Assembly: GCA_034440615.1 (NCBI GenBank)
Contig: JAOTOM010005130.1
Span: forward strand, 578,001 to 642,000
Direction: 5' to 3'
DNA: 64,000 bases
Origin: Ashinkailepas kermadecensis
Lineage: Eukaryota; Arthropoda; Thecostraca; Neolepadidae
This document shows, one piece after another, positions 1-64,000 of this stretch (the stretch's first letter is position 1; every line of letters starts with the position of its first letter). The position numbers were made by a program, and so were the translations under genes. The notes beneath the pieces were generated by a model. It worked only from the letters and a program-made list of their open reading frames with translations, did not search any database and had not been told where the DNA came from.

Positions 1-81
1 GGTATATGTCATACTGGTCATTCGTGAATCTGTCATACTTCACCTGTCATTCGTGGCTGGGCACGGGCCTGCCAGCAGGTT

Positions 82-217
82 GTCACGTGTGTTACTGTGT
101 ACAGTGGACAGCGGCGACCACCGATCGCAGGTCCTGTCACTGTCAGATTGTCACGTGTGTTGCTGTGTACAGTGGACAGCGGCGACCACGGATCGGAGGT
201 CCTGTCACTCTCCCAGC
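82..217 (+). repeat. 68-bp tandem duplication covering a splice acceptor
   Basis: Two copies of a 68-bp unit (82-149, 150-217), each starting GTCACGTGTGTT. Each ends in a pyrimidine-rich stretch (GTCCTGTCACT...) followed by CAG. The second CAG is the acceptor of the exon starting at 217, so the duplication places a second acceptor-like site about 70 bp upstream. Confidence 0.75.
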
Positions 218-281
218 TGCTGGACACGGCGACGCTAGAGACATCTAACGCCGTCTCCGAGAACCTAAACTTTTCGACTCA
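217..281 (+). CDS. internal (penultimate) exon of plus-strand gene 1
   Basis: Open 65-bp segment between an acceptor (CTCTCCCAG) and a strong donor (ACTCA followed by GTGAGT). It encodes 21 codons plus two bases, beginning LLDTATLETSNAV and ending NLNFST. It starts in phase 0 and leaves two bases over, which matches the single leading base of the exon at 894. The composition is polar and helix-friendly, with no motif I recognise. The gene's 5' part is outside the window. The call rests on splice signals and phase agreement, not on homology. Confidence 0.5.
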
Positions 282-401
282 GTGAGTAGAGGCGCTGGCG
301 AATCGGGGGTTTATTCAGGCAGAAAACAGCTGCGCGGCAACACAAATGAATAGGCATTGGAAACAGCCTGGATAGATGTGAAGAGGCGACATCTTACTGT
401 T

Positions 402-521
402 GTCTGTCCACATAATCCACGTAGTGGTGTCTATCCGCATAGTGGTGTATGTCCACATAGTGATATCTGTCCACATACTTGTATCTGTCCACATAGTTGT
501 GTCTGTCCACATAGTGGTATA
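402..521 (+). repeat. 18-bp minisatellite
   Basis: About six to seven imperfect copies of TGTCCACATAGTGGTGTA inside the intron between the exons at 217 and 894. The rest of the intron shows nothing recognisable. Confidence 0.8.
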
Positions 522-893
522 CATGGAGCGCTGCATTGTTAAATTTTCTTTCTCCGAGCCATCACGTTCAACTATGGGAGGAGCTCGTGATGACGTGGCG
601 CGCCATGTCGCCACTGCGCACTGCGTGCCTCGTCAAACTAGCATTGCTCTTGTTCGGGCGATGTTATCGTACGTAGGAAAACGTCACGTTCGCTGCGTTC
701 GACCTTTCATCCAGCACTCGGTCCCAGTGTGTGAAGGCAGACAGACGCTCAGCGTGAAGCCGGTGCGTTTGGCCGGCTTCTGATGAACTGTTGTCATCGG
801 CCGGAGAACGTGTTCCATGTTCGCTGCGGACGCTTCACCGGCACCAATCAGTGTCTGCCGTCGCAGCCAGCGCGTGACGCGGCCGATTTTCAG

Positions 894-972
894 GGTCGCC
901 GAGATGATTCAAAAGGCCCCGAATGCGCCGTCGCCTGACGACAAGGACATAGACTGGAGCTTCCTGGACTAA
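894..972 (+). CDS. terminal coding exon of plus-strand gene 1
   Basis: Follows the acceptor CCGATTTTCAG. It reads one leading base, then 25 codons beginning VAEMIQKAPNAP and ending DIDWSFLD, with TAA at 970-972. The acidic-aromatic end looks like a genuine protein C-terminus. The leading base completes the codon left open by the exon at 217-281 (CA plus G gives Gln). I cannot name the protein. The reading of strand and frame is fairly secure because the acceptor, the open frame, the stop and the phase all agree. Confidence 0.58.
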
Positions 973-1481
973 TCGCCGGATGGCGCCGCCGTCGGCGTCA
1001 CGTGGTCGGCCGTGCGGACTGGGAGTGCAGTGGCGCCTCGCACTGACACTGCCAGCCGGAAGCTGAGGTAGCCCCCTCCTGCTGCCATGCAGGCCTTGGT
1101 AGAGTGTCTGAGTCAGTTAATCACGCTCCGTGCCATACAAGTTAAGTGTTTTTAATCTGCTTTAATAGCCCTCGCCAGGCGTTGCAGTGAGGCGGACGGC
1201 GGAGATTCTCCGTGGCTTAGCGGTGCGGTGCTCACGCTTTCTGTGTGGGCGCGCCGTCTTGACCGCGCGTTGTTTGACGCTGTGTGACGTCATGTCTTTC
1301 GAGTGGACCGGACGGTCGTTTGAGGTGACGCGGCTCGGCGTGCTGGCCGCATGTCCGGCGTGTTGGCCGGGTTTCCACGTATTCCGCAGACCGCAGCGAC
1401 TTCAGTTGCCGCACACAGGCTGTACGCCCGCTCCCCGTGTCACGTGTTTGTGCTCATGTTGGTTTTGAAGGTCTTTGGAAT
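973..1481 (+). other. probable 3' UTR and intergenic DNA of gene 1
   Basis: No further exon is visible. This stretch follows the stop at 970-972 and is presumably 3' UTR at its left end. No canonical AATAAA was found close by, so the polyadenylation site is undetermined. Confidence 0.35.
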
Positions 1482-1682
1482 GCCAGAGTATTGGTGCGGG
1501 CCAGAGTGGCGGGGACCCGGCGGATCCAATGCCAGAGTATTGGTCCGGGCCAGAGTGACGGGGACCCGGCGGATCCAATCGCCTTTAGCTGGAGACTCCC
1601 GACTGTGGCTGGACTGTGATGAGGTAATGAGGCGCTAGTGCCCGTGGCTGGACTGTGATGAGGTAATGAGGCGCCCGTTCCC
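1482..1682 (+). repeat. two adjacent tandem duplications (49 bp and 39 bp)
   Basis: A 49-bp unit beginning GCCAGAGTATTGG occurs at 1482 and 1531. A 39-bp unit beginning GTGGCTGGACTGTGATG occurs at 1605 and 1644. No coding signal. Confidence 0.75.
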
Positions 1683-1794
1683 GTGCAGGCAGGGCAGTAC
1701 ATGTGTGCTTTAATCCGGTGTTGGTCAGATTCCTTGAGGTCCCGGCGACTCTAGGGTATTTCTGAGTCGGCCGCCGTTTAACCCTGCCGTTGAA

Positions 1795-1900
1795 TGTTAT
1801 GTTGATGTTGAAATTAAATATGTTGATGTTGAAATTAATATGATAAGTTGAAATTAATATGATAAGTCGAAATCAATATGTTGATGTTGAAATTAATGTT
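1795..1900 (+). repeat. AT-rich 20-bp minisatellite
   Basis: Four to five imperfect copies of GTTGATGTTGAAATTAATAT and shorter derivatives. Confidence 0.7.
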
Positions 1901-2607
1901 GAATGTCGCAACGCTGTGGAGAGGGGATGAGGGAGGGGGGGGGGTCGGTTTGCGTGTTTATCCCGCGCTCACCTTCGGCCTAAGGCCTCACGGCAAGATG
2001 TAGGAAACAGCATCGTGTGGACCGGTCCTGGAACTTAGCCATCTTCGGACAGTTGTCTATCTGTTACGGCCAACCGTTCAGGTCAGGTCGGGTCAGGTCA
2101 AGCGGGCCGAGGCTAGATTGTTGGCCACGATCCGGTCGCCATAAGTGACCCGGTATCCTGAACAAGGTCAAGGTCAAAGGCGATTCCGTATGCACATTTT
2201 CACGGAATTTTCGCTAGATGTCGACTATAAACATGAATTACCCCAGAGTCGATTACAATTGCAAGTATAAAGGCGTCGTTAGCTCAATTGCAAATACGTG
2301 AGCAACTCATCGTTGGAGCAGGTCTCTGTCAGCTGGAATGCTGCTGCACCACAGATATCCTGTATAAACGGGCCATCGCTGCACATTCCAAGGTCAAGAC
2401 CAACGGTGTCGTTGCGTGCAGAGTAATGAGCAATAGGTCACCACAGTAGCTTAGTTGACGAGGTCAAAGGCGGTCTTTGAAATCAGCCGTCCCGGAAGGA
2501 CAAGGCTGGAGTCGCCTCACCGCGGCTGTGCCTGCTGGGGGGGGTCAGCTGGGCCAGCTCACGTTGGTAGAGCGGCGGCCTCTGACCCCAACCGTCCCGG
2601 AAGGACA
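1901..2607. other. no recognised feature
   Basis: Unique-looking DNA with several AAGGTCA direct repeats (about 2085-2180) and no supportable gene. Confidence 0.4.
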
Positions 2608-2845
2608 ATAGCCCTCTGGTATGGCCCTCTGGTCTGAGCCTCTGGTCTGGCTCTTTAGTGTGACTGGTGTGACCCTCTGGTCTGGCCCTCTGGTCTGACC
2701 CTCCGGTGTGACCCTCTGGTCTGGCCCTCTGGTCTGACCCTCTGGTCTGACCCTCTGGTCTGGCCCTCTGGTCTGGCCCTCTGGTCTGACCCTCCGGTGT
2801 GACCCTCTGGTCTGACCCTCTGGTCTGGCCCTCTGGTCTGGCACC
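2608..2845 (+). repeat. 11-bp CCCTCTGGTCT minisatellite
   Basis: About 18-20 copies of an 11-bp unit (CCCTCTGGTCT with G/T and A/C variants). The long minus-strand open frames here come only from the repeat. Confidence 0.85.
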
Positions 2846-3625
2846 ATCGCTGAACAGTCCGCCGGCTCACCACCACGCCCGCCAGAATACAATATGTTAT
2901 TTTTTCTCCCTCGTGTATCGTTTTTGTTGTTGCAACCATCCGCTGTTATTCTTTTTCACCTAACCTCGTCCTGACTGCCGTGAAAATGTCAAAATGTGTG
3001 TACGCTATGTTGACGAAGGTGTATGTTTCACAGCTGCGGCAATTCCCCTTCCCACACTCCTCTCCTCCTAACAGGAGCATCGCGTGTGTGCGCAGCCGGA
3101 TGCACGTGCGCTATTGTGGAGACACGTGTGCATCTTGTACCGTTATTGTTGGATGCTCGGCAGTACGCGAAGTTGACGCCACCCTGGTCCGGCGGTCACG
3201 TCGCCATGCATTCATGTTTTAATGTTGCAAAAACCCGAGATTCTCCCCAGGTGTGCTTTATGCTGTGTGTGTGTGTGCCTTCGTTGTATCCTATCGCATA
3301 ATAGCGGCGTTGATTTTGCCATTCGAACCCCTATGGCTGGTCGCACCCAGCAAGTGTTCAATGACACCGACCCATGTGAAACGCTCTTGCCACCTTGTGT
3401 ATTCATTAATAGGCGTGAAGACGGCCATGATTACAGACAACATGGAATATTCTGCTTGTTCTGAAAAGGCCGGGCCGCAGTTTTCCCTGCCAGTTCTCTT
3501 TAGTCGCTAATAATGTTTTTTAATAGACAGACGTAATAATAGGTAGACTTTATGTGATTTTTGTTTAAATATTTTATGGAGAATAGATTGGCATCTATTT
3601 TTTCCGGCTTAGGTCATTTTGTGAC
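2846..3625. other. no recognised feature
   Basis: No exon with matching splice signals or repeat array was recognised. Several short overlapping open frames are present but lack supporting signals. Confidence 0.35.
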
Positions 3626-4586
3626 ACATATCGGAATAGGTGATGGTGTGACACATCCGGTATAGATGATGGTGTGACACATCCGGTATAGGTGATGGTG
3701 TGACACATCAGGTATAGATGATGGTGTGACACATCCGGTATAGATGATGGTGTGACACATCCGGTATAGATGCTGGTGTGACACATCCGGTATAGATGAT
3801 GGTGTGACACATCCGGTATAGATGTTGGTGTGACACATCCGGTATAGATGATGGTGTGACACATCCGGTATAGATGCTGGTGTGACACATCCGGTATAGA
3901 TGATGGTGTGACACATCCGGTATAGATGATGGTGTGACACATCCGGTATAGATGATGGTGTGACACATCCGGTATAGATGCTGGTGTGACACATCCGGTA
4001 TAGATGCTGGTGTGACACATCCGGTATAGATGATGGTGTGACACATCCGGTATAGATGATGGTGTGACACATCCGGTATAGGTGATGGTGTGACACATCC
4101 GGTATAGATGATGGTGTGACACATCCGGTATAGATGCTGGTGTGACACATCCGGTATAGATGCTGGTGTGACACATCCGGTATAGATGATGGTGTGACAC
4201 ATCCGGTATAGATGATGGTGTGACACATCCGGTATAGGTGATGGTGTGACACATCCGGTATAGATGCTGGTGTGACACATCCGGTATAGATGATGGTGTG
4301 ACACATCCGGTATAGATGATGGTGTGACACATCCGGTATAGGTGATGGTGTGACACATCCGGTATAGATGATGGTGTGACACATCCGGTATAGATGATGG
4401 TGTGACACATCCGGTATAGACGATGGTGTGACACATCCGGTATAGGTGATGGTGTGACACATCCGGTATAGATGATGGTGTGACACATCCGGTATAGATG
4501 ATGGTGTGACACATCCGGTATAGGTGATGGTGTGACACATCCGGTATAGGTGATGGTGTGACACATCCGGTATAGGTGATGGTGTG
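3626..4586 (+). repeat. 26-bp minisatellite, about 37 copies
   Basis: Monomer is 26 bp, with a constant core GTGTGACACATCCGGTATA and a variable hexamer (GATGAT, GATGCT, GATGTT, GGTGAT or GACGAT). Because 26 is not a multiple of three and the minus strand lacks stops, all three minus frames stay open for 276-364 codons. These are artefacts, not proteins. Variant order shows a local six-monomer higher-order repeat (see findings). Confidence 0.95.
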
Positions 4587-4732
4587 ACAGACACATGTTC
4601 TCTTGTGTCCCGACCCGGAGTGCTATAGTCCTTGGCTTCCCCTGCACCCGTGCTCTCTGCCCATGACATCCTACCTCACCTGCTGACATCCGACCTCACC
4701 TGCTGCTGCACGTTAACGCTACCTGCTCCCCT

Positions 4733-5000
4733 CCTCAGGCTCTTCCCAATCATCATGCTCCCGTCCTCAGGCTCTTCTAAATCCCCCTGTCCCCGTCCTC
4801 AGGCTCTTCCGAATCCTCTTGTTCTTGTGCTCAAGCTCTCTCGAATCCTCCTGTTCCCGTCCTCGGACTCCGCCTACCGTTGTCCTCCGACTCATGGCCT
4901 TCTGCCGTCTTCCGGTTCCGCCTACCGCCGTCCTCCGACTCCACCGTCCTCCGACTCCACCGTCCTCCGACTTCACCGTCCTCCCGGTCCACCGTCCTCC
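4733..5000 (+). repeat. two pyrimidine-rich minisatellites
   Basis: 4733-4860 carries CTCAGGCTCTTCC-type units of roughly 27-30 bp. 4870-5000 carries 15-17-bp GTCCTCCGACTCCACC units. Open frames across them are compositional. Confidence 0.75.
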
Positions 5001-5220
5001 GACTCGGCCTGTGTGGTTCGCCCAGCTCCACAGATGGCGGCTGGCGTCCCCACAGCTGCCCCACGTATGCTTGCTAAGCTGTCGCCGTCTGCTCACAGCA
5101 GCTCGGTGTGCTCGATTTCCCCAACTCTTCATCTCCTACCTGTCACGCACAATCATTCATTCATTCTTTCATTTACGTTCATTTTCCTCGTGTCTTTACT
5201 TGGTCGGTTCCAGCGTTGAT

Positions 5221-5475
5221 GTATGCTCCTGCTCCTGCTGTGATAGATTCTGTTTGTACTCCTGCACCTGCTGTGGTAGATCCTGCTCCTGCTCCTGCTG
5301 TGGTATATCCTGCTCGTGCTCCTGCTCCTGCTGTGGTAGATCCTGCTCCTGCTCCTGTTGTGGTATATCATGCTCCTGCTCCTGCCGTGGTAGATCCTGC
5401 TCGTGCTCCTGCTGTGGTAGATCATGCTCCTGCTCCTGCTGTGGTAGATCCTGCTCGTGCTCCTGCTCCTGTTGT
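5221..5475 (+). repeat. GCTCCT-based minisatellite
   Basis: Irregular array of GCTCCT hexamers alternating with GCTGTGGTAGATCCT, total unit about 27-33 bp. Both strands are open through it (Ala/Pro/Val plus, Arg/Ser minus), which reflects composition only. Confidence 0.85.
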
Positions 5476-5683
5476 GCGGATAGGTGAGCTTCAGCCGACT
5501 GCGCACCCAACAAATGAACGGTGATGATCGCTACTTGTTTGACCCGGATATGTGCGTGTGGGGTCAGTTGAGCCGGTGTGAGCCCGCGTGAACGATGGGC
5601 GGGTGATGTTTTCAGTGGCGTTCTGCTGGGGTTGGGAGATCCAGGGATTTGTATGGGGAGGTGTTTGTGTTGAGTGACTCCAT

Positions 5684-5827
5684 TTCTCCGGAGGACCGCT
5701 GCCAGTTTTGATAACATTTACCAAGGAGGGGAAAGTGGGAGGGGGCACTCGTGCGTTCTCCGGAGGACCGCTGCTAATTTTGATAACATTTACCAAGGAG
5801 GGGAAAGTGGGAGGGGGCACTCATGCG
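5684..5827 (+). repeat. 72-bp tandem duplication
   Basis: Two 72-bp copies starting TTCTCCGGAGGACCGCTG at 5684 and 5756, differing at a handful of positions. Followed at about 5845-5905 by three copies of a short unit containing GAGGTGCCGCCTTTTAT. Confidence 0.8.
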
Positions 5828-6216
5828 TGCTGCCGGGCCGCCTGTTGTACCCAGAGAGGTGCCGCCTTTTATACCCAGAGGGGTGCCGCCTTTTATGCTC
5901 AGAGGAGCGCCTTCCGCTGAAAATAATCAAGGTTGTGGCAAGGGGTGCAGTTGAGCGTGCTGTTGACACGCCGAATATCCAGCCCCCGCCTGCGTCCCCT
6001 GGGTTTGCCCCTGATAGAGACCAAACTTGGATGGGTGTTTGTGTTTGTGTGTCGGAGTGGAGGAGGGGGGGGGGGGTAAGGTTGACAGAAGTGTGGCTCT
6101 GAAGGGTGCCGTTTGTCGGTTGCAGTTGGTTGTTGGTTTGTGTGCTGTTCAAGTGCCAGTACAGTGCGCAGGAGTTTCCGAGTTGTAGGGCGAGTTGTTC
6201 AAACTGTCATGATTGG

Positions 6217-6410
6217 ACCCCTTCTATTGCGGGGACGAGTGGTCTAGGGGTAAGATGCTCGTCTCACAATCGAAAGGTTGTGCGTTCGAGTCTCACCTGT
6301 CGCTACTCTTCGCCCGCGACCAATCGGCGTGAGAGATTGGCGACGCTACATGACTCAACGGTCGACGTGTCGTAAAACCAATAACCAACCAACCAACCCC
6401 TTCTATTGCG
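6217..6410 (+). mobile_element. tRNA-derived SINE with 15-bp target-site duplication
   Basis: The 15-bp direct repeat ACCCCTTCTATTGCG at 6217-6231 and 6396-6410 brackets a 164-bp body. The body opens with a tRNA-like head: an A box in AGTGGTCTAGGGGTAAG, an anticodon-like loop CTCACAA, and a B box GTTCGAGTC. A tRNA-unrelated core (GAGATTGGCGACGCTACATG) follows, ending in an ACCAACCAACC tail. Head, core, simple-repeat tail and perfect duplication make this a clear, fairly young SINE insertion transcribed to the right by RNA polymerase III. Confidence 0.88.
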
Positions 6411-6714
6411 TCCGTCCCCTTTTCCCTTTTTACGTCCTTTTTCCTGTTATTGCGTCCGTCCCTTGTATTACATCGTGATAGCAGGATGATTGGATCCCTC
6501 CTGTAGCATCTGAACACCACATCTGATGGCGCGTGGGAACACGGCGAGACGACGTTTGACCGGATGCATCGGGTCGAGCGTCGTTTCACCGGCATCCATT
6601 CCATCGCGATGGAATGGATGCTGTATGGGTCGAGGGGTTAATTTGCGAACATTCCACCTATGGACAATGAGGTGTACCGGTGAGTTACGCATGGTCATTA
6701 TATGTGTGCGGAGG

Positions 6715-6890
6715 GGTCGCGTTAGCTCAATTGGTGGAGCGTTGAACTCCTGATCGTATTGTCGCGGGTTCGAATCCCACGGCCGGCGGGATTAACGATG
6801 CACCGGCCGCCGGACGGCGTGAGAGGCTGGCGACGCTGTGTGACCTGGCGGTTGAATGCGTCGTGAGAGGACCCAGGGCTCGGCTTGTGT
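6715..6890 (+). mobile_element. tRNA-derived SINE, second head type
   Basis: A different tRNA-like head (GCGTTAGCTCAATTGGTGG with B box GGGTTCGAATCCC) is joined to a core homologous to the SINE at 6217 (GTGAGAGGCTGGCGACGCT then GGTTGAATGCGTCGT). I saw no obvious target duplication. The head does not fold as a good tRNA in the anticodon arm, so it is not annotated as a tRNA gene. Confidence 0.75.
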
Positions 6891-7454
6891 CTGTGTGAAG
6901 TGAACGTGACGCACCATTCGGGCTGGCAAGATATCGTGGCTCGCCGTCACCTTGCTGCCGAAATACTGCTTGTGTAAGTGCGTGAGCGAGCTCGTTACGA
7001 GTCGGCTGCGTCCGGATGTCGGCGCGACGCTGACTGGTTGTTACGGCCGTGCACAGTGCGGTGCATGCACAGTGAGGCCGTGTCGTGCACCGTCCATTGT
7101 TGCCGCCGACATGCTCGGCCGCCGCGGTGTTAACGAGCCGGCGCTGTGTACCTGCGGCCTTGACGGTGACCAATATAATCGAGTTGGGATTTTGTCGCGC
7201 GTTGTTTCCATGGCAACAGTGATGGAGTGCGACTAACAATGCACAGCGACAATACTTCGCAGTCGGGTGTGTGCCCGTCTGGGCAGACGCGTACTCCATC
7301 AATGGTGGGTCTATCACGTCACGGTTTTCGGAAGCCGCAAAAACTTAGAAACTCAGGGAAATGCCGGAAGTATATCGGAGACAATACCAAATGTATGACA
7401 ATGAGCAGCTTAGTTTGCCAATCGGCGAACCCATTGTGATGCTTGACAATGGCT

Positions 7455-7612
7455 GTCGATGGGCGTGAGTCGTCCGTGGGTAGGATGCTAGTGTCCCAGC
7501 CGAAAGGTCGTGGATTCGAATTCCACCTGTCGCTGCCCGTCGTCCGCAACCAACCTGCGTTGGAGACTCGCTACGCAATATGAGCCAAGCAGTCGACGCG
7601 TCATAGAGACAG
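7455..7612 (+). mobile_element. tRNA-derived SINE, third copy
   Basis: The head has GTGGGTAGGATGCTAGTG and B box GATTCGAATTCC, close in sequence to the SINE at 6217. The core is diverged but recognisable (GTTGGAGACTCGCTACGC, then GCAGTCGACGCGTCAT). Older than the copy at 6217. Confidence 0.7.
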
Positions 7613-7716
7613 CGGCCGGTACTATGATGATGGCTGGCGAGATGAGATCGGCCGGCATTCTCCGGGTGTCGTCGCCGTCGTGGTCACGTGTCGTCTGCCA
7701 TCGTCAGCATCACCAG

Positions 7717-7830
7717 TGGCCCCTTTTGCCGCTGGACATGCTGACCAACCTGTTGGAGGGGACGCCGACCGCAAGCGAGCTGTATTGGGTTGGTGCGGCG
7801 GGAGCGACGCTTGCGCTGTGTGTGGACTGA
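7717..7830 (+). CDS. possible terminal exon, unknown protein
   Basis: After CATCACCAG an open frame of 37 codons runs to TGA at 7828-7830 and reads WPLLPLDMLTNLLEGTP... ending in a hydrophobic stretch YWVGAAGATLALCVD. The composition resembles a membrane-embedded C-terminus, but no partner exon was found and the acceptor tract is weak. It could equally be chance. Confidence 0.2.
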   Translation, partial: WPLLPLDMLTNLLEGTPTASELYWVGAAGATLALCVD

Positions 7831-8859
7831 CGCCGCATAGGGAAACTAGACATCACTTCTGGGTCGTGATCTGCCACGTAGACGTCTCGCCAGACGAAAG
7901 TTCTCCATGACCTGACTGACGACTGGGCTGAGTTACATTCATGGTCAAAACTGTCCTTGCGTCCGTGTCCACCGCCAGACAAAAGGTAGCGCCCGTCTTC
8001 AGCGTGGAGAAGCCAGCGACAATACATCAGGATCTAGTCTTCCGATGGTCATGCTACGCGACATGTCTTATTTCGACTTCCCTTTCCATTAGCATGAGGG
8101 GGAATGGGGCAGGACGCCGCCCTTAGCCTAAGAACGCCGCCCTTAACCCTAAGAATTCCTCCCGAACCATATCTTGAGGAATGAAAAAGTAATTCCACTG
8201 TTAAGGGGTGGCTTATTCGGCCCACATGAGATCTCACGAACCAATAGACTAACTAGTTGAGGATATCGCTCCAAAGCTCTTGCATCGATTACAACATTTT
8301 TGTAAAAACAAAACTATAAATTTTGAACACGGTGGATGCAAGAGGAAATAGTGGGGCATAGTGCCACTTCTGCTTTAGTATAGCTCTTAGACTTATTCTC
8401 ATATTGATGTGCAATTACTGCCAATCGACTTCAAATTAATGGAGATTTCAATTGTGGGTTGATGGTCATTTAAAGATTATAAGTGCATTCAGGGTAACCG
8501 GAATTATGGGAAACACCTTTGACCACCGAGAAGCCGTTGTAAACAAGTCGATTTGTGGTCATAAAGCAGGAGAAACTTGGTAATATTATACCGAATGTTG
8601 CTCTACAAATAGAAAATGCATGCCATAGGCGACGCCAGCTGCACACAAATGGGCTAACCGCCATTTTTGTTTGGCCTGGATCCACCTCTGCCCGCAACAT
8701 CGTGTGTATCAGTCTGTGAATAATAAAACATTTGTAGAACTTTACGCGTTCTGAAACCTAGGCGCATCCAGGCTTGGCCACTATATTAGTATGAACCATT
8801 CTCTTCACTTGAACATACCTGGTATACCTAGAAGCTTCTTCTCCAAAGCTGACCTTGAT
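7831..8859. other. no recognised feature
   Basis: No exon or repeat array is supportable. 8150-8860 is AT-richer than the flanks and leads into the degenerate array at 8860. Confidence 0.35.
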
Positions 8860-11160
8860 CCGCCCCTGAATATCACATTGGGGACCCTAAAAATCGTTAC
8901 TGATCCCATACAAATGACTCCGGGCCTCCAAAAATGGTACCGGGCTCCTGAAAATGCTTCTGGGGCCCCAAAAAGGTCGTGTTGGATCCCCTGAAAATCA
9001 CGTTGGGGCCTCAAAGGTTCGAGCCTGGGCCCCTGAAAATCACGCCGGGGGCCTCAAAGTTTGCTCCTGGGCCCCTGAAAATCACACTGGGGGCCAAAAG
9101 ATTGTCGTGTCGTGGTCCTTGAAAATTACGATGATAGCCCCAACAGATCAGGCCGGGGACCCTGGAAAATGCGCTGAGTCTCTCAAGAAGTCGCGCCCGA
9201 GCCCCTAAAAATCACGTTCAGTGGTTCGACAGGTCGCACCGGGGCCCCAAGAGTCTCGAGACCACCCAAAAAAATGAAGCTGGGACAACAGAAAAAAAAA
9301 CAGTCCTGACATAGAACATCACTGGGGTCCCGATATTCGCTCCAAATACCCCAAAACGTGTTGGGCACCCACAAACGTGTCGAGTCCACTAAAACCCTCC
9401 ATAGGCATCCCAACAAAAGGCGACGAGGTCCAAAAAATCGCACTCCTACCCAAACAATCGCGTCGCTACCCTGGACAATCACACTGGTGGCCAAAAAGTC
9501 GCTATGGAGCCCCACAAGTCGCAGCTGGCTTCCCAAAGATCAATTCATACCCGGAACGTCACTGTGGCCACAACAATTGCGTCAAAGAATCTCCCCCACC
9601 CCACCACCCAAAAACGCGCGTCGGGCCCCGGAAAAGAAGCGTGTTGGGGTAAGGAAAATTGCCCCGGTATCCCGAAGAATCACACCAAAAATAAACCGTG
9701 CCCAAAAATATCGCATAACGGGCTTACAAAAAAAATATATATACCACAACAAATCACAAAGGTGCTCCGTCGAATCGATCCGAGCACCGGCAAATTCAGA
9801 ACTGGTTCCGAAAGAAAGTTCTCCGAAGGGCCGCAGAATGGTCTACTCTGAATGGTGCCATTAGCTGAGAAAAAGAACTTGAGCCGCAGTGGTGTACCAA
9901 AGAGGAAAATGTCCTCTCCGGAAGGGATGGGCTCCAAGAATCGCGTCTGGGTCCTCAAAAACTGTTCTAGGGGCCAGGCGATTTTGATCCCCAAAAATCG
10001 ATCTATAAATTCGCGTCGGAGCCCCAGAATTCGCATAGGGGGCTCTAGATAAGCACAGTGGGCACGGAAAACTTGCGCCGGCCCGAAAATTTGCGCTAGG
10101 GTTCGCCAAAATAGCGCTGGAGCCCAGCTAAGTACAACGCGCCCTGCGAACTTGCACCAATCTCCCCAAATATCGCGCTCGGGACCTACAATTCCCGTCG
10201 GTAGTCCCAAAGATTGGGATCGGGGCATCAAAAATTTTCCCTGGGGCTCCGAGAAATTGGCATCGATGGCCCAAATAAGCACAGCGTGGCGCCAAATCTC
10301 GCATCGGGACCAGACAAAAATAAAGCCAGAGCCCTTCAAAATAAGGAGAAAATCCGAAGAAAAAAAAATGTCCGAGCTAGGAAAATCACTCCAGAGCCCC
10401 AAACATACCACCCGATGCCTTCAAAAGCCGCGTGCGGCCCACAAAAAACGTACTTGAGCTTAAAAATCGCGGCGGGACACAAAAATAAGACGCCGGGGCC
10501 CCGAAGCATTAGGCCGGGACTCGGCGTTTAAAATAATTCAGAAGTCATCAAAAATTGCGTCGAGCCCAGAATACTGGCGTCGGATCCCCGGACCACGTGC
10601 CTGGTTCCGAAAAGTCGCACCGGGACACCCGAGAAATTATTTCCGGGGACCCCAAAATCGTGCTGTGGTCCCACAAATGGGCATTAGAAGCCCCAACCCC
10701 AGCGGGACCCTAAGAGCACAGCGGGATTCCATAAATGCACTGGGCCCTCCAAAGCGTACCGTGTCTCGCAAAACGCGGCAAGGCCCTAAAATATGCGTTA
10801 GAGCTGTAAATAACACACCTGGAACTGTTAAAAAACACGGAAGCCCCTAAAGCACACCGTAACCATGAAGCCATATGGGGTCCTCATAAAAAAGGCTGGG
10901 CCCTTAAAAAGCGACTTCGTTCTAAAAATGAACAGCCAGGCCGGGCGCTAAATACACGCATCGGGATCTTCGAAAACGTGCCGGTACCTAGAAAATACTG
11001 TAGGTGCACAAAAAGAGCATCAAAACCCTAAGAAAGCATCCGGGGTAAAAAATGTGCCTCTCCCGTAACAAAAATTAGCAGTAGCCATAAAGCACATCCG
11101 CAAACTACGAAAAACCCAACGGGTCCAAAAAAACCACGGGTCCGAAAAAGAACAACGAGC
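8860..11160 (+). repeat. degenerate G/C-and-A-run array (head of a dispersed repeat)
   Basis: About 2.3 kb of highly diverged roughly 25-30-bp units on the theme GGGGCCCC-AAAAATCGCG. Almost every line alternates a GGGCC/GGGACC block with an A-run and a CG-containing triplet. A short homologous stretch at about 48060-48360 runs into the same downstream sequence, which links array and body as one repeat family. Long open frames here (for example 9680-10411 minus) are by-products of composition. Confidence 0.65.
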
Positions 11161-11560
11161 TACGGCCTCGGTTCGGTAGCAAATCTGGGAGCGTATTTAA
11201 ACAAGGAGATGAGGTGTATCAAAGCTCATCCGGATTTCTTAACCACCAGAAAATGTGGGAAGAAGCGAACTAAGTAGCGAATTGAATTCATCGAACTTTC
11301 CCAGTGAAGCATTCCGCACGTGAAATAAGGCACAAGACAGGTGGCAGCAATTGGCGAACCGTAGGTCTAACAGAAAGCTGATAATCGCACAAAGTGTGGC
11401 GAATGCGCCGAATGCGCAAAGTGTGTGTGCACGTGCACAAATGTTGCGTGATGGCGACCGGGCATTATCAACTGCAATGCCTGAAATCGGAAAATTTTGC
11501 ATTTTCAAGTGATTTGTACAGGTGCAATGTCCATAGTATGGGGTCACTTATCAAGGGATA
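11161..11560 (+). repeat. body of unclassified dispersed repeat, left half
   Basis: Matches 48373-48800 over about 400 bp. Shared landmarks are GGCCTCGGTTCGGTAGC, GATGAGGTGTATCAAAGCTC, the doubled GAATGCGCC and CACTTATCAAGGGATA. The right half continues at 17221, so the CR1 element between them was inserted into it. Confidence 0.75.
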
Positions 11561-11599
11561 ACAGAGTGGTAGCTCATCCAGAGATGAAAGAGCTACTCA

Positions 11600-13514
11600 A
11601 CATGAAAAAGCCAAAGGTGATTATGGAACATATGTTAAGTGTATGGTGCTTAATGCTCAGGGTATTCGATCCGAATCTGATGAGTTCAAGTGGTATGTTG
11701 CTGAGGAGGAACCAGATTTTGTTTGCATTACGGAGAAGAAGTGACCATAACATAGTGAGATTCAAGGCACAAGTAGATGGCACAATCAAGGATAATCTGG
11801 CAAATTTTCCAAATTTTAACAGGGCAGACTTTGACTGCATGAGAGCGGCTTTAAGTGTCATAGAATGGGAAGAAGAATTGTCCAATTGAAATGCCTGTGA
11901 AATGTGGGAAAATTCAAAATCTTACTTGAGGGAAATTCAGATTAGACATGTCCCCAAAAGCAAAGGCGCAAAAAAAAAGGGTAGGAAAGGCAGCATGGCT
12001 TACGCCAGATTTGACAAAAGCTAAGAGGCTAAGAAAGGCTAAGATAGGCTAAGGAAGGCGATTAAGGCTAGGAAAGATGCATTTAGAGTGATTAAGGAAG
12101 CTTCAAATATCATAAATCTAAGGTCGTATCGAAAAGATAGGGACGCTGTGAAGCAGAAAACCAGAGTAGCAAAGCGAGCAAAATAATTGGATTTGGCTAG
12201 GAACTGTAATGGGGACAGCAAAAAGTTCTTTAGTTTTTACAAGCTGAGTAAAGTCTCTGGCACAATTGGTCCACTGGAAGTAAATAGGACTATATTGAGT
12301 GAGGATGCTGAGATGGTTGAGGAGCTGAGCAAGCAGTTTAAATCAGTGTTTACATTGGAAGATGTGACTTATCTGCCAACCGTACACCACAGGTCAGTGA
12401 CAGGTAATCGGATAAATGATGTTGATTTCATTGATAGTGATGTTGTTTTCAATTATATCAGGAAAATATAGCCAAACAATGCAACAGGACCTGATGGAAT
12501 TTATGCTAGGGTATTGCGGGAAGCTGAAAAGGAACTGGCCATTCCACTTCGTATAATATTTTGTAGATCAGTTTCACAAAATGAAATTCCAACAGATTGG
12601 AAAAGGGGAAATGTAGGTCCTATTTTCAAGGAAGGAGAAAGAGGGAAAGTTGAAAACTGTAGGCCAGTAAGCCTGACATCCCTAGTCTGCAAGGTACTCG
12701 AATCAATTATCAAGGATAGAATAGTTAGTTTTCTGGAAGGAAACAGATTGATTCAATATTCTCAACACGGGTTTAGAAAAGGGCGATCGTGTCTCACAAA
12801 TCTCTTGGACTTCTGTAATTGCGCTACAGAACAATTTGAACAATTTCGCTACAGAACAATTTGAACAATTTGATCAGGGAAATCAGGCCAATGTTGCATT
12901 TTTTTAAAACATTCTTTTTTTAATTTAATCCGAGTTCTTGCTGGGGTGGCTTTATGAACCAGGGCTCTATCGCTAAGCAGAGCTTGTTGCGTGAACTCTG
13001 GCCCCACCACCCGATCTATGAATTCCAGTTCAAAGGCAGAATTTGCACCGAAAGTTTAACGTGCCGTCAATGCACCGACACGGTCGCCCGGTAGCTCGCC
13101 CCCGGCCTTATCGGGCCAGCTGCCAACTGACCCTCTAAATGCGAGCGCGCGAAGTGACTCGAAACCTGTGTCGCCAGGACAGAGGAGACCGGAGCAGGCC
13201 AGCGCTCCAACCAACTGCGCTACCGGTGCGGCGTTAAATATCTTGACTTTAGTAAGACCTTTGACAAGGTATCCCATAAACGGTTAATCATGCAGCTTCA
13301 GGTCCATGGTATTGCAGGTAGCATCCTAAAATGGATAGAGTTGTGGCTTTCAGATAGACAGCAGAGAGTGATGCCAAATGATACAAAGTCATGGCAAAAT
13401 ATTCTTAGTGAAGTCCCCCAGGGGTCAGTACTGGGGCCACTATTGTTCATTATATTTGTAAGTAACATTGAAAGTGGCCCAAGTAGTAAGGTTTTGAAAT
13501 TAGCGGATGATTTG
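11600..13514 (+). pseudogene. CR1-type LINE, copy 1: partial endonuclease and N-terminal reverse transcriptase
   Basis: About 11611-11745 encodes the start of an apurinic-type endonuclease (VLNAQGIRSESDEFKW, then EPDFVCITE). It then jumps directly to the post-endonuclease linker, so most of the endonuclease is deleted. The reverse-transcriptase N-terminus follows (NNATGPDGIY, then NCRPVSLTSLVCKVLE and QHGFRKGRSCLTNLLDF at about 12478-12815), with stops at several places. After a SINE insertion (12895-13240) the core continues as DKVSHKRL-type sequence, PQGSVLGPLLF and ADDL at 13241-13514. Family assignment follows from the CR1-typical order and wording of these motifs. Non-functional. Confidence 0.85.
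12895..13240 (-). mobile_element. tRNA-derived SINE inserted in the CR1 element
   Basis: Read on the minus strand it starts near 13236 with a tRNA-like head (A box in GTAGCGCAGTTGGTTGG, B box GGTTTCGAGTC) and ends in an A-rich tail, seen as T-runs at 12900-12925 on the plus strand. It splits the reverse-transcriptase coding sequence that is continuous in the second CR1 copy at about 15740-15790, which defines both edges to within about 10 bp. Its core differs from the SINEs at 6.2-7.6 kb. Confidence 0.75.
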
Positions 13515-15022
13515 CGTTAGGCGTCAGACGCAATGTTAATGCGGACATCGGGGGGATCTCCAGTAAAGAAAGAAAACAGGTAAGTTCCTGATGCCATTCA
13601 AGAACTCTGAAAGATACGCCGCGACAAGCGCGCCCGGATGCTCAATAGTTTGTGCGCGAATAATATAGATATAATTTATGAGACTCTGTCTCCATAAAAT
13701 ATGATGCGAAGTTCATTTATGAAAGTTAGCTTGCCTTCAGACGTCAATTGTATTGCTACTTACAGTGACATATTGCGCATATTGTTACTTTCCGTATTTC
13801 CTTCCGGAACTATTTTCAACCCTAGACGGCCGGCCGCCGGCGCCCCCTGGCCCGTCCCCGACCGCCCGCCATTCATAATATGGCGGGGCGCGGGATTCCT
13901 ATTCCCTGAATGTTAATGGGCCCCAACGCCAAAGTTACAGGCAGATTTCCACATTTTAAACGATGGGCGATGTGCCTGGCATGAGCTCCGCCAGCATTAG
14001 AGTTTAGACCGGCAGATTTTCACGAAATTGTTTAAGGACATTACGCCTATGGGCGTTGAAGAGAAATAATGGATCTACAACCGCCAATTTCTCCTACACA
14101 ATTTTGGCGTGGCAGAGCCAATGTTGCTTAGTATTGTTGAAGGGTGGAACTTTACTTTCTGTCGTGCCACCGCTCGGTGGCCCTACGGATCCTCTAGGCA
14201 GCAACCGTCGGCGCTTGACGTGCATCGAGCCATGCCAGAACGTCAATAATGTCGCAAAGCTTCATGTAAAAAGGTAAAAAGTGACAGGGTTAGATATCTA
14301 TAAAAGTAGTCGAGTATGGCATCAGAAGGCAGCGGATTATATTCCGGTTTATTTAAGACCATTGGAAATTAATTCGGTAATGTAGAACATCTGATATATA
14401 ATTTAAAGGAATACAATCCGATAATTCGAGACACAAATCTTGGAATTTAGTGCAAAAATTACAGGTTAGATATCTATAAAAGTAGTCGAGTATGGCATCA
14501 GAAGGCAGCGCATTTTATGCCGGTTTATTTAAGACTATTGGAAATTAATTCGGTAATGTAGAACATCTGATATACAATACAAAGTGATACAATGTGATAA
14601 TTTGGTACGCAAATTCTGGAATTGAGTGCAAAAGTAACATAGTTCAACCTTCATGGAAGTTATTCAACATGGTATAAAAATGTAGCACGTTCGATTTTCG
14701 TTTAGTTAGGAACATTGGAAATTGTCAGGACGTCACACAGAAGATGTATGACACGTTTGTATCACAAGATGTTGAGTGGCCAATTGTTCCCATTTCACTT
14801 TAAGGGCAAAGTGACAGGGTGAAATGATTTGGTATAAAACAAACTACACATAAGAGAGATTGTTTCAATGTTGTTCAAATTGGACCATTGGAAATGACTT
14901 GCACCTCGTCTAAATGCCAGAATATAGCATTAATCAAAGCAAGCCCACTCTGGTGATGTTCCTTCACAAACCAACCACCAGAGCGGCGCCACCGGTATTA
15001 TGTCGGCTTATGACGCCTAATG
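13515..15022. mobile_element. terminal-inverted-repeat element with internal 176-bp tandem repeats
   Basis: Inserted exactly where the CR1 reading frame passes from ADDL to the next motif. The ends are inverted copies (left CGTTAGGCGTCA, right TGACGCCTAATG), 11 of 12 positions matching, with weaker pairing for another 15-20 bp. Inside, a unit of about 176 bp recurs at about 14281, 14458, 14634 and 14808. The first two copies are very similar (TAGATATCTATAAAAGTAG); the last two are diverged but keep GTATAAAA and ATTGGAAAT. No transposase is encoded, so this is a non-autonomous DNA element. Superfamily unknown. Confidence 0.65.
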
Positions 15023-15670
15023 GAAGGTCTTTAGGGCAATAACAGGACACAATGAGCAGGTCTCGCTGCAGTCCGAAAAAAATGGCAAGTGAAATTTAAT
15101 TTTGATAAGTGCAAAATCATGCATGTATGTAGGCAGCATGTGAAGGTTCCATACTTGATGGGTGGCCAAATACTATCTGTTATTCAGCAGGAGAAGGACT
15201 TAGATGTTATTTTGAACACAAAATTGGGGACATCAGAACAGACCAAAGAAGCCAGGAAGAAGGCACTAAGAATGCTTGGAGCAATAAATAGGAATGTATC
15301 ATACAAAAGTGCGGAAGTCATCATGAAGCTTTACTGTGCATGTCAGGCCACATTTGGAATACGGTGTCCAAGCTTGGTCCCCTAGTTATGAAAAAGATTG
15401 TTGGTCTTTAGAGAGAGTACAAAAGCGGGCAACAAAAATGGTTAATGGTATAAGCAACCTGGCATATGAGGAAAGATTGAATAAATTGAATATGTTTTCA
15501 CTTAGATATAGAAGGCTGAGAGGAGATCTCATCCAGGTCTTTAAATTTGTTCATGGTCAGGAACAGGGATATCTCAGCGAAATGTTTGAATTTAACAGAA
15601 ATGATGCAATTAGAGGTCATCAATTCAAAATTAAAGTTAATAACAGCAGGACAAGGTTAAGAATTACTTA
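15023..15670 (+). pseudogene. CR1-type LINE, copy 1 continued: C-terminal reverse transcriptase
   Basis: Resumes at GGTCTTTAGGGCAATAAC and encodes KFNFDKCKIMHV, LMGGQILSV, QQEKDLDVILNTKLG and, after a small frame break near 15345, RPHLEYGVQAWSPSYE and YRRLRGDLIQVFKFVHG. It breaks off after the Arg-Thr-Arg-Leu codons near 15660, where a younger CR1 copy is inserted. Its missing 3' end is found at 16957-17215. Confidence 0.85.
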
Positions 15671-15689
15671 ATTACTAAGACAAGGTTAA

Positions 15690-16956
15690 GGTTAAGAATT
15701 AAGAAATACTTTTTGAATTTTGCCACAGAACAATTTGATCAGGGAAATCAGGTTGATGTAGCTTATCTTGGTTTTAGTAAGGCCTTTGACAAGGTACCCC
15801 ATAAACGGTTAATGATGCAGTTTCAGGTCCATGGCATTGCAGGTAGCATCCTGAAATGGATAGAGTTGTGGCTTTCAGATAGACAGCAGATAGTAATGCT
15901 AAATGGTACAAAATCATCATGGCAAAATGTTCTTAGTGGAGTCCCTCAGGGGTCGGTACTGGGGCCACTATTGTGCACTATATTTGTGAATAGCATTGAA
16001 TGTGGCCTAAGCAGTAAGGTTTTGAAATTTGCTGATGATTTGAAGATCTTTAGGGCAATAACAGGGCACAATGAGCAGGTTTTGCTGCAGAACGACTTAG
16101 ACGAGCTTGTGAAGTGGTCCGAAAAATGGCAAATGAAGTTTAATTTTGATAAGTGCAAAGTCATGCATGTAGGTTGGCAGAATATGAAGGTGCCATACTT
16201 GATGGGTGGCCAAGTATTATCTGTGGCTCAGCAGGAGAAGGACTTAGGCGTTATTTTGAACACAAAATTGGGGGCATCAGAACAGACCAAAGAAGCCAGG
16301 AAAAGGCACTAAGAATGCTTGGGGCAATACAGAGGAATGTGTCATACAAAAGTGAGGAGGTCATCAGGAAGCTTTACTGTGCATATGTCAGGCCACATTT
16401 AGAATACTGTGTCCAAGCTTGGTCCCCTAGTTATGAGTAAGATTGTTGGCTTTTAGAGAGAGTACAAAAGAGGGCAACAAAAATGGTTAATGATATAGGC
16501 AAACTGGCATATGTGGAAAGATTGAAGAAATTGAATATGTTTTCACTTAGATATAGAAGGCTGAGAGGAGATCTCATCGAGGTTTTTAAATTTGTTTATG
16601 GTCAGGAACAGGGATATCTCAGGGAAATGTTTGAATTTAACAGAAATGATGCAATTAGAGGTCATCAATTCAAAATTAAAGTTAATCACAGCAGGACAAG
16701 GTTAAGACAGTCTTTCTTCACCAACAGGGTAGTCGAACACTGGAACCAGCTGCCAGGAACCATTGTCAGTAGCAACACACTGAACATCTTTAAAAACGGC
16801 ATAGACAATCATTATAAGAATAGGGTGCTTGTTTTTCTGTATTCCAGGGAGGGCTGATATACAGATGTGGTGGGAAACTGGTTCAGTGTCCAAAAGTGCA
16901 ACCAAGAAGGGCCCTGGTGGCTCATAGTTACACTGATCTTTTATGTCTTTATGTCT
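15690..16956 (+). mobile_element. younger 5'-truncated CR1 copy inserted in copy 1
   Basis: Starts inside the reverse transcriptase (FDQGNQVDVAYLGFSKAF), keeps PQGSVLGPLL and the catalytic FADD block at about 16020, and reads through KFNFDKCKVMHVG to a frame break near 16310. It continues in another frame to the C-terminus (NGIDNHYKNRVLVFLYSREG, stop near 16858). The 3' UTR ends in repeats of ATGTCTTT at about 16940, the typical short-motif tail of CR1 elements. 5' truncation is usual for target-primed reverse transcription. Confidence 0.85.
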
Positions 16957-17215
16957 TTAAGACAGTCTTTCTTCACCAACAGGGTAGTAGAACACTGGAA
17001 CCATCTGCCAGAAACCATTGTCAGTAGCAGCACACTGAACATCTTTAAAATCAGCATAAACCATCATTATAAGAATAGAGGGCTTGCTTTTCGGTATTCC
17101 AGGGAGGGCTGATCGACGGATTTGGTGGGCAAGTGGTTCTAGAGTGCAACCAAGAAGGGCCCTTGTGGCTCATAGTTGCACTGATCTTTTATGTCTTCAT
17201 GTCTTTATGTCTAAA
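16957..17215 (+). mobile_element. 3' end of CR1 copy 1
   Basis: Begins TTAAGACAGTCTTTC, exactly the point where copy 1 stops at about 15663, and encodes the last part of the ORF (FFTNRVVEHWNHLPE, stop near 17112). It ends in its own ATGTCTTT-type tail at about 17195-17215. It is therefore the displaced end of copy 1 rather than a third insertion. Confidence 0.8.
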
Positions 17216-17220
17216 AGAAG

Positions 17221-17445
17221 AGTTGAAATCCGGTGACTCGGAAACTATGGTCATAGATTGCGCTCCCTCCACCGGACAGTTCAGTTGGTCACTAATTATT
17301 TTATTGGAAAAGATGAAATGGGTCCTTTTGAAAAAATGGTGGTCGAAATTCGGGTTTTTTTCATGGAGGGAGTAGGTGGGCCCTTCCAAATCGGTCTGTA
17401 CCCCGCCCCCTAGCGCAAACCCTAGGTACGGCACTGGGCGTTTTA
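17221..17445 (+). repeat. body of unclassified dispersed repeat, right half
   Basis: Aligns with 48825-49030: GTTGAAATCCG, CTCGGAAAC, CAGTTCAGTTGGTCACTAATT, then CCCCCTAGCGCAAAC. It is the continuation of the body at 11161-11560. Confidence 0.7.
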
Positions 17446-17990
17446 CCCAGGATTTGGAATGGCCTTGCATTCGTTAGGGGCAGATTATGAACCATGTCTA
17501 CAAGACCTTATTTGGACCCGTGTCAATGGTGAAAACCGTCGAATTTTTTAAAGCTAAATGTATAATGTACAATGTATATAATTTATGTATATGTATACAA
17601 TGTATAATGTCGCTGCAATCGAGCGTCCATCGACATGAAACCATTCATAATTTGTGACACACACACTGCATTACCTACTTAAAATGCTTTGAATGTATAG
17701 TTGATTATAAAAGTAGCCAAATGCTCATATTAAGTAAAATAGGATCAGAAATCGGTCTAATATATTTCGGGCATGGCCTTTCTTCGGAGACAGAATACAC
17801 ATACCGAGACATTTTACGCAAAGGATATATCCTGTACGTAATATGAGCATTTGGTTACTTTTTATCATCATCTTCAATTCGACTATGCTCAACACAGCTC
17901 TCCGCAACATTATGAATGTATAGTTCGTTATTTGGAGTTTAAGGGCGTCACTATTGACCTCTATATATAACTAGACAGACAACTCGAGTC
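17446..17990. other. no recognised feature, AT-rich
   Basis: AT-rich DNA with a palindrome-like pair of related sentences near 17720 and 17840 (AAATGCTCATATTA versus AATATGAGCATTTGG, inverted). This could be the ends of a small inverted-repeat element; not resolved. Confidence 0.3.
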
Positions 17991-18290
17991 CAGTCGGCGG
18001 CGCCGCATATGGGCAAAACGGTCCAGTCGGCGGCGCCGCATATGGGCAGAACGGTCCAGTCGGCGGCGCCGCATATGGGCAGAACGGTCCAGTCGGCGGC
18101 GCCGCATATCGGCAGAACGGTCCAGTCGGCGGCGCCGCATACGGGCAGAACGGTCCAGTCGGCGGCGCCGCATATGGACAAAACGATCCAGTCGGCGGCG
18201 CCGCATATGGGCAGAACGGTCCAGTGGGTGGCGCCGCATATGGGCAAAACGGTCCAGTCGGCGGCGCCGCATATGGGCAGAACGGCGGCG
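17991..18290 (+). repeat. 33-bp minisatellite, nine copies
   Basis: Monomer of 33 bp starting CAGTCGGCGGCGCCGCATAT. Because 33 is a multiple of three, open frames persist on both strands as 11-residue repeats. There is no start context or splice evidence for translation. Confidence 0.9.
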
Positions 18291-18412
18291 CTGGAAGGCG
18301 CTGCGCAGTGTGTTGTGGATGTAAAACGGTGATGCTGGGGCGTTCTAGGTGGTGAAAATGACCATATCATTTTCAAATGATATAGTCCTATATGAAGCAA
18401 AAACTTTTGTTT

Positions 18413-18449
18413 TATGTATATATATATATATATATATATACATATATAT

Positions 18450-18508
<59 letters not shown>
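18413..18508 (+). repeat. (TA)n microsatellite
   Basis: About 95 bp of nearly pure TA with a few C and G interruptions near 18440-18452. Confidence 0.95.
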
Positions 18509-18510
<2 letters not shown>

Positions 18511-18639
18511 TATACCAAGCAAAAATCACATCATCTATTCCCCATGCAGCCTGTACTCCGACCTGCCGTGTCCCTGCCGTTCATCCCCTTGCAGAGACAG
18601 ATACAGAGAGCACAGGGGACATGTGTCCGCTCATGGCAA

Positions 18640-18900
18640 GGTGGCGCCCATCTTACCAGGAAAAGTGGTTCTACAGGGAGGCTCGAGTGCAACCCTTTCT
18701 AATTTTTTAGCTAAAGACGCCCATCCAGATGAAAATGTGCCCCTTAGAATCATGGCGTGCACCTCCTTGATTTTTCAACCGAAGTCTCCCTTCCAAGACC
18801 CTCGAATGCGCCCCTCTCGAAATTTTCAGCTGAATGCACCCCTGGGGGCTCATCCAGTGGCTCCAGACATACCCCTTCCATGAAAAATCCTGGATCTGCG
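18640..18900 (+). repeat. degenerate 55-60-bp repeat family, locus 1
   Basis: Diverged units with landmarks GGAGGCTCGAGTGC, AATTTTTTAGCTAAA and ATTTTCAGCTGAATGC. Related loci are at 20200-20300, and inverted at 23855-23970 and 24700-24890. Confidence 0.5.
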
Positions 18901-19086
18901 CCTGCCCTCTTGGCTACGCTCTTGGAAGAAGTCCCGGGCTAATAGGAAGAACTACGATTAAAGAGGAAGTCCTGAGCGCACGGATGGAGATTTCTGAAAA
19001 TGATTCGGACGGGGGGGGGACAAAATACATGAAGGCAATGGGCAGGTCCAAATTGATTGGGGGATCACACTCCATTGGGTCCCATA

Positions 19087-20014
19087 TTAACACGCGCCCT
19101 GGAGGGCCTCTGAGAATTACGCGCACTGGAGGGGGGGCGGATTCCGCCCCCCCTAAGATCTCGGCTCCTAGTAAAGCTGGAGGAACGAAATTCGCAGGGT
19201 GGATGGGTACGGTAGTGAGCTCTATTGTGTGCAATTTTCGTGACCTTAGGTCAATATCTTCAAGGTCAAATGAGGTCAGATTGGGAAAAATTCCGGTTTT
19301 GCGTGGCTTGGCTTGTTATCGTTATGGATCGCTGTGATTGTGTTTAAATGCTAAAAAATGGGCATCAATGATGTTTTGGACATTACTAATGATGCAATGC
19401 AGATGCTAGACCCAACATGTGACCTCAGGTCACCTATATAGCACCACTTTATCAGGTCAGTTACCTGTTCCAGTTACCGGAACCGGCCGCCCGCCCGACT
19501 GCTCCGTCGGGCAGCTCGGAGCAATCGGCTTCGTGAAGAAGGGAGTGAAGTACATGAATAAAGTATGGAAACGCAATGACGAACAGTACAAATGACAACC
19601 AGTAGTGCATTTATGGCAACATTCCAGTTGATCAAGTTTGGTTCCATTAACCTGTCATGAACTTGACCTGACCTGACCTTGGTGACCTAACATGACCTTG
19701 AAACTATACAGCATATCAATATGCATCAAACAAGTCGCTACTGTTGCCTAGAACACTTCCCTTTTGTCAGTATACTGGAAGCGAATCAGCGCCGATTTTT
19801 GTGGTCTGGCGGTATAACATTTTTTTACTTTAGCGGCCCCTAACTTGAAAAATTGTCGGCCGATTTCCATTTTCTTGCTTTAAACGACGCGCCGTTCATT
19901 TCTAAGCAGGTACACCGAAAATCGCGTATATCACCCGGTAAAATTTTCAGTTATTTGCGAAAAACCGGAGGGGTGGGCGGATTTCGCCCCCCCCCCCTCC
20001 AGTGCGCGTGTTAA
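19087..20014. mobile_element. TTAA-flanked inverted-repeat element (non-autonomous DNA transposon)
   Basis: TTAA at 19087-19090 and 20011-20014 flank inverted ends: CACGCGCCCTGGAGGG on the left, and on the right the complement of CACGCGCACTGGAGGG. The left end contains a second inner copy (ACGCGCACTGGAGG at about 19112). TTAA target duplications are typical of the piggyBac and Kolobok groups; I cannot choose between them. It has no transposase. The interior carries many AGGTCA/TGACCT half-sites (19227-19300, 19419-19433, 19660-19705). Confidence 0.62.
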
Positions 20015-20199
20015 AGCTTGATATTATTGGCGGGGTTGGGGAGGAAAAGCCAACATTGATGGGGCACTTGCCCCCTCGAAAGTATATAAAGCAACACCCC
20101 TGCCTGAACGTCAACCCGTGCCTTGCAGGATGGTCGTGCGGATTCAGGAATGGTCGGCGGATTCATGGACATGTCCCCATGAAATTTGAAACCCGCGCC

Positions 20200-20300
20200 C
20201 TCCGGGATGGCTCGAGTGCTCCCCCTTATATTTTTCAGCTAGAAGCACCCCTTCAGTATGCTCAAGTGTACGCCCCATCCCACGCTAAACGGATTTTCGG
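20200..20300 (+). repeat. degenerate 55-60-bp repeat family, locus 2
   Basis: Contains GATGGCTCGAGTGCTCC and TATTTTTCAGCTAGAAGC, matching the units at 18640-18900. Confidence 0.5.
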
Positions 20301-21559
20301 CCGATGGCGCCACTTCAGGTAGTTTTGCATGGTACACCTAAGAAATGGCGCCCCCAGACAAATACTCCTCCCCATGACAATTCCTGGATCCGCCCCTAAT
20401 TAGGATATAGGATGCAGACAAAGTACACATATGCTGTCAACTACAAACATTCCCAGCGTTCCTTCGCTGGCATTTATCGGGTATCCGGTGTCTTAATTCC
20501 ATGGGGCACATGGCGAATACCGCACAAAGCTGACAAAACGATGATACAAGTAGACACCTGTAAAGCACAATTACAATATTTTACCAGGTGTTTCCACATT
20601 TCTATCTTTTCATCATGAACCCAGCATCATTTTGAGCTACTTTCTATCAAAATATATCACCAACTTTTCATTTTATAACATTTCATTCCAGGGACAAAAT
20701 ACATGCGAGCGGGCGGCGCGCCCGATGTTTTGCCCATATACCGCCGCTCGGCCGCCTCCAGCCGGGACCGGCCGGAACAGGTCGCGGAGTGTGCGGCGGG
20801 CGGCGAGTGGGCCGTCTAGTTATTACAGAGGTCAATGGGCTCCGCCGATCAGTGGGACCGCGTAATGGCGTAATGTTGCGTCCATTTTCTTGTTCATCAC
20901 TGCATGTGTGGATAACGCAGACGTGCAGCCAGGATTCTCTGAAGGGGATGACACTACCAAAAGAAAAGTTGCAATACATGACCGCTTTCGAACCGAACTT
21001 TTTTGGTTTGGCGTGATGCAAGTGCCAAATTTGTTTTACCTGGTCTCTTTTTTGCTCATGGGGGAGTGATGCCAGCTACTGGGCCATCACCCTTGGTTGT
21101 GCCTCTGGGAGAACGCCATGCTTAGCATACAGTTGGATTGATTGAACTATTTCTCCTTGGTGCGTGAGCTGGTAGTGCGGGGTACCGAGAACGTGCTTGC
21201 TCAGGGACGTTGTCTTGTGTACATTTGGGATGGCTCAAGCCACCACAACCTTATGCTGAGCTATCCCAATAGTGATTTGGTACATCCCAGTGGTTTTGAA
21301 GAAGAACATAGGCACTAGAGCACCAGTGAACATTGCAAGCATATCCAGAAATAAGTACCACTTATTGTCTTTGTTAGGTGTCCCCTGCGGGTATATTTGT
21401 ATCTTATTGATTATGAACGGTCCGGATGTTCGCTTTTGCCACCATTAGCGACCTTTTGCCACCATTACTGGGCCGCGATATTTTCCAACATTACCACAGC
21501 CCTTGTAAATGACAACTACACTCAATCACAAACAGCAATTGTTGGGCTGTCTCTTGCTC
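20301..21559. other. no recognised feature
   Basis: Includes a GC-rich patch at 20700-20800 and otherwise unremarkable sequence. No supportable exon or array was seen. Confidence 0.35.
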
Positions 21560-22060
21560 GAAGCTGGAACCCGTAAACTGGATTCCGGAGCTGGTCTCAG
21601 CGCTGACCGAGCAGGCCGAGCGCTACAACAACCTGCAGCAGCACACATGGACGAACTTCCCAGCAGGCCGAGCGCTACAGCAACCTGCAGCAGCACACAT
21701 GGACGAACTTCCCAGCAGGCCGAGCGCTACAGCAACCTGCAGCAGCACACATGGACGAACTTCCCAGCAGCAGCGGCGTTCCGGAGGTGGCAGGCGAGTC
21801 GGTGGCGGTGGCTGCCACCCTGGTGACCAGGCTGGCGGGAGTGACCCTGGCGGGCAGCTGTACCCGGCAGAGGTGGCAGGCGTGTCGGTGGCGGTGGCTG
21901 CCGCCCTGGTGACCAGGCTGGCGGGAGTGACCCTGGCGGGCAGCTTTACCCGGCAGCCGACGGAGATCGACGGCCAGCTCAACGGATCGGTTCGCCACAA
22001 GAAAAGCCGCACTTCCGGCTTACTCGCTTCAACGAAAGGCAGGAATTATTCGGTGTAAAT
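21560..22060 (+). pseudogene. coding-like segment broken by internal tandem duplications
   Basis: From about 21565 a plus-strand frame reads EPVNWIPELVSALTEQAERY and on to NLQQHTWTNFP. The next 156 bp are three copies of a 52-bp unit (GCAGGCCGAGCGCTACAGCA...), followed by two copies of an 86-bp unit (GAGGTGGCAGGCG...). Neither length is a multiple of three, so the frame shifts. The last copy reopens a frame with a hydrophobic segment (VSVAVAAALVTRLAGVTLAG) and then a polar tail to the TAA near 22056. Protein-like on both sides of the duplications, but splice edges are not clear. It could be a pseudogene, an exon with a polymorphic array, or chance. Confidence 0.28.
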
Positions 22061-22107
22061 TTAGCTTCCTCCGGTATGCCTGAGGGAATGCCTGAGGGCT
22101 CGGCCGC

Positions 22108-22146
22108 GCGATCCTTCGTCCTCCGCGTGGGAGGACGAAGGATCGC
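22108..22146. other. perfect 17-bp hairpin
   Basis: Arms GCGATCCTTCGTCCTCC (22108-22124) and its exact complement (22130-22146) with loop GCGTG. Perfect arms of this length are unexpected by chance. No transposon around it is recognised. Confidence 0.9.
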
Positions 22147-23240
22147 AAAGGGTCAAATCTCCCCCCTGGAGACATTCTTGACTATACCCACAGATGAGGC
22201 TCCGGGACCCGCCAGTCATGTTCATAACCCGACATCCCCTGACTCACCTGCACCCGCCTGCACCTACCTGGCCTCACTCGGCATCTACGCACCCAGATGC
22301 TGTATCTTTCTCAATGCCTAAGTAAACGCACAAATGATGCGAACAAATGTATTGCTGTAGTGATATCGGCACTTGCGACAAAACAACCAGAACGAAAACA
22401 ATGAAGAACAATTCGGTGGCAATAACGGTACTGTCGTTCGGCACAAAAACAGCAGGCAATTTGTGCGGCAAATGTAGCTTTTTGCTGCTTTTCCCTAGTT
22501 TGCCGGCACATCCCTAGGACGCTGATAGCGCGCCCTAAGGACAAATCTTTGACAAGTAGCACTGCCTTTCGTGCGCGCCGCACAGGTACCTGCAATAAAT
22601 AAATATGAAAAGACACACAATGTTAACGAGATCAACAGTATTGCTTGCAACTAGGTGTGTTGTGTTGTGCACTAGCGAACCCCGGAGGAGGTCAATACGA
22701 CCATGGCCCCTCCGTTGCAGCACAAAGGGATCAACAGTTTGGTTCCCTCCTGCTTTTCTGGCTGGATAAATATCGTCATTGAATACATCGAGCGAATTTG
22801 TTTTGTTTTCGCTACCGAACGGAATTTGCTTACCTATGCAACTGCGAAGCGCCAACTCCGCTCGGCAACGTTCTTTTTCAATAAATACCCCAGAATCTGA
22901 CAGCTTGTCGAAGTTGGCCAAAAACTGACCCCCTGTTGTCCACCCGTGTTGGCTGCCTGCCACCCTCCCCTCCCCCTTGTCAGTCAGCAGCAGCAGATCC
23001 ACCATGGAGATCCGTCGTCAGTGGCGTCCTCTAGCTGTAAATATCCGGCTGTATCCGCCGTCAGTGGCGTCCTCTAGCTGTAAATATGTGTAAATATTTA
23101 CACACATTTACTCTATCATATTTACTCTATCCTCTAGCTGTAAATCTAGCTGTGCATGATTTTGTATTTTTATCCGTTCTGATTTCATGTACTTATAGGG
23201 ATGTGTTCAGCAACTGTGATCGGGGTAGTCCTGATCTGGA
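22147..23240. other. no recognised feature
   Basis: A minus-strand open frame of 156 codons at 22535-23005 has no domain or splice support. A short duplication (CCGTCAGTGGCGTCCTCTAG at about 23013 and 23058) is present. Nothing else is supportable. Confidence 0.3.
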
Positions 23241-23842
23241 GGAGTGTCATCTCCCCGGGGTGGCCTTTATCTGGGGGGGAGTGTCGTCTCCCCGGGGTGG
23301 CCTTTATCTGGGGGGAGTGTCGTCTCCCCGGGGTGGCCTTTATCTGTGGGGGGGGGAGTGTCGTCTCCAGGGTGGCCTTTATCTGGGGGGGGAGGGAAGT
23401 GTCGTCTCCCGGGGTGGCCTTTATCTCGGGGGGGGGGGAGTGTCGTTTCTCGGGGTGGCCTTTATCCGGGGGGGAGTGTCGTCTCCCCGGGGTGGCCTTT
23501 ATCTGGGGGGAGTGTCATCTCCCCGGGGTGGCCTTTATCTGGGGGGGAGTGTCGTCTCCCCGGGGTGGCTTTATCTGGGGGGGGGGTGTCATCTCCCCGG
23601 GGTGGCCTTTATCTGGGTGGGGGAGTATCGTCTCCCCGGGGTGGCCTTTATCTGGGGGGGGAGGAGTGTCGTCTCCCCGGGGTGGCCTTTATCTGGGGGG
23701 GGGGGAGTGTCATCTCCCCGGGGTGGCCTTTATCTGGGGGGAGTGTCGTCTCCCCGGGGTGGCCTTTATCTGGGGGGGGGAGTGTCGTCTCACGGGGTGG
23801 CCTTTATCTGGGGGAGGGGGGGAGTGTCGTCTCCCGGGGTGT
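23241..23842 (+). repeat. 33-37-bp G-run minisatellite, about 17 copies
   Basis: Monomer GTGTCGTCTCCCCGGGGTGG, then CCTTTATCT, then a G-run that varies from about 6 to 12. G-run length variation makes unit length and frame drift. Long open frames in all three plus frames are repeat artefacts. Confidence 0.92.
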
Positions 23843-23854
23843 GAATGATTGAGA

Positions 23855-23970
23855 AAATGTCGAGGAAACGCACTCGAGCATCCCTGGAAGGTCGCTTTTG
23901 GCTGAAAAAAAAACAATAAAGGGGCAACGTTCTCTTCAGCATCCCTGAAGTTGCGTCTTTTTCCAATCGG
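23855..23970 (-). repeat. degenerate 55-60-bp repeat family, locus 3 (inverted)
   Basis: Read on the minus strand it contains TTTCAGCCAAAAGCGACC and AGGGATGCTCGAGTGCG, matching the units at 18640 and 20200. Confidence 0.5.
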
Positions 23971-25190
23971 AGGGGCCGTCTTTCCATGGAGATAGTACTT
24001 AGTCCCTCTAGCACCCTCTGCCCATCTTGGGTCCACCCCTGCCACCCCATGCTAATGTCACATTTTCCGTCGTGCTGATTTTGTGTTCATTCAATATCCA
24101 TAACTACGTTCCATTGTGTGCCCTATCCATATCCATAACTGTCCCAATATCCATAACTACGTTCCATTGTGTGATTAACGTAACCTAAGCGTAGGAACTC
24201 CACAATACCGGGGGGGGGGGGGAGCGGAGCGGGGACGAGTCCAGCCTTCAGTCTTTATTCACAGTGAGTGTCCATGTACTCCGCATGTTCAATCGCAGCA
24301 AAAAATATTGGGGAGGTGGGGAAGTGCTCCATCTGACCAATGGCTGCCGCGTTACGTAGATAGGTGACTGATACACATGTCTGTAGGCAGGACTTCCGCA
24401 GAGGTGAGCAGTTTTTGTCTGTGCCTTTTTCTGTGACACGGCGAAGCATTGCAAAGCCTGCCAAGTGGCCCACTATGCATGCTGCTCAGTGATCTGCGCA
24501 TGCTCAAGGAGGGGCGAGACGCCTCATGAACGTGGGTGGGACCTTTTTGTTGGACTTTTCACTCCTTCTCAAGTGGAGCGTATTGCCAGATGTATGTAAT
24601 GTTTGGCTATTGTGTGAGTGATGTAACCACGATTCACGCGCATATCCCTTGTTTCCTGTCTGCCAAGGTCTCTGCCAAGGTCGGATCCACGGATCTGCAT
24701 ACCCTCAGAGGGGTGCCCTGGCGGAAGAAAGCGTTAAGCTCTGGTTTGACGAAGGGGCACATTTCGGTGGCCTTTTCCTCTGAAAGCGACGCTTTGGCTG
24801 ACAATCTGTTGAGAGGAGAGGGGATGCACTCAGGCCTTCCTGAAGGGCACCTTTCCCGGCCGGGTGGGGGCGGGGGAGGGGGGCACCTTTACGGTGACGA
24901 ACACACCCGCTGAACATTGACAAGTCACAGCCAGAGCAGAACAGCGACTCAATTTGAGCCCAGGAGCGCTCCGAAATGCGCTAAGGTCCCTCTGTGTCCA
25001 GCATACAGGGGCGGAGCGTTTTAGCCGCCGGACCTCTGCCATGTTCCAGCTGCACCTTGTCGATTCAGCCCCACTCGATCCTATCCGAGCGGCGTCGAAC
25101 CAAACTACCGGGCTATCTTGCATGCTTGGCATTAGGCTTTTTCAGTTACCCTTCAGCGTGCCTGGCGCATTCCGGACGACTTTTCGCCGA
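23971..25190. other. mostly unrecognised; weak repeat at 24700-24890
   Basis: The 24700-24890 segment resembles the degenerate repeat family on the minus strand. A 34-bp sentence about 'CATAACTACGTTCCATTGTG' is repeated at about 24101 and 24152. No exon with convincing splice edges was found. Confidence 0.3.
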
Positions 25191-25194
25191 GGTG

Positions 25195-25465
25195 ACGCGA
25201 CCGCTGTGACGTCACAAGCGGTGACGTGGCAACTGTGACGTCACATTCGCGACGTTGGACGATTCACACCGGCAGGTGGTGACACCACATCAGACGATTG
25301 GTGATCAGCCGGTAATTACGTCACGTGTGACGTCACTACGTCGGATGATCTCTGATCATCCGGTAATTACGTCACGTCAGCACGTGTGAGGTCACTACGT
25401 CGGATGATCTCTGATCAGCCGGTAATTACGTCACGTCAACACGTGTGACGTCACTACGTGGGATG
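25195..25465 (+). repeat. roughly 60-bp tandem repeat rich in TGACGTCA palindromes
   Basis: About three units on the theme GATCAGCCGGTAATTACGTC, then a CACGTGTGACGTCACTACG block. GTGACGTCAC recurs at about 25206, 25236, 25328 and 25447. TGACGTCA is the classical CREB/ATF site. Whether it acts as an enhancer here is unknown. Confidence 0.7.
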
Positions 25466-25890
25466 GTGACGCACCAACCGAGCGTGATAGATAGCCGGCC
25501 AACGGACTCCAGCCTGTCACCATGGCTGGTGATGATGTTCGCAGCTGCACAGTACGAAAGGTGACGTCATCCGACACAAAGTGGCCGCACGACGCCGGCC
25601 ACTAAGTGCTCACCACCACTGACGCATGTCGGATTTCGTTGAGATGCAGGGGGCGACATTTTGAGGGAACGCCTCCGATTACAAGACTTGTTGAGCGGGG
25701 TCCGGGGTGCACTTGACGTTCGCACAGTGGTGTCCAACCAGCCGGAGGGGAGCCTTCGACTGCCAATTCCGCTGGGTGGTGAGTGATGGGTGCTCGGTCT
25801 CTGAGGCCGCCCCATCCCCATCGGGAGTGGCTTTCGGGGCGCTAAGGGAGAGTGGCTGTCGCTCCTTCCCCCTCCCCCTCCCCCGCTGAG
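25466..25890. other. intron-like DNA ending in a pyrimidine tract
   Basis: No feature is seen except the CT-rich run at 25861-25886, which reads as the polypyrimidine tract of the following exon. Confidence 0.4.
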
Positions 25891-26064
25891 CCGTCCCAAG
25901 TGGCCGCGGTGTGGTATCGCGAGCTAAGTATTGAGGATAGTTGCGGGTCCAGTGACGAGGCAGCAGTTCAGATACCACTCTTCGATGCTGACCGTCGTCT
26001 CCAATGTGAATCCGGTTACGACGCGCGGTTTCTCCTGGTTGCACGCGTTCCTGCCGACCCAGAG
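25891..26064 (+). CDS. internal exon candidate, plus strand, unknown protein
   Basis: A long pyrimidine tract (25861-25886) leads to CTGAG at 25890. A 58-codon frame then runs to GACCCAGAG, followed by the donor GTGACA at 26065. The peptide includes VAAVWYRELSIEDSCGSSDE and later PLFDADRRLQCESGYDARFL, well mixed and protein-like. The exon is phase 0 at both ends; an alternative acceptor after CCCAAG (25900) would also keep the frame. The downstream 22-bp array begins with copies of this exon's last nine bases and its donor. No family recognised, and no partner exon in the same strand is confirmed. Confidence 0.52.
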
Positions 26065-26510
26065 GTGACACGTCACCCGACCCAGAGGCGACACGTCACC
26101 TGACCCAGAGGTGACACGTCACCTGACCCAGAGGTGACATGTCACCTGACCCAGAGGTGACACGTCATTTGACCCAAAGATGACACGTCACCTGACCAGA
26201 GGTGACATGTCACCTGACCCAGAGGTGACACGTCACCTGACCCAGAGGTGACACGTCACCCGACCCAGAGGTGACATGACACTTGCTCCAGAAGTGACAC
26301 GTCACCAGACCCAGAGGTGACACGTCACCCGACTCAGACGCGACACGACACCCGACCCAGAGGTGACACGTCACCTGACCCAGAGGTGACACGTCACCCG
26401 ACTCAGACGCGACACGACACCCGACCCAGAGGTGACACGTCACCTGACCCAAAGGTGACACGTCACTTGCTCCAGAAGTGACACGTCACCCGACACAGGA
26501 GTGACGTCAC
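26056..26510 (+). repeat. 22-bp minisatellite built on an exon-donor junction
   Basis: About 20 copies of GACCCAGAGGTGACACGTCA plus two bases. The first copy is the real junction: exon end GACCCAGAG, intron start GTGACACG. Each copy repeats a potential donor AG/GTGACA. Confidence 0.88.
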
Positions 26511-26534
26511 ATGACCTCGTCACATGACTTTTAT

Positions 26535-26562
26535 CCATGAACAGTCGGGAAACTGTTCATGG
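26535..26562. other. perfect 11-bp hairpin
   Basis: Arms CCATGAACAGT (26535-26545) and ACTGTTCATGG (26552-26562), loop of 6 nt. No surrounding terminator or transposon signature. Confidence 0.85.
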
Positions 26563-26657
26563 AGAAAACTCTGATCGGAAAAGTAGGATGCATTTGCCCG
26601 CCACCTGGCTTAGCCTGTGGAGGGTCGGAGACGTCATGCAGAACAGGACAGAACACC

Positions 26658-27135
26658 GCCACTACCACTACTACTACTACTGCTGCTGCTACAACTATGC
26701 CACCACCACTACTACTACTGCAGAAAAGGACAAAACACCGCCACTACCACTACTACTACTACTACTACTGCTGCTGCTGCTACAACTATGCCACCACCAC
26801 TTCTACTACTACTACTACTACTGCTGGTATACCACTGATACCACAGATAGCAATACGACTACCGTTGTTACTACAACATAGCAATAGTGGTACACGACTG
26901 CATAGTGATGGTGGCAACTGTAGCAATAGTAGTAGTAGTAGTCATGGCTGGAGATCCCAGATGGGTCGGAGGGTCTGGACCCCTCTTAGTTTGGTACCCT
27001 GCTAATGTTAATTTGTAACTTTCCCTATTCAATCTGGAAATATGTCTTGCGACTTGGACACTCCCTGGCTTCGTGAGAGATACCCAGCCCTGGTAGTAGT
27101 AATAGTAGCATTAGTAGTAGTAGTAGTAGTACGCA
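26658..27135 (+). repeat. ACT/TAG trinucleotide repeats
   Basis: Two blocks of (CTA/ACT)n with GCTGCTGCTACAACTATGCC spacers at 26658-26835, and TAG-type runs at 26920-26942 and about 27095-27132. The first block is itself a duplication (GACA(G/A)AACACCGCCACTACC at about 26647 and 26729). Confidence 0.85.
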
Positions 27136-27196
27136 TAGTTGCATGAACAAATCAAAATACACTACTTGAACTCACTCATTGGTGAGACGCCAGCAC

Positions 27197-27266
27197 ATGT
27201 ATTGTTGTTTGTTGTGTTGCATGTATTGTTGTGTGTTGTGTTGCATGTATTGTTGTGTGTTGTGCC
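27197..27266 (+). repeat. 24-bp minisatellite, three copies
   Basis: Three copies of ATGTATTGTTGTGTGTTGTG plus TTGC. Confidence 0.8.
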
Positions 27267-27411
27267 AACACACGTGTGTTCACCATCAGCTGAAGACAGC
27301 TAATGCTTGATTTGCAAGTCTCCATCCGTAGGTGGGGTGTCGTTCTTTACTATTAGTTGAGCATAACAAGTTCATCTGGGATAAATTGAGGTGTTCACGT
27401 TGATGATGGTG

Positions 27412-29470
27412 TTTCACTGTCCAGTAGATGTGCGGTGTTTACCGTCCAGTAGATGTGCGCTGTTTACTGTCCAGTAGATGTGCGGTGTTCACTGTCCAGT
27501 AGATGTGCGCTGTTTACCGTCCAGTAGATGTGCGGTGTTTCACTGTCCAGTAGATGTGCGATGTTTACCGCCCATTAGATGTGCGCTGTTTACCGTACAG
27601 TAGATGTGCGGTGTTTACCGTCCAGTAGATGTGCGATGTTTACCGCCCATTAGATGTGCGCTGTTTACCGTACAGTAGATGTGCGGTGTTTACCGTCCAG
27701 TAGATGTGCGGTGTTCACTGTCCAGTAGATGTGCGGTGTTTACTGTCCAGTAGATGTGCGGTGTTTACTGTCCAGTAGATGTGCGGTGTTCACTGTCCAG
27801 TAAATGTGCGGTGTTCACTGTCCAGTAGATGTGCGGTGTTCACTGTCCAGTAGATGTGCGGTGTTCACTGTCCAGTATATGTACGCTGTTTACCGTCCAG
27901 TAGATGTTCGGTGCTCACTGTCCAGTAGATATGCGGTGTTTCACTGTCCAGTAGATGTGCGGTGTTCACTGTCCAGTAGATGTGCGGTGTTTACTGTCCA
28001 GTAGATGTGCGGTGTTTACTGTCCAGTAGATGTGCGGTGTTCACTGTCCAGTAAATGTGCGGTGTTCACTGTCCAGTAGATGTGCGGTGTTCGCTGTCCA
28101 GTAGATGTGCGGTGTTTACCGTCCAGTAGATGTGCGGTGTTCACTGTCCAGTAGATGTGCGGTGTTCACTGTCCAGTATATGTACGCTGTTTACCGTCCA
28201 GTAGATGCTCGGTGCTCACTGTCCAGTAGATATGCGGTGTTCACTGTCCAGTAGATGTGCGCTGTTTACCGTCCAGTAGATGTTCGGTGCTCACTGTCCA
28301 GTAGATGTGCGGTGTTCACTGTCCAGTAGATGTGCGATGTTCACTGTCCAGTAGATGTGCGGTGTTCACTGTCCAGTATATGTGCGGTGTTCACTGTCCA
28401 GTAGATGTGCGGTGTTTACCGTCCAGTAGATGTACGCTGTTTACCGTCCAGTAGATGTTCGGTGCTCACTGTCCAGTAGATGTGCGGTGTTTACCGTCCA
28501 GTAGATGTGCGGTGTTTACCGTCCAGTAGATGTGCGGTGTTTCACTGTCCAGTAGATGTGCGGTGTTTACCGTCCAGTAGATGTGCGCTGTTTACCGTCC
28601 AGTAGATGTGCGGTGTTCACTGTCCAGTAGATGTGCGGTGTTTACTGTCCAGTAGATGTGCGGTGTTTACTGTCCAGTAGATGTGCGGTGTTCACTGTCC
28701 AGTAAATGTGCGGTGTTCACTGTCCAGTAGATGTGCGGTGTTTACCGTCCAGTAGATGTGCGGCGTTCACTGTCCAGTAGATATGCGGTGTTCACTGTCC
28801 AGTAGATGTGCGGTGTTTACTGTCCAGTAGATATGCGGTGTTTACTGTCCAGTAGATGTGCGGTGCTCACTGTCCATTAGATGTGCGCTGTTTACCGTAC
28901 AGTAGATGTGCGCTGTTTACCGTCCAGTAAATGTGCGGTGTTTACCGTCCAGTAGATGTGCACTGTTTACCGTCCAGTAGATGTGCGGTGTTCACTGTTC
29001 AGTAGATGTGCGGTGTTTACCGTCCAGTAGATGTGCGGTGTTTCACTGTCCAGTAAAAGTGCGTTGTTTACCGTCCAGTAGATGTGCGGTGTTCACTTTC
29101 CAGTAGATGTGCGGTGTTTCACTGTCCAGTAGATGTGCGCTGTTTACCGTCCAGTAGATGTACGCTGTTTACTGTCCAGTATATGTGCGGTGTTTACCGT
29201 CCAGTAGATGTTCGGTGTTTACCGTCCAGTAGATGTGCGGTGCTCACTGTCCAGTAGATGTGCGGTGTTCACTGTCCAGTAGATGTGCGGTGTTTACCGT
29301 CCAGTAGATGTGCGGTGTTTACCGTCCAGTAAATGTGCGGTGTTCACTGTCCAGTAGATGTGTGGTGTTTACCGTCCAGTAGATGTGCGGTGTTTACCGT
29401 CCAGTAGATGTGCGGTGTTCACTGTCCAGTAGATGTGCGGTGTTCACTGTCCAGTCGATGTGCGTGTCCT
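27412..29470 (-). repeat. 25-26-bp minisatellite, about 80 copies, derived from an exon donor junction
   Basis: Two kilobases of a unit that on the minus strand contains CACATCTACTGGACAGTG preceded by AACACCG. The adjacent minus-strand exon (29481-29650) ends AACACAGACATCTACTG and its intron begins GTCAGT. The monomer is thus a copy of that junction with GT changed to GA in most copies. The array starts 10 bp inside the intron. Confidence 0.93.
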
Positions 29471-29480
29471 TGCTACTGAC

Positions 29481-29650
29481 CAGTAGATGTCTGTGTTAGA
29501 GTTGGAGTCTATGCCCATCTTGATACAGCTGCCAGTGTCCACAGTGCCGACCACCAGCTGACTGCACTTCACGTACTTGGGCTCCAAGAAGTGCGCTTGG
29601 TTGTCCCAGACTCCGGTGGCCACGTGACCCGCCGGGCACTTGTGTTCACC
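29481..29650 (-). CDS. exon of minus-strand Cys-rich gene 2 (exon g)
   Basis: Minus-strand exon of 170 bp between acceptor GATATTGACAG and donor GTCAGT. It reads GEHKCPAGHVATGVWDN, then EPKYVKCSQLVVGTVDTGSC and ends in SNSNTDIY plus two bases. Cysteines in KC.AGH, VKCSQ and GSCIK suggest a disulfide-bonded extracellular module. I do not recognise the family. It starts in phase 0, matching the phase-0 end of the exon at 30359-30498. Its two bordering introns both carry minisatellites made of its own splice junctions. The 3' continuation of the gene was not found to the left. Confidence 0.68.
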
Positions 29651-29850
29651 CTGTCAATATCGGCCGTCAGGTACCACCTGTCAATGTCGGCCGTCAGCTA
29701 CCACCTGTCAATATCGGCCTTCAGCTACCACCTGTGAATGTTGGCCCTCAGCTACCACCTGTCAATGTTGGCCCTCAGCTACCACCTGTCAATGTCGGCC
29801 GTCAGCTACCACCTGTCAATGTCGACCGTCAGGTACCACCTGCCACGGCC
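29651..29850 (-). repeat. 27-bp minisatellite derived from an exon acceptor junction
   Basis: Seven to eight copies. On the minus strand each contains GGCCGA(C/T)ATTGACAG, the acceptor of the exon at 29650. Each copy is therefore an AG acceptor look-alike. Confidence 0.88.
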
Positions 29851-30358
29851 GGTGGTAGCTGTCGGTGGTTGCAGCAGCTGGCAACGCCGGTGGCAACAGT
29901 GGCAGCAGTGGTAGCTGTCGTATGGTCGGTGCGGACTATCTGCGGTTGGTTGTGTCTCCCGGTTGGTTGGTTGTGTCTGCGGTTGGTTCTGTCTCCCGGT
30001 CAGTTCAAGAGACTTCACGATTGATGGAAAAGCTCGGGCGAAGGAAGCTATGGTCAACATTGATTTGAGGATCTGCATATGCTGAAAGTTCATGGAAGTG
30101 AAGGTTGTTCGAACACTCGACAGTGAGCGGATGACGTAGTGCTGCTGTGGAGGGGCGCACACTTCTTGCATGAGGGATGACACGAGAGAGATTGCGCGAT
30201 TGCAAGATTGCACGCGAGAGGTGCACAAGAGGGGCACGAGAGACTCACGAGTCTACTCTCGACAGCAAGCAGCGTGGGGTATTTGGTGAATGGGGTCAGA
30301 TGCAGTGGGTGGCCTTGGTTCAGGTCGCCCCCCCCCCTCCCTCCCTGCTGAGAGTTAC
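29851..30358. other. intron of gene 2, no further feature
   Basis: Contains short GTTGGTTGTGTCTCCCG duplications at 29945-30000 and GAGAG-rich sequence. No exon is supported. Confidence 0.4.
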
Positions 30359-30498
30359 CGTTGTGGTCACGTCCAGTGCGTGTCCGTTGGTTGGGTCCAC
30401 GGTCAGGTGGATGTTGGCGAAGCGGGTGCAGAGCAGCAGGTCCATGTCGCGCGGAATGTTCTTGCCAACTTTGTCAAGTCTACTCAGACCCATTATTC
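30359..30498 (-). CDS. exon of minus-strand Cys-rich gene 2 (exon f)
   Basis: Minus-strand 140-bp exon from acceptor GTGCCGCAG to donor GTAACT. Two leading bases complete the codon of the upstream exon; 46 codons follow, including KVGKNIPRDMDLLLCTRFAN and HLTVDPTNGHALDVTT. Balanced composition, one cysteine, no stop. The start phase fits the exon at 32057-32236 and the end phase fits the exon at 29481-29650. Function unknown. The flanking upstream array contains repeated copies of its acceptor plus its first dozen bases. Confidence 0.7.
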
Positions 30499-31260
30499 CT
30501 GCGGCACAGCATTAAACAGCTCAGCCCAACACACCTGCACAACACCGGCACACAGCTCATCCCAACACGCCTGCACAACACCGACACACAGCTCATCCCA
30601 ACACACCAACACACCTGCACAACACCGGCACACAGACCCATTATTCCTGCGGCACACCATTAAACAGCTCAACCCAACAAGCCTACACAACACCGGTACA
30701 CAGCTCATCTCATCACACCAACACACCTGCACAACACCGGCACACAGCTCATCCCAACACACCAACACACCTGCACAACACCGGCACACAGACTCATTAT
30801 TCCTGCGGCACACCATTAAACAGCTCAACCCAACACGCCTGCACAACACCGGCACACAGATCATCTCATCACACCAACACACCTGCACAACACCGGCACA
30901 CAGCTCATCCCAATACACCAACACGCCTGCACAACACCGGCACACAGCTCATCCGAACACACCAGCACGCCTGCACAACACCGGCACACAGACCCATTAT
31001 TCCTGCGGCACAGCATTAAAGAGCTCAACCCAACACGCCTGCACAACATCGGCAGACAGCTCATCCCAACACGCCTGCACAACACCGGTACACAGCTCAT
31101 CTCATCACACCAATACACCTGCACGACACCGGTAAACAGCTCATCCCAACACACCTGCACAACACCGGTAAACAGCTTATCTCAACACACCTGCACACCT
31201 GCACAACACCGGTTCACCACTTAATCCAATACCTGCACAACACCGGCACACAGTTCTCCC
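30499..31260 (-). repeat. compound minisatellite containing copies of the exon acceptor junction
   Basis: Basic unit about 35 bp (plus strand CAGCTCATCCCAACACACC, then TGCACAACACCGGCA). Longer units at about 30637, 30791 and 30988 also contain CCCATTATTCCTGCGGCACA, which on the minus strand is the acceptor TGTGCCGCAG followed by the exon's first bases GAATAATGGG. So the real junction at 30498/30499 has been copied at least three times. Confidence 0.9.
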
Positions 31261-31639
31261 CGACACACCTGCAAATTATCCTAATACCTGAAAACCATAA
31301 TAATCTGAAAAACCATAATAATCATAACATCGCCGCACAACTAACCCCGGATATGCTGAACAGCATCGCTCTGGAAATGCCGAACATCTACTTCGACATT
31401 GGCTTGTCTGCATCAATGAGCTTGTTGACGTTGACTTTTAGTCCTGCTGTGGCATCTCTGGTGATTTGGCGAATCTTTGATTCAAGTGACAATATTTTCC
31501 GCACCTGTCCTGGACAATCTGGTGCATCCAAAACGACAACGATGGAGCTATTGTGTAGTATGCCTTACTTTGCCCAGCTTAAAGCATGGTCATCCTCATC
31601 TGCCAACAGTAAGTCCATTCTCAACTGTCAGGACTGTAT
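31261..31639. other. intron of gene 2, no recognised feature
   Basis: Unique DNA between two arrays. Short open frames without splice support. Confidence 0.4.
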
Positions 31640-32056
31640 GGTCATCCTCATCTGTCAGAATGCATGACCATCCTCACCTGTCAAGAGAGTAAGGTCATCC
31701 TCACCTGTTAGGACAGCAGGGCCATCCTCACCTATGAGGAGTATGGCCATCCTCACCTGCCAGTAGTACGGTCATCCTCACCTGTCAGGAGTATGGCCAT
31801 CCTCACCTGCCAGTAGTACGGCCATCCTCACCTGCCAGTAGTACGGCCATCCTCACCTGTCAGGAGTATGGCCATCCTCACCTGCCAGTAGTACGGCCAT
31901 CCTCACCTCTCAGTAGTACGGCCATCCTCACCTGTCAGGAGCATGGCCATCCTCACCTGCCAGTAGTACGGCCATCCTCACCTGTCAGGAGTATGGCCAT
32001 CCTCACCTGCCAGTAGTACGGCCATCCTCACCTGCCAGTAGTACGGCCATCCTCAC
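31640..32056 (-). repeat. 25-26-bp minisatellite derived from an exon donor junction
   Basis: About 16 copies. On the minus strand the monomer is CTGACAGGTGAGGATGGCC plus a few bases, where CTGACAG is the end of the exon at 32057 and GTGAGG its donor. Every copy keeps CAG/GTGAGG, a near-consensus 5' splice site. Confidence 0.93.
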
Positions 32057-32236
32057 CTGTCAGGACAGTATGAACTCCCCCGCTGGTGCTGCAGTCGTAT
32101 TTCCACTCAGCGTCGGCATCTTTTGATCCAGATGTATAGTCGTTGGTGTCCAAGTTGGCTGGCTCCATACTGTGATCTTCGTATATGCTGAAGAAGAACT
32201 GGCCCAAGCCCGTCCACGTCTCCACGCGCGACACAC
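32057..32236 (-). CDS. exon of minus-strand Cys-rich gene 2 (exon e)
   Basis: 180-bp minus-strand exon between acceptor CCGGTGTTACAG and donor GTGAGG. Reads VSRVETWTGLGQFFFSIYED, then DYTSGSKDADAEWKYDCS and HTVLT. Rich in aromatic and acidic residues, one cysteine, no recognised domain. It has two leading and one trailing base, matching both neighbours (32522-32563 before, 30359-30498 after). The downstream intron starts with an array of its donor junction. It is one of the best supported exons here because both splice sites are strong and the phases agree. Confidence 0.75.
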
Positions 32237-32282
32237 CTGTAACACCGGGCACACTCGTCTGTGGCACTCACGCAGCCTGCCG

Positions 32283-32521
32283 CTCGACACCGCAGAAACT
32301 CACCGGCGACTCCACAGGAACTCACCGGGGACTCCACAAGAACTCACTGGGACTCTACAGAAACTCACCGGGGACTCGACAGAAATTCACCAGGGACTCC
32401 ATGGGAACTCACCGGGACTCTACAGAAACTCACCGGGGACTCGACAGAAATTCACCAGGGACTCCATGGGAACTCACCGGGGACTCGACAGAAGCTCACC
32501 GGGGACTCCATGGGAACTCAC
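32283..32521 (-). repeat. 21-22-bp minisatellite derived from an exon donor junction
   Basis: About 11-12 copies. On the minus strand GTTTCTGTCGAGTCCCCG then GTGAG is the monomer, copying the exon end (GTTTCTGTCGAGTCGCCG) plus its donor GTGAGT. A variant has CCCATGG in place of TCTGTCG. Many copies keep CCG/GTGAGT. Confidence 0.92.
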
Positions 32522-32563
32522 CGGCGACTCGACAGAAACTCCTCGGCAGCATGCAGTACTTTG
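32522..32563 (-). CDS. short exon of minus-strand gene 2 (exon d)
   Basis: Minus-strand 42-bp exon ending at a strong donor (CGCCG/GTGAGT). The 5' edge is placed at the acceptor GCGCTGCAAG because it gives two leading bases, as required by the one trailing base of the exon at 38436-38589. It encodes KYCMLPRSFCRVA and leaves one base for the next exon. The donor edge is well supported; the acceptor edge is a phase-based choice, and an earlier acceptor near 32618 is possible. Confidence 0.48.
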
Positions 32564-32969
32564 CTTGCAGCGCATGTGAAGGTACTTGTGCAACGTGCGC
32601 GGAGGCAAGTCTCCACACTGCACAGTCCTCCACACTCCACAGTCCTTCACACTCCTTCTCCAGCACCCAAAGACCGAGGGACATCGTGCTGGAAGACTGA
32701 ACTTAGACTATGTGCGGGCTATTGCTATAGATGGCGTGTTGCAATGGAAGCGGGTGTTGCGGAAATTGGCATTATTATTGACAATCCTCGCGTGGATTTG
32801 CATGTGATTCGATTCGAAGGGAGCATCTACAGATGCTCTCTTCGACATTGTGTCGTACGAAGTTCTGGAGGAATGTAGTGCACATCACACACAGCGAATT
32901 TCAATGCATCACACAGCGAATAGCGTCAACGGACATGCAAGATAACGGACATTGCGATGTCAACAGGAT
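32564..32969. other. intron of gene 2, no recognised feature
   Basis: Contains a short repeat of CACACTGCACAGTCCTC-like sequence at 32610-32650. No further exon is supported. Confidence 0.4.
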
Positions 32970-33345
32970 GCTGCGGGAGTTGGCACCACTGCCAAGCGTT
33001 GGGCGAAGTGTGACTTGTTGCGGGAGTTGGCACCACTGCCAAGCGTTTGGCGAAGTGCGACTTGTTGCGGGAGTTGGCACCACTGCCAAGCGTTGGGCGA
33101 AGTGCGACTTGTTGCGGGAGTTGGAACCACTGCCAGGCGTTGGGCGAAGTGTGACTTGTTGCGGGAGTTGGCACCACTGCCAAGCGTTGGGCGAAGTGCG
33201 ACTTGTTGCGGGAGTTGGCAGCATTGCCAAGCGTTGGGCGAAGTGCGACTTGTTGCAGGAGTTGGCATCACTGCCAAGCGTTGGGCGAAGTGCGACTTGT
33301 TGCGGGAGTTGGCACCACTGCCAAGCGTTGGGCGAAGTGTGACTC
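32970..33345 (+). repeat. 47-bp minisatellite, eight copies
   Basis: Monomer begins GTTGCGGGAGTTGGCACCAC and ends GCGAAGTGCGACTT. Copies differ at a few sites. No link to an exon edge was found. Confidence 0.92.
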
Positions 33346-34822
33346 GGAGCGCTTGGTTCCCGTTGCTATAGTGCTTGGCCCCTGGGGAATGTGCGAAATT
33401 GAGTCGAATTTAGCTGATTATTCCTGACCTCGAAACAGGCCCAAATTCGATTTTGTTGGCGATATTCCTCAGTAGTTGGGCGCCACCTGAAGTTGGAGTT
33501 GTATCTGTGTCCTTGCCTCCGGCGCCGCAATCCGTCCCGGGACGCCACTGGGCCTAGCACAGCGCTGCTACTGGAACGCCACGTGTGTGCAGCCTCAGTA
33601 CGTCCTTCGTGTAATCGGTGTGACGTCACCTCAGTTGTGAAACGGGAGGACAATATTTGCAGAAGACGGGGGGGGGGGGCTCAATGGCGAACTTCCACAA
33701 GGATGAAGTCCCTAAGTTGGTCCACTAACATTGTGCCTTTGGATAGAGGGGCAGCGATAATTTTCATAAAGGGAGGGGAGTTCTAAAAAGTATAATTTAA
33801 TGCACAATTATATATTGGAACATCTTGCCTGCACTATCCCAGAAAAGATCTGTTGAGTGGATATTACGCCTTCGATATTCTCTATTCAATTATGGGTGGT
33901 CACAAATTATAATTATAATATATTTCTGCATTGGAGGCTGGGGGCCATCCCTTCTGAAAATATACCAAAATGATACCCATTCTTGTAGGTCTAGAAGGGA
34001 TTGTTGACGCCATCAGAGGAGGCCCCGGTCACCATCTGATCCTATCCCTATCCCTGAAAGGCTCTCGAATTCTCAAAATTCCTAGAAGCTCTGCAACTCT
34101 CAGGGCACCTCAAGTTCCAGCGGTACGCAATCTTCCAGGAGCCCTCCAACGTCTAAAGTGTTAGCGAACTACAAGCGCCCCATGCAACAAAAGGTGGTCG
34201 CCCGACGTGGAGAAGCACCCCAGCTTGATGAGGTCATCCAGCTTCGAGGTGTCAACCCAACTTCGAGGCGATCTTTCAGCTTTATCAATGGTTCCTTCAG
34301 CTTCAGGAGGCCCACACCAACTCCCAAGACTCACTCCTGTTCTCAGCTGATCCTCTAACTCTGGGAAGTCCCTGGACTATCTGGGGGCCTTTGAATTACT
34401 CGAATTCCCGGCGGCTTTCTATTTCCCAGGGTCTCTCATCTAACTGTCTGGGGATTCTCGAAATCTCAGAGGTTCCTCAAAGTGTAAGATACTTAGGGCT
34501 CTATCTTCTAGAGCCCTCGAACATTAGGCACCCATCTCTTTCCAGACGAAATCCATCTCCTGCTCGAGTTACTAATGGAGCGCAACGGGGCCATGCCTGA
34601 AAGAGCTTCCATCCAGTTTCAAAGGTCCCTCCAGCTTCAATTCAAGCTATTCCACTAGCCTCAGGTGTCCCTCCAGAAGTGGCCCTTTCAGCGTGAAAGG
34701 GCCTCTGCTGTGTCGAGGGCTCCCCCAGCTTGAAGAGGTCTCTCCATTTCCCAGAGGCCACTCCTGGCCCAAGCGGATCCTCAAAAGCTTCTCAAACGCC
34801 TCCGTTGAGCTGCAACGAGACC
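33346..34822. other. no recognised gene; degenerate CTCC/AGCTTC-type repeats at 34020-34760
   Basis: 34020-34760 shows a loose 25-35-bp periodicity (CCAGCTTCGAGG, TCCAGCTTCA, CCTCCAGCTTC and similar), resembling a very old tandem array. The rest shows nothing. Confidence 0.35.
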
Positions 34823-34851
34823 ACTTTTGGCGCGTTTGGCGCGCCAAAAGT
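34823..34851. other. perfect 12-bp hairpin
   Basis: Arms ACTTTTGGCGCG (34823-34834) and CGCGCCAAAAGT (34840-34851), loop TTTGG. Confidence 0.85.
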
Positions 34852-34924
34852 TCTGCCTTAGCGTTGTAGCGAAGCTGGTTGTGGGACACTTTAATTCCAG
34901 AAATCACCCCCCACCTTGTCGCCA

Positions 34925-35110
34925 CCGTACGCTTATCCGGCAAATGTCATACCCGGCGCCGAGCTGCTTACGTCAGCACGTCGCCGACCGCCGGCTCGGC
35001 CAGCGACTATTGTTCCCATCCCCTTTTCCGGCCGACACGGGCACCTCGGGTCTGAGGGTCGGGTATTGCGCTGCCGGTGTGACCTCGATGTACTGCCGCC
35101 GTCTGACGGA
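34925..35110 (+). repeat. diverged LTR fragment related to element B
   Basis: Shares order and wording with the middle of the LTRs at 54625 and 62962: CTGCTTACGTCAGCA, TTCCGGCCGACAC, GTGACCTCGATGTA and TACTGCCGCCGTC. Clearly older than the two full LTRs. Ends not defined; probably a decayed solo LTR. Confidence 0.5.
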
Positions 35111-35672
35111 TGATGAAATGTCTGGGGTGATGTGACTGTCTTGGGTGATGTGCATTAACAAGTCTATTCTGAGGGCCACAGTTGGGTAGGTGATGTACAT
35201 GACGGTGAGATGACAGTGGTATGATAGCGGTATGGCGGTGATGTGACAGGCCCCTATCACGGTGGCGATCCTACGTCGCTACTGTCACGAGTGCAGTGTG
35301 TATGTGTGGGATGAAAGATAGGACGGACGTCGTTCCCCGTGGCCGAAGTTAGATGTGTATCTGTGATGTGGTGAGACTGTGAGACTGTGAGGTATCTGGT
35401 GATACTGTGAGGTTATATGTGTCTGTGATGTGAGGTGTGCGTCTGTTAGGCCAGTGCGTCTGTGATGTCAAGTGTGTGTAATGTCGAATGTATCTGTGAT
35501 GTCAGGTGAGTCTGTGATGTCAGGTGTGTCTCGAATGTATGTAAGGGCAGGTATATGATGGCCCGTGTATGTTTAAGTCTAGGTAGGTGTCTACGTCTTA
35601 TGAATGTAATGGTGACATATAATAATAGTTGAATGCATGGGTGAATGGTCCCCATAGCTTGGGTCTGTGGAT
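35111..35672. other. TG-rich low-complexity DNA
   Basis: Irregular GTGATGTGA and TCTGTGATGTCAGGTG motifs (35350-35530), a degenerate short tandem repeat. No gene. Confidence 0.4.
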
Positions 35673-36054
35673 GTCAGACGCCAGATGGGCCGTGAGCTGG
35701 TCTGCAGTCATGTGTTGCTGTGGTGTCGGTGCGCTGTGTCGCCCCGAATTAACCTGAGCTTCTGCTCATGCTATGGCCTGTGTACTGCATGCTGAGCCCA
35801 GCTCTGGTGTCAGACGCCAGATGGGCCGTGAGCTGGTCTGCAGTCATGTGTTGCTATAGTGTCGGGGCGCTGTGTCGTCCCGACCTGCCAGCTGCATGTG
35901 TGCATGCTGAGCCCAGCTCTGGTGTCAGACGCCAGATGGGCTGTGAGCCGGTCGGTAGTCATGTGTTGCTGTGGTGTCGGGACGCTGTGTCGTCCCGACC
36001 TGCCAGCTGTCTGTGTGCATGCTGAGCCCAGCTCTGGTGTCAGACGCCAGGCCG
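35673..36054 (+). repeat. about 115-bp tandem repeat, three to four copies
   Basis: GTCAGACGCCAG recurs at 35673, 35809, 35923 and 36039. The unit includes CATGCTGAGCCCAGCTCTGG and TCATGTGTTGCTGTGGTGTC. The last copy is cut at GACGCCAG and followed by different GC-rich sequence that is open on both strands (36055-36242). This could be an exon, but no frame is favoured. Confidence 0.8.
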
Positions 36055-36619
36055 CGGCGCGGTGCCGCCGAATTGTGCCGAGGACAGCATGGCTCCCACG
36101 AGTCGGCCGAGGCTCTGGTGGCGACCAGAGAGACCAGAGACAACTCTGGTCTGGCGATGCTGTGTGGGCATCTCTGCTGTCTCTGAGGGACGGTGCGACC
36201 CGACGGTGCAGGAGGTTCACCGAGTGCGAGCCATTGTTCTCGGTGGGTGACCGTTCAGGGCTGTCCAGGCCTGATGCTCTCTGGAATGCGGCGTGTGTCT
36301 GTGTCACGTGACCGTGGTTGCAAGCGGGGCGTTGTCTGTCGCGTTTACCTCGCGCGGAGCCTAGAGCTCCCGCGATCACTTGGCAGTGAGCGCTCGGCAC
36401 GAGCAGTTGGGGCTTGGCCCCCGGTGAAGGCGACTGGCCGTTGGCCAGTCGCCAGAGGTACGTTTCGGACTCTGACTGGTTGTCACTGGTTGTCCGTCTG
36501 TGAGAGTGAGATGTAAGTTTAAGAGAAATACTTAGAGTAAATGAAGACCGGTCGGTGTGAAAGTTGAATTGTATGTTGATGTGAACGCTAATGCCTCATT
36601 GAATGTGTGGACTTGTAAC

Positions 36620-37012
36620 AAGAGGTTGAGATGATGTGCCATGATGTGACTGACGTTTAACAAGAGGTTGAGATGTGTCATGATGTGACTGACGTTTAAC
36701 AAGAGGAGAGTTTAAGGGTTGATATGATGTGCCATGATGTGACTGACGTTTAACAAGAGGTTGAGATGATGTGTCATGATGTGACTGACGTTTAACAAGA
36801 GGTTGAGATGATGTGTCATGATGTGACTGACGTTTAACAAGAGGTTGAGATGTGTCATGATGTGACTGACGTTTAGCAAGAGGTTGAGATGATGTGTCAT
36901 GATGTGACTGACGTTTAACAAGAGGTTGAGATGATGTGTCATGATGTGACTGACGATTAACAAGAGGTTGAGATGATGTCATGATGTGACTGACGATTAA
37001 CAAGAGGATGAG
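36620..37012 (+). repeat. 41-44-bp minisatellite, about nine copies
   Basis: Unit GATGTGACTGACGTTTAACA then AGAGGTTGAGATGATGTGTC with small indels. One copy carries an extra GAGAGTTTAAGGGTTGAT. Confidence 0.92.
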
Positions 37013-37269
37013 ATGAGTGTCGAGATGTACGGTGGCCCTATGAATGTTGAGTTGAATGGTGAAGCGCTGATATTTATGATGGCCAGAGAACTAATGTATG
37101 AAAATGTGACTGATAAGATGTGACTGTTGACATGTATGTTGGCGAATGAGTTGTATGTCAAGATATGGGGTGGCCGTGTTCATTGTCGTGTCAAGCTTGA
37201 TTGAAGCCGCCTATTTCTGGATAATTATATTGTACTAAGTTGACTATGACTGCTGCACTATTGAATATT

Positions 37270-37450
37270 AATTGTTGTCGTCATTTAATTACTAATTAAT
37301 TACGCGAATATAAGTGCTCGATTTTGCGATGCCTGTCAATAAATGAATAGATCTGAACTCTTGGAATTGTGGTACAGAGCCATTGAACATCTACCCGGGT
37401 TTTAAATATCGTCAACACGAGGTCAACTAGTCTATCACTTCCCAAAGAAG
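37270..37450 (+). repeat. possible LTR-like relic
   Basis: Has a TATA-like GAATATAAGTG, CAATAAATGAATAG 30 bp further, and the sentence GGTTTTAAATATCG...GGTCAACTAG that also occurs in the LTR of element A (50491-50530). The resemblance is limited to about 45 bp, so the call is weak. Confidence 0.3.
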
Positions 37451-37514
37451 TTTTCCCTAGACATCTGCGAAATGGCTGATAAGTCCTGGAGGGCATGAAC
37501 TTCCTTACAGCGTG

Positions 37515-37610
37515 GTCCAAACACAAAAATGTCTTGTTTGATCTAGTGTACTTGTTGTCAAGAACGGATGGGCCCGGCTCCATCCATTTGGTTGAGCCTC
37601 TACATTTCCG
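37515..37610 (+). repeat. dispersed repeat, copy 1
   Basis: TCTTGTTTGATCTAGTGTA followed by TTGTCAAG and a GGGCCCGGCTCC block. A second copy lies at 39030-39110. Confidence 0.55.
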
Positions 37611-38435
37611 TGTTTAATTAAAAGATTAGCCAAAAAACACACATTGGGCCACACCAATAAATTTTGCGATGTCCCACACCTGCCAAGATTCGCCACATTT
37701 GGAGGTGCCAAGATCTTGGCGCATGCACTTGGAGATGCCATGGTTACTGCTCACTGTGAGTCGGTATATCTGAAGTTGACATACTTATTACACAGCAACG
37801 AATGAGTACACAGACTGCACGTACTGACGCCAAACTGACGCACCAATCCTGCACACATTCAGGCAAGGAACAGTAATCAAACCAATGGGTGCCACGCCAA
37901 CAATGGTGCTCGTACCAAGCACACCTCAATTATGATAACAAACTGATGCGATTCGAAAATTGTGCGACTCGAGGCAATGTGCAAGGAGTGCATAGCATGA
38001 GAAGCAGGGCTGGAACCATGGGCTGGGAAATCATACCAAATGTGTCATAACTTAAGAAAACCAAGAAAATGTGTTACACATATAATGAAATGGAGGAAAT
38101 CAAAGTTTTCATAACACGAAACTTGGTGGAACAATTCTCGAAACTGGAGGGTATAAATGACGCCGTTTTCGAAACTGGGGGCCATGTCCTCTCGGGACCG
38201 GCTCACGTTGCACCCATGCTTCGTATAATCGTGTAAATCCTTGTGCTTGCCTCATGTATCGTGTATCTGTCCGCAAATCTGTGTAGACAAAGGTACCCAT
38301 TGTCCCATGCCGAGTGGTCGAAAGGCATGCACATGCATAGGCAAATGCACAACTGGTGACGCTATGCACGAATGTGGAGAAGGGGCAGCGTCAGTAACAT
38401 GCAAGGATCCTCACCTGAGTCGGAGGATTCCTCAC
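37611..38435. other. intron of gene 2, no recognised feature
   Basis: No array or supportable exon. Confidence 0.35.
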
Positions 38436-38450
38436 CTGAGTCTGAGATCA
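38415..38450 (-). repeat. two-copy duplication of an exon donor junction
   Basis: On the minus strand GACTCAGGTGAGGA occurs at the real donor of the exon ending at 38436 and again 21 bp into the intron (GACTCAGGTGAGGATCC). This looks like the earliest stage of the array formation seen at other exons of this gene. Confidence 0.7.
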
Positions 38451-38589
38451 GTTTGGCGGGGAACCGACACCGGCCGCTGTCCGACAGACACTTGGCATCT
38501 CTGACGGTCTTTTCCCAGTTGGACGGAGCGGAGGTTGGGAACTCTTCGAAGAAGTTGCAGTGATTGTCCTCGGTACACGGCCACTCAGC
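38436..38589 (-). CDS. exon of minus-strand Cys-rich gene 2 (exon c)
   Basis: Donor GACTCAG/GTGAGG is strong. With the acceptor at GTCTGCTTCAG (38590) the exon begins AEWPCTEDNHCNFFEEFPTS, continues with KCLSDSGRCRFPAKL and leaves one base. This start is in phase with the phase-0 end of the Thr-rich exon. Cysteine spacing (PCTEDNHC, KC...GRC) suits an extracellular disulfide module. Odd point: another frame just upstream (38590-38690) reads GAVLIGELCCADRSCAVNTH, also Cys-rich, so an earlier acceptor, a second exon or a sequence indel cannot be excluded. Confidence 0.5.
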
Positions 38590-38689
38590 CTGAAGCAGAC
38601 ATGTGTGTTCACTGCACAGCTGCGATCTGCACAGCACAGCTCTCCGATCAGCACAGCTCCGGGGGGCACGCCGTCCCCGGCCAGGCACA

Positions 38690-39029
38690 CCCAGGTCCAA
38701 CAACAAGGGCACAGCTGTAGAACTGAACACAGCTTCGGTGTAGAATATCGAAACTCCCGACTCTGGAGCTCGTTTGGTGCGGAAGTAGGACTTCACGCAC
38801 AGCACAAATGCAGCACATTATCTTCCTGCGGATCTGTCGGACTTTACTTTGCATTTTGAAGAACCTTTAGCCTTCCCGTTCTTCCGGTTTTCAAGCATTC
38901 TGCTGACCAGTGGAGCAGCCAGGATTTTCTTGGATACAAAAAAATCCAGGATACAAAAAAAAATCATGAAACATGGACTGCCTTCGGCACGCGAAGCGCA
39001 CCGAAAATTCCTGGTTTTGCGTGGTGAAC
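38690..39029. other. intron of gene 2, no recognised feature
   Basis: Contains a doubled AGGATACAAAAAAAAATC-type stretch at 38935-38965. No exon. Confidence 0.35.
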
Positions 39030-39110
39030 ATATACAAAATTCTTGTTTGATCTAGTGTATGTTTGGTTGTCAAGGGGGCCGAGCTCCGTCTCCCTTTGTC
39101 TACACCTCTG
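39030..39110 (+). repeat. dispersed repeat, copy 2
   Basis: TTCTTGTTTGATCTAGTGTA, TTGTCAAG and a GAGCTCCGTCTCC block; counterpart of 37515-37610. Confidence 0.55.
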
Positions 39111-39380
39111 CTGCTGACAGGGCTTTGATTGTGATATTAATGACGGGTGATCGGTCCCTCTGTGAAATATTCGTGATATCCTAAATATGTGGTGAGATGC
39201 TCCACGAATTTTTTTTTGTTGTCAATGGCTGTCAAATAAATAATGATGCGCCTTCTCCCAAGCAAGATACTATGAGGTCATGGTGTGTCAGGCTTGAGTG
39301 ACCTTACAGTGACGTCATGCTTACCGTTTTTTTTAAGTACAAGAAGCCTGAGTATGGAACACAAATGTAAGCCCGTTCAG

Positions 39381-39496
39381 ATGGCAAGAAGCCAACAGAT
39401 GATGCAGGCAAGGAAAACAAAGAAGAATATGCAGATGATACCGAGGATGTTTTCGCAGCGGACGCAGAATATTCTACTCTGCGCGACGTCATGTAG
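39381..39496 (+). CDS. possible terminal exon with acidic tail and tyrosine motif, plus strand
   Basis: After GCCCGTTCAG a frame with two leading bases reads GKKPTDDAGKENKEEYADDT, then VFAADAEYSTLRDVM and TAG at 39494-39496. It is acidic and fully open, with AEYSTL resembling the immunoreceptor-type tyrosine motif consensus (hydrophobic-x-Y-x-x-L/V, here with Ala in the first place). It lies on the strand opposite to gene 2, inside its intron. The acceptor tract is short and no partner exon is identified, so this may be a nested gene, a retrocopy fragment or chance. Confidence 0.28.
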
Positions 39497-39799
39497 AATC
39501 TTTTCTCAGTGTATTCGCAGCAAGGCAGTCTTTTTGTTTACAATCGCGATAGATTGTCGACAATAACTACGCGGGCACGACAAATTACCAATTATACCAT
39601 TACAAAACACGACAAATGCACAGAAGTGGACAACAATACTGCACTACATATTGGGTGAACAATTTCAATTCTCACCTCCCTAATTCCTCTGTTGATACTG
39701 TAAGACTCAACCCCATTTTGGGATACTGAATTTCTATAACGAGCACACCCTGCCCAGCCAGACGGAAAATCGTGGCACATTGGACGAGAGCATGGGCAC

Positions 39800-39975
39800 T
39801 GTACGACCGACGCAACCGATGCGCCCCTAAACTCTGCTATTCACCAACCGATGCACCCATGCACTCTGCTAATGACCAACCGATGCGCCCCTAAACTCTG
39901 CTAACTACCAACCGATGCGCCCATAAACTCTGCTAACCACCAACCGATGCGCCCCTAAACTCTGCTAATCACCAA
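39800..39975 (+). repeat. 38-bp minisatellite, four to five copies
   Basis: Unit CCAACCGATGCGCCCCTAAA then CTCTGCTAATCA with variants. Confidence 0.88.
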
Positions 39976-40659
39976 ACATTCGACGAGAGCTCGTTGTTGT
40001 AGGGAGGGCGGCCACTGTACTGGTGCGGCAGTTGGTGGACACTCTGTGTTGGAGCTTCATGTTGGGATGTTGACGTGCGTACGGTACAATACATGATTAC
40101 TTCCCTTTCTGCAGTGTTTATTTCGCCCTACCTAGACATGTCATATCTCTTTTTATTTACAGATAGCTCACAGCAATAAAGTCGCTCACAATTAACATGT
40201 GCCCAGAAATGTCCTGGTGAAATATGTTTGCTTCTCACGCGACCTGGCAAAGTTCACGGTCAGAGCTATCGCGCCATTTTTGTATAATTTCGATCATGTA
40301 CGGGAAAAGATTATATGCGTCCGGCTTAGATTCCATGTGACGTCACAAAGATTCTACATCGTCCGGTTCGCTGCGAACACCAAAATGCGAAGAATAGTTT
40401 GGGTAGGACTTCATCCGTGACGCGCACAGCATAGAATCTTTGTCGTCCAGGTCATTCCGAAATCACCTTAAATGCAGATAACTTGAAGGTGAAGGGACAG
40501 ACGCATGGCATGTGCGCTTGCAACTGTATGGAAAAAAAACAGTAAAACCCGACACACCCAGTACCCCATGGCCAGTGGTGATCGTCAAGTGGGCCACGGA
40601 TTTGGCAATTAAATTAGTTACTATTTGGCTTAGGTTGATTATCTCCCAGTCTGGTTCCC
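39976..40659. other. intron of gene 2, no recognised feature
   Basis: Nothing supportable. Confidence 0.35.
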
Positions 40660-40767
40660 ACAAAAGTGGCCTGACACGTGATCTGACCCGTGCCCTGACA
40701 CGTGGCCTGACCCGTGACCTGATGACCTGACCCGTGGCCTGACTGACTGACCAGTGACCTGATCCGT
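40660..40767 (+). repeat. short CTGACCCGTG minisatellite interrupted by a LINE
   Basis: Units CCTGACCCGTGA/CCTGACACGTGG. Similar sentences (CTGACCCATCAC, CCTGCCCCGTGACC) reappear at 44790-44870 beyond the LINE, so the LINE appears to have landed in this array. Confidence 0.65.
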
Positions 40768-43700
40768 GATCTTTTATTTATTTATTTATTTCACGATGTA
40801 TGCCCTCCACGTATAGTGGCTGTTATGGACAGTCTGGATATAGCTCACAGATATGTACAAAGAAAGGATAGATTTCTGGTCAATAGTGGGAGCAGATGCG
40901 CAACAAACATTCATACACCAACATAATACAATACCCATATCACTATCTGCACTACACACACCGTGCTTGCAACACGAGCTATACACGAGTAGTTTATAGA
41001 AGTGATAGGAAAGCGATGGCCTAAATATGAGTTCATAGTGTACACAAATCCATTTTGTAAGTTTTTTGTTGTTGCTAGTGTTGCTCGTGGAGATAAGCTA
41101 GTACATGCTTATTGAAGTTAGAGAGCCTCGATGTTTTTGTTTCAGTAGGGAGTTTGTTGTAGTGGAAGACAGACGAGTAGATAAATCTCCTGCGGCCCGC
41201 CTCTCTGTGTATGGCTGACAGGTGCAGGTGGTCGTCTGCACGCGTATGACGGTTTCGCAGGGTAGAGTTTGCCGTGATTTGACCGGCAATGTGTGTTGGC
41301 TCACCCGTCAGAATGATATTGTGGAGCAAAGTAAGGCTGTGAAATAGATGCAGATCAGCTGCGGTGAGGAGACCCAACTCGTTACGGGCATCAGAAATAT
41401 GATCAAATTTCCGTAGACCTGACACGACTCTAGTAGCGAAGTTAATGATCTTGTCTAGTCTGTGGATGTTTGCTGCCGACCCGTTCCCGTAAACACATAT
41501 GCAGTAGCGGATATTGGATATAACTAGGCTATTGACTATAGTGAAGAGGGTACTGGTTGGCAGATGGTGACGCAGATGGCTCAGGGCCAGAAGGAATCCA
41601 GTGCACTTGCGGACCACAACAGCTACATGGGAATCCCACGACATGTGGCGATCAAATGTCACCCCAAGGTTCCTACACGAGTGACTCTCATCTATCACGG
41701 CGTCCCTAAAGCACACTCGTATCGGGGTAATATTGCGAAGATTTTGACGCGACCCGAACGTGAGAAGCTGAGTTTTGGTCGGGTTTACCTTCAAACCGTT
41801 TTCCAGGAAGTATTCGTAAAGTTGGTTCAGACATGTCTCCATCTGATTTATCAGACTTGGGAGATCAGATTTGCGACCGGAGATGAGGATCTGGGTGTCG
41901 TCTGCAAACTGAGTGGCGTGTGCTACCGGGACGTGCAAACTGAGGTCGTTTGAAAAGATGCAACAGAGGAGTGGACCTAGTGATCAGCCTTGAAAAACAC
42001 CTATGTTGTTTGGGAGAAAGGAGGAGAGATTTCTGTTTCCGCGTTGATCTGAGATGCTAACAGCCTGCGTGTGACCTCCCAGATAAGCCCTAATCCAGTC
42101 GGTATCGATTCCATGGAGTTCCAGTTTAGTGAGCAGTTTGGTGTGATCTATTACGTCGAAGCATTTACTGAGGTCCAGAATGCAAAGGAGAGATACTTCC
42201 GAACGGTCCATTGCTGCTAGTATTTTGTCCGTGACTGAGATGAGAGCGGTTTCCGTAGAGTGGCGTGGTCTGAAGCCGTGCTGAGTTTGGGCCAGTAGGT
42301 GGTTTGAGTTCAGATAGTGATAGAGTTGTTTCTGCACTTGTATAGTATTATATACTTGTATGTGATAGAGTTGTTTCTCTCTGTGATTTTGGCGATAACC
42401 TGAGCCAATGAGATGGGCCTAAAATTATAGGAACCCGAAGGATCTCCTGATTTGTGAATGGGAGTACTATTGACTATTGACTGTTTCCAAGTGGAGGGGA
42501 TATCAGCTGTAGTCAGGCATGTGTTTATAATGTCGAGCAGCACTTCTCCGATAAAAAAGAACAGAAATTTGACAACCTTAATACAGATCCCGTCGGGTCC
42601 GCAAGCACTTGTACTCCTCATGTCCATGACAATTTTTGTTAGCTGTTCGAGGGATATGGGTGATACTTTATAGGAGCTGGTAGAGACGCGCGATAGCCGG
42701 CAACAGGGAGGTGTGTGTTCAGGCATGTTTGCCTGGCGTTTGACCTCTGCTGATACCTTAGGTCCGACACTAACAAAGTATTGATTTAGCTGCTCAGGTA
42801 GGACCGGAGGTTGAACTCTATGAGAGCCTTTTTGGTGTCGATAATGGGCTTAATAGCACGCCACGCAGCTGATGGACCTTTCTGAGCTATCTTTCTGCTA
42901 ATATCGTCCCTACAGTCAGCCCTAATAGCTGAGCGAACTTGCCTGTTAAGTACTTTGTATGTGCTTCTATCTTGCAAGTGCAAAGCTACATTTCGCCGGT
43001 GCATGAGCTGCTTGGTAGCTTCGCTGACATGTGGTGCTGTTGGGTTCCGAATTTTGATTTTATGAGTGGCAATTTCTGATGTGGCAGGTGCTCGTCGAGA
43101 ATAGGTGTCAGCAATTTCAGCAGGGTGTCCCATTTGTCAGTTACTGAGGTGCGCCCAGTGACCTGGACCCAGTCGATCTCATCAAGGTCAAGGGTCAGTT
43201 CCGAGGTATCTACTCATCCGTAAGAGCGTGACTTTATCACGGTGTTAACTGAGGCAGGCCTGTTTACTTTACTGGAACATATGATACCTTTGTGAGGACT
43301 GTAGTGGCAGAAACTCACTCTGGTTCTGCCGACAGAGATGGGCGAGTTTGTTGTGATGACATCCAATAAAGAGCCTGTGGCGAATGTAGGGCGCTGCACT
43401 GTCACGGTAAGTGAATAGTTCCTGATGAACTCAAGCCGGTGTGCTTTGCTGAGGCTACAAGCCGTGTCGAGAAGATTACAATTTAGATCACCTGCGAGGT
43501 AGAAAGTGCCGGTAAAGTTCAGTGTCGCCAATTGAACCTGTCTTTCGAGCTCAGCGAAGTCACATTTAAGGCAGGAAGAGTGTTACGAGGAGGCCGATAG
43601 ATTGCCGCTAGAATGAAATACTTTTCGCTTTTCCCTTTGACTTTGGCCCAGAGTGATTCTAGTTTGGAACTCGAGTTCGGAGGCGTTTAAATTTTCAAAA

Positions 43701-44790
43701 CGGTAATACTTAGTGCTGTCTTGGCGACAATCGCCACCCCACCGTAACCACTAGAGTCGGGCCGGTCCGCGCGTTTCACTTGGTAACCGGGGAAGTTAAT
43801 GAGACGCGTGGGGGTGCTAGGTCGCAGCCAGATCTCAGTCACCACAGTCACCTAGGTCTAGAGAGTAAGAATGAAGGTCGTTGTGTAGCTCAAGTAGCTT
43901 AGGTTTGATGGATTGTGCATTCATGAGTCCCATGTGGAGCTGTTCTTTGCGCTGTTGAGCTGCCACGTGGCTTGTTCCGCCCCGCGATCCGCGTCTTCTG
44001 CCGCCCCTGGCGCCGCGCCTGCCCCGGCGTGTTTTCTTGGGCGCTGTTTTTATAACGGCGACACTCACCTCGGTCGGATTGGCCGAGGGGAGCGTCGGCT
44101 GGTGACTGGCAGAGGCGGTGAAAGCCACGGCGGTGATGACGTCACGAACGGGACGGCTGCATGTCCGTTGCTAGCCCGAGTGAACGGGGGACGTGAAGGC
44201 GGTTAAAACTTGAACAAGGGCGATGGATAGCAGCAGCCGGATGATGTCCGTGTGCATGATGAAAACTGGTAGTGCTGTAGATAGACGATGAAGAACACTA
44301 TTGCTGGAGGCACAGGAATTCCGAGCGGCACGAAGGCGTCAGTCCATCAGCCTTCTCCGCTGCAGTGTCGGAAAGAAGACTAACCACGGGCAGTAGCTGA
44401 TGATTGATGCAAGGGAGGTCAATGTAGAGAAAGGCGCTGTCACTTCTTCACTCACTCAGTTTTTCAGGCGTCCAATCACTGTGCAATCACTGTCCAATCA
44501 CTGCACAATTTCCGTCTTGCACAATTTCCGTCTGGAGTAACCAGCAGAAATTTCCACTAAGGAGTTCAGCCACTTCGCGCACGTGTAGCGTATAGGTACG
44601 CCGGTTTTGGTTCGATATTTCACTTCTTCTTTTTTCTGGTACACCTTTCAGTCTTTCTGGTTCACTTCTCACTCAGAGTTTCACACACCCTATATACAGA
44701 GGCACAAAGAGGGCGAGGGAAAGGCTGGGCGAGCGACCGAGACGTGTCTGCTCGCGGCGCCGCGCTCAGGCCAACTGAGAATCTTACCCG
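40768..44790 (-). mobile_element. L2/CR1-group LINE, nearly full length, minus strand
   Basis: On the minus strand: a 5' region from about 44790 with TATA-like TGTATATAGGG near 44690, an ORF from ATG at 44128, and a 3' UTR ending in AAATAAATAAATAAA repeats at 40768-40790. A basic run (KKTRRGRRGARGGRRRGS) precedes the endonuclease start NAQSIKPKLLELHNDLHSYS. The short-motif tail, endonuclease-then-reverse-transcriptase order and motif wording place it in the CR1/L2 group. It lies in the intron downstream of the Thr-rich exon of gene 2, same orientation. Confidence 0.85.
41075..44128 (-). pseudogene. LINE ORF2: endonuclease and reverse transcriptase, broken
   Basis: Endonuclease pieces: VTEIWLRPSTPTRLINFPGY near 43840, GYGGVAIVAKTALS near 43740 and AGDLNCNLLDTACS near 43490. 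Reverse transcriptase: TSACGPDGICIKV near 42610, TQHGFRPRHSTETALI near 42290, DLSKCFDVIDH near 42160, and the catalytic FADDTQI near 41900. The C-terminal region reads RNLGVTFDRHMSWDSHV and ends near 41075. Breaks: frame changes near 43560-43850, 43210 and 42740-42786, a small duplication of ATAGAGTTGTTTCT near 42350, and a stop just after VFQG near 41985. Long intact blocks suggest moderate age. Confidence 0.85.
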
Positions 44791-44878
44791 TGGCCTGCTT
44801 GACTGACCCATCACATGCTCTGCGACCTGCCCCGTGACCGATCTGTAATCTGATCGCTGACCTGGCGTCAGCACTGAC

Positions 44879-45039
44879 CGTGACACCGCTATCATCCAGG
44901 TCGATCGTGTCGGGCGGCAGGGAGGCCAGCGTCGTGGACGCTGGCGTGGTCGCGACGGTGGTGGTCGTCGGGGTCGTGGTCGTGGTCGGCTCGACAGTTG
45001 TGGTCGTCGCTATGGTAGTCGTCGTCAGCGACATCGGAT
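44879..45039 (-). CDS. Thr-rich mucin-like exon of minus-strand gene 2 (exon b)
   Basis: 161-bp minus-strand exon from acceptor CACTCGGTAG to donor GTCAGT. It begins PMSLTTTTIATTTTVEPT and ends LPPDTIDLDDSGVT; about half the residues are Thr. Such segments are usually heavily O-glycosylated stalks in secreted or surface proteins. Two leading bases match the one trailing base of the EB exon; phase-0 end matches the exon at 38436-38589. An alternative donor (GACGCCAG/GTCAGC, exon edge 44862) would change the phase. The shared weak donor form GTCAGT also occurs at exon g. Confidence 0.55.
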
Positions 45040-45169
45040 CTACCGAGTGACGTCACCACATAACGTCACGATTACCAATGCTGTGCGGCGCCATCTCAGA
45101 AGGTGGAAGATGAGGGGGAGGGGGGCTCCATGTCTCGGGGCCCGAGCGTTAAATTCAAGTATGATTCTC

Positions 45170-45337
<168 letters not shown>

Positions 45338-45341
<4 letters not shown>

Positions 45342-45639
45342 GCTGTCTGCAGTGGCCCCTCGCTCTCTGTCTCTTCTCTCTCTCTCTCACATATGGGCAT
45401 ATGGGCACCAAAGCGTTGTACGAAAGGTACCGGCCTTTTCATGTGACGTGACATTTCGTGTGACGGTTTTTCATGGCAATAGAGTAGCCCCAGCAAAATG
45501 TGGTAGTCGGGTAGTGTAACTATGCAGGAAAACTCCAATAAGTAAACAAATGGTTTTACAGATTATATTGGATGGTCGTCTGCGCTCACCACTCCTTAAA
45601 CACCAAGAAAGAGAGTTTGCATTGATAAAGGTGGTCAAA
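45338..45639. other. intron of gene 2, no recognised feature
   Basis: Unique sequence between a microsatellite and a minisatellite. Confidence 0.4.
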
Positions 45640-45835
45640 TATGTTTTCAATGATTTGGCTCGTTGTCCGTTTCACCATTTGTCCGTTAAACAATTTGCCC
45701 GTATGACTATTTGGCCATTTGATTATTTGTCCGCTAAACTATTTGTCTGTTTGAATATTTGACCATTTGCCTATTTGGCCGTTTGACTATTTGTCCATTT
45801 GACTATTTGCCGCTATGACTGCCTGTCCGGGCAGC
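45640..45835 (+). repeat. 18-19-bp minisatellite in the intron after the EB exon
   Basis: About ten diverged units of the form TTTGNCCGTTTGACTATT. It is not a copy of the exon edge, but begins only about 15 bp into the intron (minus-strand sense). Confidence 0.8.
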
Positions 45836-45848
45836 GGGTGCCACTCAC

Positions 45849-45974
45849 CGACACAGGTGCCCTCGTGCTCCACGAAGCCGTTCTGGCAGGCGCACACACC
45901 CGACGGCGTGCAGAAAGCCTTCCCGGTTTGGCGAGCGCACTCCACGTCAATCTGGCATACGTCACCAATGGCGG
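45849..45974 (-). CDS. EB-module exon of minus-strand gene 2 (exon a)
   Basis: 126-bp minus-strand exon between acceptor TGTACCCGACAG and the strong donor GTGAGT. It reads AIGDVCQIDVECARQTGKAF, then CTPSGVCACQNGFVEHEGTC. Six cysteines in the order C-x5-C-x8-C-x5-C-x-C-x10-C match the EB/EGF-like module found in secreted and surface proteins of nematodes and arthropods. Two leading and one trailing base (a symmetric module exon) allow in-frame shuffling and fit the next exon. Exons upstream of this one were not recognised before the retrotransposon cluster at 49.7 kb. Confidence 0.75.
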
Positions 45975-45984
45975 CTGTCGGGTA

Positions 45985-46150
45985 CAGGCCAGAGGTCACA
46001 CGGGTCAGCACAAGTCAGGGGTTACACGGGTCACCACAGACCAGAGGTCACACGAGTCAGCACAGGTCAGTGGTCACACGGGTCACCACAGGTTAAGGAT
46101 CACACTGGTCACCACATGTCACAGGTCACACTGGTTGTTGCGGACGCCGT
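45985..46150 (+). repeat. GGTCACACGGGTCA minisatellite beside the EB exon acceptor
   Basis: Five to six units of about 26 bp (CAGAGGTCACACGGGTCAGC and variants). A related, more irregular array occurs at 47280-47620. Confidence 0.8.
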
Positions 46151-46420
46151 GCTCAACCGCTCAGAGTGGACTGTATATATGTGGTTGGCGCCCTGCAGCA
46201 TTGGGTAGAATGGCCAAGAGGCCTAAAGAGAATGATATAGAAGAGAGAGAGCGAGGGAGAAATAAGCGAGAATACCATGTGAAAGGAATTTATTGGAATA
46301 ACAATAGGAAAAGGAACAAATAATTGCAATGTGAGAGGTCGGAAAGATGTGTGATGGGAGAATATAAAGAAATAATCGACGTAACTTAAATAAAGGTGGA
46401 CGTAATAATAGAGGTTGTAG
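46151..46420. other. no recognised feature
   Basis: Nothing supportable; purine-rich GAGAGAGAGCGAGG at about 46240. Confidence 0.35.
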
Positions 46421-46424
46421 GTTA

Positions 46425-46605
46425 GAGCTCCCCAATTCAAGGGAGACAAAGGAACTCTCCAATTCAAGAGAACAGTGGCCAAAATCAAGAACACTCCAAT
46501 TCAAGAGTGAAAGAACCCTCCAATTCAAGAGAGCTAGGACCTAGATAAGAGCACTCCAATTCAAGAGTGAAGGAACCCTCCAATTCAAGAGAGCAGTGGC
46601 ATTAG
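46425..46605 (+). repeat. CTCCAATTCAAGAG repeats
   Basis: Irregular array in which CTCCAATTCAAGAG recurs about seven times. The block AGTGAAAGAACCCTCC is duplicated with a period of about 62 bp. Confidence 0.8.
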
Positions 46606-46902
46606 GACATGAAGGAGTACGAAAAACGTGGAAAGAAAGCAGGAAAAAACAGTCAGGCACGGTGCCCCAGCCGTGACGAGCAGTGATGCGTGTGGTTCCT
46701 CCATTCACTTCACTGATCACTCACTGTTCCACTTATCACTTCAACATTCGCTCAAAGTACTCATTTCTATATTGGCGACGGCGAGACGGCAGAGGTGCAG
46801 TGCACCTGACGAAGACGACAGAAGAAGAGAGAGCGAGAGGGTGTAGACCCGCCGCTTATATATGAAGGTAAGGGCCAGTTGAGACAAGGAGAGAAAGGGG
46901 TC

Positions 46903-47280
46903 ACGGGTCGCATAACACCCGCACCTGCGCCGCGGCCGGCGTTCAACAAATAGGCAGAACAAATACGGGCGACGCGACGGGGACGCCCCACCGGTCGAGC
47001 AAACACTTCTCGCTGGACATGCGGTGTCTAGCCGGATGTCGCGGCTGCCCGCGAACGGCAGACCACCGCGCGACATGCAGTGTAAAAGGGTCGACGGGTC
47101 GCAAAACACCTCGCACCTGCGCCGCGGCCGGCGTTCAGCAAATACGCAGAACAAATATGGGCGACGCGACGGGGACGCCCCACAGGTCTAGCCAACACGT
47201 CGTCGCTAGATATGCGGTGTCCAGCCCGATGTCGCGGCTGCCCGCGAACGGCAGACCACAGTGCGACATGCAGTGTCTGT
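46903..47280 (+). repeat. 192-bp direct duplication
   Basis: Two copies (CACCTGCGCCGCGGCCGGCG at 46921 and 47113) more than 90% alike by eye. Contains GAACGGCAGACCACCGCGCG. No RNA polymerase III boxes or open frame recognised. Confidence 0.8.
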
Positions 47281-47284
47281 CGGC

Positions 47285-47620
47285 AGCACTGGTCATCATA
47301 GGTCAAGGGTCACACGGGTCATCACAGGTCAGATTTCACACGGATCAGCACATGTCGAGAACACATCGGTTAATGCAGGTGGGTCCAGCGGACCAGCAGA
47401 GGTCAAAGGCCAAACGGGTCGACCTAGTTCAAAGGTCGCAGGTGTCAACACAGGCTCTACGTCCCACGAGTCAACATAGGTCAGAGACCAAGCGGGTTAG
47501 CTGAAGTGAGAAATCACACGGATCAACACAGGGTCACACTGGTCACGCTTCAACACTGGTCGGAAGTAACATGGGTCGACACAGGGCAAACGTTGCGCGT
47601 GACAGCACAGGTCAGAACGG
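47285..47620 (+). repeat. irregular AGGTCA/GGTCACAC array
   Basis: Diverged units of about 26-30 bp (CACAGGTCAGA..CACACGGGTCA) related to 45985-46150. Confidence 0.65.
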
Positions 47621-47639
47621 AACGTGCTGTGCTGCATGT

Positions 47640-47940
47640 ACTCTATATATTGCGTAATGTACATATAGCGCACAATATAGCGTGCACTACAACGTACAAT
47701 GAAATTTACAATGCAACGTAAAATGTGACGTACATTGTAGCGTGCAATGTAACGCACATTGTAGCGTGCAATGCAGCGTGCAATGCAGCGTGAATTGTAA
47801 TGTGCAAAGCAACGTACAATGCAACGTACAATATACGTACAATGTAGCGCACCATGCCACGAACAATATAACATGCAATGTAACTCAAAATGTCACATGC
47901 AATGCAATGTACAATGTAACGCACAATGTAACGAACACTT
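47640..47940 (+). repeat. 10-12-bp ACAATGTAACGT minisatellite
   Basis: About 28 imperfect copies of (T/C)GTACAATGTAAC/GTGCAATGCAGC. The minus frames rich in Cys, Thr and Leu are artefacts. Confidence 0.88.
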
Positions 47941-48059
47941 GTGTACACGTGTGTAGAGTACTCACGCAACAAAACCCTTAGCACCCTTAGCAACCAAAAA
48001 TACACCAGATGGAACAAAGTTTGAGGTTCTCCATGCAAAACCGGGAATTTTTTGCGCGA

Positions 48060-49030
48060 TCCGCGCCGAAAGTAGTCTCTGTTCATACGAGGCCATACGA
48101 CCGCACAAGGGCCTGAAAAGAGGCTGGGGCCGCAAAAAGCAACATGATCCCAAAACGAACAAAAATATCGGGCACTAAGTAAACACATCGAGATCTTTGA
48201 AAGCGCCCCAACAACGAAAAAAAATATTCGGTGCGCAAGAAAAGCAACAAAACCCTAAAACGAGCAGGGGTTTCGAAAATGCGTTGGGCCTCTAAGAAAA
48301 TGGATTGGAGCCCTAAGACACATCCGTAGACGAAGAAATACGAAACGGGTCCAAAGAAGTACACTCAGGCAGGGCCTCGGTTCGGTAGCCAACCTAGAAG
48401 CATGCTTAATCAAAGATATGAGGTGCATCAAAGCTCACCGGGTATCCGCATTTTTTCACCATAAAGTATGGGAAGTAGGGAACTAATGATCGAATTTAAT
48501 TAATCGAATTTTCGCAGCGAACGCCCATACGAAGCATTTTATCACGTCAGACATGGCGCAAGTCTATCATGTGTCAGCACTTAGCAAAGCGTAGGAGGCC
48601 CAGCAGAATCCTGAGCATCGCACGAAGTGTGGCGAATGCGCCGAATGCGCAAGAAGGGTGTGCACGTGCACTAACGTTGGCGTCGTGGCGACCGGGCACT
48701 ATGAACTGGAATGTCTGAAATTGGGAAATTATACATTTTAAAGTGATTGGTGTAGGTGTAATTTCAGCAGTGCGAGGTGACTTATCAAGGGATACCAAAA
48801 TAATACATTCGAACAGGGTGGGGGAGCTAGGGTTGAAATCCGACGAATCAGAAACGATAGTGGTAGATTAGGCCCCTCCACAGGATAATTCAGTTGATCA
48901 CTAATTGTTTTATTTAAAATGGTTCCTTTGACTAAAATAGTGGTCGAAACCAGAAGACTTTATTGAGTAGTTGGACCCCCTCCAAATACGTTTGCCCCCT
49001 CCCCTTGACGCAAATATAGGTGCGTCACTG
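48060..49030 (+). repeat. second copy of the unclassified dispersed repeat
   Basis: 48060-48360 carries the degenerate GGGGCC/A-run units. 48373-48800 matches 11161-11560. From 48825 the sequence matches 17221-17445. Only about 25-40 bp separate the two matching blocks here, so this copy lacks the CR1 nest. Confidence 0.72.
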
Positions 49031-49751
49031 GTCTCCCAATAATTTTCAGCAACTTACGCCCATGGAGCAAAGCCAACATTGCGGGGGCAAATTCCCCCTC
49101 ACAAGCATACAAAACAACACTGATGCCCCATATTAAATAGGAGGAATGATGTTTTAAAATGTATTTTCTTCCTACAAAGTTGTCTTCTGTGATTACAGCC
49201 TGCATGATTAGAGCTTCCCAGGTTCAATGCCTTCGCAACGACATAATTTACAAAACGGTACAGCAGAGCGATATCCATGGGCGTGACGGCGTGGAATTCG
49301 AAGGTTTGGCATTATTTATGCATTGTCATTGTTGCATTGTTGCATTGCCATTGATGCATTGTTGTTTAATGCTTGTTCTTGCCGTGAATTTATTCGCGGA
49401 GGATATATTATTTTAGCTTCTGTGTCAAGTGCCTTGCAGCCAGCACCAAATGTTATAACAAAAAAATCATAAGATAACGATCAGAAAACCAATTCAATCC
49501 ACTTCTCGTTGTCACCTTCTCGAAATTGTCGTCCTAGGACTGAGAAATGATCGTTTAAGCTTGTTTATGAGATCAAGCTGATGGGAAAGACTAACAGTAG
49601 TGATGAACCTAGCTATATTCAGTTAAACTTGGTGGACATAGAAGTGGGTTGATCAATGGGAGATATCTTTAAGATATGCTCAGCACGAGCTCTACCAGCT
49701 CGCTACAATCTAGAGGCCAGCGGAAAGGTTCTTCTCGTCGATAAAGCATAA
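49031..49751. other. no recognised feature
   Basis: AT-rich unique sequence before the LTR of element A. GCATTGTTGCATTG repeats at about 49320-49370. Confidence 0.35.
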
Positions 49752-50610
49752 TGTAACATGGTTAAAGTTAATGTGATCGTTCGAGACTCTCTGGAATGTA
49801 CTATCTGTGTCACCGCGATAAGACCGCGTGAGGTACCAAAACACGAATATAAGCTATCACCTCAAGAACGTCAGGCAGGCGGCCCATCCGATCCACCACA
49901 GATAAGATCCATGTCCCGCTCGCAATGTTCGATTGTTAGCCGCTGCGATGAGATCACCCCACGAGATTATAACCAATAAGAGACAAGCTCGTGTCGAGGA
50001 GTTCGCATACCACAAAGCTAATGGCGCCACCAGCGGGTGCCTTTCTCGAACCGACGTCAGTTGCTAAGGCGCCTGCCGGACACCGCGGCTGCAAAACTGC
50101 AACCTAAGCGTGCGACCGGCCAGACGGGGAGTGCACGAGAACTGAACCCATGACCCGTGACGAATCAGGAGTCAGCAACATCCAGCCAGGGCGATGGCCG
50201 CCGGCACAACTAGCCAATCCGGACCCGGGGCACATTTGACTGGCGCGTCATATTGAACCGGCCAATGAGAGTGCGGGTTGTACGCCGATGATGTATTTGC
50301 GTGGGCCGACTCGTGTGTATATATGTGTGTACTAATGAAAATAAATAGAGAAGCCCCGGAGACCGCCAGAAGAGGGTTCCAGAGAGAACGAACGTTTTCT
50401 TGTCGAGCGAGCGAGGCATCGCCCATCACGGCTCGGGTGTAGGCGACTACGAAGTAAACTCAGTCGTTTTCACGTATCATTTTATTCCGAGGTTTTAAAT
50501 ATCGCAAACGCTTGGTCCAACTAGACTACACACGGCCAGGGAAGAAACTACCCGACAACTGATGCCGAGACCGCGGATGTAGGCCCCTGGACAGTCACCA
50601 AGCTGTCACA
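49752..50610 (+). repeat. probable 5' LTR of Ty3/gypsy element A
   Basis: Starts TGTAACA and ends TGTCACA (TG...CA, inverted ends). Contains TATA-like GTATATATGTG at about 50317 and AATAAA at about 50340, in the spacing expected for an LTR promoter and R region. The matching 3' LTR is beyond the window, so both ends are inferred. TCTGGTGCTGGTGAT directly follows and could be the primer site. Confidence 0.45.
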
Positions 50611-50928
50611 TCTGGTGCTGGTGATCTCCGGGCATCACATCGGACGACCTGAGGTCAACTCATCCGACTACGAGTGCGTCCGTCTGCAGGAGGAGCAAAT
50701 CGATCCGACTACCTCAACAACGCTGTAAGCCCGGAAAATTCCCAAAATCCTTTCAACAATACCTGTGCTAAATTTTGACCACTGTATAGTATTGGAGTGT
50801 TCGTATGTTCACTGTGTATGGGCGTGTGAATTGTACGTGGATTAGGAAACTAATTAGCCGCACACCTCTCCGCAAAACCTGTGTGAATCGAAATTTTAAT
50901 TTGAGAAATTAATTAACGTAAACGAACC

Positions 50929-51939
50929 ATGACCGAGATTCTTCTGGATCGTATCTCTGAGAGTTTTAATCAAATCAGGATGGAATTAAGAGCTCAGGGC
51001 TTAAGTAACAATATTAAACAATATACAGGTGATAGCCATAATAAGTTAATCGAGTGGGTCAAACAATTAGACCGTATCAGTTTTAGTATGGATAATGGAC
51101 AGATGAGAATCATTTGTTTAAAAACACTTGGTGGACCCGCAGCTGAATTTCTCCAACGTATGCTATCGCTACAAGTATGCCTAACGTGGGCAAAGATTAA
51201 ACAGGTAATGAGGGAACGCTATTCGGACCTCTCAGATCCAAAGAACGCAAAAGAAACCTTGAGAAGGGTAAAGCAATACCGCAGCGAATCGGTACAGAAC
51301 TACTCGGATATAATTATTTCACTAGCAAAGGAAGCTTATTCCGATTTTAATAGTCCTGCGACCCAGGAAATTTTGTTAGATGTGTTCAACAAAGGAGTAC
51401 AAAGCCACAAGCTAGCAGAAAAATGATATAGACATTCCTTTCAGACTCTTGAGGATGCAATACAATTCGCTGTGCGTGAACAGCAACTGCTTAAAAATGT
51501 TTATTAAGCCGGGGATCACAGAAAACGGATGAGGAACCAATGAAAGTTGATATGGTACAAATCGGAAATGAACGGTTGGATAGGATAGAGAAACTAGTAG
51601 TATCCCTAGGGGAGACTGTATCAAAATTGGCCGCTCAGAAACTAGACCCCCCCGAAACCACAAACCCAGCCTCAATCAGGACAACGAGTATTCCTCCCAT
51701 CACAGCCACAATATACGCGACCACCAAGACCGTACGTTCCCCGACCCAACTATGGACCTCCAATGCCGCGCCCCTCTTTCGGTCCCACCATGTGGAAGCT
51801 CCGACCGCCAAACCCGACTGGTCCCTCGTTTGAATGGACCCCGGACGGCCGACCGATCTGTTACAAGTGTACCAAGGTCGGTCATATTGGACGACAGTGT
51901 CGTTCCTGCCCGAATTCCCCTAGACAGGCGGAAAACTGA
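50929..51939 (+). pseudogene. gag of element A
   Basis: Starts MTEILLDRISESFNQI. Gag-like core includes LIEWVKQLDRISFSM and LRRVKQYRSESVQNYSD. A stop follows at 51424; the frame shifts near 51510 and returns by about 51720. It then gives a Pro/Arg-rich linker and one CCHC zinc knuckle (CYKCTKVGHIGRQC) near 51860 for RNA binding. The stop is at 51937-51939. Same layout as gag of element B, but the disabling lesions are at different positions. Confidence 0.82.
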
Positions 51940-52101
51940 GACGCTCCATTGCGAATGACCACCTCAATGGAGCTAACATTAAGCAAAAAGTGAACCTACA
52001 GAGGAAGGAAGGAAAAAAACATCCGTAGGAAACGAGACCCGAAGAAACAGAAATCGAACCACAAAAATGTTCAGCACGTTCGTGTTAAACCCAACACTCC
52101 C

Positions 52102-54620
52102 ATGTGTTGGATTAAAATCGGGAATCAGAAGGCTTATACGCTCGTTGATACAGGAGCAGATATTTCGCTAATTTCAAAGGAACTTTTTGACAAAATCACG
52201 GAAAAACAGACTCTCAGATTTTCAGAGGATGAAAAAGATCGCATCCCACTCATTTCAGCAAGCGAGCATCGTTTGAAAAACATTTGTGTAGGAACATCTA
52301 GAGTCGAGATGAGTAAATTCAGTAAACCATTCAGCTTCCAAATTGTAGCCGGACTGAAACAACAATGCATGTTAGGAAACGATTTCTTAACCGAGTTTGG
52401 AGCAAAATTGGACTTCGAGAAAAAAGCCTTGCGTATCGAAGGTCATATGATTCCGCTTCGCGTTCAGCGCACGATTAGCGAACAGGCGAGTTCGCTAGTC
52501 AGACTAAAAGGACGCACATATATCCCGGCCAATACGGTCGTGGAGTGTCTGGCAGCTGTGAACAGGGCGCAACTGGTAAATCAAACGTGCTATGTGAGGT
52601 CACTGGATAATACACCAGTAATTTCCGAGGAGCCAGGCTTAATCATAGCCGAGGTAGTGGCAAAACCAACTCGCCATAAGCGTCTACCAGTAAGAATTAT
52701 AAATACGTCCACCCGAGACTTCACAATGTATAACAATCAAGTGATCGCCTACGCTGAGAGAATAGATGACACGGATCTGGAGTACCTTGTTGACATGCCA
52801 CAAGACCTTGACTTAGCCCCGACCACCTCACCCACTGACCCAGTTGAGCAAGTGCGACTGGCTCATCTGACCGACGCTGACAGGGACGATCTCGAACAGC
52901 TGTTACGAGCCAATGCTGACCTGTTTGCCGCGACTGACGCCGACCTCGGTACAACTGACCTCGCTGAGATGGAGATAGAGACCGCTGACCACGCACCCGT
53001 CCGTCAGCCGCCTTACAAAACACCGTTTAGCCAACGAAAATATGTGGAAGAACAGATACGTATCATGCTAAAGGCTGGTATAATAGAGGAATCCGACAGT
53101 CCGTGGGCCGCACCCATAGTGATAGTGCGAAAAAAGATGGTTCAAATAGGTTTGCAGTCGACTATCGGAAACTAAATAATATTACGAAGAAAAACAGCTA
53201 TCCCCTTCCACTGATAGAAGATATTCTCGCGTCTCTCGGAGGAGCAAACTTCTTCTCATCACTAGATCTAAAGTCAGGATATTGGCAAATCCCAATGGCA
53301 AAAGATAGCATACCTAAGACATCGTTCATCTGCTTCGTGGGCCTGTGGAACTTCAGAAAAATGCCCTTTGGAATCTGCAACGCTCCGAGCCTCTTTGCAC
53401 AAGAAATGTCCAAAGTCCTATCTGGAATACAGAATCAATTTGCAACTGCATACATCGACGACATAATAATATATTCAAAAAATTTACGGAACATCTAGCT
53501 CATTTGAAGGAAGTTTTTCGTCGCCTGCGAAAAGCACAGTTGAAGTTGAAAATATAAAAGTGTGAGTTTCTAAAAAAGGAAGTACAATACCTAGGACACG
53601 TGGTATCAGCCTCTGGCATGAAGCCAAACCCGGAGAAGGTAGAAGCTATACAGTACATGGCAGCTCCGACTACCGTGAAAGGAGTCCGATCATTTATCGG
53701 CATGTGTTCTTACTATCGACGTTTCATCCCTAAATTTAGCCAAATAGCCACGCCGTTGATTGACTTAACGAAGAAACATGCCATATTTAAGTGGACAGAT
53801 AATTGCGAAAACGCTTTTACAACATTAAAACAAAAACTAGCTTCTGCACCAGTACTGGCTTATCCAGATGTCACTAAAGACTATAAATTGTATACCGACG
53901 CCTCACTGAGAGCGGTAGGAGCAGTTCTAGTACAGGAACACAATGGTGAAGAGAAAGTAATCCAGTACCTGTCTAAACAACTTAACGAAACACAACAAAA
54001 ATGGCCGATCGTTCAGTTGGAGGCATACGCGTGTGTGTACGCAGTCCTAAAATTACGTCAATATCTGCTGGGATCAAAATTCACCATCCTGACCGATCAC
54101 AGACCACTTACATTTTTAAATCTGTCAGAAATGAAAAACCCCATGCTACAGAGATGGGCTATCATGCTTTCCGAGCACAACTGTGAAATTGTATACATTA
54201 AAGGGCCAAAGAACATTGTCGCAGATCACCTCAGCCGAATGAGTGAAACCAATCAGAAAATAAATGTAATCGATTCCGACCACGTTCCCGTGGGAGACTT
54301 CAGGGGTACCGAATTCAGTAAACCGGAGGAAGAGTTGAGTCGAGAAGATAAATTCAAGGATGTATTAATGAGTTGGGAAAATATTGAAAAAATCCAGAAA
54401 ACAGACGAGGAAATAAAAAAATTCGGAAAATAATAAAAGATAAAAACCATCGGATTATAAAAGTGTAGTTCTACACTATATGGAGTAAGACAAACTAATT
54501 TATAAAATTAGCGAAGGACCACGCTGTGGACCGTTCCCTGGACTACAATTATGCGTGCCAAAATGTTTGAGACAATAATTATTTAAAGAATTTCATGAAG
54601 GCTTCTTTGCCAGACATATG
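52102..54620 (+). pseudogene. pol of element A (protease, reverse transcriptase, RNase H, start of integrase)
   Basis: Aspartic protease active site LVDTGADISLISK near 52141. Reverse transcriptase from about 53025, with catalytic YIDD near 53450. RNase H has YTDASLRAVGAV near 53890 and a terminal VADHLSRM near 54225. Frame breaks occur near 53135 and 53485, with a stop near 53555. After 54433 the integrase N-terminus survives only as fragments (GPRCGPFPGLQLCVPK, then GFFARHMG). Reading stops at the element B insertion. Confidence 0.88.
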
Positions 54621-54624
54621 GGAT
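54621..54624 (+). other. target-site duplication of element B, left copy (GGAT)
   Basis: GGAT at 54621-54624 immediately before the left LTR is repeated as GGAT at 63731-63734 after the right LTR. Joining the flanks across one copy restores continuous coding of element A. Confidence 0.9.
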
Positions 54625-55394
54625 TGTAAGAGAGTTAGTTTTTGAGCGTCTTGATCCCATATAATTCAGCAATACCCCTTCGTTCATGGCGCGACAAGTT
54701 GCCGGCTCCGAGACTGGCGTCGGCCTGTCTGCTGCCTACGTCAGCAGCCACCGCCCGAACGGAGACGTACATTGGACCTTGTACCTTCCCCTCCCTCCTT
54801 CCGGCTGACACCCCGCCAGCCAGGCGCCAGAGACGTGACCTCTATTCGACCGGCGCGTACCGCCGCCGTCGTTAATGCTAGATGTAACTGTGTTCACATA
54901 AAGTTATACGTTTGGCTGTCCCGTAACCGTAATTGATATAATCCCGTAAGCCTTGCGATTGTAAAAGTGTACCGTAAACGTAACACATCGTCACCGCCAC
55001 TAGAAACAGACCATTTCCCCTTCTAGAAGGCCGTCGACATGGATGTGACGTCAAGGAGGGTTCTGCGCCCTCGACCAATCCGCGGCCGGGGGTCTCCCGA
55101 AGTCACTAGCGGCCGTGCGGCCCCAGGCAGTCGGTCTTGAATCCTCTGAGCGAGCGGATCGCTGCTACGCGTGCGCGCTTCCCAACTAAATTCGGCTTCT
55201 AAATTCATAGGAAAGGCAGTATCACGGCTTACCTTCCGAGGAGAACGTACTGTACGGTGTCTGTAGTTCTCGTGTGATCGTGGAGTGCTGCAGTGCAATA
55301 CAGGGCAGCAAAAGGTACTGGTACTTTCGTGACTGGAGTTATCGCGAACCAAGAGGTTGCTAGACTTTCGCGTGATAATAAGGACTTTCCTACA
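54625..55394 (+). repeat. 5' LTR of element B
   Basis: 770 bp from TGTAAGAG to CCTACA. About seven differences, including one 1-bp indel, from the 3' LTR at 62962-63730, i.e. about 99% identity. Confidence 0.93.
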
Positions 55395-55849
55395 AGTGAG
55401 GCCGTGACCCGGATTTTTTTGCGACACTTTTTGCAAACATTTTTTGCGAAGATTTTTTGCAAAACGTTTTGCGAAACTTTTTTGCAAAACATTTTGCGAA
55501 TTTAATTTTTGTTCGAAATTTTCTGCGCAATTTTCTTCGACCTTCTGCAAGCCCAACTAGAACAACACCAACTGGACCTTCAATCACGCCGTTTCAGCAC
55601 GGACGAGCAAGAGAACGTCTTCCGCTTCATTTACGTAAGTCCGAGCAAAATCCATCATCCTTTTAAAAATACTAATTTGGGATTTTGACCACCTAAAACG
55701 GTTTTAAAAATTGCATAATTGTGCTGTATACCTACCATGTTCTGAATACTGTGTGTGGGAACTACTTTGTGAACATCGAGCCGAATTTGAAACATAGAAA
55801 TCTCCACAAAAGTGAGCGAATAATTTTGAAAAATATAGAATAATTAAAT
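55395..55849 (+). promoter_or_regulatory. leader of element B with conserved donor-like site
   Basis: 455-bp leader. GTAAGTCCGAGCAAAATCC at about 55637 aligns with GTAAGCCCGGAAAATTCC in element A (about 50728), each about 200-215 bp upstream of gag. The rest of the leaders is much less similar. Poly-T/GCGAAA-rich sequence at 55410-55520. I could not identify a convincing primer-binding site. Confidence 0.5.
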
Positions 55850-56886
55850 ATGACTGAAATTTCTACTGATAGATTGGCGGAGTGCTTCAACAAAATTCGC
55901 TTAGAGATGCGCGCACAAGGGATGACGCAGAATATTAAACCTTTTTCTGGAGAAGGTCATAATAAATTAATTGAATGGCTAAGGCATCTTGACTAAATTA
56001 ACTTCAGCATGGATGACGAACAGATGCAGATCATTTGCATCAAAACGCTCACTGGACCTGCAGCCGAGTTCATGCAGCGCGTATTCGTGGAACAACCACT
56101 TATGACGTGGACACAAATCAAGCACGTCATGCGGGAAAGATATTCGGACCTCTCGGATAACAAATGCGCTCAGGAGGGTCTACGAAAACTGCGCCAAAAT
56201 CGAGATCTTGTTCAGAATTTCGGTGATAAATTAACCGCACTGGCACGGGAAGCTTACTCAGATGTCGAAAATCCCACGGTTCCGGAAACTCTCATTGATA
56301 TTTTTAACAAAGGTGTCCAAAGTAGCTCATTGGCAAACAAGCTGTACAGACAGAACTTCCGGACCCTGGAGGAAGCCATCCAGTTTGCAGTAAAGGAACA
56401 GAAGGTAGACAGAGTAATCGAGGTATGCAGAGGCGTGCAAAAGCAGGAGCCGATGGAAGTCGACTCAAATCAGCCAGACACAGGAGAGGACAAGGTAGAT
56501 AAACTGGAAAAAAACTTATTATGGCAATAGGCCAATCGGTGGAAAAATTAGCGGCAACCAAGCCAGAAACTCCGAAGCCACCCAGGGAGAACCAACCCCA
56601 GCCTGGACCACGGGTGTTCCATCCCACCTACCCACGTTACCCACGTCCGCCACGAAACTACCCCTCAGGACCACGCTTTGGACCACCTTAGTCAGGACCC
56701 CACTATGGACCACAGCAGCCACGACCTCCTATGGGCCCCAGAGTATGGAGAGCACCACCCAACACCGACCAGCACCCAGCTTACCGCTGGACTCCCGATG
56801 GTAGACCCATCTGTATCAGGTGTGCCAAAATTAGTCACATTGGAAGAAGATGCCGCTCTCAGCCAATTAGCCAGGCGGAAAACTAA
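55850..56886 (+). pseudogene. gag of element B
   Basis: ATG at 55850 (MTEISTDRLAECFNKIRLEM). A stop TAA interrupts at 55994; the frame continues through VFVEQPLMTWTQIKHVMRER and ALAREAYSDVENP to about 56515. There an A-run marks a frame change. The second frame has a Pro-rich linker with a TAG at about 56688 and a CCHC knuckle (CIRCAKISHIGRRC) near 56815, and ends at TAA 56884-56886. That stop overlaps the ATG of pol (TAATG). Confidence 0.85.
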
Positions 56887-59800
56887 TGAGCTCTGTCGCG
56901 ACTGACCACCGTGATGGGGCTGAGCAAATTCAGACGGAGGAAATACCGAGAAAAATGAGGAAGAATATCAGAAAAAAGCGCGACCCCGAAAAACGTAAAC
57001 AAAGATTGGCACGCGTCCAACAAGTCCACATCAAGGCAAACACGCCTATGGCATGGCTTCACATCGGACACCAGAGAGCCTATTCTCTAGTGGACACGGG
57101 AGCCGACATATCGTTTATTTCGAAAAAATTATTTGATAAAATCGCGGAGAATAATATTATAAATTTATCACAGGACCGACGAGATTGCATACCACTGATA
57201 CCCGCCAGTGGCCACCGCCTGAAAAACATTGGAGTTGGAACCTTCATGGTGGAGATGAGCAAATTCTGAAAACAATTCGAATTTCAAATTGTGGAGGACC
57301 TAAAACAGGAGTGCATGATGGGGAATGATTTTTTGACGAAGTTTGGAGCGAAGCTAGACTTTGAGAAGAAAGCCCTCTGCATCGAAGGAAACATGATTCC
57401 TCTCAGACCACAAAAACAGAACAGTGAACCAACGAGCTCACTCGTGCGAGTCAAGGAAAGAGTTCACATTCCCGCCAACGTCGTGGAATGCCCAGCCTTC
57501 ATTAACCGTGTCCAACTAGTAGATCAAAACTGTCATGTACACTCGCTGGATAACATGCCGCTGATCTCTGAGGAACCTGGCTTGTTCATAGCCGAAATAA
57601 TAGCGAAGCCTGACCAACACAAACGCGTACCAGTGCGAATTGTCAACACTACAATTCGTGATTTCTCCTTGCACCCAGAGCAGGTGATTGCATTCGCTGA
57701 GACTATAGACGATTCTGACTTGGAAAACCTGATTGACATGACACAGGACATTGAACTGACACCGCCAACCACTCCCTCTGACCCGCTTGATCAAGCCAAT
57801 CTGGCTCACCTGACTGGTGCAGACAAAGACAGACTCGAACAACTGTTACGTGCTAACACTGACTTATTTGCCGAGACTGACGCAGATCTTGGAACGACTG
57901 ATGTCATCAAAATGGACATTGACACTAGAGACAACCCGCCGATCCGACAAGCTCCTTACAAAACCCCATTCTCTCAGCGAAAATACGTAGAGGAACAAAT
58001 TAAAGTGATGCTAGACGCTGGTATCATTGAGGACTCAGACAGTCCTTGGGCCGCCCCGATCGTGATCGTTCGCAAAAATGATGGAGGTAACAGATTCGCG
58101 ATTGACTTCAGAAAACTCAACAAGGTGACCAAGAAAAATAGCTACCCACTCCCGCTAATTGAGGACATTCTCGCCTCTCTGGGAGGTGCGAACTTCTTTT
58201 CGTCTTTGGACCTGAAAGCTGGTTATTGGCAAATTCCGATGTCCGAGGAGAGTATTCCAAAAACAGCCTTCACATGTTTTATGGGACTTTGGAACTTTCG
58301 CAAAATGCCATTCGGAATTTGCAATGCACCCTCCAAGTTCGCAGAATTGATGAACAAAGTGCTGTAAGGAATTCAAAATCAGTTTGCAACCGCCTACATC
58401 GATGACATAATCGTCTACTCCAAAACATTTGACGAACATTTGGCCCATCTGGAAGAAGTTTTTCGCAGACTGCGAAAAGCGAAATTGAAACTAAAACTGT
58501 CGAAATGTGACTTCTTGAAGGAAAGAGTACAATACTTGGGACACCTAGTGTCAGCCTCTGGCATCAAGCCAAACCCCGAGAAAGTGGAAGCGATTCAACA
58601 CATGGCAGCCCCGACCAATGTCAAGGGAGTCCGCTCATTCATCGGTATGTGTTCATACTACCGTCGCTTCATTCCCAACTTCAGCAAAATCTCCACGCCA
58701 CTTATAAGCCTCACAAAGAAACATGCCCGATTTGATTGGACAGACGAGTGTGAGATTGCTTTTGAAACTCTGAAACAAAAATTAGCTACCGCACCCGTGC
58801 TGGCATATCCCGACACCACGAAAGAGTACAAATTATACACGGATGCCTCCCCAGGAAGCAGTTGGAGCCGTGTTAGTGCAGGAACACGGAGAAGGTGAAC
58901 GAGTGGTACAGTACCTGTCGAAACAGTTGAATGAGACACAACGGAAGTTGTGTCCGGAAGGCCAGTTGTTCCGCAACAACGGCCAACAACGGAAGGCCAG
59001 TTGTTCAGAAAGAATCCTATGCGTGCGTGTGGAGTGTGCAAAAATTACGCCAATATTTCCTTGGATCGAAATTCACCATTCTGACCGATCACCGTCCACT
59101 TACTTTTTTGAACCTGTCAGAAATGAAAAATCCCATGTTGCAGAGATGGGCGATCATGCTTTCAGAGCACGACTGCGAAATCATATACATTAAAGGAAGC
59201 AAAAATATCGTGGCTGACCACCTTAGTCGAATGCACGAAACTGACCAGGACGTGAACGTCATAGATTCAGACCATGTACCAATGGGTGATCTCCGTCACA
59301 CTGAATTCAGAAAACCAGAGGAAGACCTGAGCAGAGAGGAAAAATTTAAGGAAGTACTAGTGAAATGGGAGAATATAGCGGAACTGCAGAGCGCCGATGA
59401 GGAAATAGCAAATATTCGGACAATCATGAATGACAAAAATCACTCAGATTATCGGGACATCGTTTTGCGTTACATGGAATTGGACAAACTGATCTACAAA
59501 ATTAGCGATGGACCTCGCTGTGGACCATTTCCAGGCTTACAACTATGCGTGCCAAAATCCCTGAGACAAGAAGTATTGAAGGAGATGCACGATGGTTTCT
59601 TTGCAGGACACATGGGACTCACCAAAACGTACGAAAAGCTTAAATTCAGGTATTATTGGAACGGAATGTGGAGAGACACAGTGGCCTACCTCAAAGCTTG
59701 CGTGCCTTGCACAGGACGCAAAGCCAAAGCAGCCCCAGCCCCGATGCAGGAGATGCCAGTACCTCACTATCCCTTTGAAATGATTGCGATTGACACTTGT

Positions 59801-60076
59801 GGACCATACCCAGAAACACAACAAGGTAACCGTTACGTCATCACGATCATCGACTTGTTTTCTTCTTGGCCGGAAAGTTTCTGCACTAAGCGAAAGGATG
59901 CCCATACTGTCGCGAAAATCCTTATGGAAGAAATCATCCCACGCCACTCATGTCCACGCGTGATACTTTCGGACTTAGGAACAGAATTCAGAAATGCCGT
60001 TGTAGACGAGCTGGAAACTTGTTTGAATATTCGCCATATCACCACCAGTGCATATCGGCCACAAAGTAACGGATGA
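56886..60076 (+). pseudogene. pol of element B (protease, reverse transcriptase, RNase H, integrase core)
   Basis: Protease LVDTGADISFISK near 57090; stop at 57267. Reverse transcriptase from about 57970 includes FGICNAPSKFAELMNKVL, then a stop at 58365; catalytic YIDD near 58400. RNase H is entered at YTDAS near 58840, where the frame breaks. A small duplication around GGAAGGCCAGTTGTTC (58958-59008) breaks it again. It resumes as GSKFTILTDHRPLTFLNLSE and VADHLSRM. Integrase: HHCC zinc site (HMGLTKTYEKLK...CVPCTGRK) near 59610-59715, DDE core residues in IAIDTCGPY and VILSDLGTEF. A TGA at 60074 lies just before the codons holding the third catalytic residue. Non-functional as written. Confidence 0.9.
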
Positions 60077-61350
60077 TGCGAAAGGTACCATAGGTGCCAA
60101 AACAACATATTGGCAAAAACAATCAACAAAAATCAGGATGATTGGGACACAAAAATTCCCGCTACTCTTGCCGCCTATCGGACAGCTATCATTAGAAGCT
60201 CTGGAACCATCTCGCCATTCTTCACACTGTACGGCAGAGACCCCATTCTCCCCTGGACAATTTGCTCCAGCCTAAGATGAAATATTACGGTGAAGACTAT
60301 GTCCCAAAAATGCTGTCAAATTTACATGAAGCGTACAGCCATGTAAAGACTCACATTGTGGAGAGTCATGAACGTAACCGTGAGTACGCGGACCGCAAAG
60401 CCAAGCCGCGAAATTTCAAAATTGGGGATCCCGTGTATTATTATGACACAACTGTGCACGCTGGCACGTCGTCAAAGTTCTCGTTGCCGTGGAAACCGTA
60501 CTTTCGGATTGTGAAGCAAACGAGCCCAGTGAACTATGTGATCAGAAATCAGACCTCCGGTAAGACCCGGTTGGTGCATGCACAGAAGCTACGGCTAGCC
60601 GACCCGAACACAGCATGGGAACCCACCAAGGACCACGACGAACCAGTGAACCAAAAGTATCTAGAGAAAACGTCAAAGGTAGATAGTGCTGTCCCTGAAC
60701 GAGTGCAGCCTTTTAGGTTAGCCAAACGGGCCGAGGTCGGCCCTGACTACAGTCCCTGTGAGGATTGGTCCATGGATGTATGCAGCCCACAGAGAACAAC
60801 GGATGATGAAACCGCTGAGTTGACAGAGCCCGTGCCTGGCTCGGTGCAGCCACCCCCGGTCGAGTCTGACCCGCCAGAGAGATCACCTCTCACCCCGTCA
60901 GCAGATGTAGCTGGGCCCCCACCGGTATCGAGTGACACTGAGACAGACATTCCTCTGTCTGAACCAATCCAAACAAACAAAAGGCCGTTGCCGTCGACCA
61001 GTGAGTCAGACGACGACGCCCCATTTTCGGAACCAGCGGAACGAAAGAAAAGACCTCTCCCCTCTTCGAGCGATTCAGAAGACAATTTACCCCTTTCAGA
61101 ATTATCAGAGCGCCTAAAACGACCCTTACCCGTGTCCAGTGATTCAGACCCTGAAACTTCACAATCGCAATTGGCGAAACGTCCTAAACCTCCAATTAGC
61201 GAATCGGAAGATGAAATTCCGCTTTCAGAATTAGCAAAACGCGTGCAGGACACGACTGAAAGCCCAGTGAGGCCAGTCCCTGAAAAAACGACTTTCGGTG
61301 GAATCATCAGACGACGATCGTCCCCCATGCAAACTTCAAATTCACGATGA
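60077..61350 (+). pseudogene. integrase C-terminus of element B with an acidic repeat tail
   Basis: 60077-60245 still encodes the end of the integrase core (PATLAAYRTAIIRSSGT, LYGRDPILP); a frame change follows and an open frame runs from 60262 to 61350. It has a GPY/F-like module (FKIGDPVYYYDTTVHAG to LVHAQKLRLAD) near 60415-60600. A long unusual tail then repeats a motif of about 25 residues of type KRPLPSSSDSEDNLPLSELS four to five times (60970-61250). The tail is Ser/Asp/Glu-rich with basic KRP blocks; function unknown. Confidence 0.75.
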
Positions 61351-61504
61351 CTCCGCTACTTCCACTGAATACGAGGCTGGTGTCGACCGAGTCGACATCA
61401 CGCCTAAAACTAACGCCTTTGCAAGCCTAGTGGAGATGCAAAATGAATCAATGATGGAGCAGGTCAAATTACAAATGATGATGTTTAAATCGATGCTTAC
61501 GTAA
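61298..61504 (+). CDS. short overlapping open frame at the end of pol, element B
   Basis: Continues in another frame: DSATSTEYEAGVDRVDITPK and a Met/Gln-rich end (EQVKLQMMMFKSMLT). The sense of the sequence suggests it is the original C-terminus of the preceding polypeptide after a frame change near 61330, not a separate gene. Confidence 0.4.
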   Translation: MESSDDDRPPCKLQIHDDSATSTEYEAGVDRVDITPKTNAFASLVEMQNESMMEQVKLQMMMFKSMLT

Positions 61505-62961
61505 CGGCTCTAGTAGATATGTCGCGAAGTGTACCAGTGAGTCGCTTCATGTGAACATGTAACTGTGTTGTTGACGCAGTGGCGCCACCAACGGTGACGA
61601 GTAACGTCACCTACCGGCCGGATTGCCGATGTGATGGACGTGGTGCGTGCAGCACCTTGTGATGGAACCCCATATGGGCATAATGATGTTGACGTGATGT
61701 TGTGACGTCGCCTATCCTGATGTCTTGTGTTACATATCATCAACTGTTAGTAACATGTATTTGTGGTCAAAATACCACCCCAGACCTATGCTTCCGCATC
61801 TTTGAACCGAGTTTTGTACCTGGAACCCACAATGCAATCCAAACCATCCAACCCTTCCCGCTCGGTGAAGACATCATCATCATCCGTCCTGGACCTGGAC
61901 CTGAGCCAGCATCAGCACGACTTGACACACGGGCGTGACGAGTCCGTCACGCCAGTTCCCGCAGGGCCCGACCGTGTACCCGTCGCCTCACGCCGACACC
62001 GCAGCTGACAGCACGGACCTGAGCTGACGACCGGACGTGACGAGACGGTCACGCCGGCTGCCACAGGACACCACAGGTGGACCACCTGCGGCCACCTCGT
62101 GCAGAGACACACAGGATGTGTCTGCAACACGACCCACCAGCGGCCGTTATACACGACCAGTTCGACGACTGGGCAGTTGGCACGGCGCCAGCGAGCGCCG
62201 TCGAGAGGCCGACCGGGCCGCTGCAACCTGAGCGACTCCGCTGCGGATGCGAGCGCCGCCGCTGAGGGCGCTGACGAGCGCCTTCCCGGAGCGGGCGCTG
62301 ACGAGCGCCACCACGGAGCGGCGCTGCCGAGCGCCGTCCCTGAAACGCGAGCACCGCCACTGCCGGTGCAGTGGGCGGTCATATGAGTGACTCCAGCCGA
62401 GCTAGCGCGTGGTAGACCGGAAGCTACCGCGGTGATATGGATGAATCACCGTCCGCTCTCGCAGTTGGACATCATGGATCGAAACGTGATCTTCCATTAG
62501 TATATGGATAGACGTCGCAGTTGACAGGGTTGTGTCCCTGACCAGTGACTCAGAGTGACGAGTGACCTACGGTAACTACCGCAGGGCCGTCAGTGGACGC
62601 GGCATCCAGTCTGAGATGGGAAGGTCGGCCATGCTCAGCTACTTCCCCTTCCCGAACCGGACTGAACATTCGACAGTGCGTGCGCGACAGTGATCGCCAA
62701 AATGTTTACGGAAAATTGTATTTGTGTTTAGTATATTAGGAACATTGTTTAGTTTACTACCATGGATCAGAGAATGGGTACCCTTATAAACCTCCTAGAC
62801 TAACCCACGTAGAACTGTATGTCATCTGACATGTATTAAATTGTTGTCGTCTCGTAATTGTCTGTTGATTCGTATGTGATTGTAGAAGGCCGTGATATGT
62901 CTGAGTGGAAGCTCAGGATCAATCTGGGAAATGATCCGACCTTTCGGACCTCTCGCTGTGT
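61505..62961 (+). other. long 3' region of element B, no recognised gene
   Basis: About 1.45 kb between the last open frame and the 3' LTR. GC-rich stretch at 61900-62390 with repeated GACGAG..GTCACGCC (61938, 62038) and GCTGACGAGCGCC units (62268, 62296). No envelope-type protein is recognised. The polypurine tract expected before the LTR is not obvious. This part could be captured host DNA. Confidence 0.5.
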
Positions 62962-63730
62962 TGTAAGAGAGTTAGTTTTTGAGCGTCTTGATCCCATATA
63001 ATTCAGCAATACCCCTTCGTTCATGGCGCGACAAGTCCCGGCTCCGAGACTGGCGTCGGCCTGTCTGCTGCCTACGTCAGCAGCCACCGCCCGAACGGAG
63101 ACGTACATTGGACCTTGTACCTTCCCCTCCCTCCTTCCGGCTGACACCCCGCCAGCCAGGCGCCAGAGACGTGACCTCTATTCGACCGGCGCGTACCGCC
63201 GCCGTCGTTAATGCTAGATGTAACTGTGTTCACATAAAGTTATACGTTTGGCTGTCCCGTAACCGTAATTGATATAATCCCGTAAGCCTTGCGATTGTAA
63301 AAGTGTACCGTAAACGTAACACATCGTCACCGCCACTAGAAACAGACCATTTCCCCTTCTAGAAGGCCGTCGACATGGATGTGACGTCAAGGAGGGTTCT
63401 GCGCCCTCGACCAATCCGCGACCGGGGGTCTCCCGAAGTCACTAGCGGCCGTGCGGCCCCAGGCAGTCGGTCTTGAATCCTCTGAGCGAGCGGATCGCTG
63501 CTACGCGTGCGCGCTTCCCAACTAAATTCGGCTTCTAAATTCATAGGAAAGGCAGTATCACGGCTTACCTTCCGAGGAGAACGTACTGTACGGTGTCTGT
63601 AGTTCTCGTGTGATCGTGGAGTGCTGCAGTGCAATACAGGGCAGCAAAAGGTACTGGTACTTTCGTGACTGGAGTTATCGCGAACGAAGAGGTTGCTAGA
63701 CTTTTGCGTGCCAATAAGGACTTTCCTACA
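62962..63730 (+). repeat. 3' LTR of element B
   Basis: 769 bp, TGTAAGAG to CCTACA; counterpart of 54625-55394. Confidence 0.93.
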
Positions 63731-64000
63731 GGATTGACAAAGACGTATGAGAAACTTAAGTTTAGATATTATTAGAATGGTATGTGGCGAGATACAGTAG
63801 CATACATAAAAGCCTGTGTATTGTGCACAGGACGACGAGCGAAGGCAGCTCCAGCCCCAATGCAGGACATGCCTGTGCCACATTACCCGTTCGAAATGAT
63901 AGGAATTGACACCTGTGGACCATATCCAGAAACGGAAAACGGTAACCTGTATGTAATTACCATTGTCGATCACTTCTCTTCATGGCCGGAAAGTTTCTAC
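63731..64000 (+). pseudogene. element A continued: integrase
   Basis: Starts with the second GGAT and reads LTKTYEKLKFRYY, then a stop (TAG near 63774), then NGMWRDTVAYIKACVLCTGR and MIGIDTCGPYPETENGN to the window end. It is the direct continuation of the zinc-site sequence cut at 54624. The rest of the element, including its 3' LTR, is outside the window. Confidence 0.9.

Follow-up and report, generated by a model that had tools for sequence, protein, structure and literature searches.

Minisatellite arrays in the introns of a predicted gene of the barnacle Ashinkailepas kermadecensis repeat the edges of the exons beside them, in several cases with the splice site included, and a small-scale test on 36 to 37 homology-placed exon edges found no excess of such junction-spanning repeats at exon edges. 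The simplest explanation, and the one that we consider probable, is that pervasive ordinary tandem duplication, tolerated by splicing, lies behind these junction arrays. The pattern was seen in four genes on four contigs: the gene of the window (the whole stretch of 64,000 nucleotides that was analyzed), CLEC16A, a tyrosine-kinase gene, and CCT beta, the boundary-spanning cases in the last three being placed by homology. The COX1 of the host is 99% identical to that of Leucolepas longa, a barnacle.

The arrays of the window are located in the introns of one predicted minus-strand gene, modeled as E0, E2, E4, E5, and E6, with compatible phases and a stop at the end. E2 (32057-32236), E4 (30359-30498), E5 (29481-29650), and E6 (25924-26050, carrying the stop codon) are predicted exons, and E0 (38436-38589, with its donor after 38436) is a probable upstream exon that has an open frame, an acceptor, a donor, and a phase that fits E2, without homology. 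No relative of this gene was found in Pfam (to E = 1; one sub-threshold match only), PDB, or protein databases; the joined protein query used in the family, protein, structure, and genome searches still included 31392-31563, a minus-strand segment that the first gene model had counted as an extra exon. That exon was dropped, since the segment has 10 more matches dispersed over ten other contigs and 7 of these 10 contain stops. It is treated here as a piece of a dispersed repeat within an intron, possibly a Penelope-like retroelement, and searches of Pfam and PDB with its relatives yielded no name. None of the ten further open frames of the window scored above the Pfam cutoffs. The preliminary description had placed the junction arrays on both strands and in at least two genes; neither statement was confirmed within the window, where a single minus-strand gene is modeled, and it is in genes elsewhere in the genome that the pattern recurs.

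All six arrays of the preliminary description are present at the positions it gave, and its claim that their units combine an exon edge with that exon's own splice site holds, fully or in part, for four of them (all features here are on the minus strand). The array at the E2 donor (31591-32065, 25-bp unit, 18.7 copies) has 16 exon bases in common with E2 in the best gapped match and retains GT in 15 of 18 scored copies. At the E4 acceptor, an array with long units of ~156 bp (30485-31260) contains the acceptor and the first exon bases (CCGCAG/GAATAATGGGTCTG, the slash marking the junction), with 17 exon bases in common and AG kept in 3 of 3 long-unit copies. In both arrays, the units carry exon bases and an intact splice site, and the preliminary description was right that the pattern occurs at donors and at acceptors alike. 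The result at the E4 acceptor holds only if 31392-31563 is no exon; if it were one, the E4 acceptor of fitting phase would be found 18 bp deeper, and the array units would end ~5 bp before it. At the E5 acceptor (29650-29842, 27-bp unit, 7.1 copies, TTGACAG/G), AG is found in 6 of 6 copies and only one exon base is shared. The array at the E5 donor (27408-29497, 25-bp unit, 83.2 copies) has the exon end in common, with ~17 bases of E5 in a gapped match, and has lost the donor, GT being kept in 0 of 82 scored copies and GA standing in 76; this loss throughout the array may be a trace of selection acting on decoys. The same array falls slightly under the threshold of the ungapped junction-spanning test. 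The claim was not confirmed for the two remaining arrays: near the E6 acceptor (26056-26516, 23-bp unit, 20.2 copies), the match stops 3 bp short of the junction and an in-register AG is kept in 0 of 17 copies, and the array at 32286-32541, whose 22-bp units contain CCG/GTGAGT with GT in 9 of 9 copies, adjoins an exon (32522-32563) that is only putative. A two-copy 21-bp duplication crosses the E0 donor (38404-38446, GACTCAG/GTGAGG). Boundary-spanning units in the window, at donors and acceptors, are those at 31591-32065, 30485-31260, and 38404-38446, plus 29650-29842 with its single exon base.

Many copies, though not all, keep the splice dinucleotide. Among arrays of more than 10 copies, retention of AG or GT ranges from 0/82 to 12/13, and the proposal that tens of decoys stand beside each true site was not confirmed. 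Of 14 inner donors checked in the E2 array, 13 would introduce a stop and one would shift the frame, and for that reason they are presumably unused. Donor-like motifs occur among window arrays in 6/56 cases versus 1.57 expected by shuffling (reversed motif, 2) and, in slight excess, among sample arrays in 5/138 versus 3.42 expected (reversed, 1); perfect donors in the sample arrays number 2 versus 0.19. Two donor-like arrays (L027 1-466 and L028 4094-4558) were considered as exon-edge cases and rejected, as neither has a verifiable exon.

Exon edges had been thought to be preferred over other positions, and the counts do not support this. Of 37 exon edges placed by homology, 6 (16%) had junction-spanning repeats, versus 228 of 1172 random positions (19%) and 163 of 646 intron-interior positions (25%); with shuffled neighbors, the count was 7 of 287. 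Before the acceptor of CLEC16A exon F was added, with a negative result, the count stood at 6/36 (Fisher p = 0.83). The frequency at edges is thus similar to that elsewhere in this small sample; the edge rate has a broad interval (6-33%), and a modest edge preference may still be compatible with so few edges. Among the kinase edges, three are spanned, and one of these, the exon 5 acceptor, has its sole other copy 407 bp off, which makes it a distant pair and not an array. Outside the 36 edges were the final donor of the tyrosine-kinase gene, for which there was too little sequence, and several unplaced edges, namely, those of CLEC16A at the exon B donor, at the exon C acceptor, and of the exon in L040, and the first acceptor of CCT beta. 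An exon in L021, spanned at 2 of 2 edges, was kept out because its donor-like array had drawn attention to it. The CLEC16A gene was also reached via a donor-like array, and without it the count is 4/27 (tyrosine kinase 3/11, RapGAP-like 0/4, CCT beta 1/12). CCT beta was picked because its exons fit one stretch, and a scan of codon usage, with exons of CLEC16A and of the window as its training set, supplied the tyrosine-kinase and RapGAP-like exons. No count includes the possible exons in L032 and L020 that have arrays beside them, because homology does not support these exons.

In the window gene itself, 4 of 8 edges are spanned (P = 0.051 against random positions, uncorrected). Arrays make up 19% of a 200-kb genome sample. 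Their coverage is 1-2 of 27 edges at 20-60 bp inside the exon edge; on the intron side, it is 11-13 of 26-27 at 40-180 bp and 5-8 of 25-26 at >320 bp from exons, which looks lower than at 40-180 bp. In the first positional tests, exon edges accounted for 5 of 7 arrays and for 6 or 7 of 14 (P ~1e-5 to 1.6e-3, and lower still under the strictest criteria); these tests were built on the rejected model with the 31392-31563 exon and on arrays picked in the preliminary description, and the 36-edge test supersedes them.

We infer that minisatellites arise nearly everywhere in this barnacle genome by tandem duplication and then expand, by slippage or unequal exchange. A duplication straddling an exon edge would copy the exon end and its splice site into the intron, and it would be tolerated because the copy adjoining the exon body remains in place and usable. 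The exon-abutting copy would still be the one spliced, and the inner copies would turn into intron. Selection would mostly remove duplications within exon bodies, so that arrays would end at, or a few bases past, the exon edge and look attached to it. Several observations sit less easily with ordinary duplication: the donor-motif excess, the proportion of spanned edges in the window gene, the higher array coverage at 40-180 bp from exons, the GT loss in the E5 donor array, and the width of the interval on the edge rate.

It is conceivable that a junction-directed mechanism makes exon edges hot spots of tandem duplication, for example, via R-loops, template switching, or DNA repair acting at splice-site sequences. 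The window gene would fit such a mechanism, four of its eight edges being spanned and a further two arrays lying at an edge or close to one, as would the donor-like motifs above expectation among the arrays of the window; we nevertheless judge it unlikely, because the 36 unselected edges show no excess and some arrays end short of the junction (26056-26516; the CLEC16A acceptor in L043). As edges show no excess at this small scale, a special mechanism is not called for and general tandem duplication is enough. Retention of the arrays for a function, for example, to provide a regulated stock of alternative or decoy splice sites, seems more doubtful still. It could draw on the dinucleotide being present in most copies of several arrays (15/18, 13/19, 6/7, and 12/13), but such retention is also expected from young copies, one array keeps 0/82 and another 7/13, and the inner donors of the E2 array lead to stops or a frame shift. 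Assembly is difficult for arrays that reach 83 copies, and the arrays or their copy numbers might be misassembled; substitutions and small indels distinguish the copies, however, and the same pattern appears in four genes on four contigs, which makes an assembly artefact very improbable.

The preliminary description knew of no named class of repeat of this kind, wrongly, since "mirages" have been reported in amphioxus Adh3, the globins Gb6 and Gb9, and PGBD5, with TnC as cited there; in amphioxus, splicing is reported to be normal and length unstable (PMC3087553, PMC3902484). Amphioxus and barnacle have in common minisatellite-like tandem repeats across exon-intron boundaries, 5' and 3', and splice signals retained in many, not all, copies (PMC3087553, PMC3902484), and the barnacle differs in its arthropod host and in a measured background rate, with no excess at edges. 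Human genes in segmental duplications carry internal tandem repeats at exon-intron boundaries, which, like the barnacle arrays, are minisatellites able to alter gene structure; they came to light through repeat variation in genes of recent duplication and are linked to new introns (PMC2812944). Intron gain by tandem duplication likewise copies splice-competent sequence in tandem, and a new intron is a feature of that system and not of the barnacle arrays as known here (PMC4974935). Within the literature searched, the arthropod host is new, and so is the rate, which in this sample comes to roughly one in six exon edges.

We see an even chance that about one-sixth of the exon edges in this barnacle carry tandem copies of their own splice site and that mirages are to be expected in any minisatellite-rich, intron-bearing genome and are no cephalochordate oddity. 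The results place mirages in an arthropod as well as in amphioxus and supply a first rate against background, with which a mere curiosity would become something to expect of genomes rich in minisatellites; a junction-specific repeat mechanism is unneeded unless a larger count disagrees. The arrays also offer raw material for testing duplication-driven intron gain. If the reading is true, thousands of junctions would be natural tests of spliceosome choice among up to dozens of near-identical donors or acceptors, and such natural rows of splice sites could be used to test whether the exon-proximal site always wins.

All six tandem arrays listed in the preliminary description are among the 93 rows that Tandem Repeats Finder returned for the 64-kb window. 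The region at 25.9 to 38.6 kb is best read, from predicted frames, intron phases, and splice sites, as a single minus-strand gene. Exons E2 (32057-32236), E4 (30359-30498), E5 (29481-29650), and E6 (25924-26050) would form a single open frame, with intron phases of 1, 0, and 2 and a stop at the end of the joined frame in E6, and an upstream exon, E0 (38436-38589), is in phase with E2. No relative of this gene was found in Pfam, PDB, or the protein collection by using queries that still included a false exon at 31392-31563, and a genome search found no relative of the five exons elsewhere in their own genome; frames, phases, and splice sites are thus the basis of the model.

The candidate exon at 31392-31563 was dropped. 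Since it has ten further matches on ten other contigs, with stops in 7 of the 10, we interpret it as a fragment of a dispersed repeat within an intron. We presume that it resembles Penelope-like elements, a name that Pfam and PDB searches of its relatives did not confirm. With this stretch removed, E4 has as its phase-compatible acceptor CCGCAG/GAATAATGGG (the slash marks the exon-intron junction), and the claim that the array at 30485-31260 spans the E4 acceptor holds; were 31392-31563 an exon, the units would instead end about 5 bp before the acceptor. Other candidate mobile sequences lie in the window. Open frames at 51994-61350 (+) with retroviral-type protease, RNase H, reverse transcriptase, and integrase domains are apparently pieces of LTR retroelements, and two more reverse transcriptase fragments (PF00078), at 15644-16312 (+) and 41075-41983 (-), we take to be CR1- or jockey-like. 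A single Rfam tRNA match at 6238-6298 (+), barely over the gathering score and absent from the ARAGORN results, is perhaps a tRNA-derived repeat.

The arrays of this gene differ in how far they span the junction and in how well they keep the splice dinucleotide. The E2 donor array has 25-bp units with TCCTGACAG/GTGAGG or near variants, and GT is kept in 15 of 18 copies; of 14 inner donors tested, 13 would introduce a stop and the remaining one would shift the frame. The three long units of the E4 array carry the acceptor and 17 exon bases, all with AG; the best unit matches at 39 of 41 bases. Units of the E5 acceptor array contain TTGACAG/G, with one exon base only and AG in 6/6. The longest array, at the E5 donor (27408-29497), spans about 17 exon bases in a gapped match that keeps the exon end, with GT in none of 82 scored copies and GA at the place of the true-donor GT in 76. 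It may be that long donor arrays grow only after the decoy is disarmed. At the E6 acceptor the match stops 3 bp short of the junction, the E0 donor lies in a two-copy duplication, and the array at 32286-32541, next to a putative exon, has GT in 9/9 copies. A two-copy repeat with CAG/GTGAGG at 4664-4705 (-) resembles a donor duplication, with no exon recognizable alongside.

Junction-spanning arrays were also found in other genes of the genome, where junctions were placed from frame, splice consensus, and comparison with vertebrate proteins. In the CLEC16A gene (PF19439; eight exon matches on contig C4685), spanning arrays flank both sides of an exon at 7893-8012 of stretch L021, which scores under the Pfam cutoff when taken singly (E = 0.0017) and whose position between matched neighbors fits a CLEC16A exon. 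The donor of a second exon, CACAATAAGG/GTGAGG, recurs in 45-bp units, and a third has an 85-bp two-copy duplication (L038, 1612-1780) that includes about 75 exon-end bases and the donor, a kind of duplicate that might become a new exon. The dinucleotide is retained in 6/7, 12/13, 7/13, and 1/2 copies of the CLEC16A arrays. A receptor tyrosine kinase gene (PF07714; stretch L031), presumably FGFR, has an acceptor spanned by 3 units of 69 bp and a donor spanned by 11 units of 31 bp, with retention in 13/19, 2/2, and 1/1 copies of its arrays. CCT beta (TIGR02341, the best NCBIfam match for 4 of the 4 exons given) has one spanned donor, with 12.5 copies of a 30-bp unit. Myosin exons at C4679:1572303-1578251 and C3897:152508-154220 lie in open frames reported as 2,036 and 2,275 residues, as if entire introns were stop-free; these introns are perhaps arrays of stop-free units.

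The preliminary description knew of no named class of such repeats, but passages of PMC3087553 and PMC3902484 describe tandem repeats across exon-intron boundaries as "mirages," a name that comes from amphioxus Adh3; further accounts concern the globins and PGBD5 of amphioxus. There, duplication may occur at both boundaries, AG or GT is present in many but not all copies, and splicing is apparently regular, with the mechanism unclear. PMC2812944 treats boundary repeats of human genes. None of the titles listed by searches of an open-licence library reports such a case in a barnacle or other crustacean.

The genome comprises 907,663,968 bases in 4,689 contigs (window, C4633:578001-642000). COX1 on contig C223 has in-frame TGA and was read with the invertebrate mitochondrial code. 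Among the best 120 of 8,000 matches, the 446 residues given are 99% identical to COX1 of Leucolepas longa; identity falls to 93% for a Balanomorpha cluster and to 91% for Scalpellum and Lepas. Leucolepas is placed in Neolepadidae, a family of thoracican barnacles. Besides the full COX1 on C223, two partial matches (C223:38474-39067 and C1390:57514-57993) may be nuclear copies or reflect duplication of a mitochondrial contig. Twenty 10-kb stretches, taken at a fixed offset on the 20 longest contigs rather than randomly over the whole genome, had a G+C content of 49.4%, a CpG observed/expected ratio of 0.89, and 138 arrays, which together make up 19% of the sample.

That exon edges are preferentially chosen, as had been proposed, was not borne out. 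A position was scored as spanned when the surrounding 40 bases had an ungapped second copy, crossing the position, no more than about 600 bp away toward the intron. Among edges unselected for arrays, 6/36 were spanned (17%; 95% interval, 6 to 33%): 3/11 in the tyrosine kinase, 0/4 in a RapGAP-like gene (PF02145 and PF21022), 1/12 in CCT beta, and 2/9 in CLEC16A without its L021 exon. An additional CLEC16A edge scored later was negative (6/37). Random positions in the 20 stretches gave 228/1,172 (19%; Fisher P = 0.83 versus 6/36), positions 60 to 400 bp within the same introns gave 163/646 (25%), and shuffled neighbors gave 7/287. Without CLEC16A, which was reached via its arrays, 4/27 edges were spanned, and in a previous form of the test the count was 5/25 (7/27 with the L021 exon) versus 281/1,451 and 115/465. 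The window gene has 4/8 spanned edges (P = 0.051 versus random positions, uncorrected for the gene's selection). Some counts point the other way. A donor motif with 8 or 9 of its 9 positions matched occurs in 6/56 window arrays (1.57 expected from shuffling; 2 for the reversed motif) and in 5/138 sample arrays (3.42 expected; 1 reversed), and a perfect motif occurs in 2/138 (0.19 expected). Arrays cover 11 to 13 of 26 to 27 edges at 40 to 180 bp into the intron versus 5 to 8 of 25 to 26 beyond 320 bp. A modest edge preference is compatible with this small sample.

The parsimonious account is that pervasive tandem duplication suffices and that a junction-specific mechanism is unnecessary. Tandem duplication would be very common in this genome, with minisatellite making up about one-fifth of sampled sequence; duplications inside exon bodies would mostly be lost, and those straddling an edge would survive because the copy touching the exon continues to splice. 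The striking consequence is that about one-sixth of sampled exon edges face repeated copies of themselves, with which the spliceosome presumably copes.
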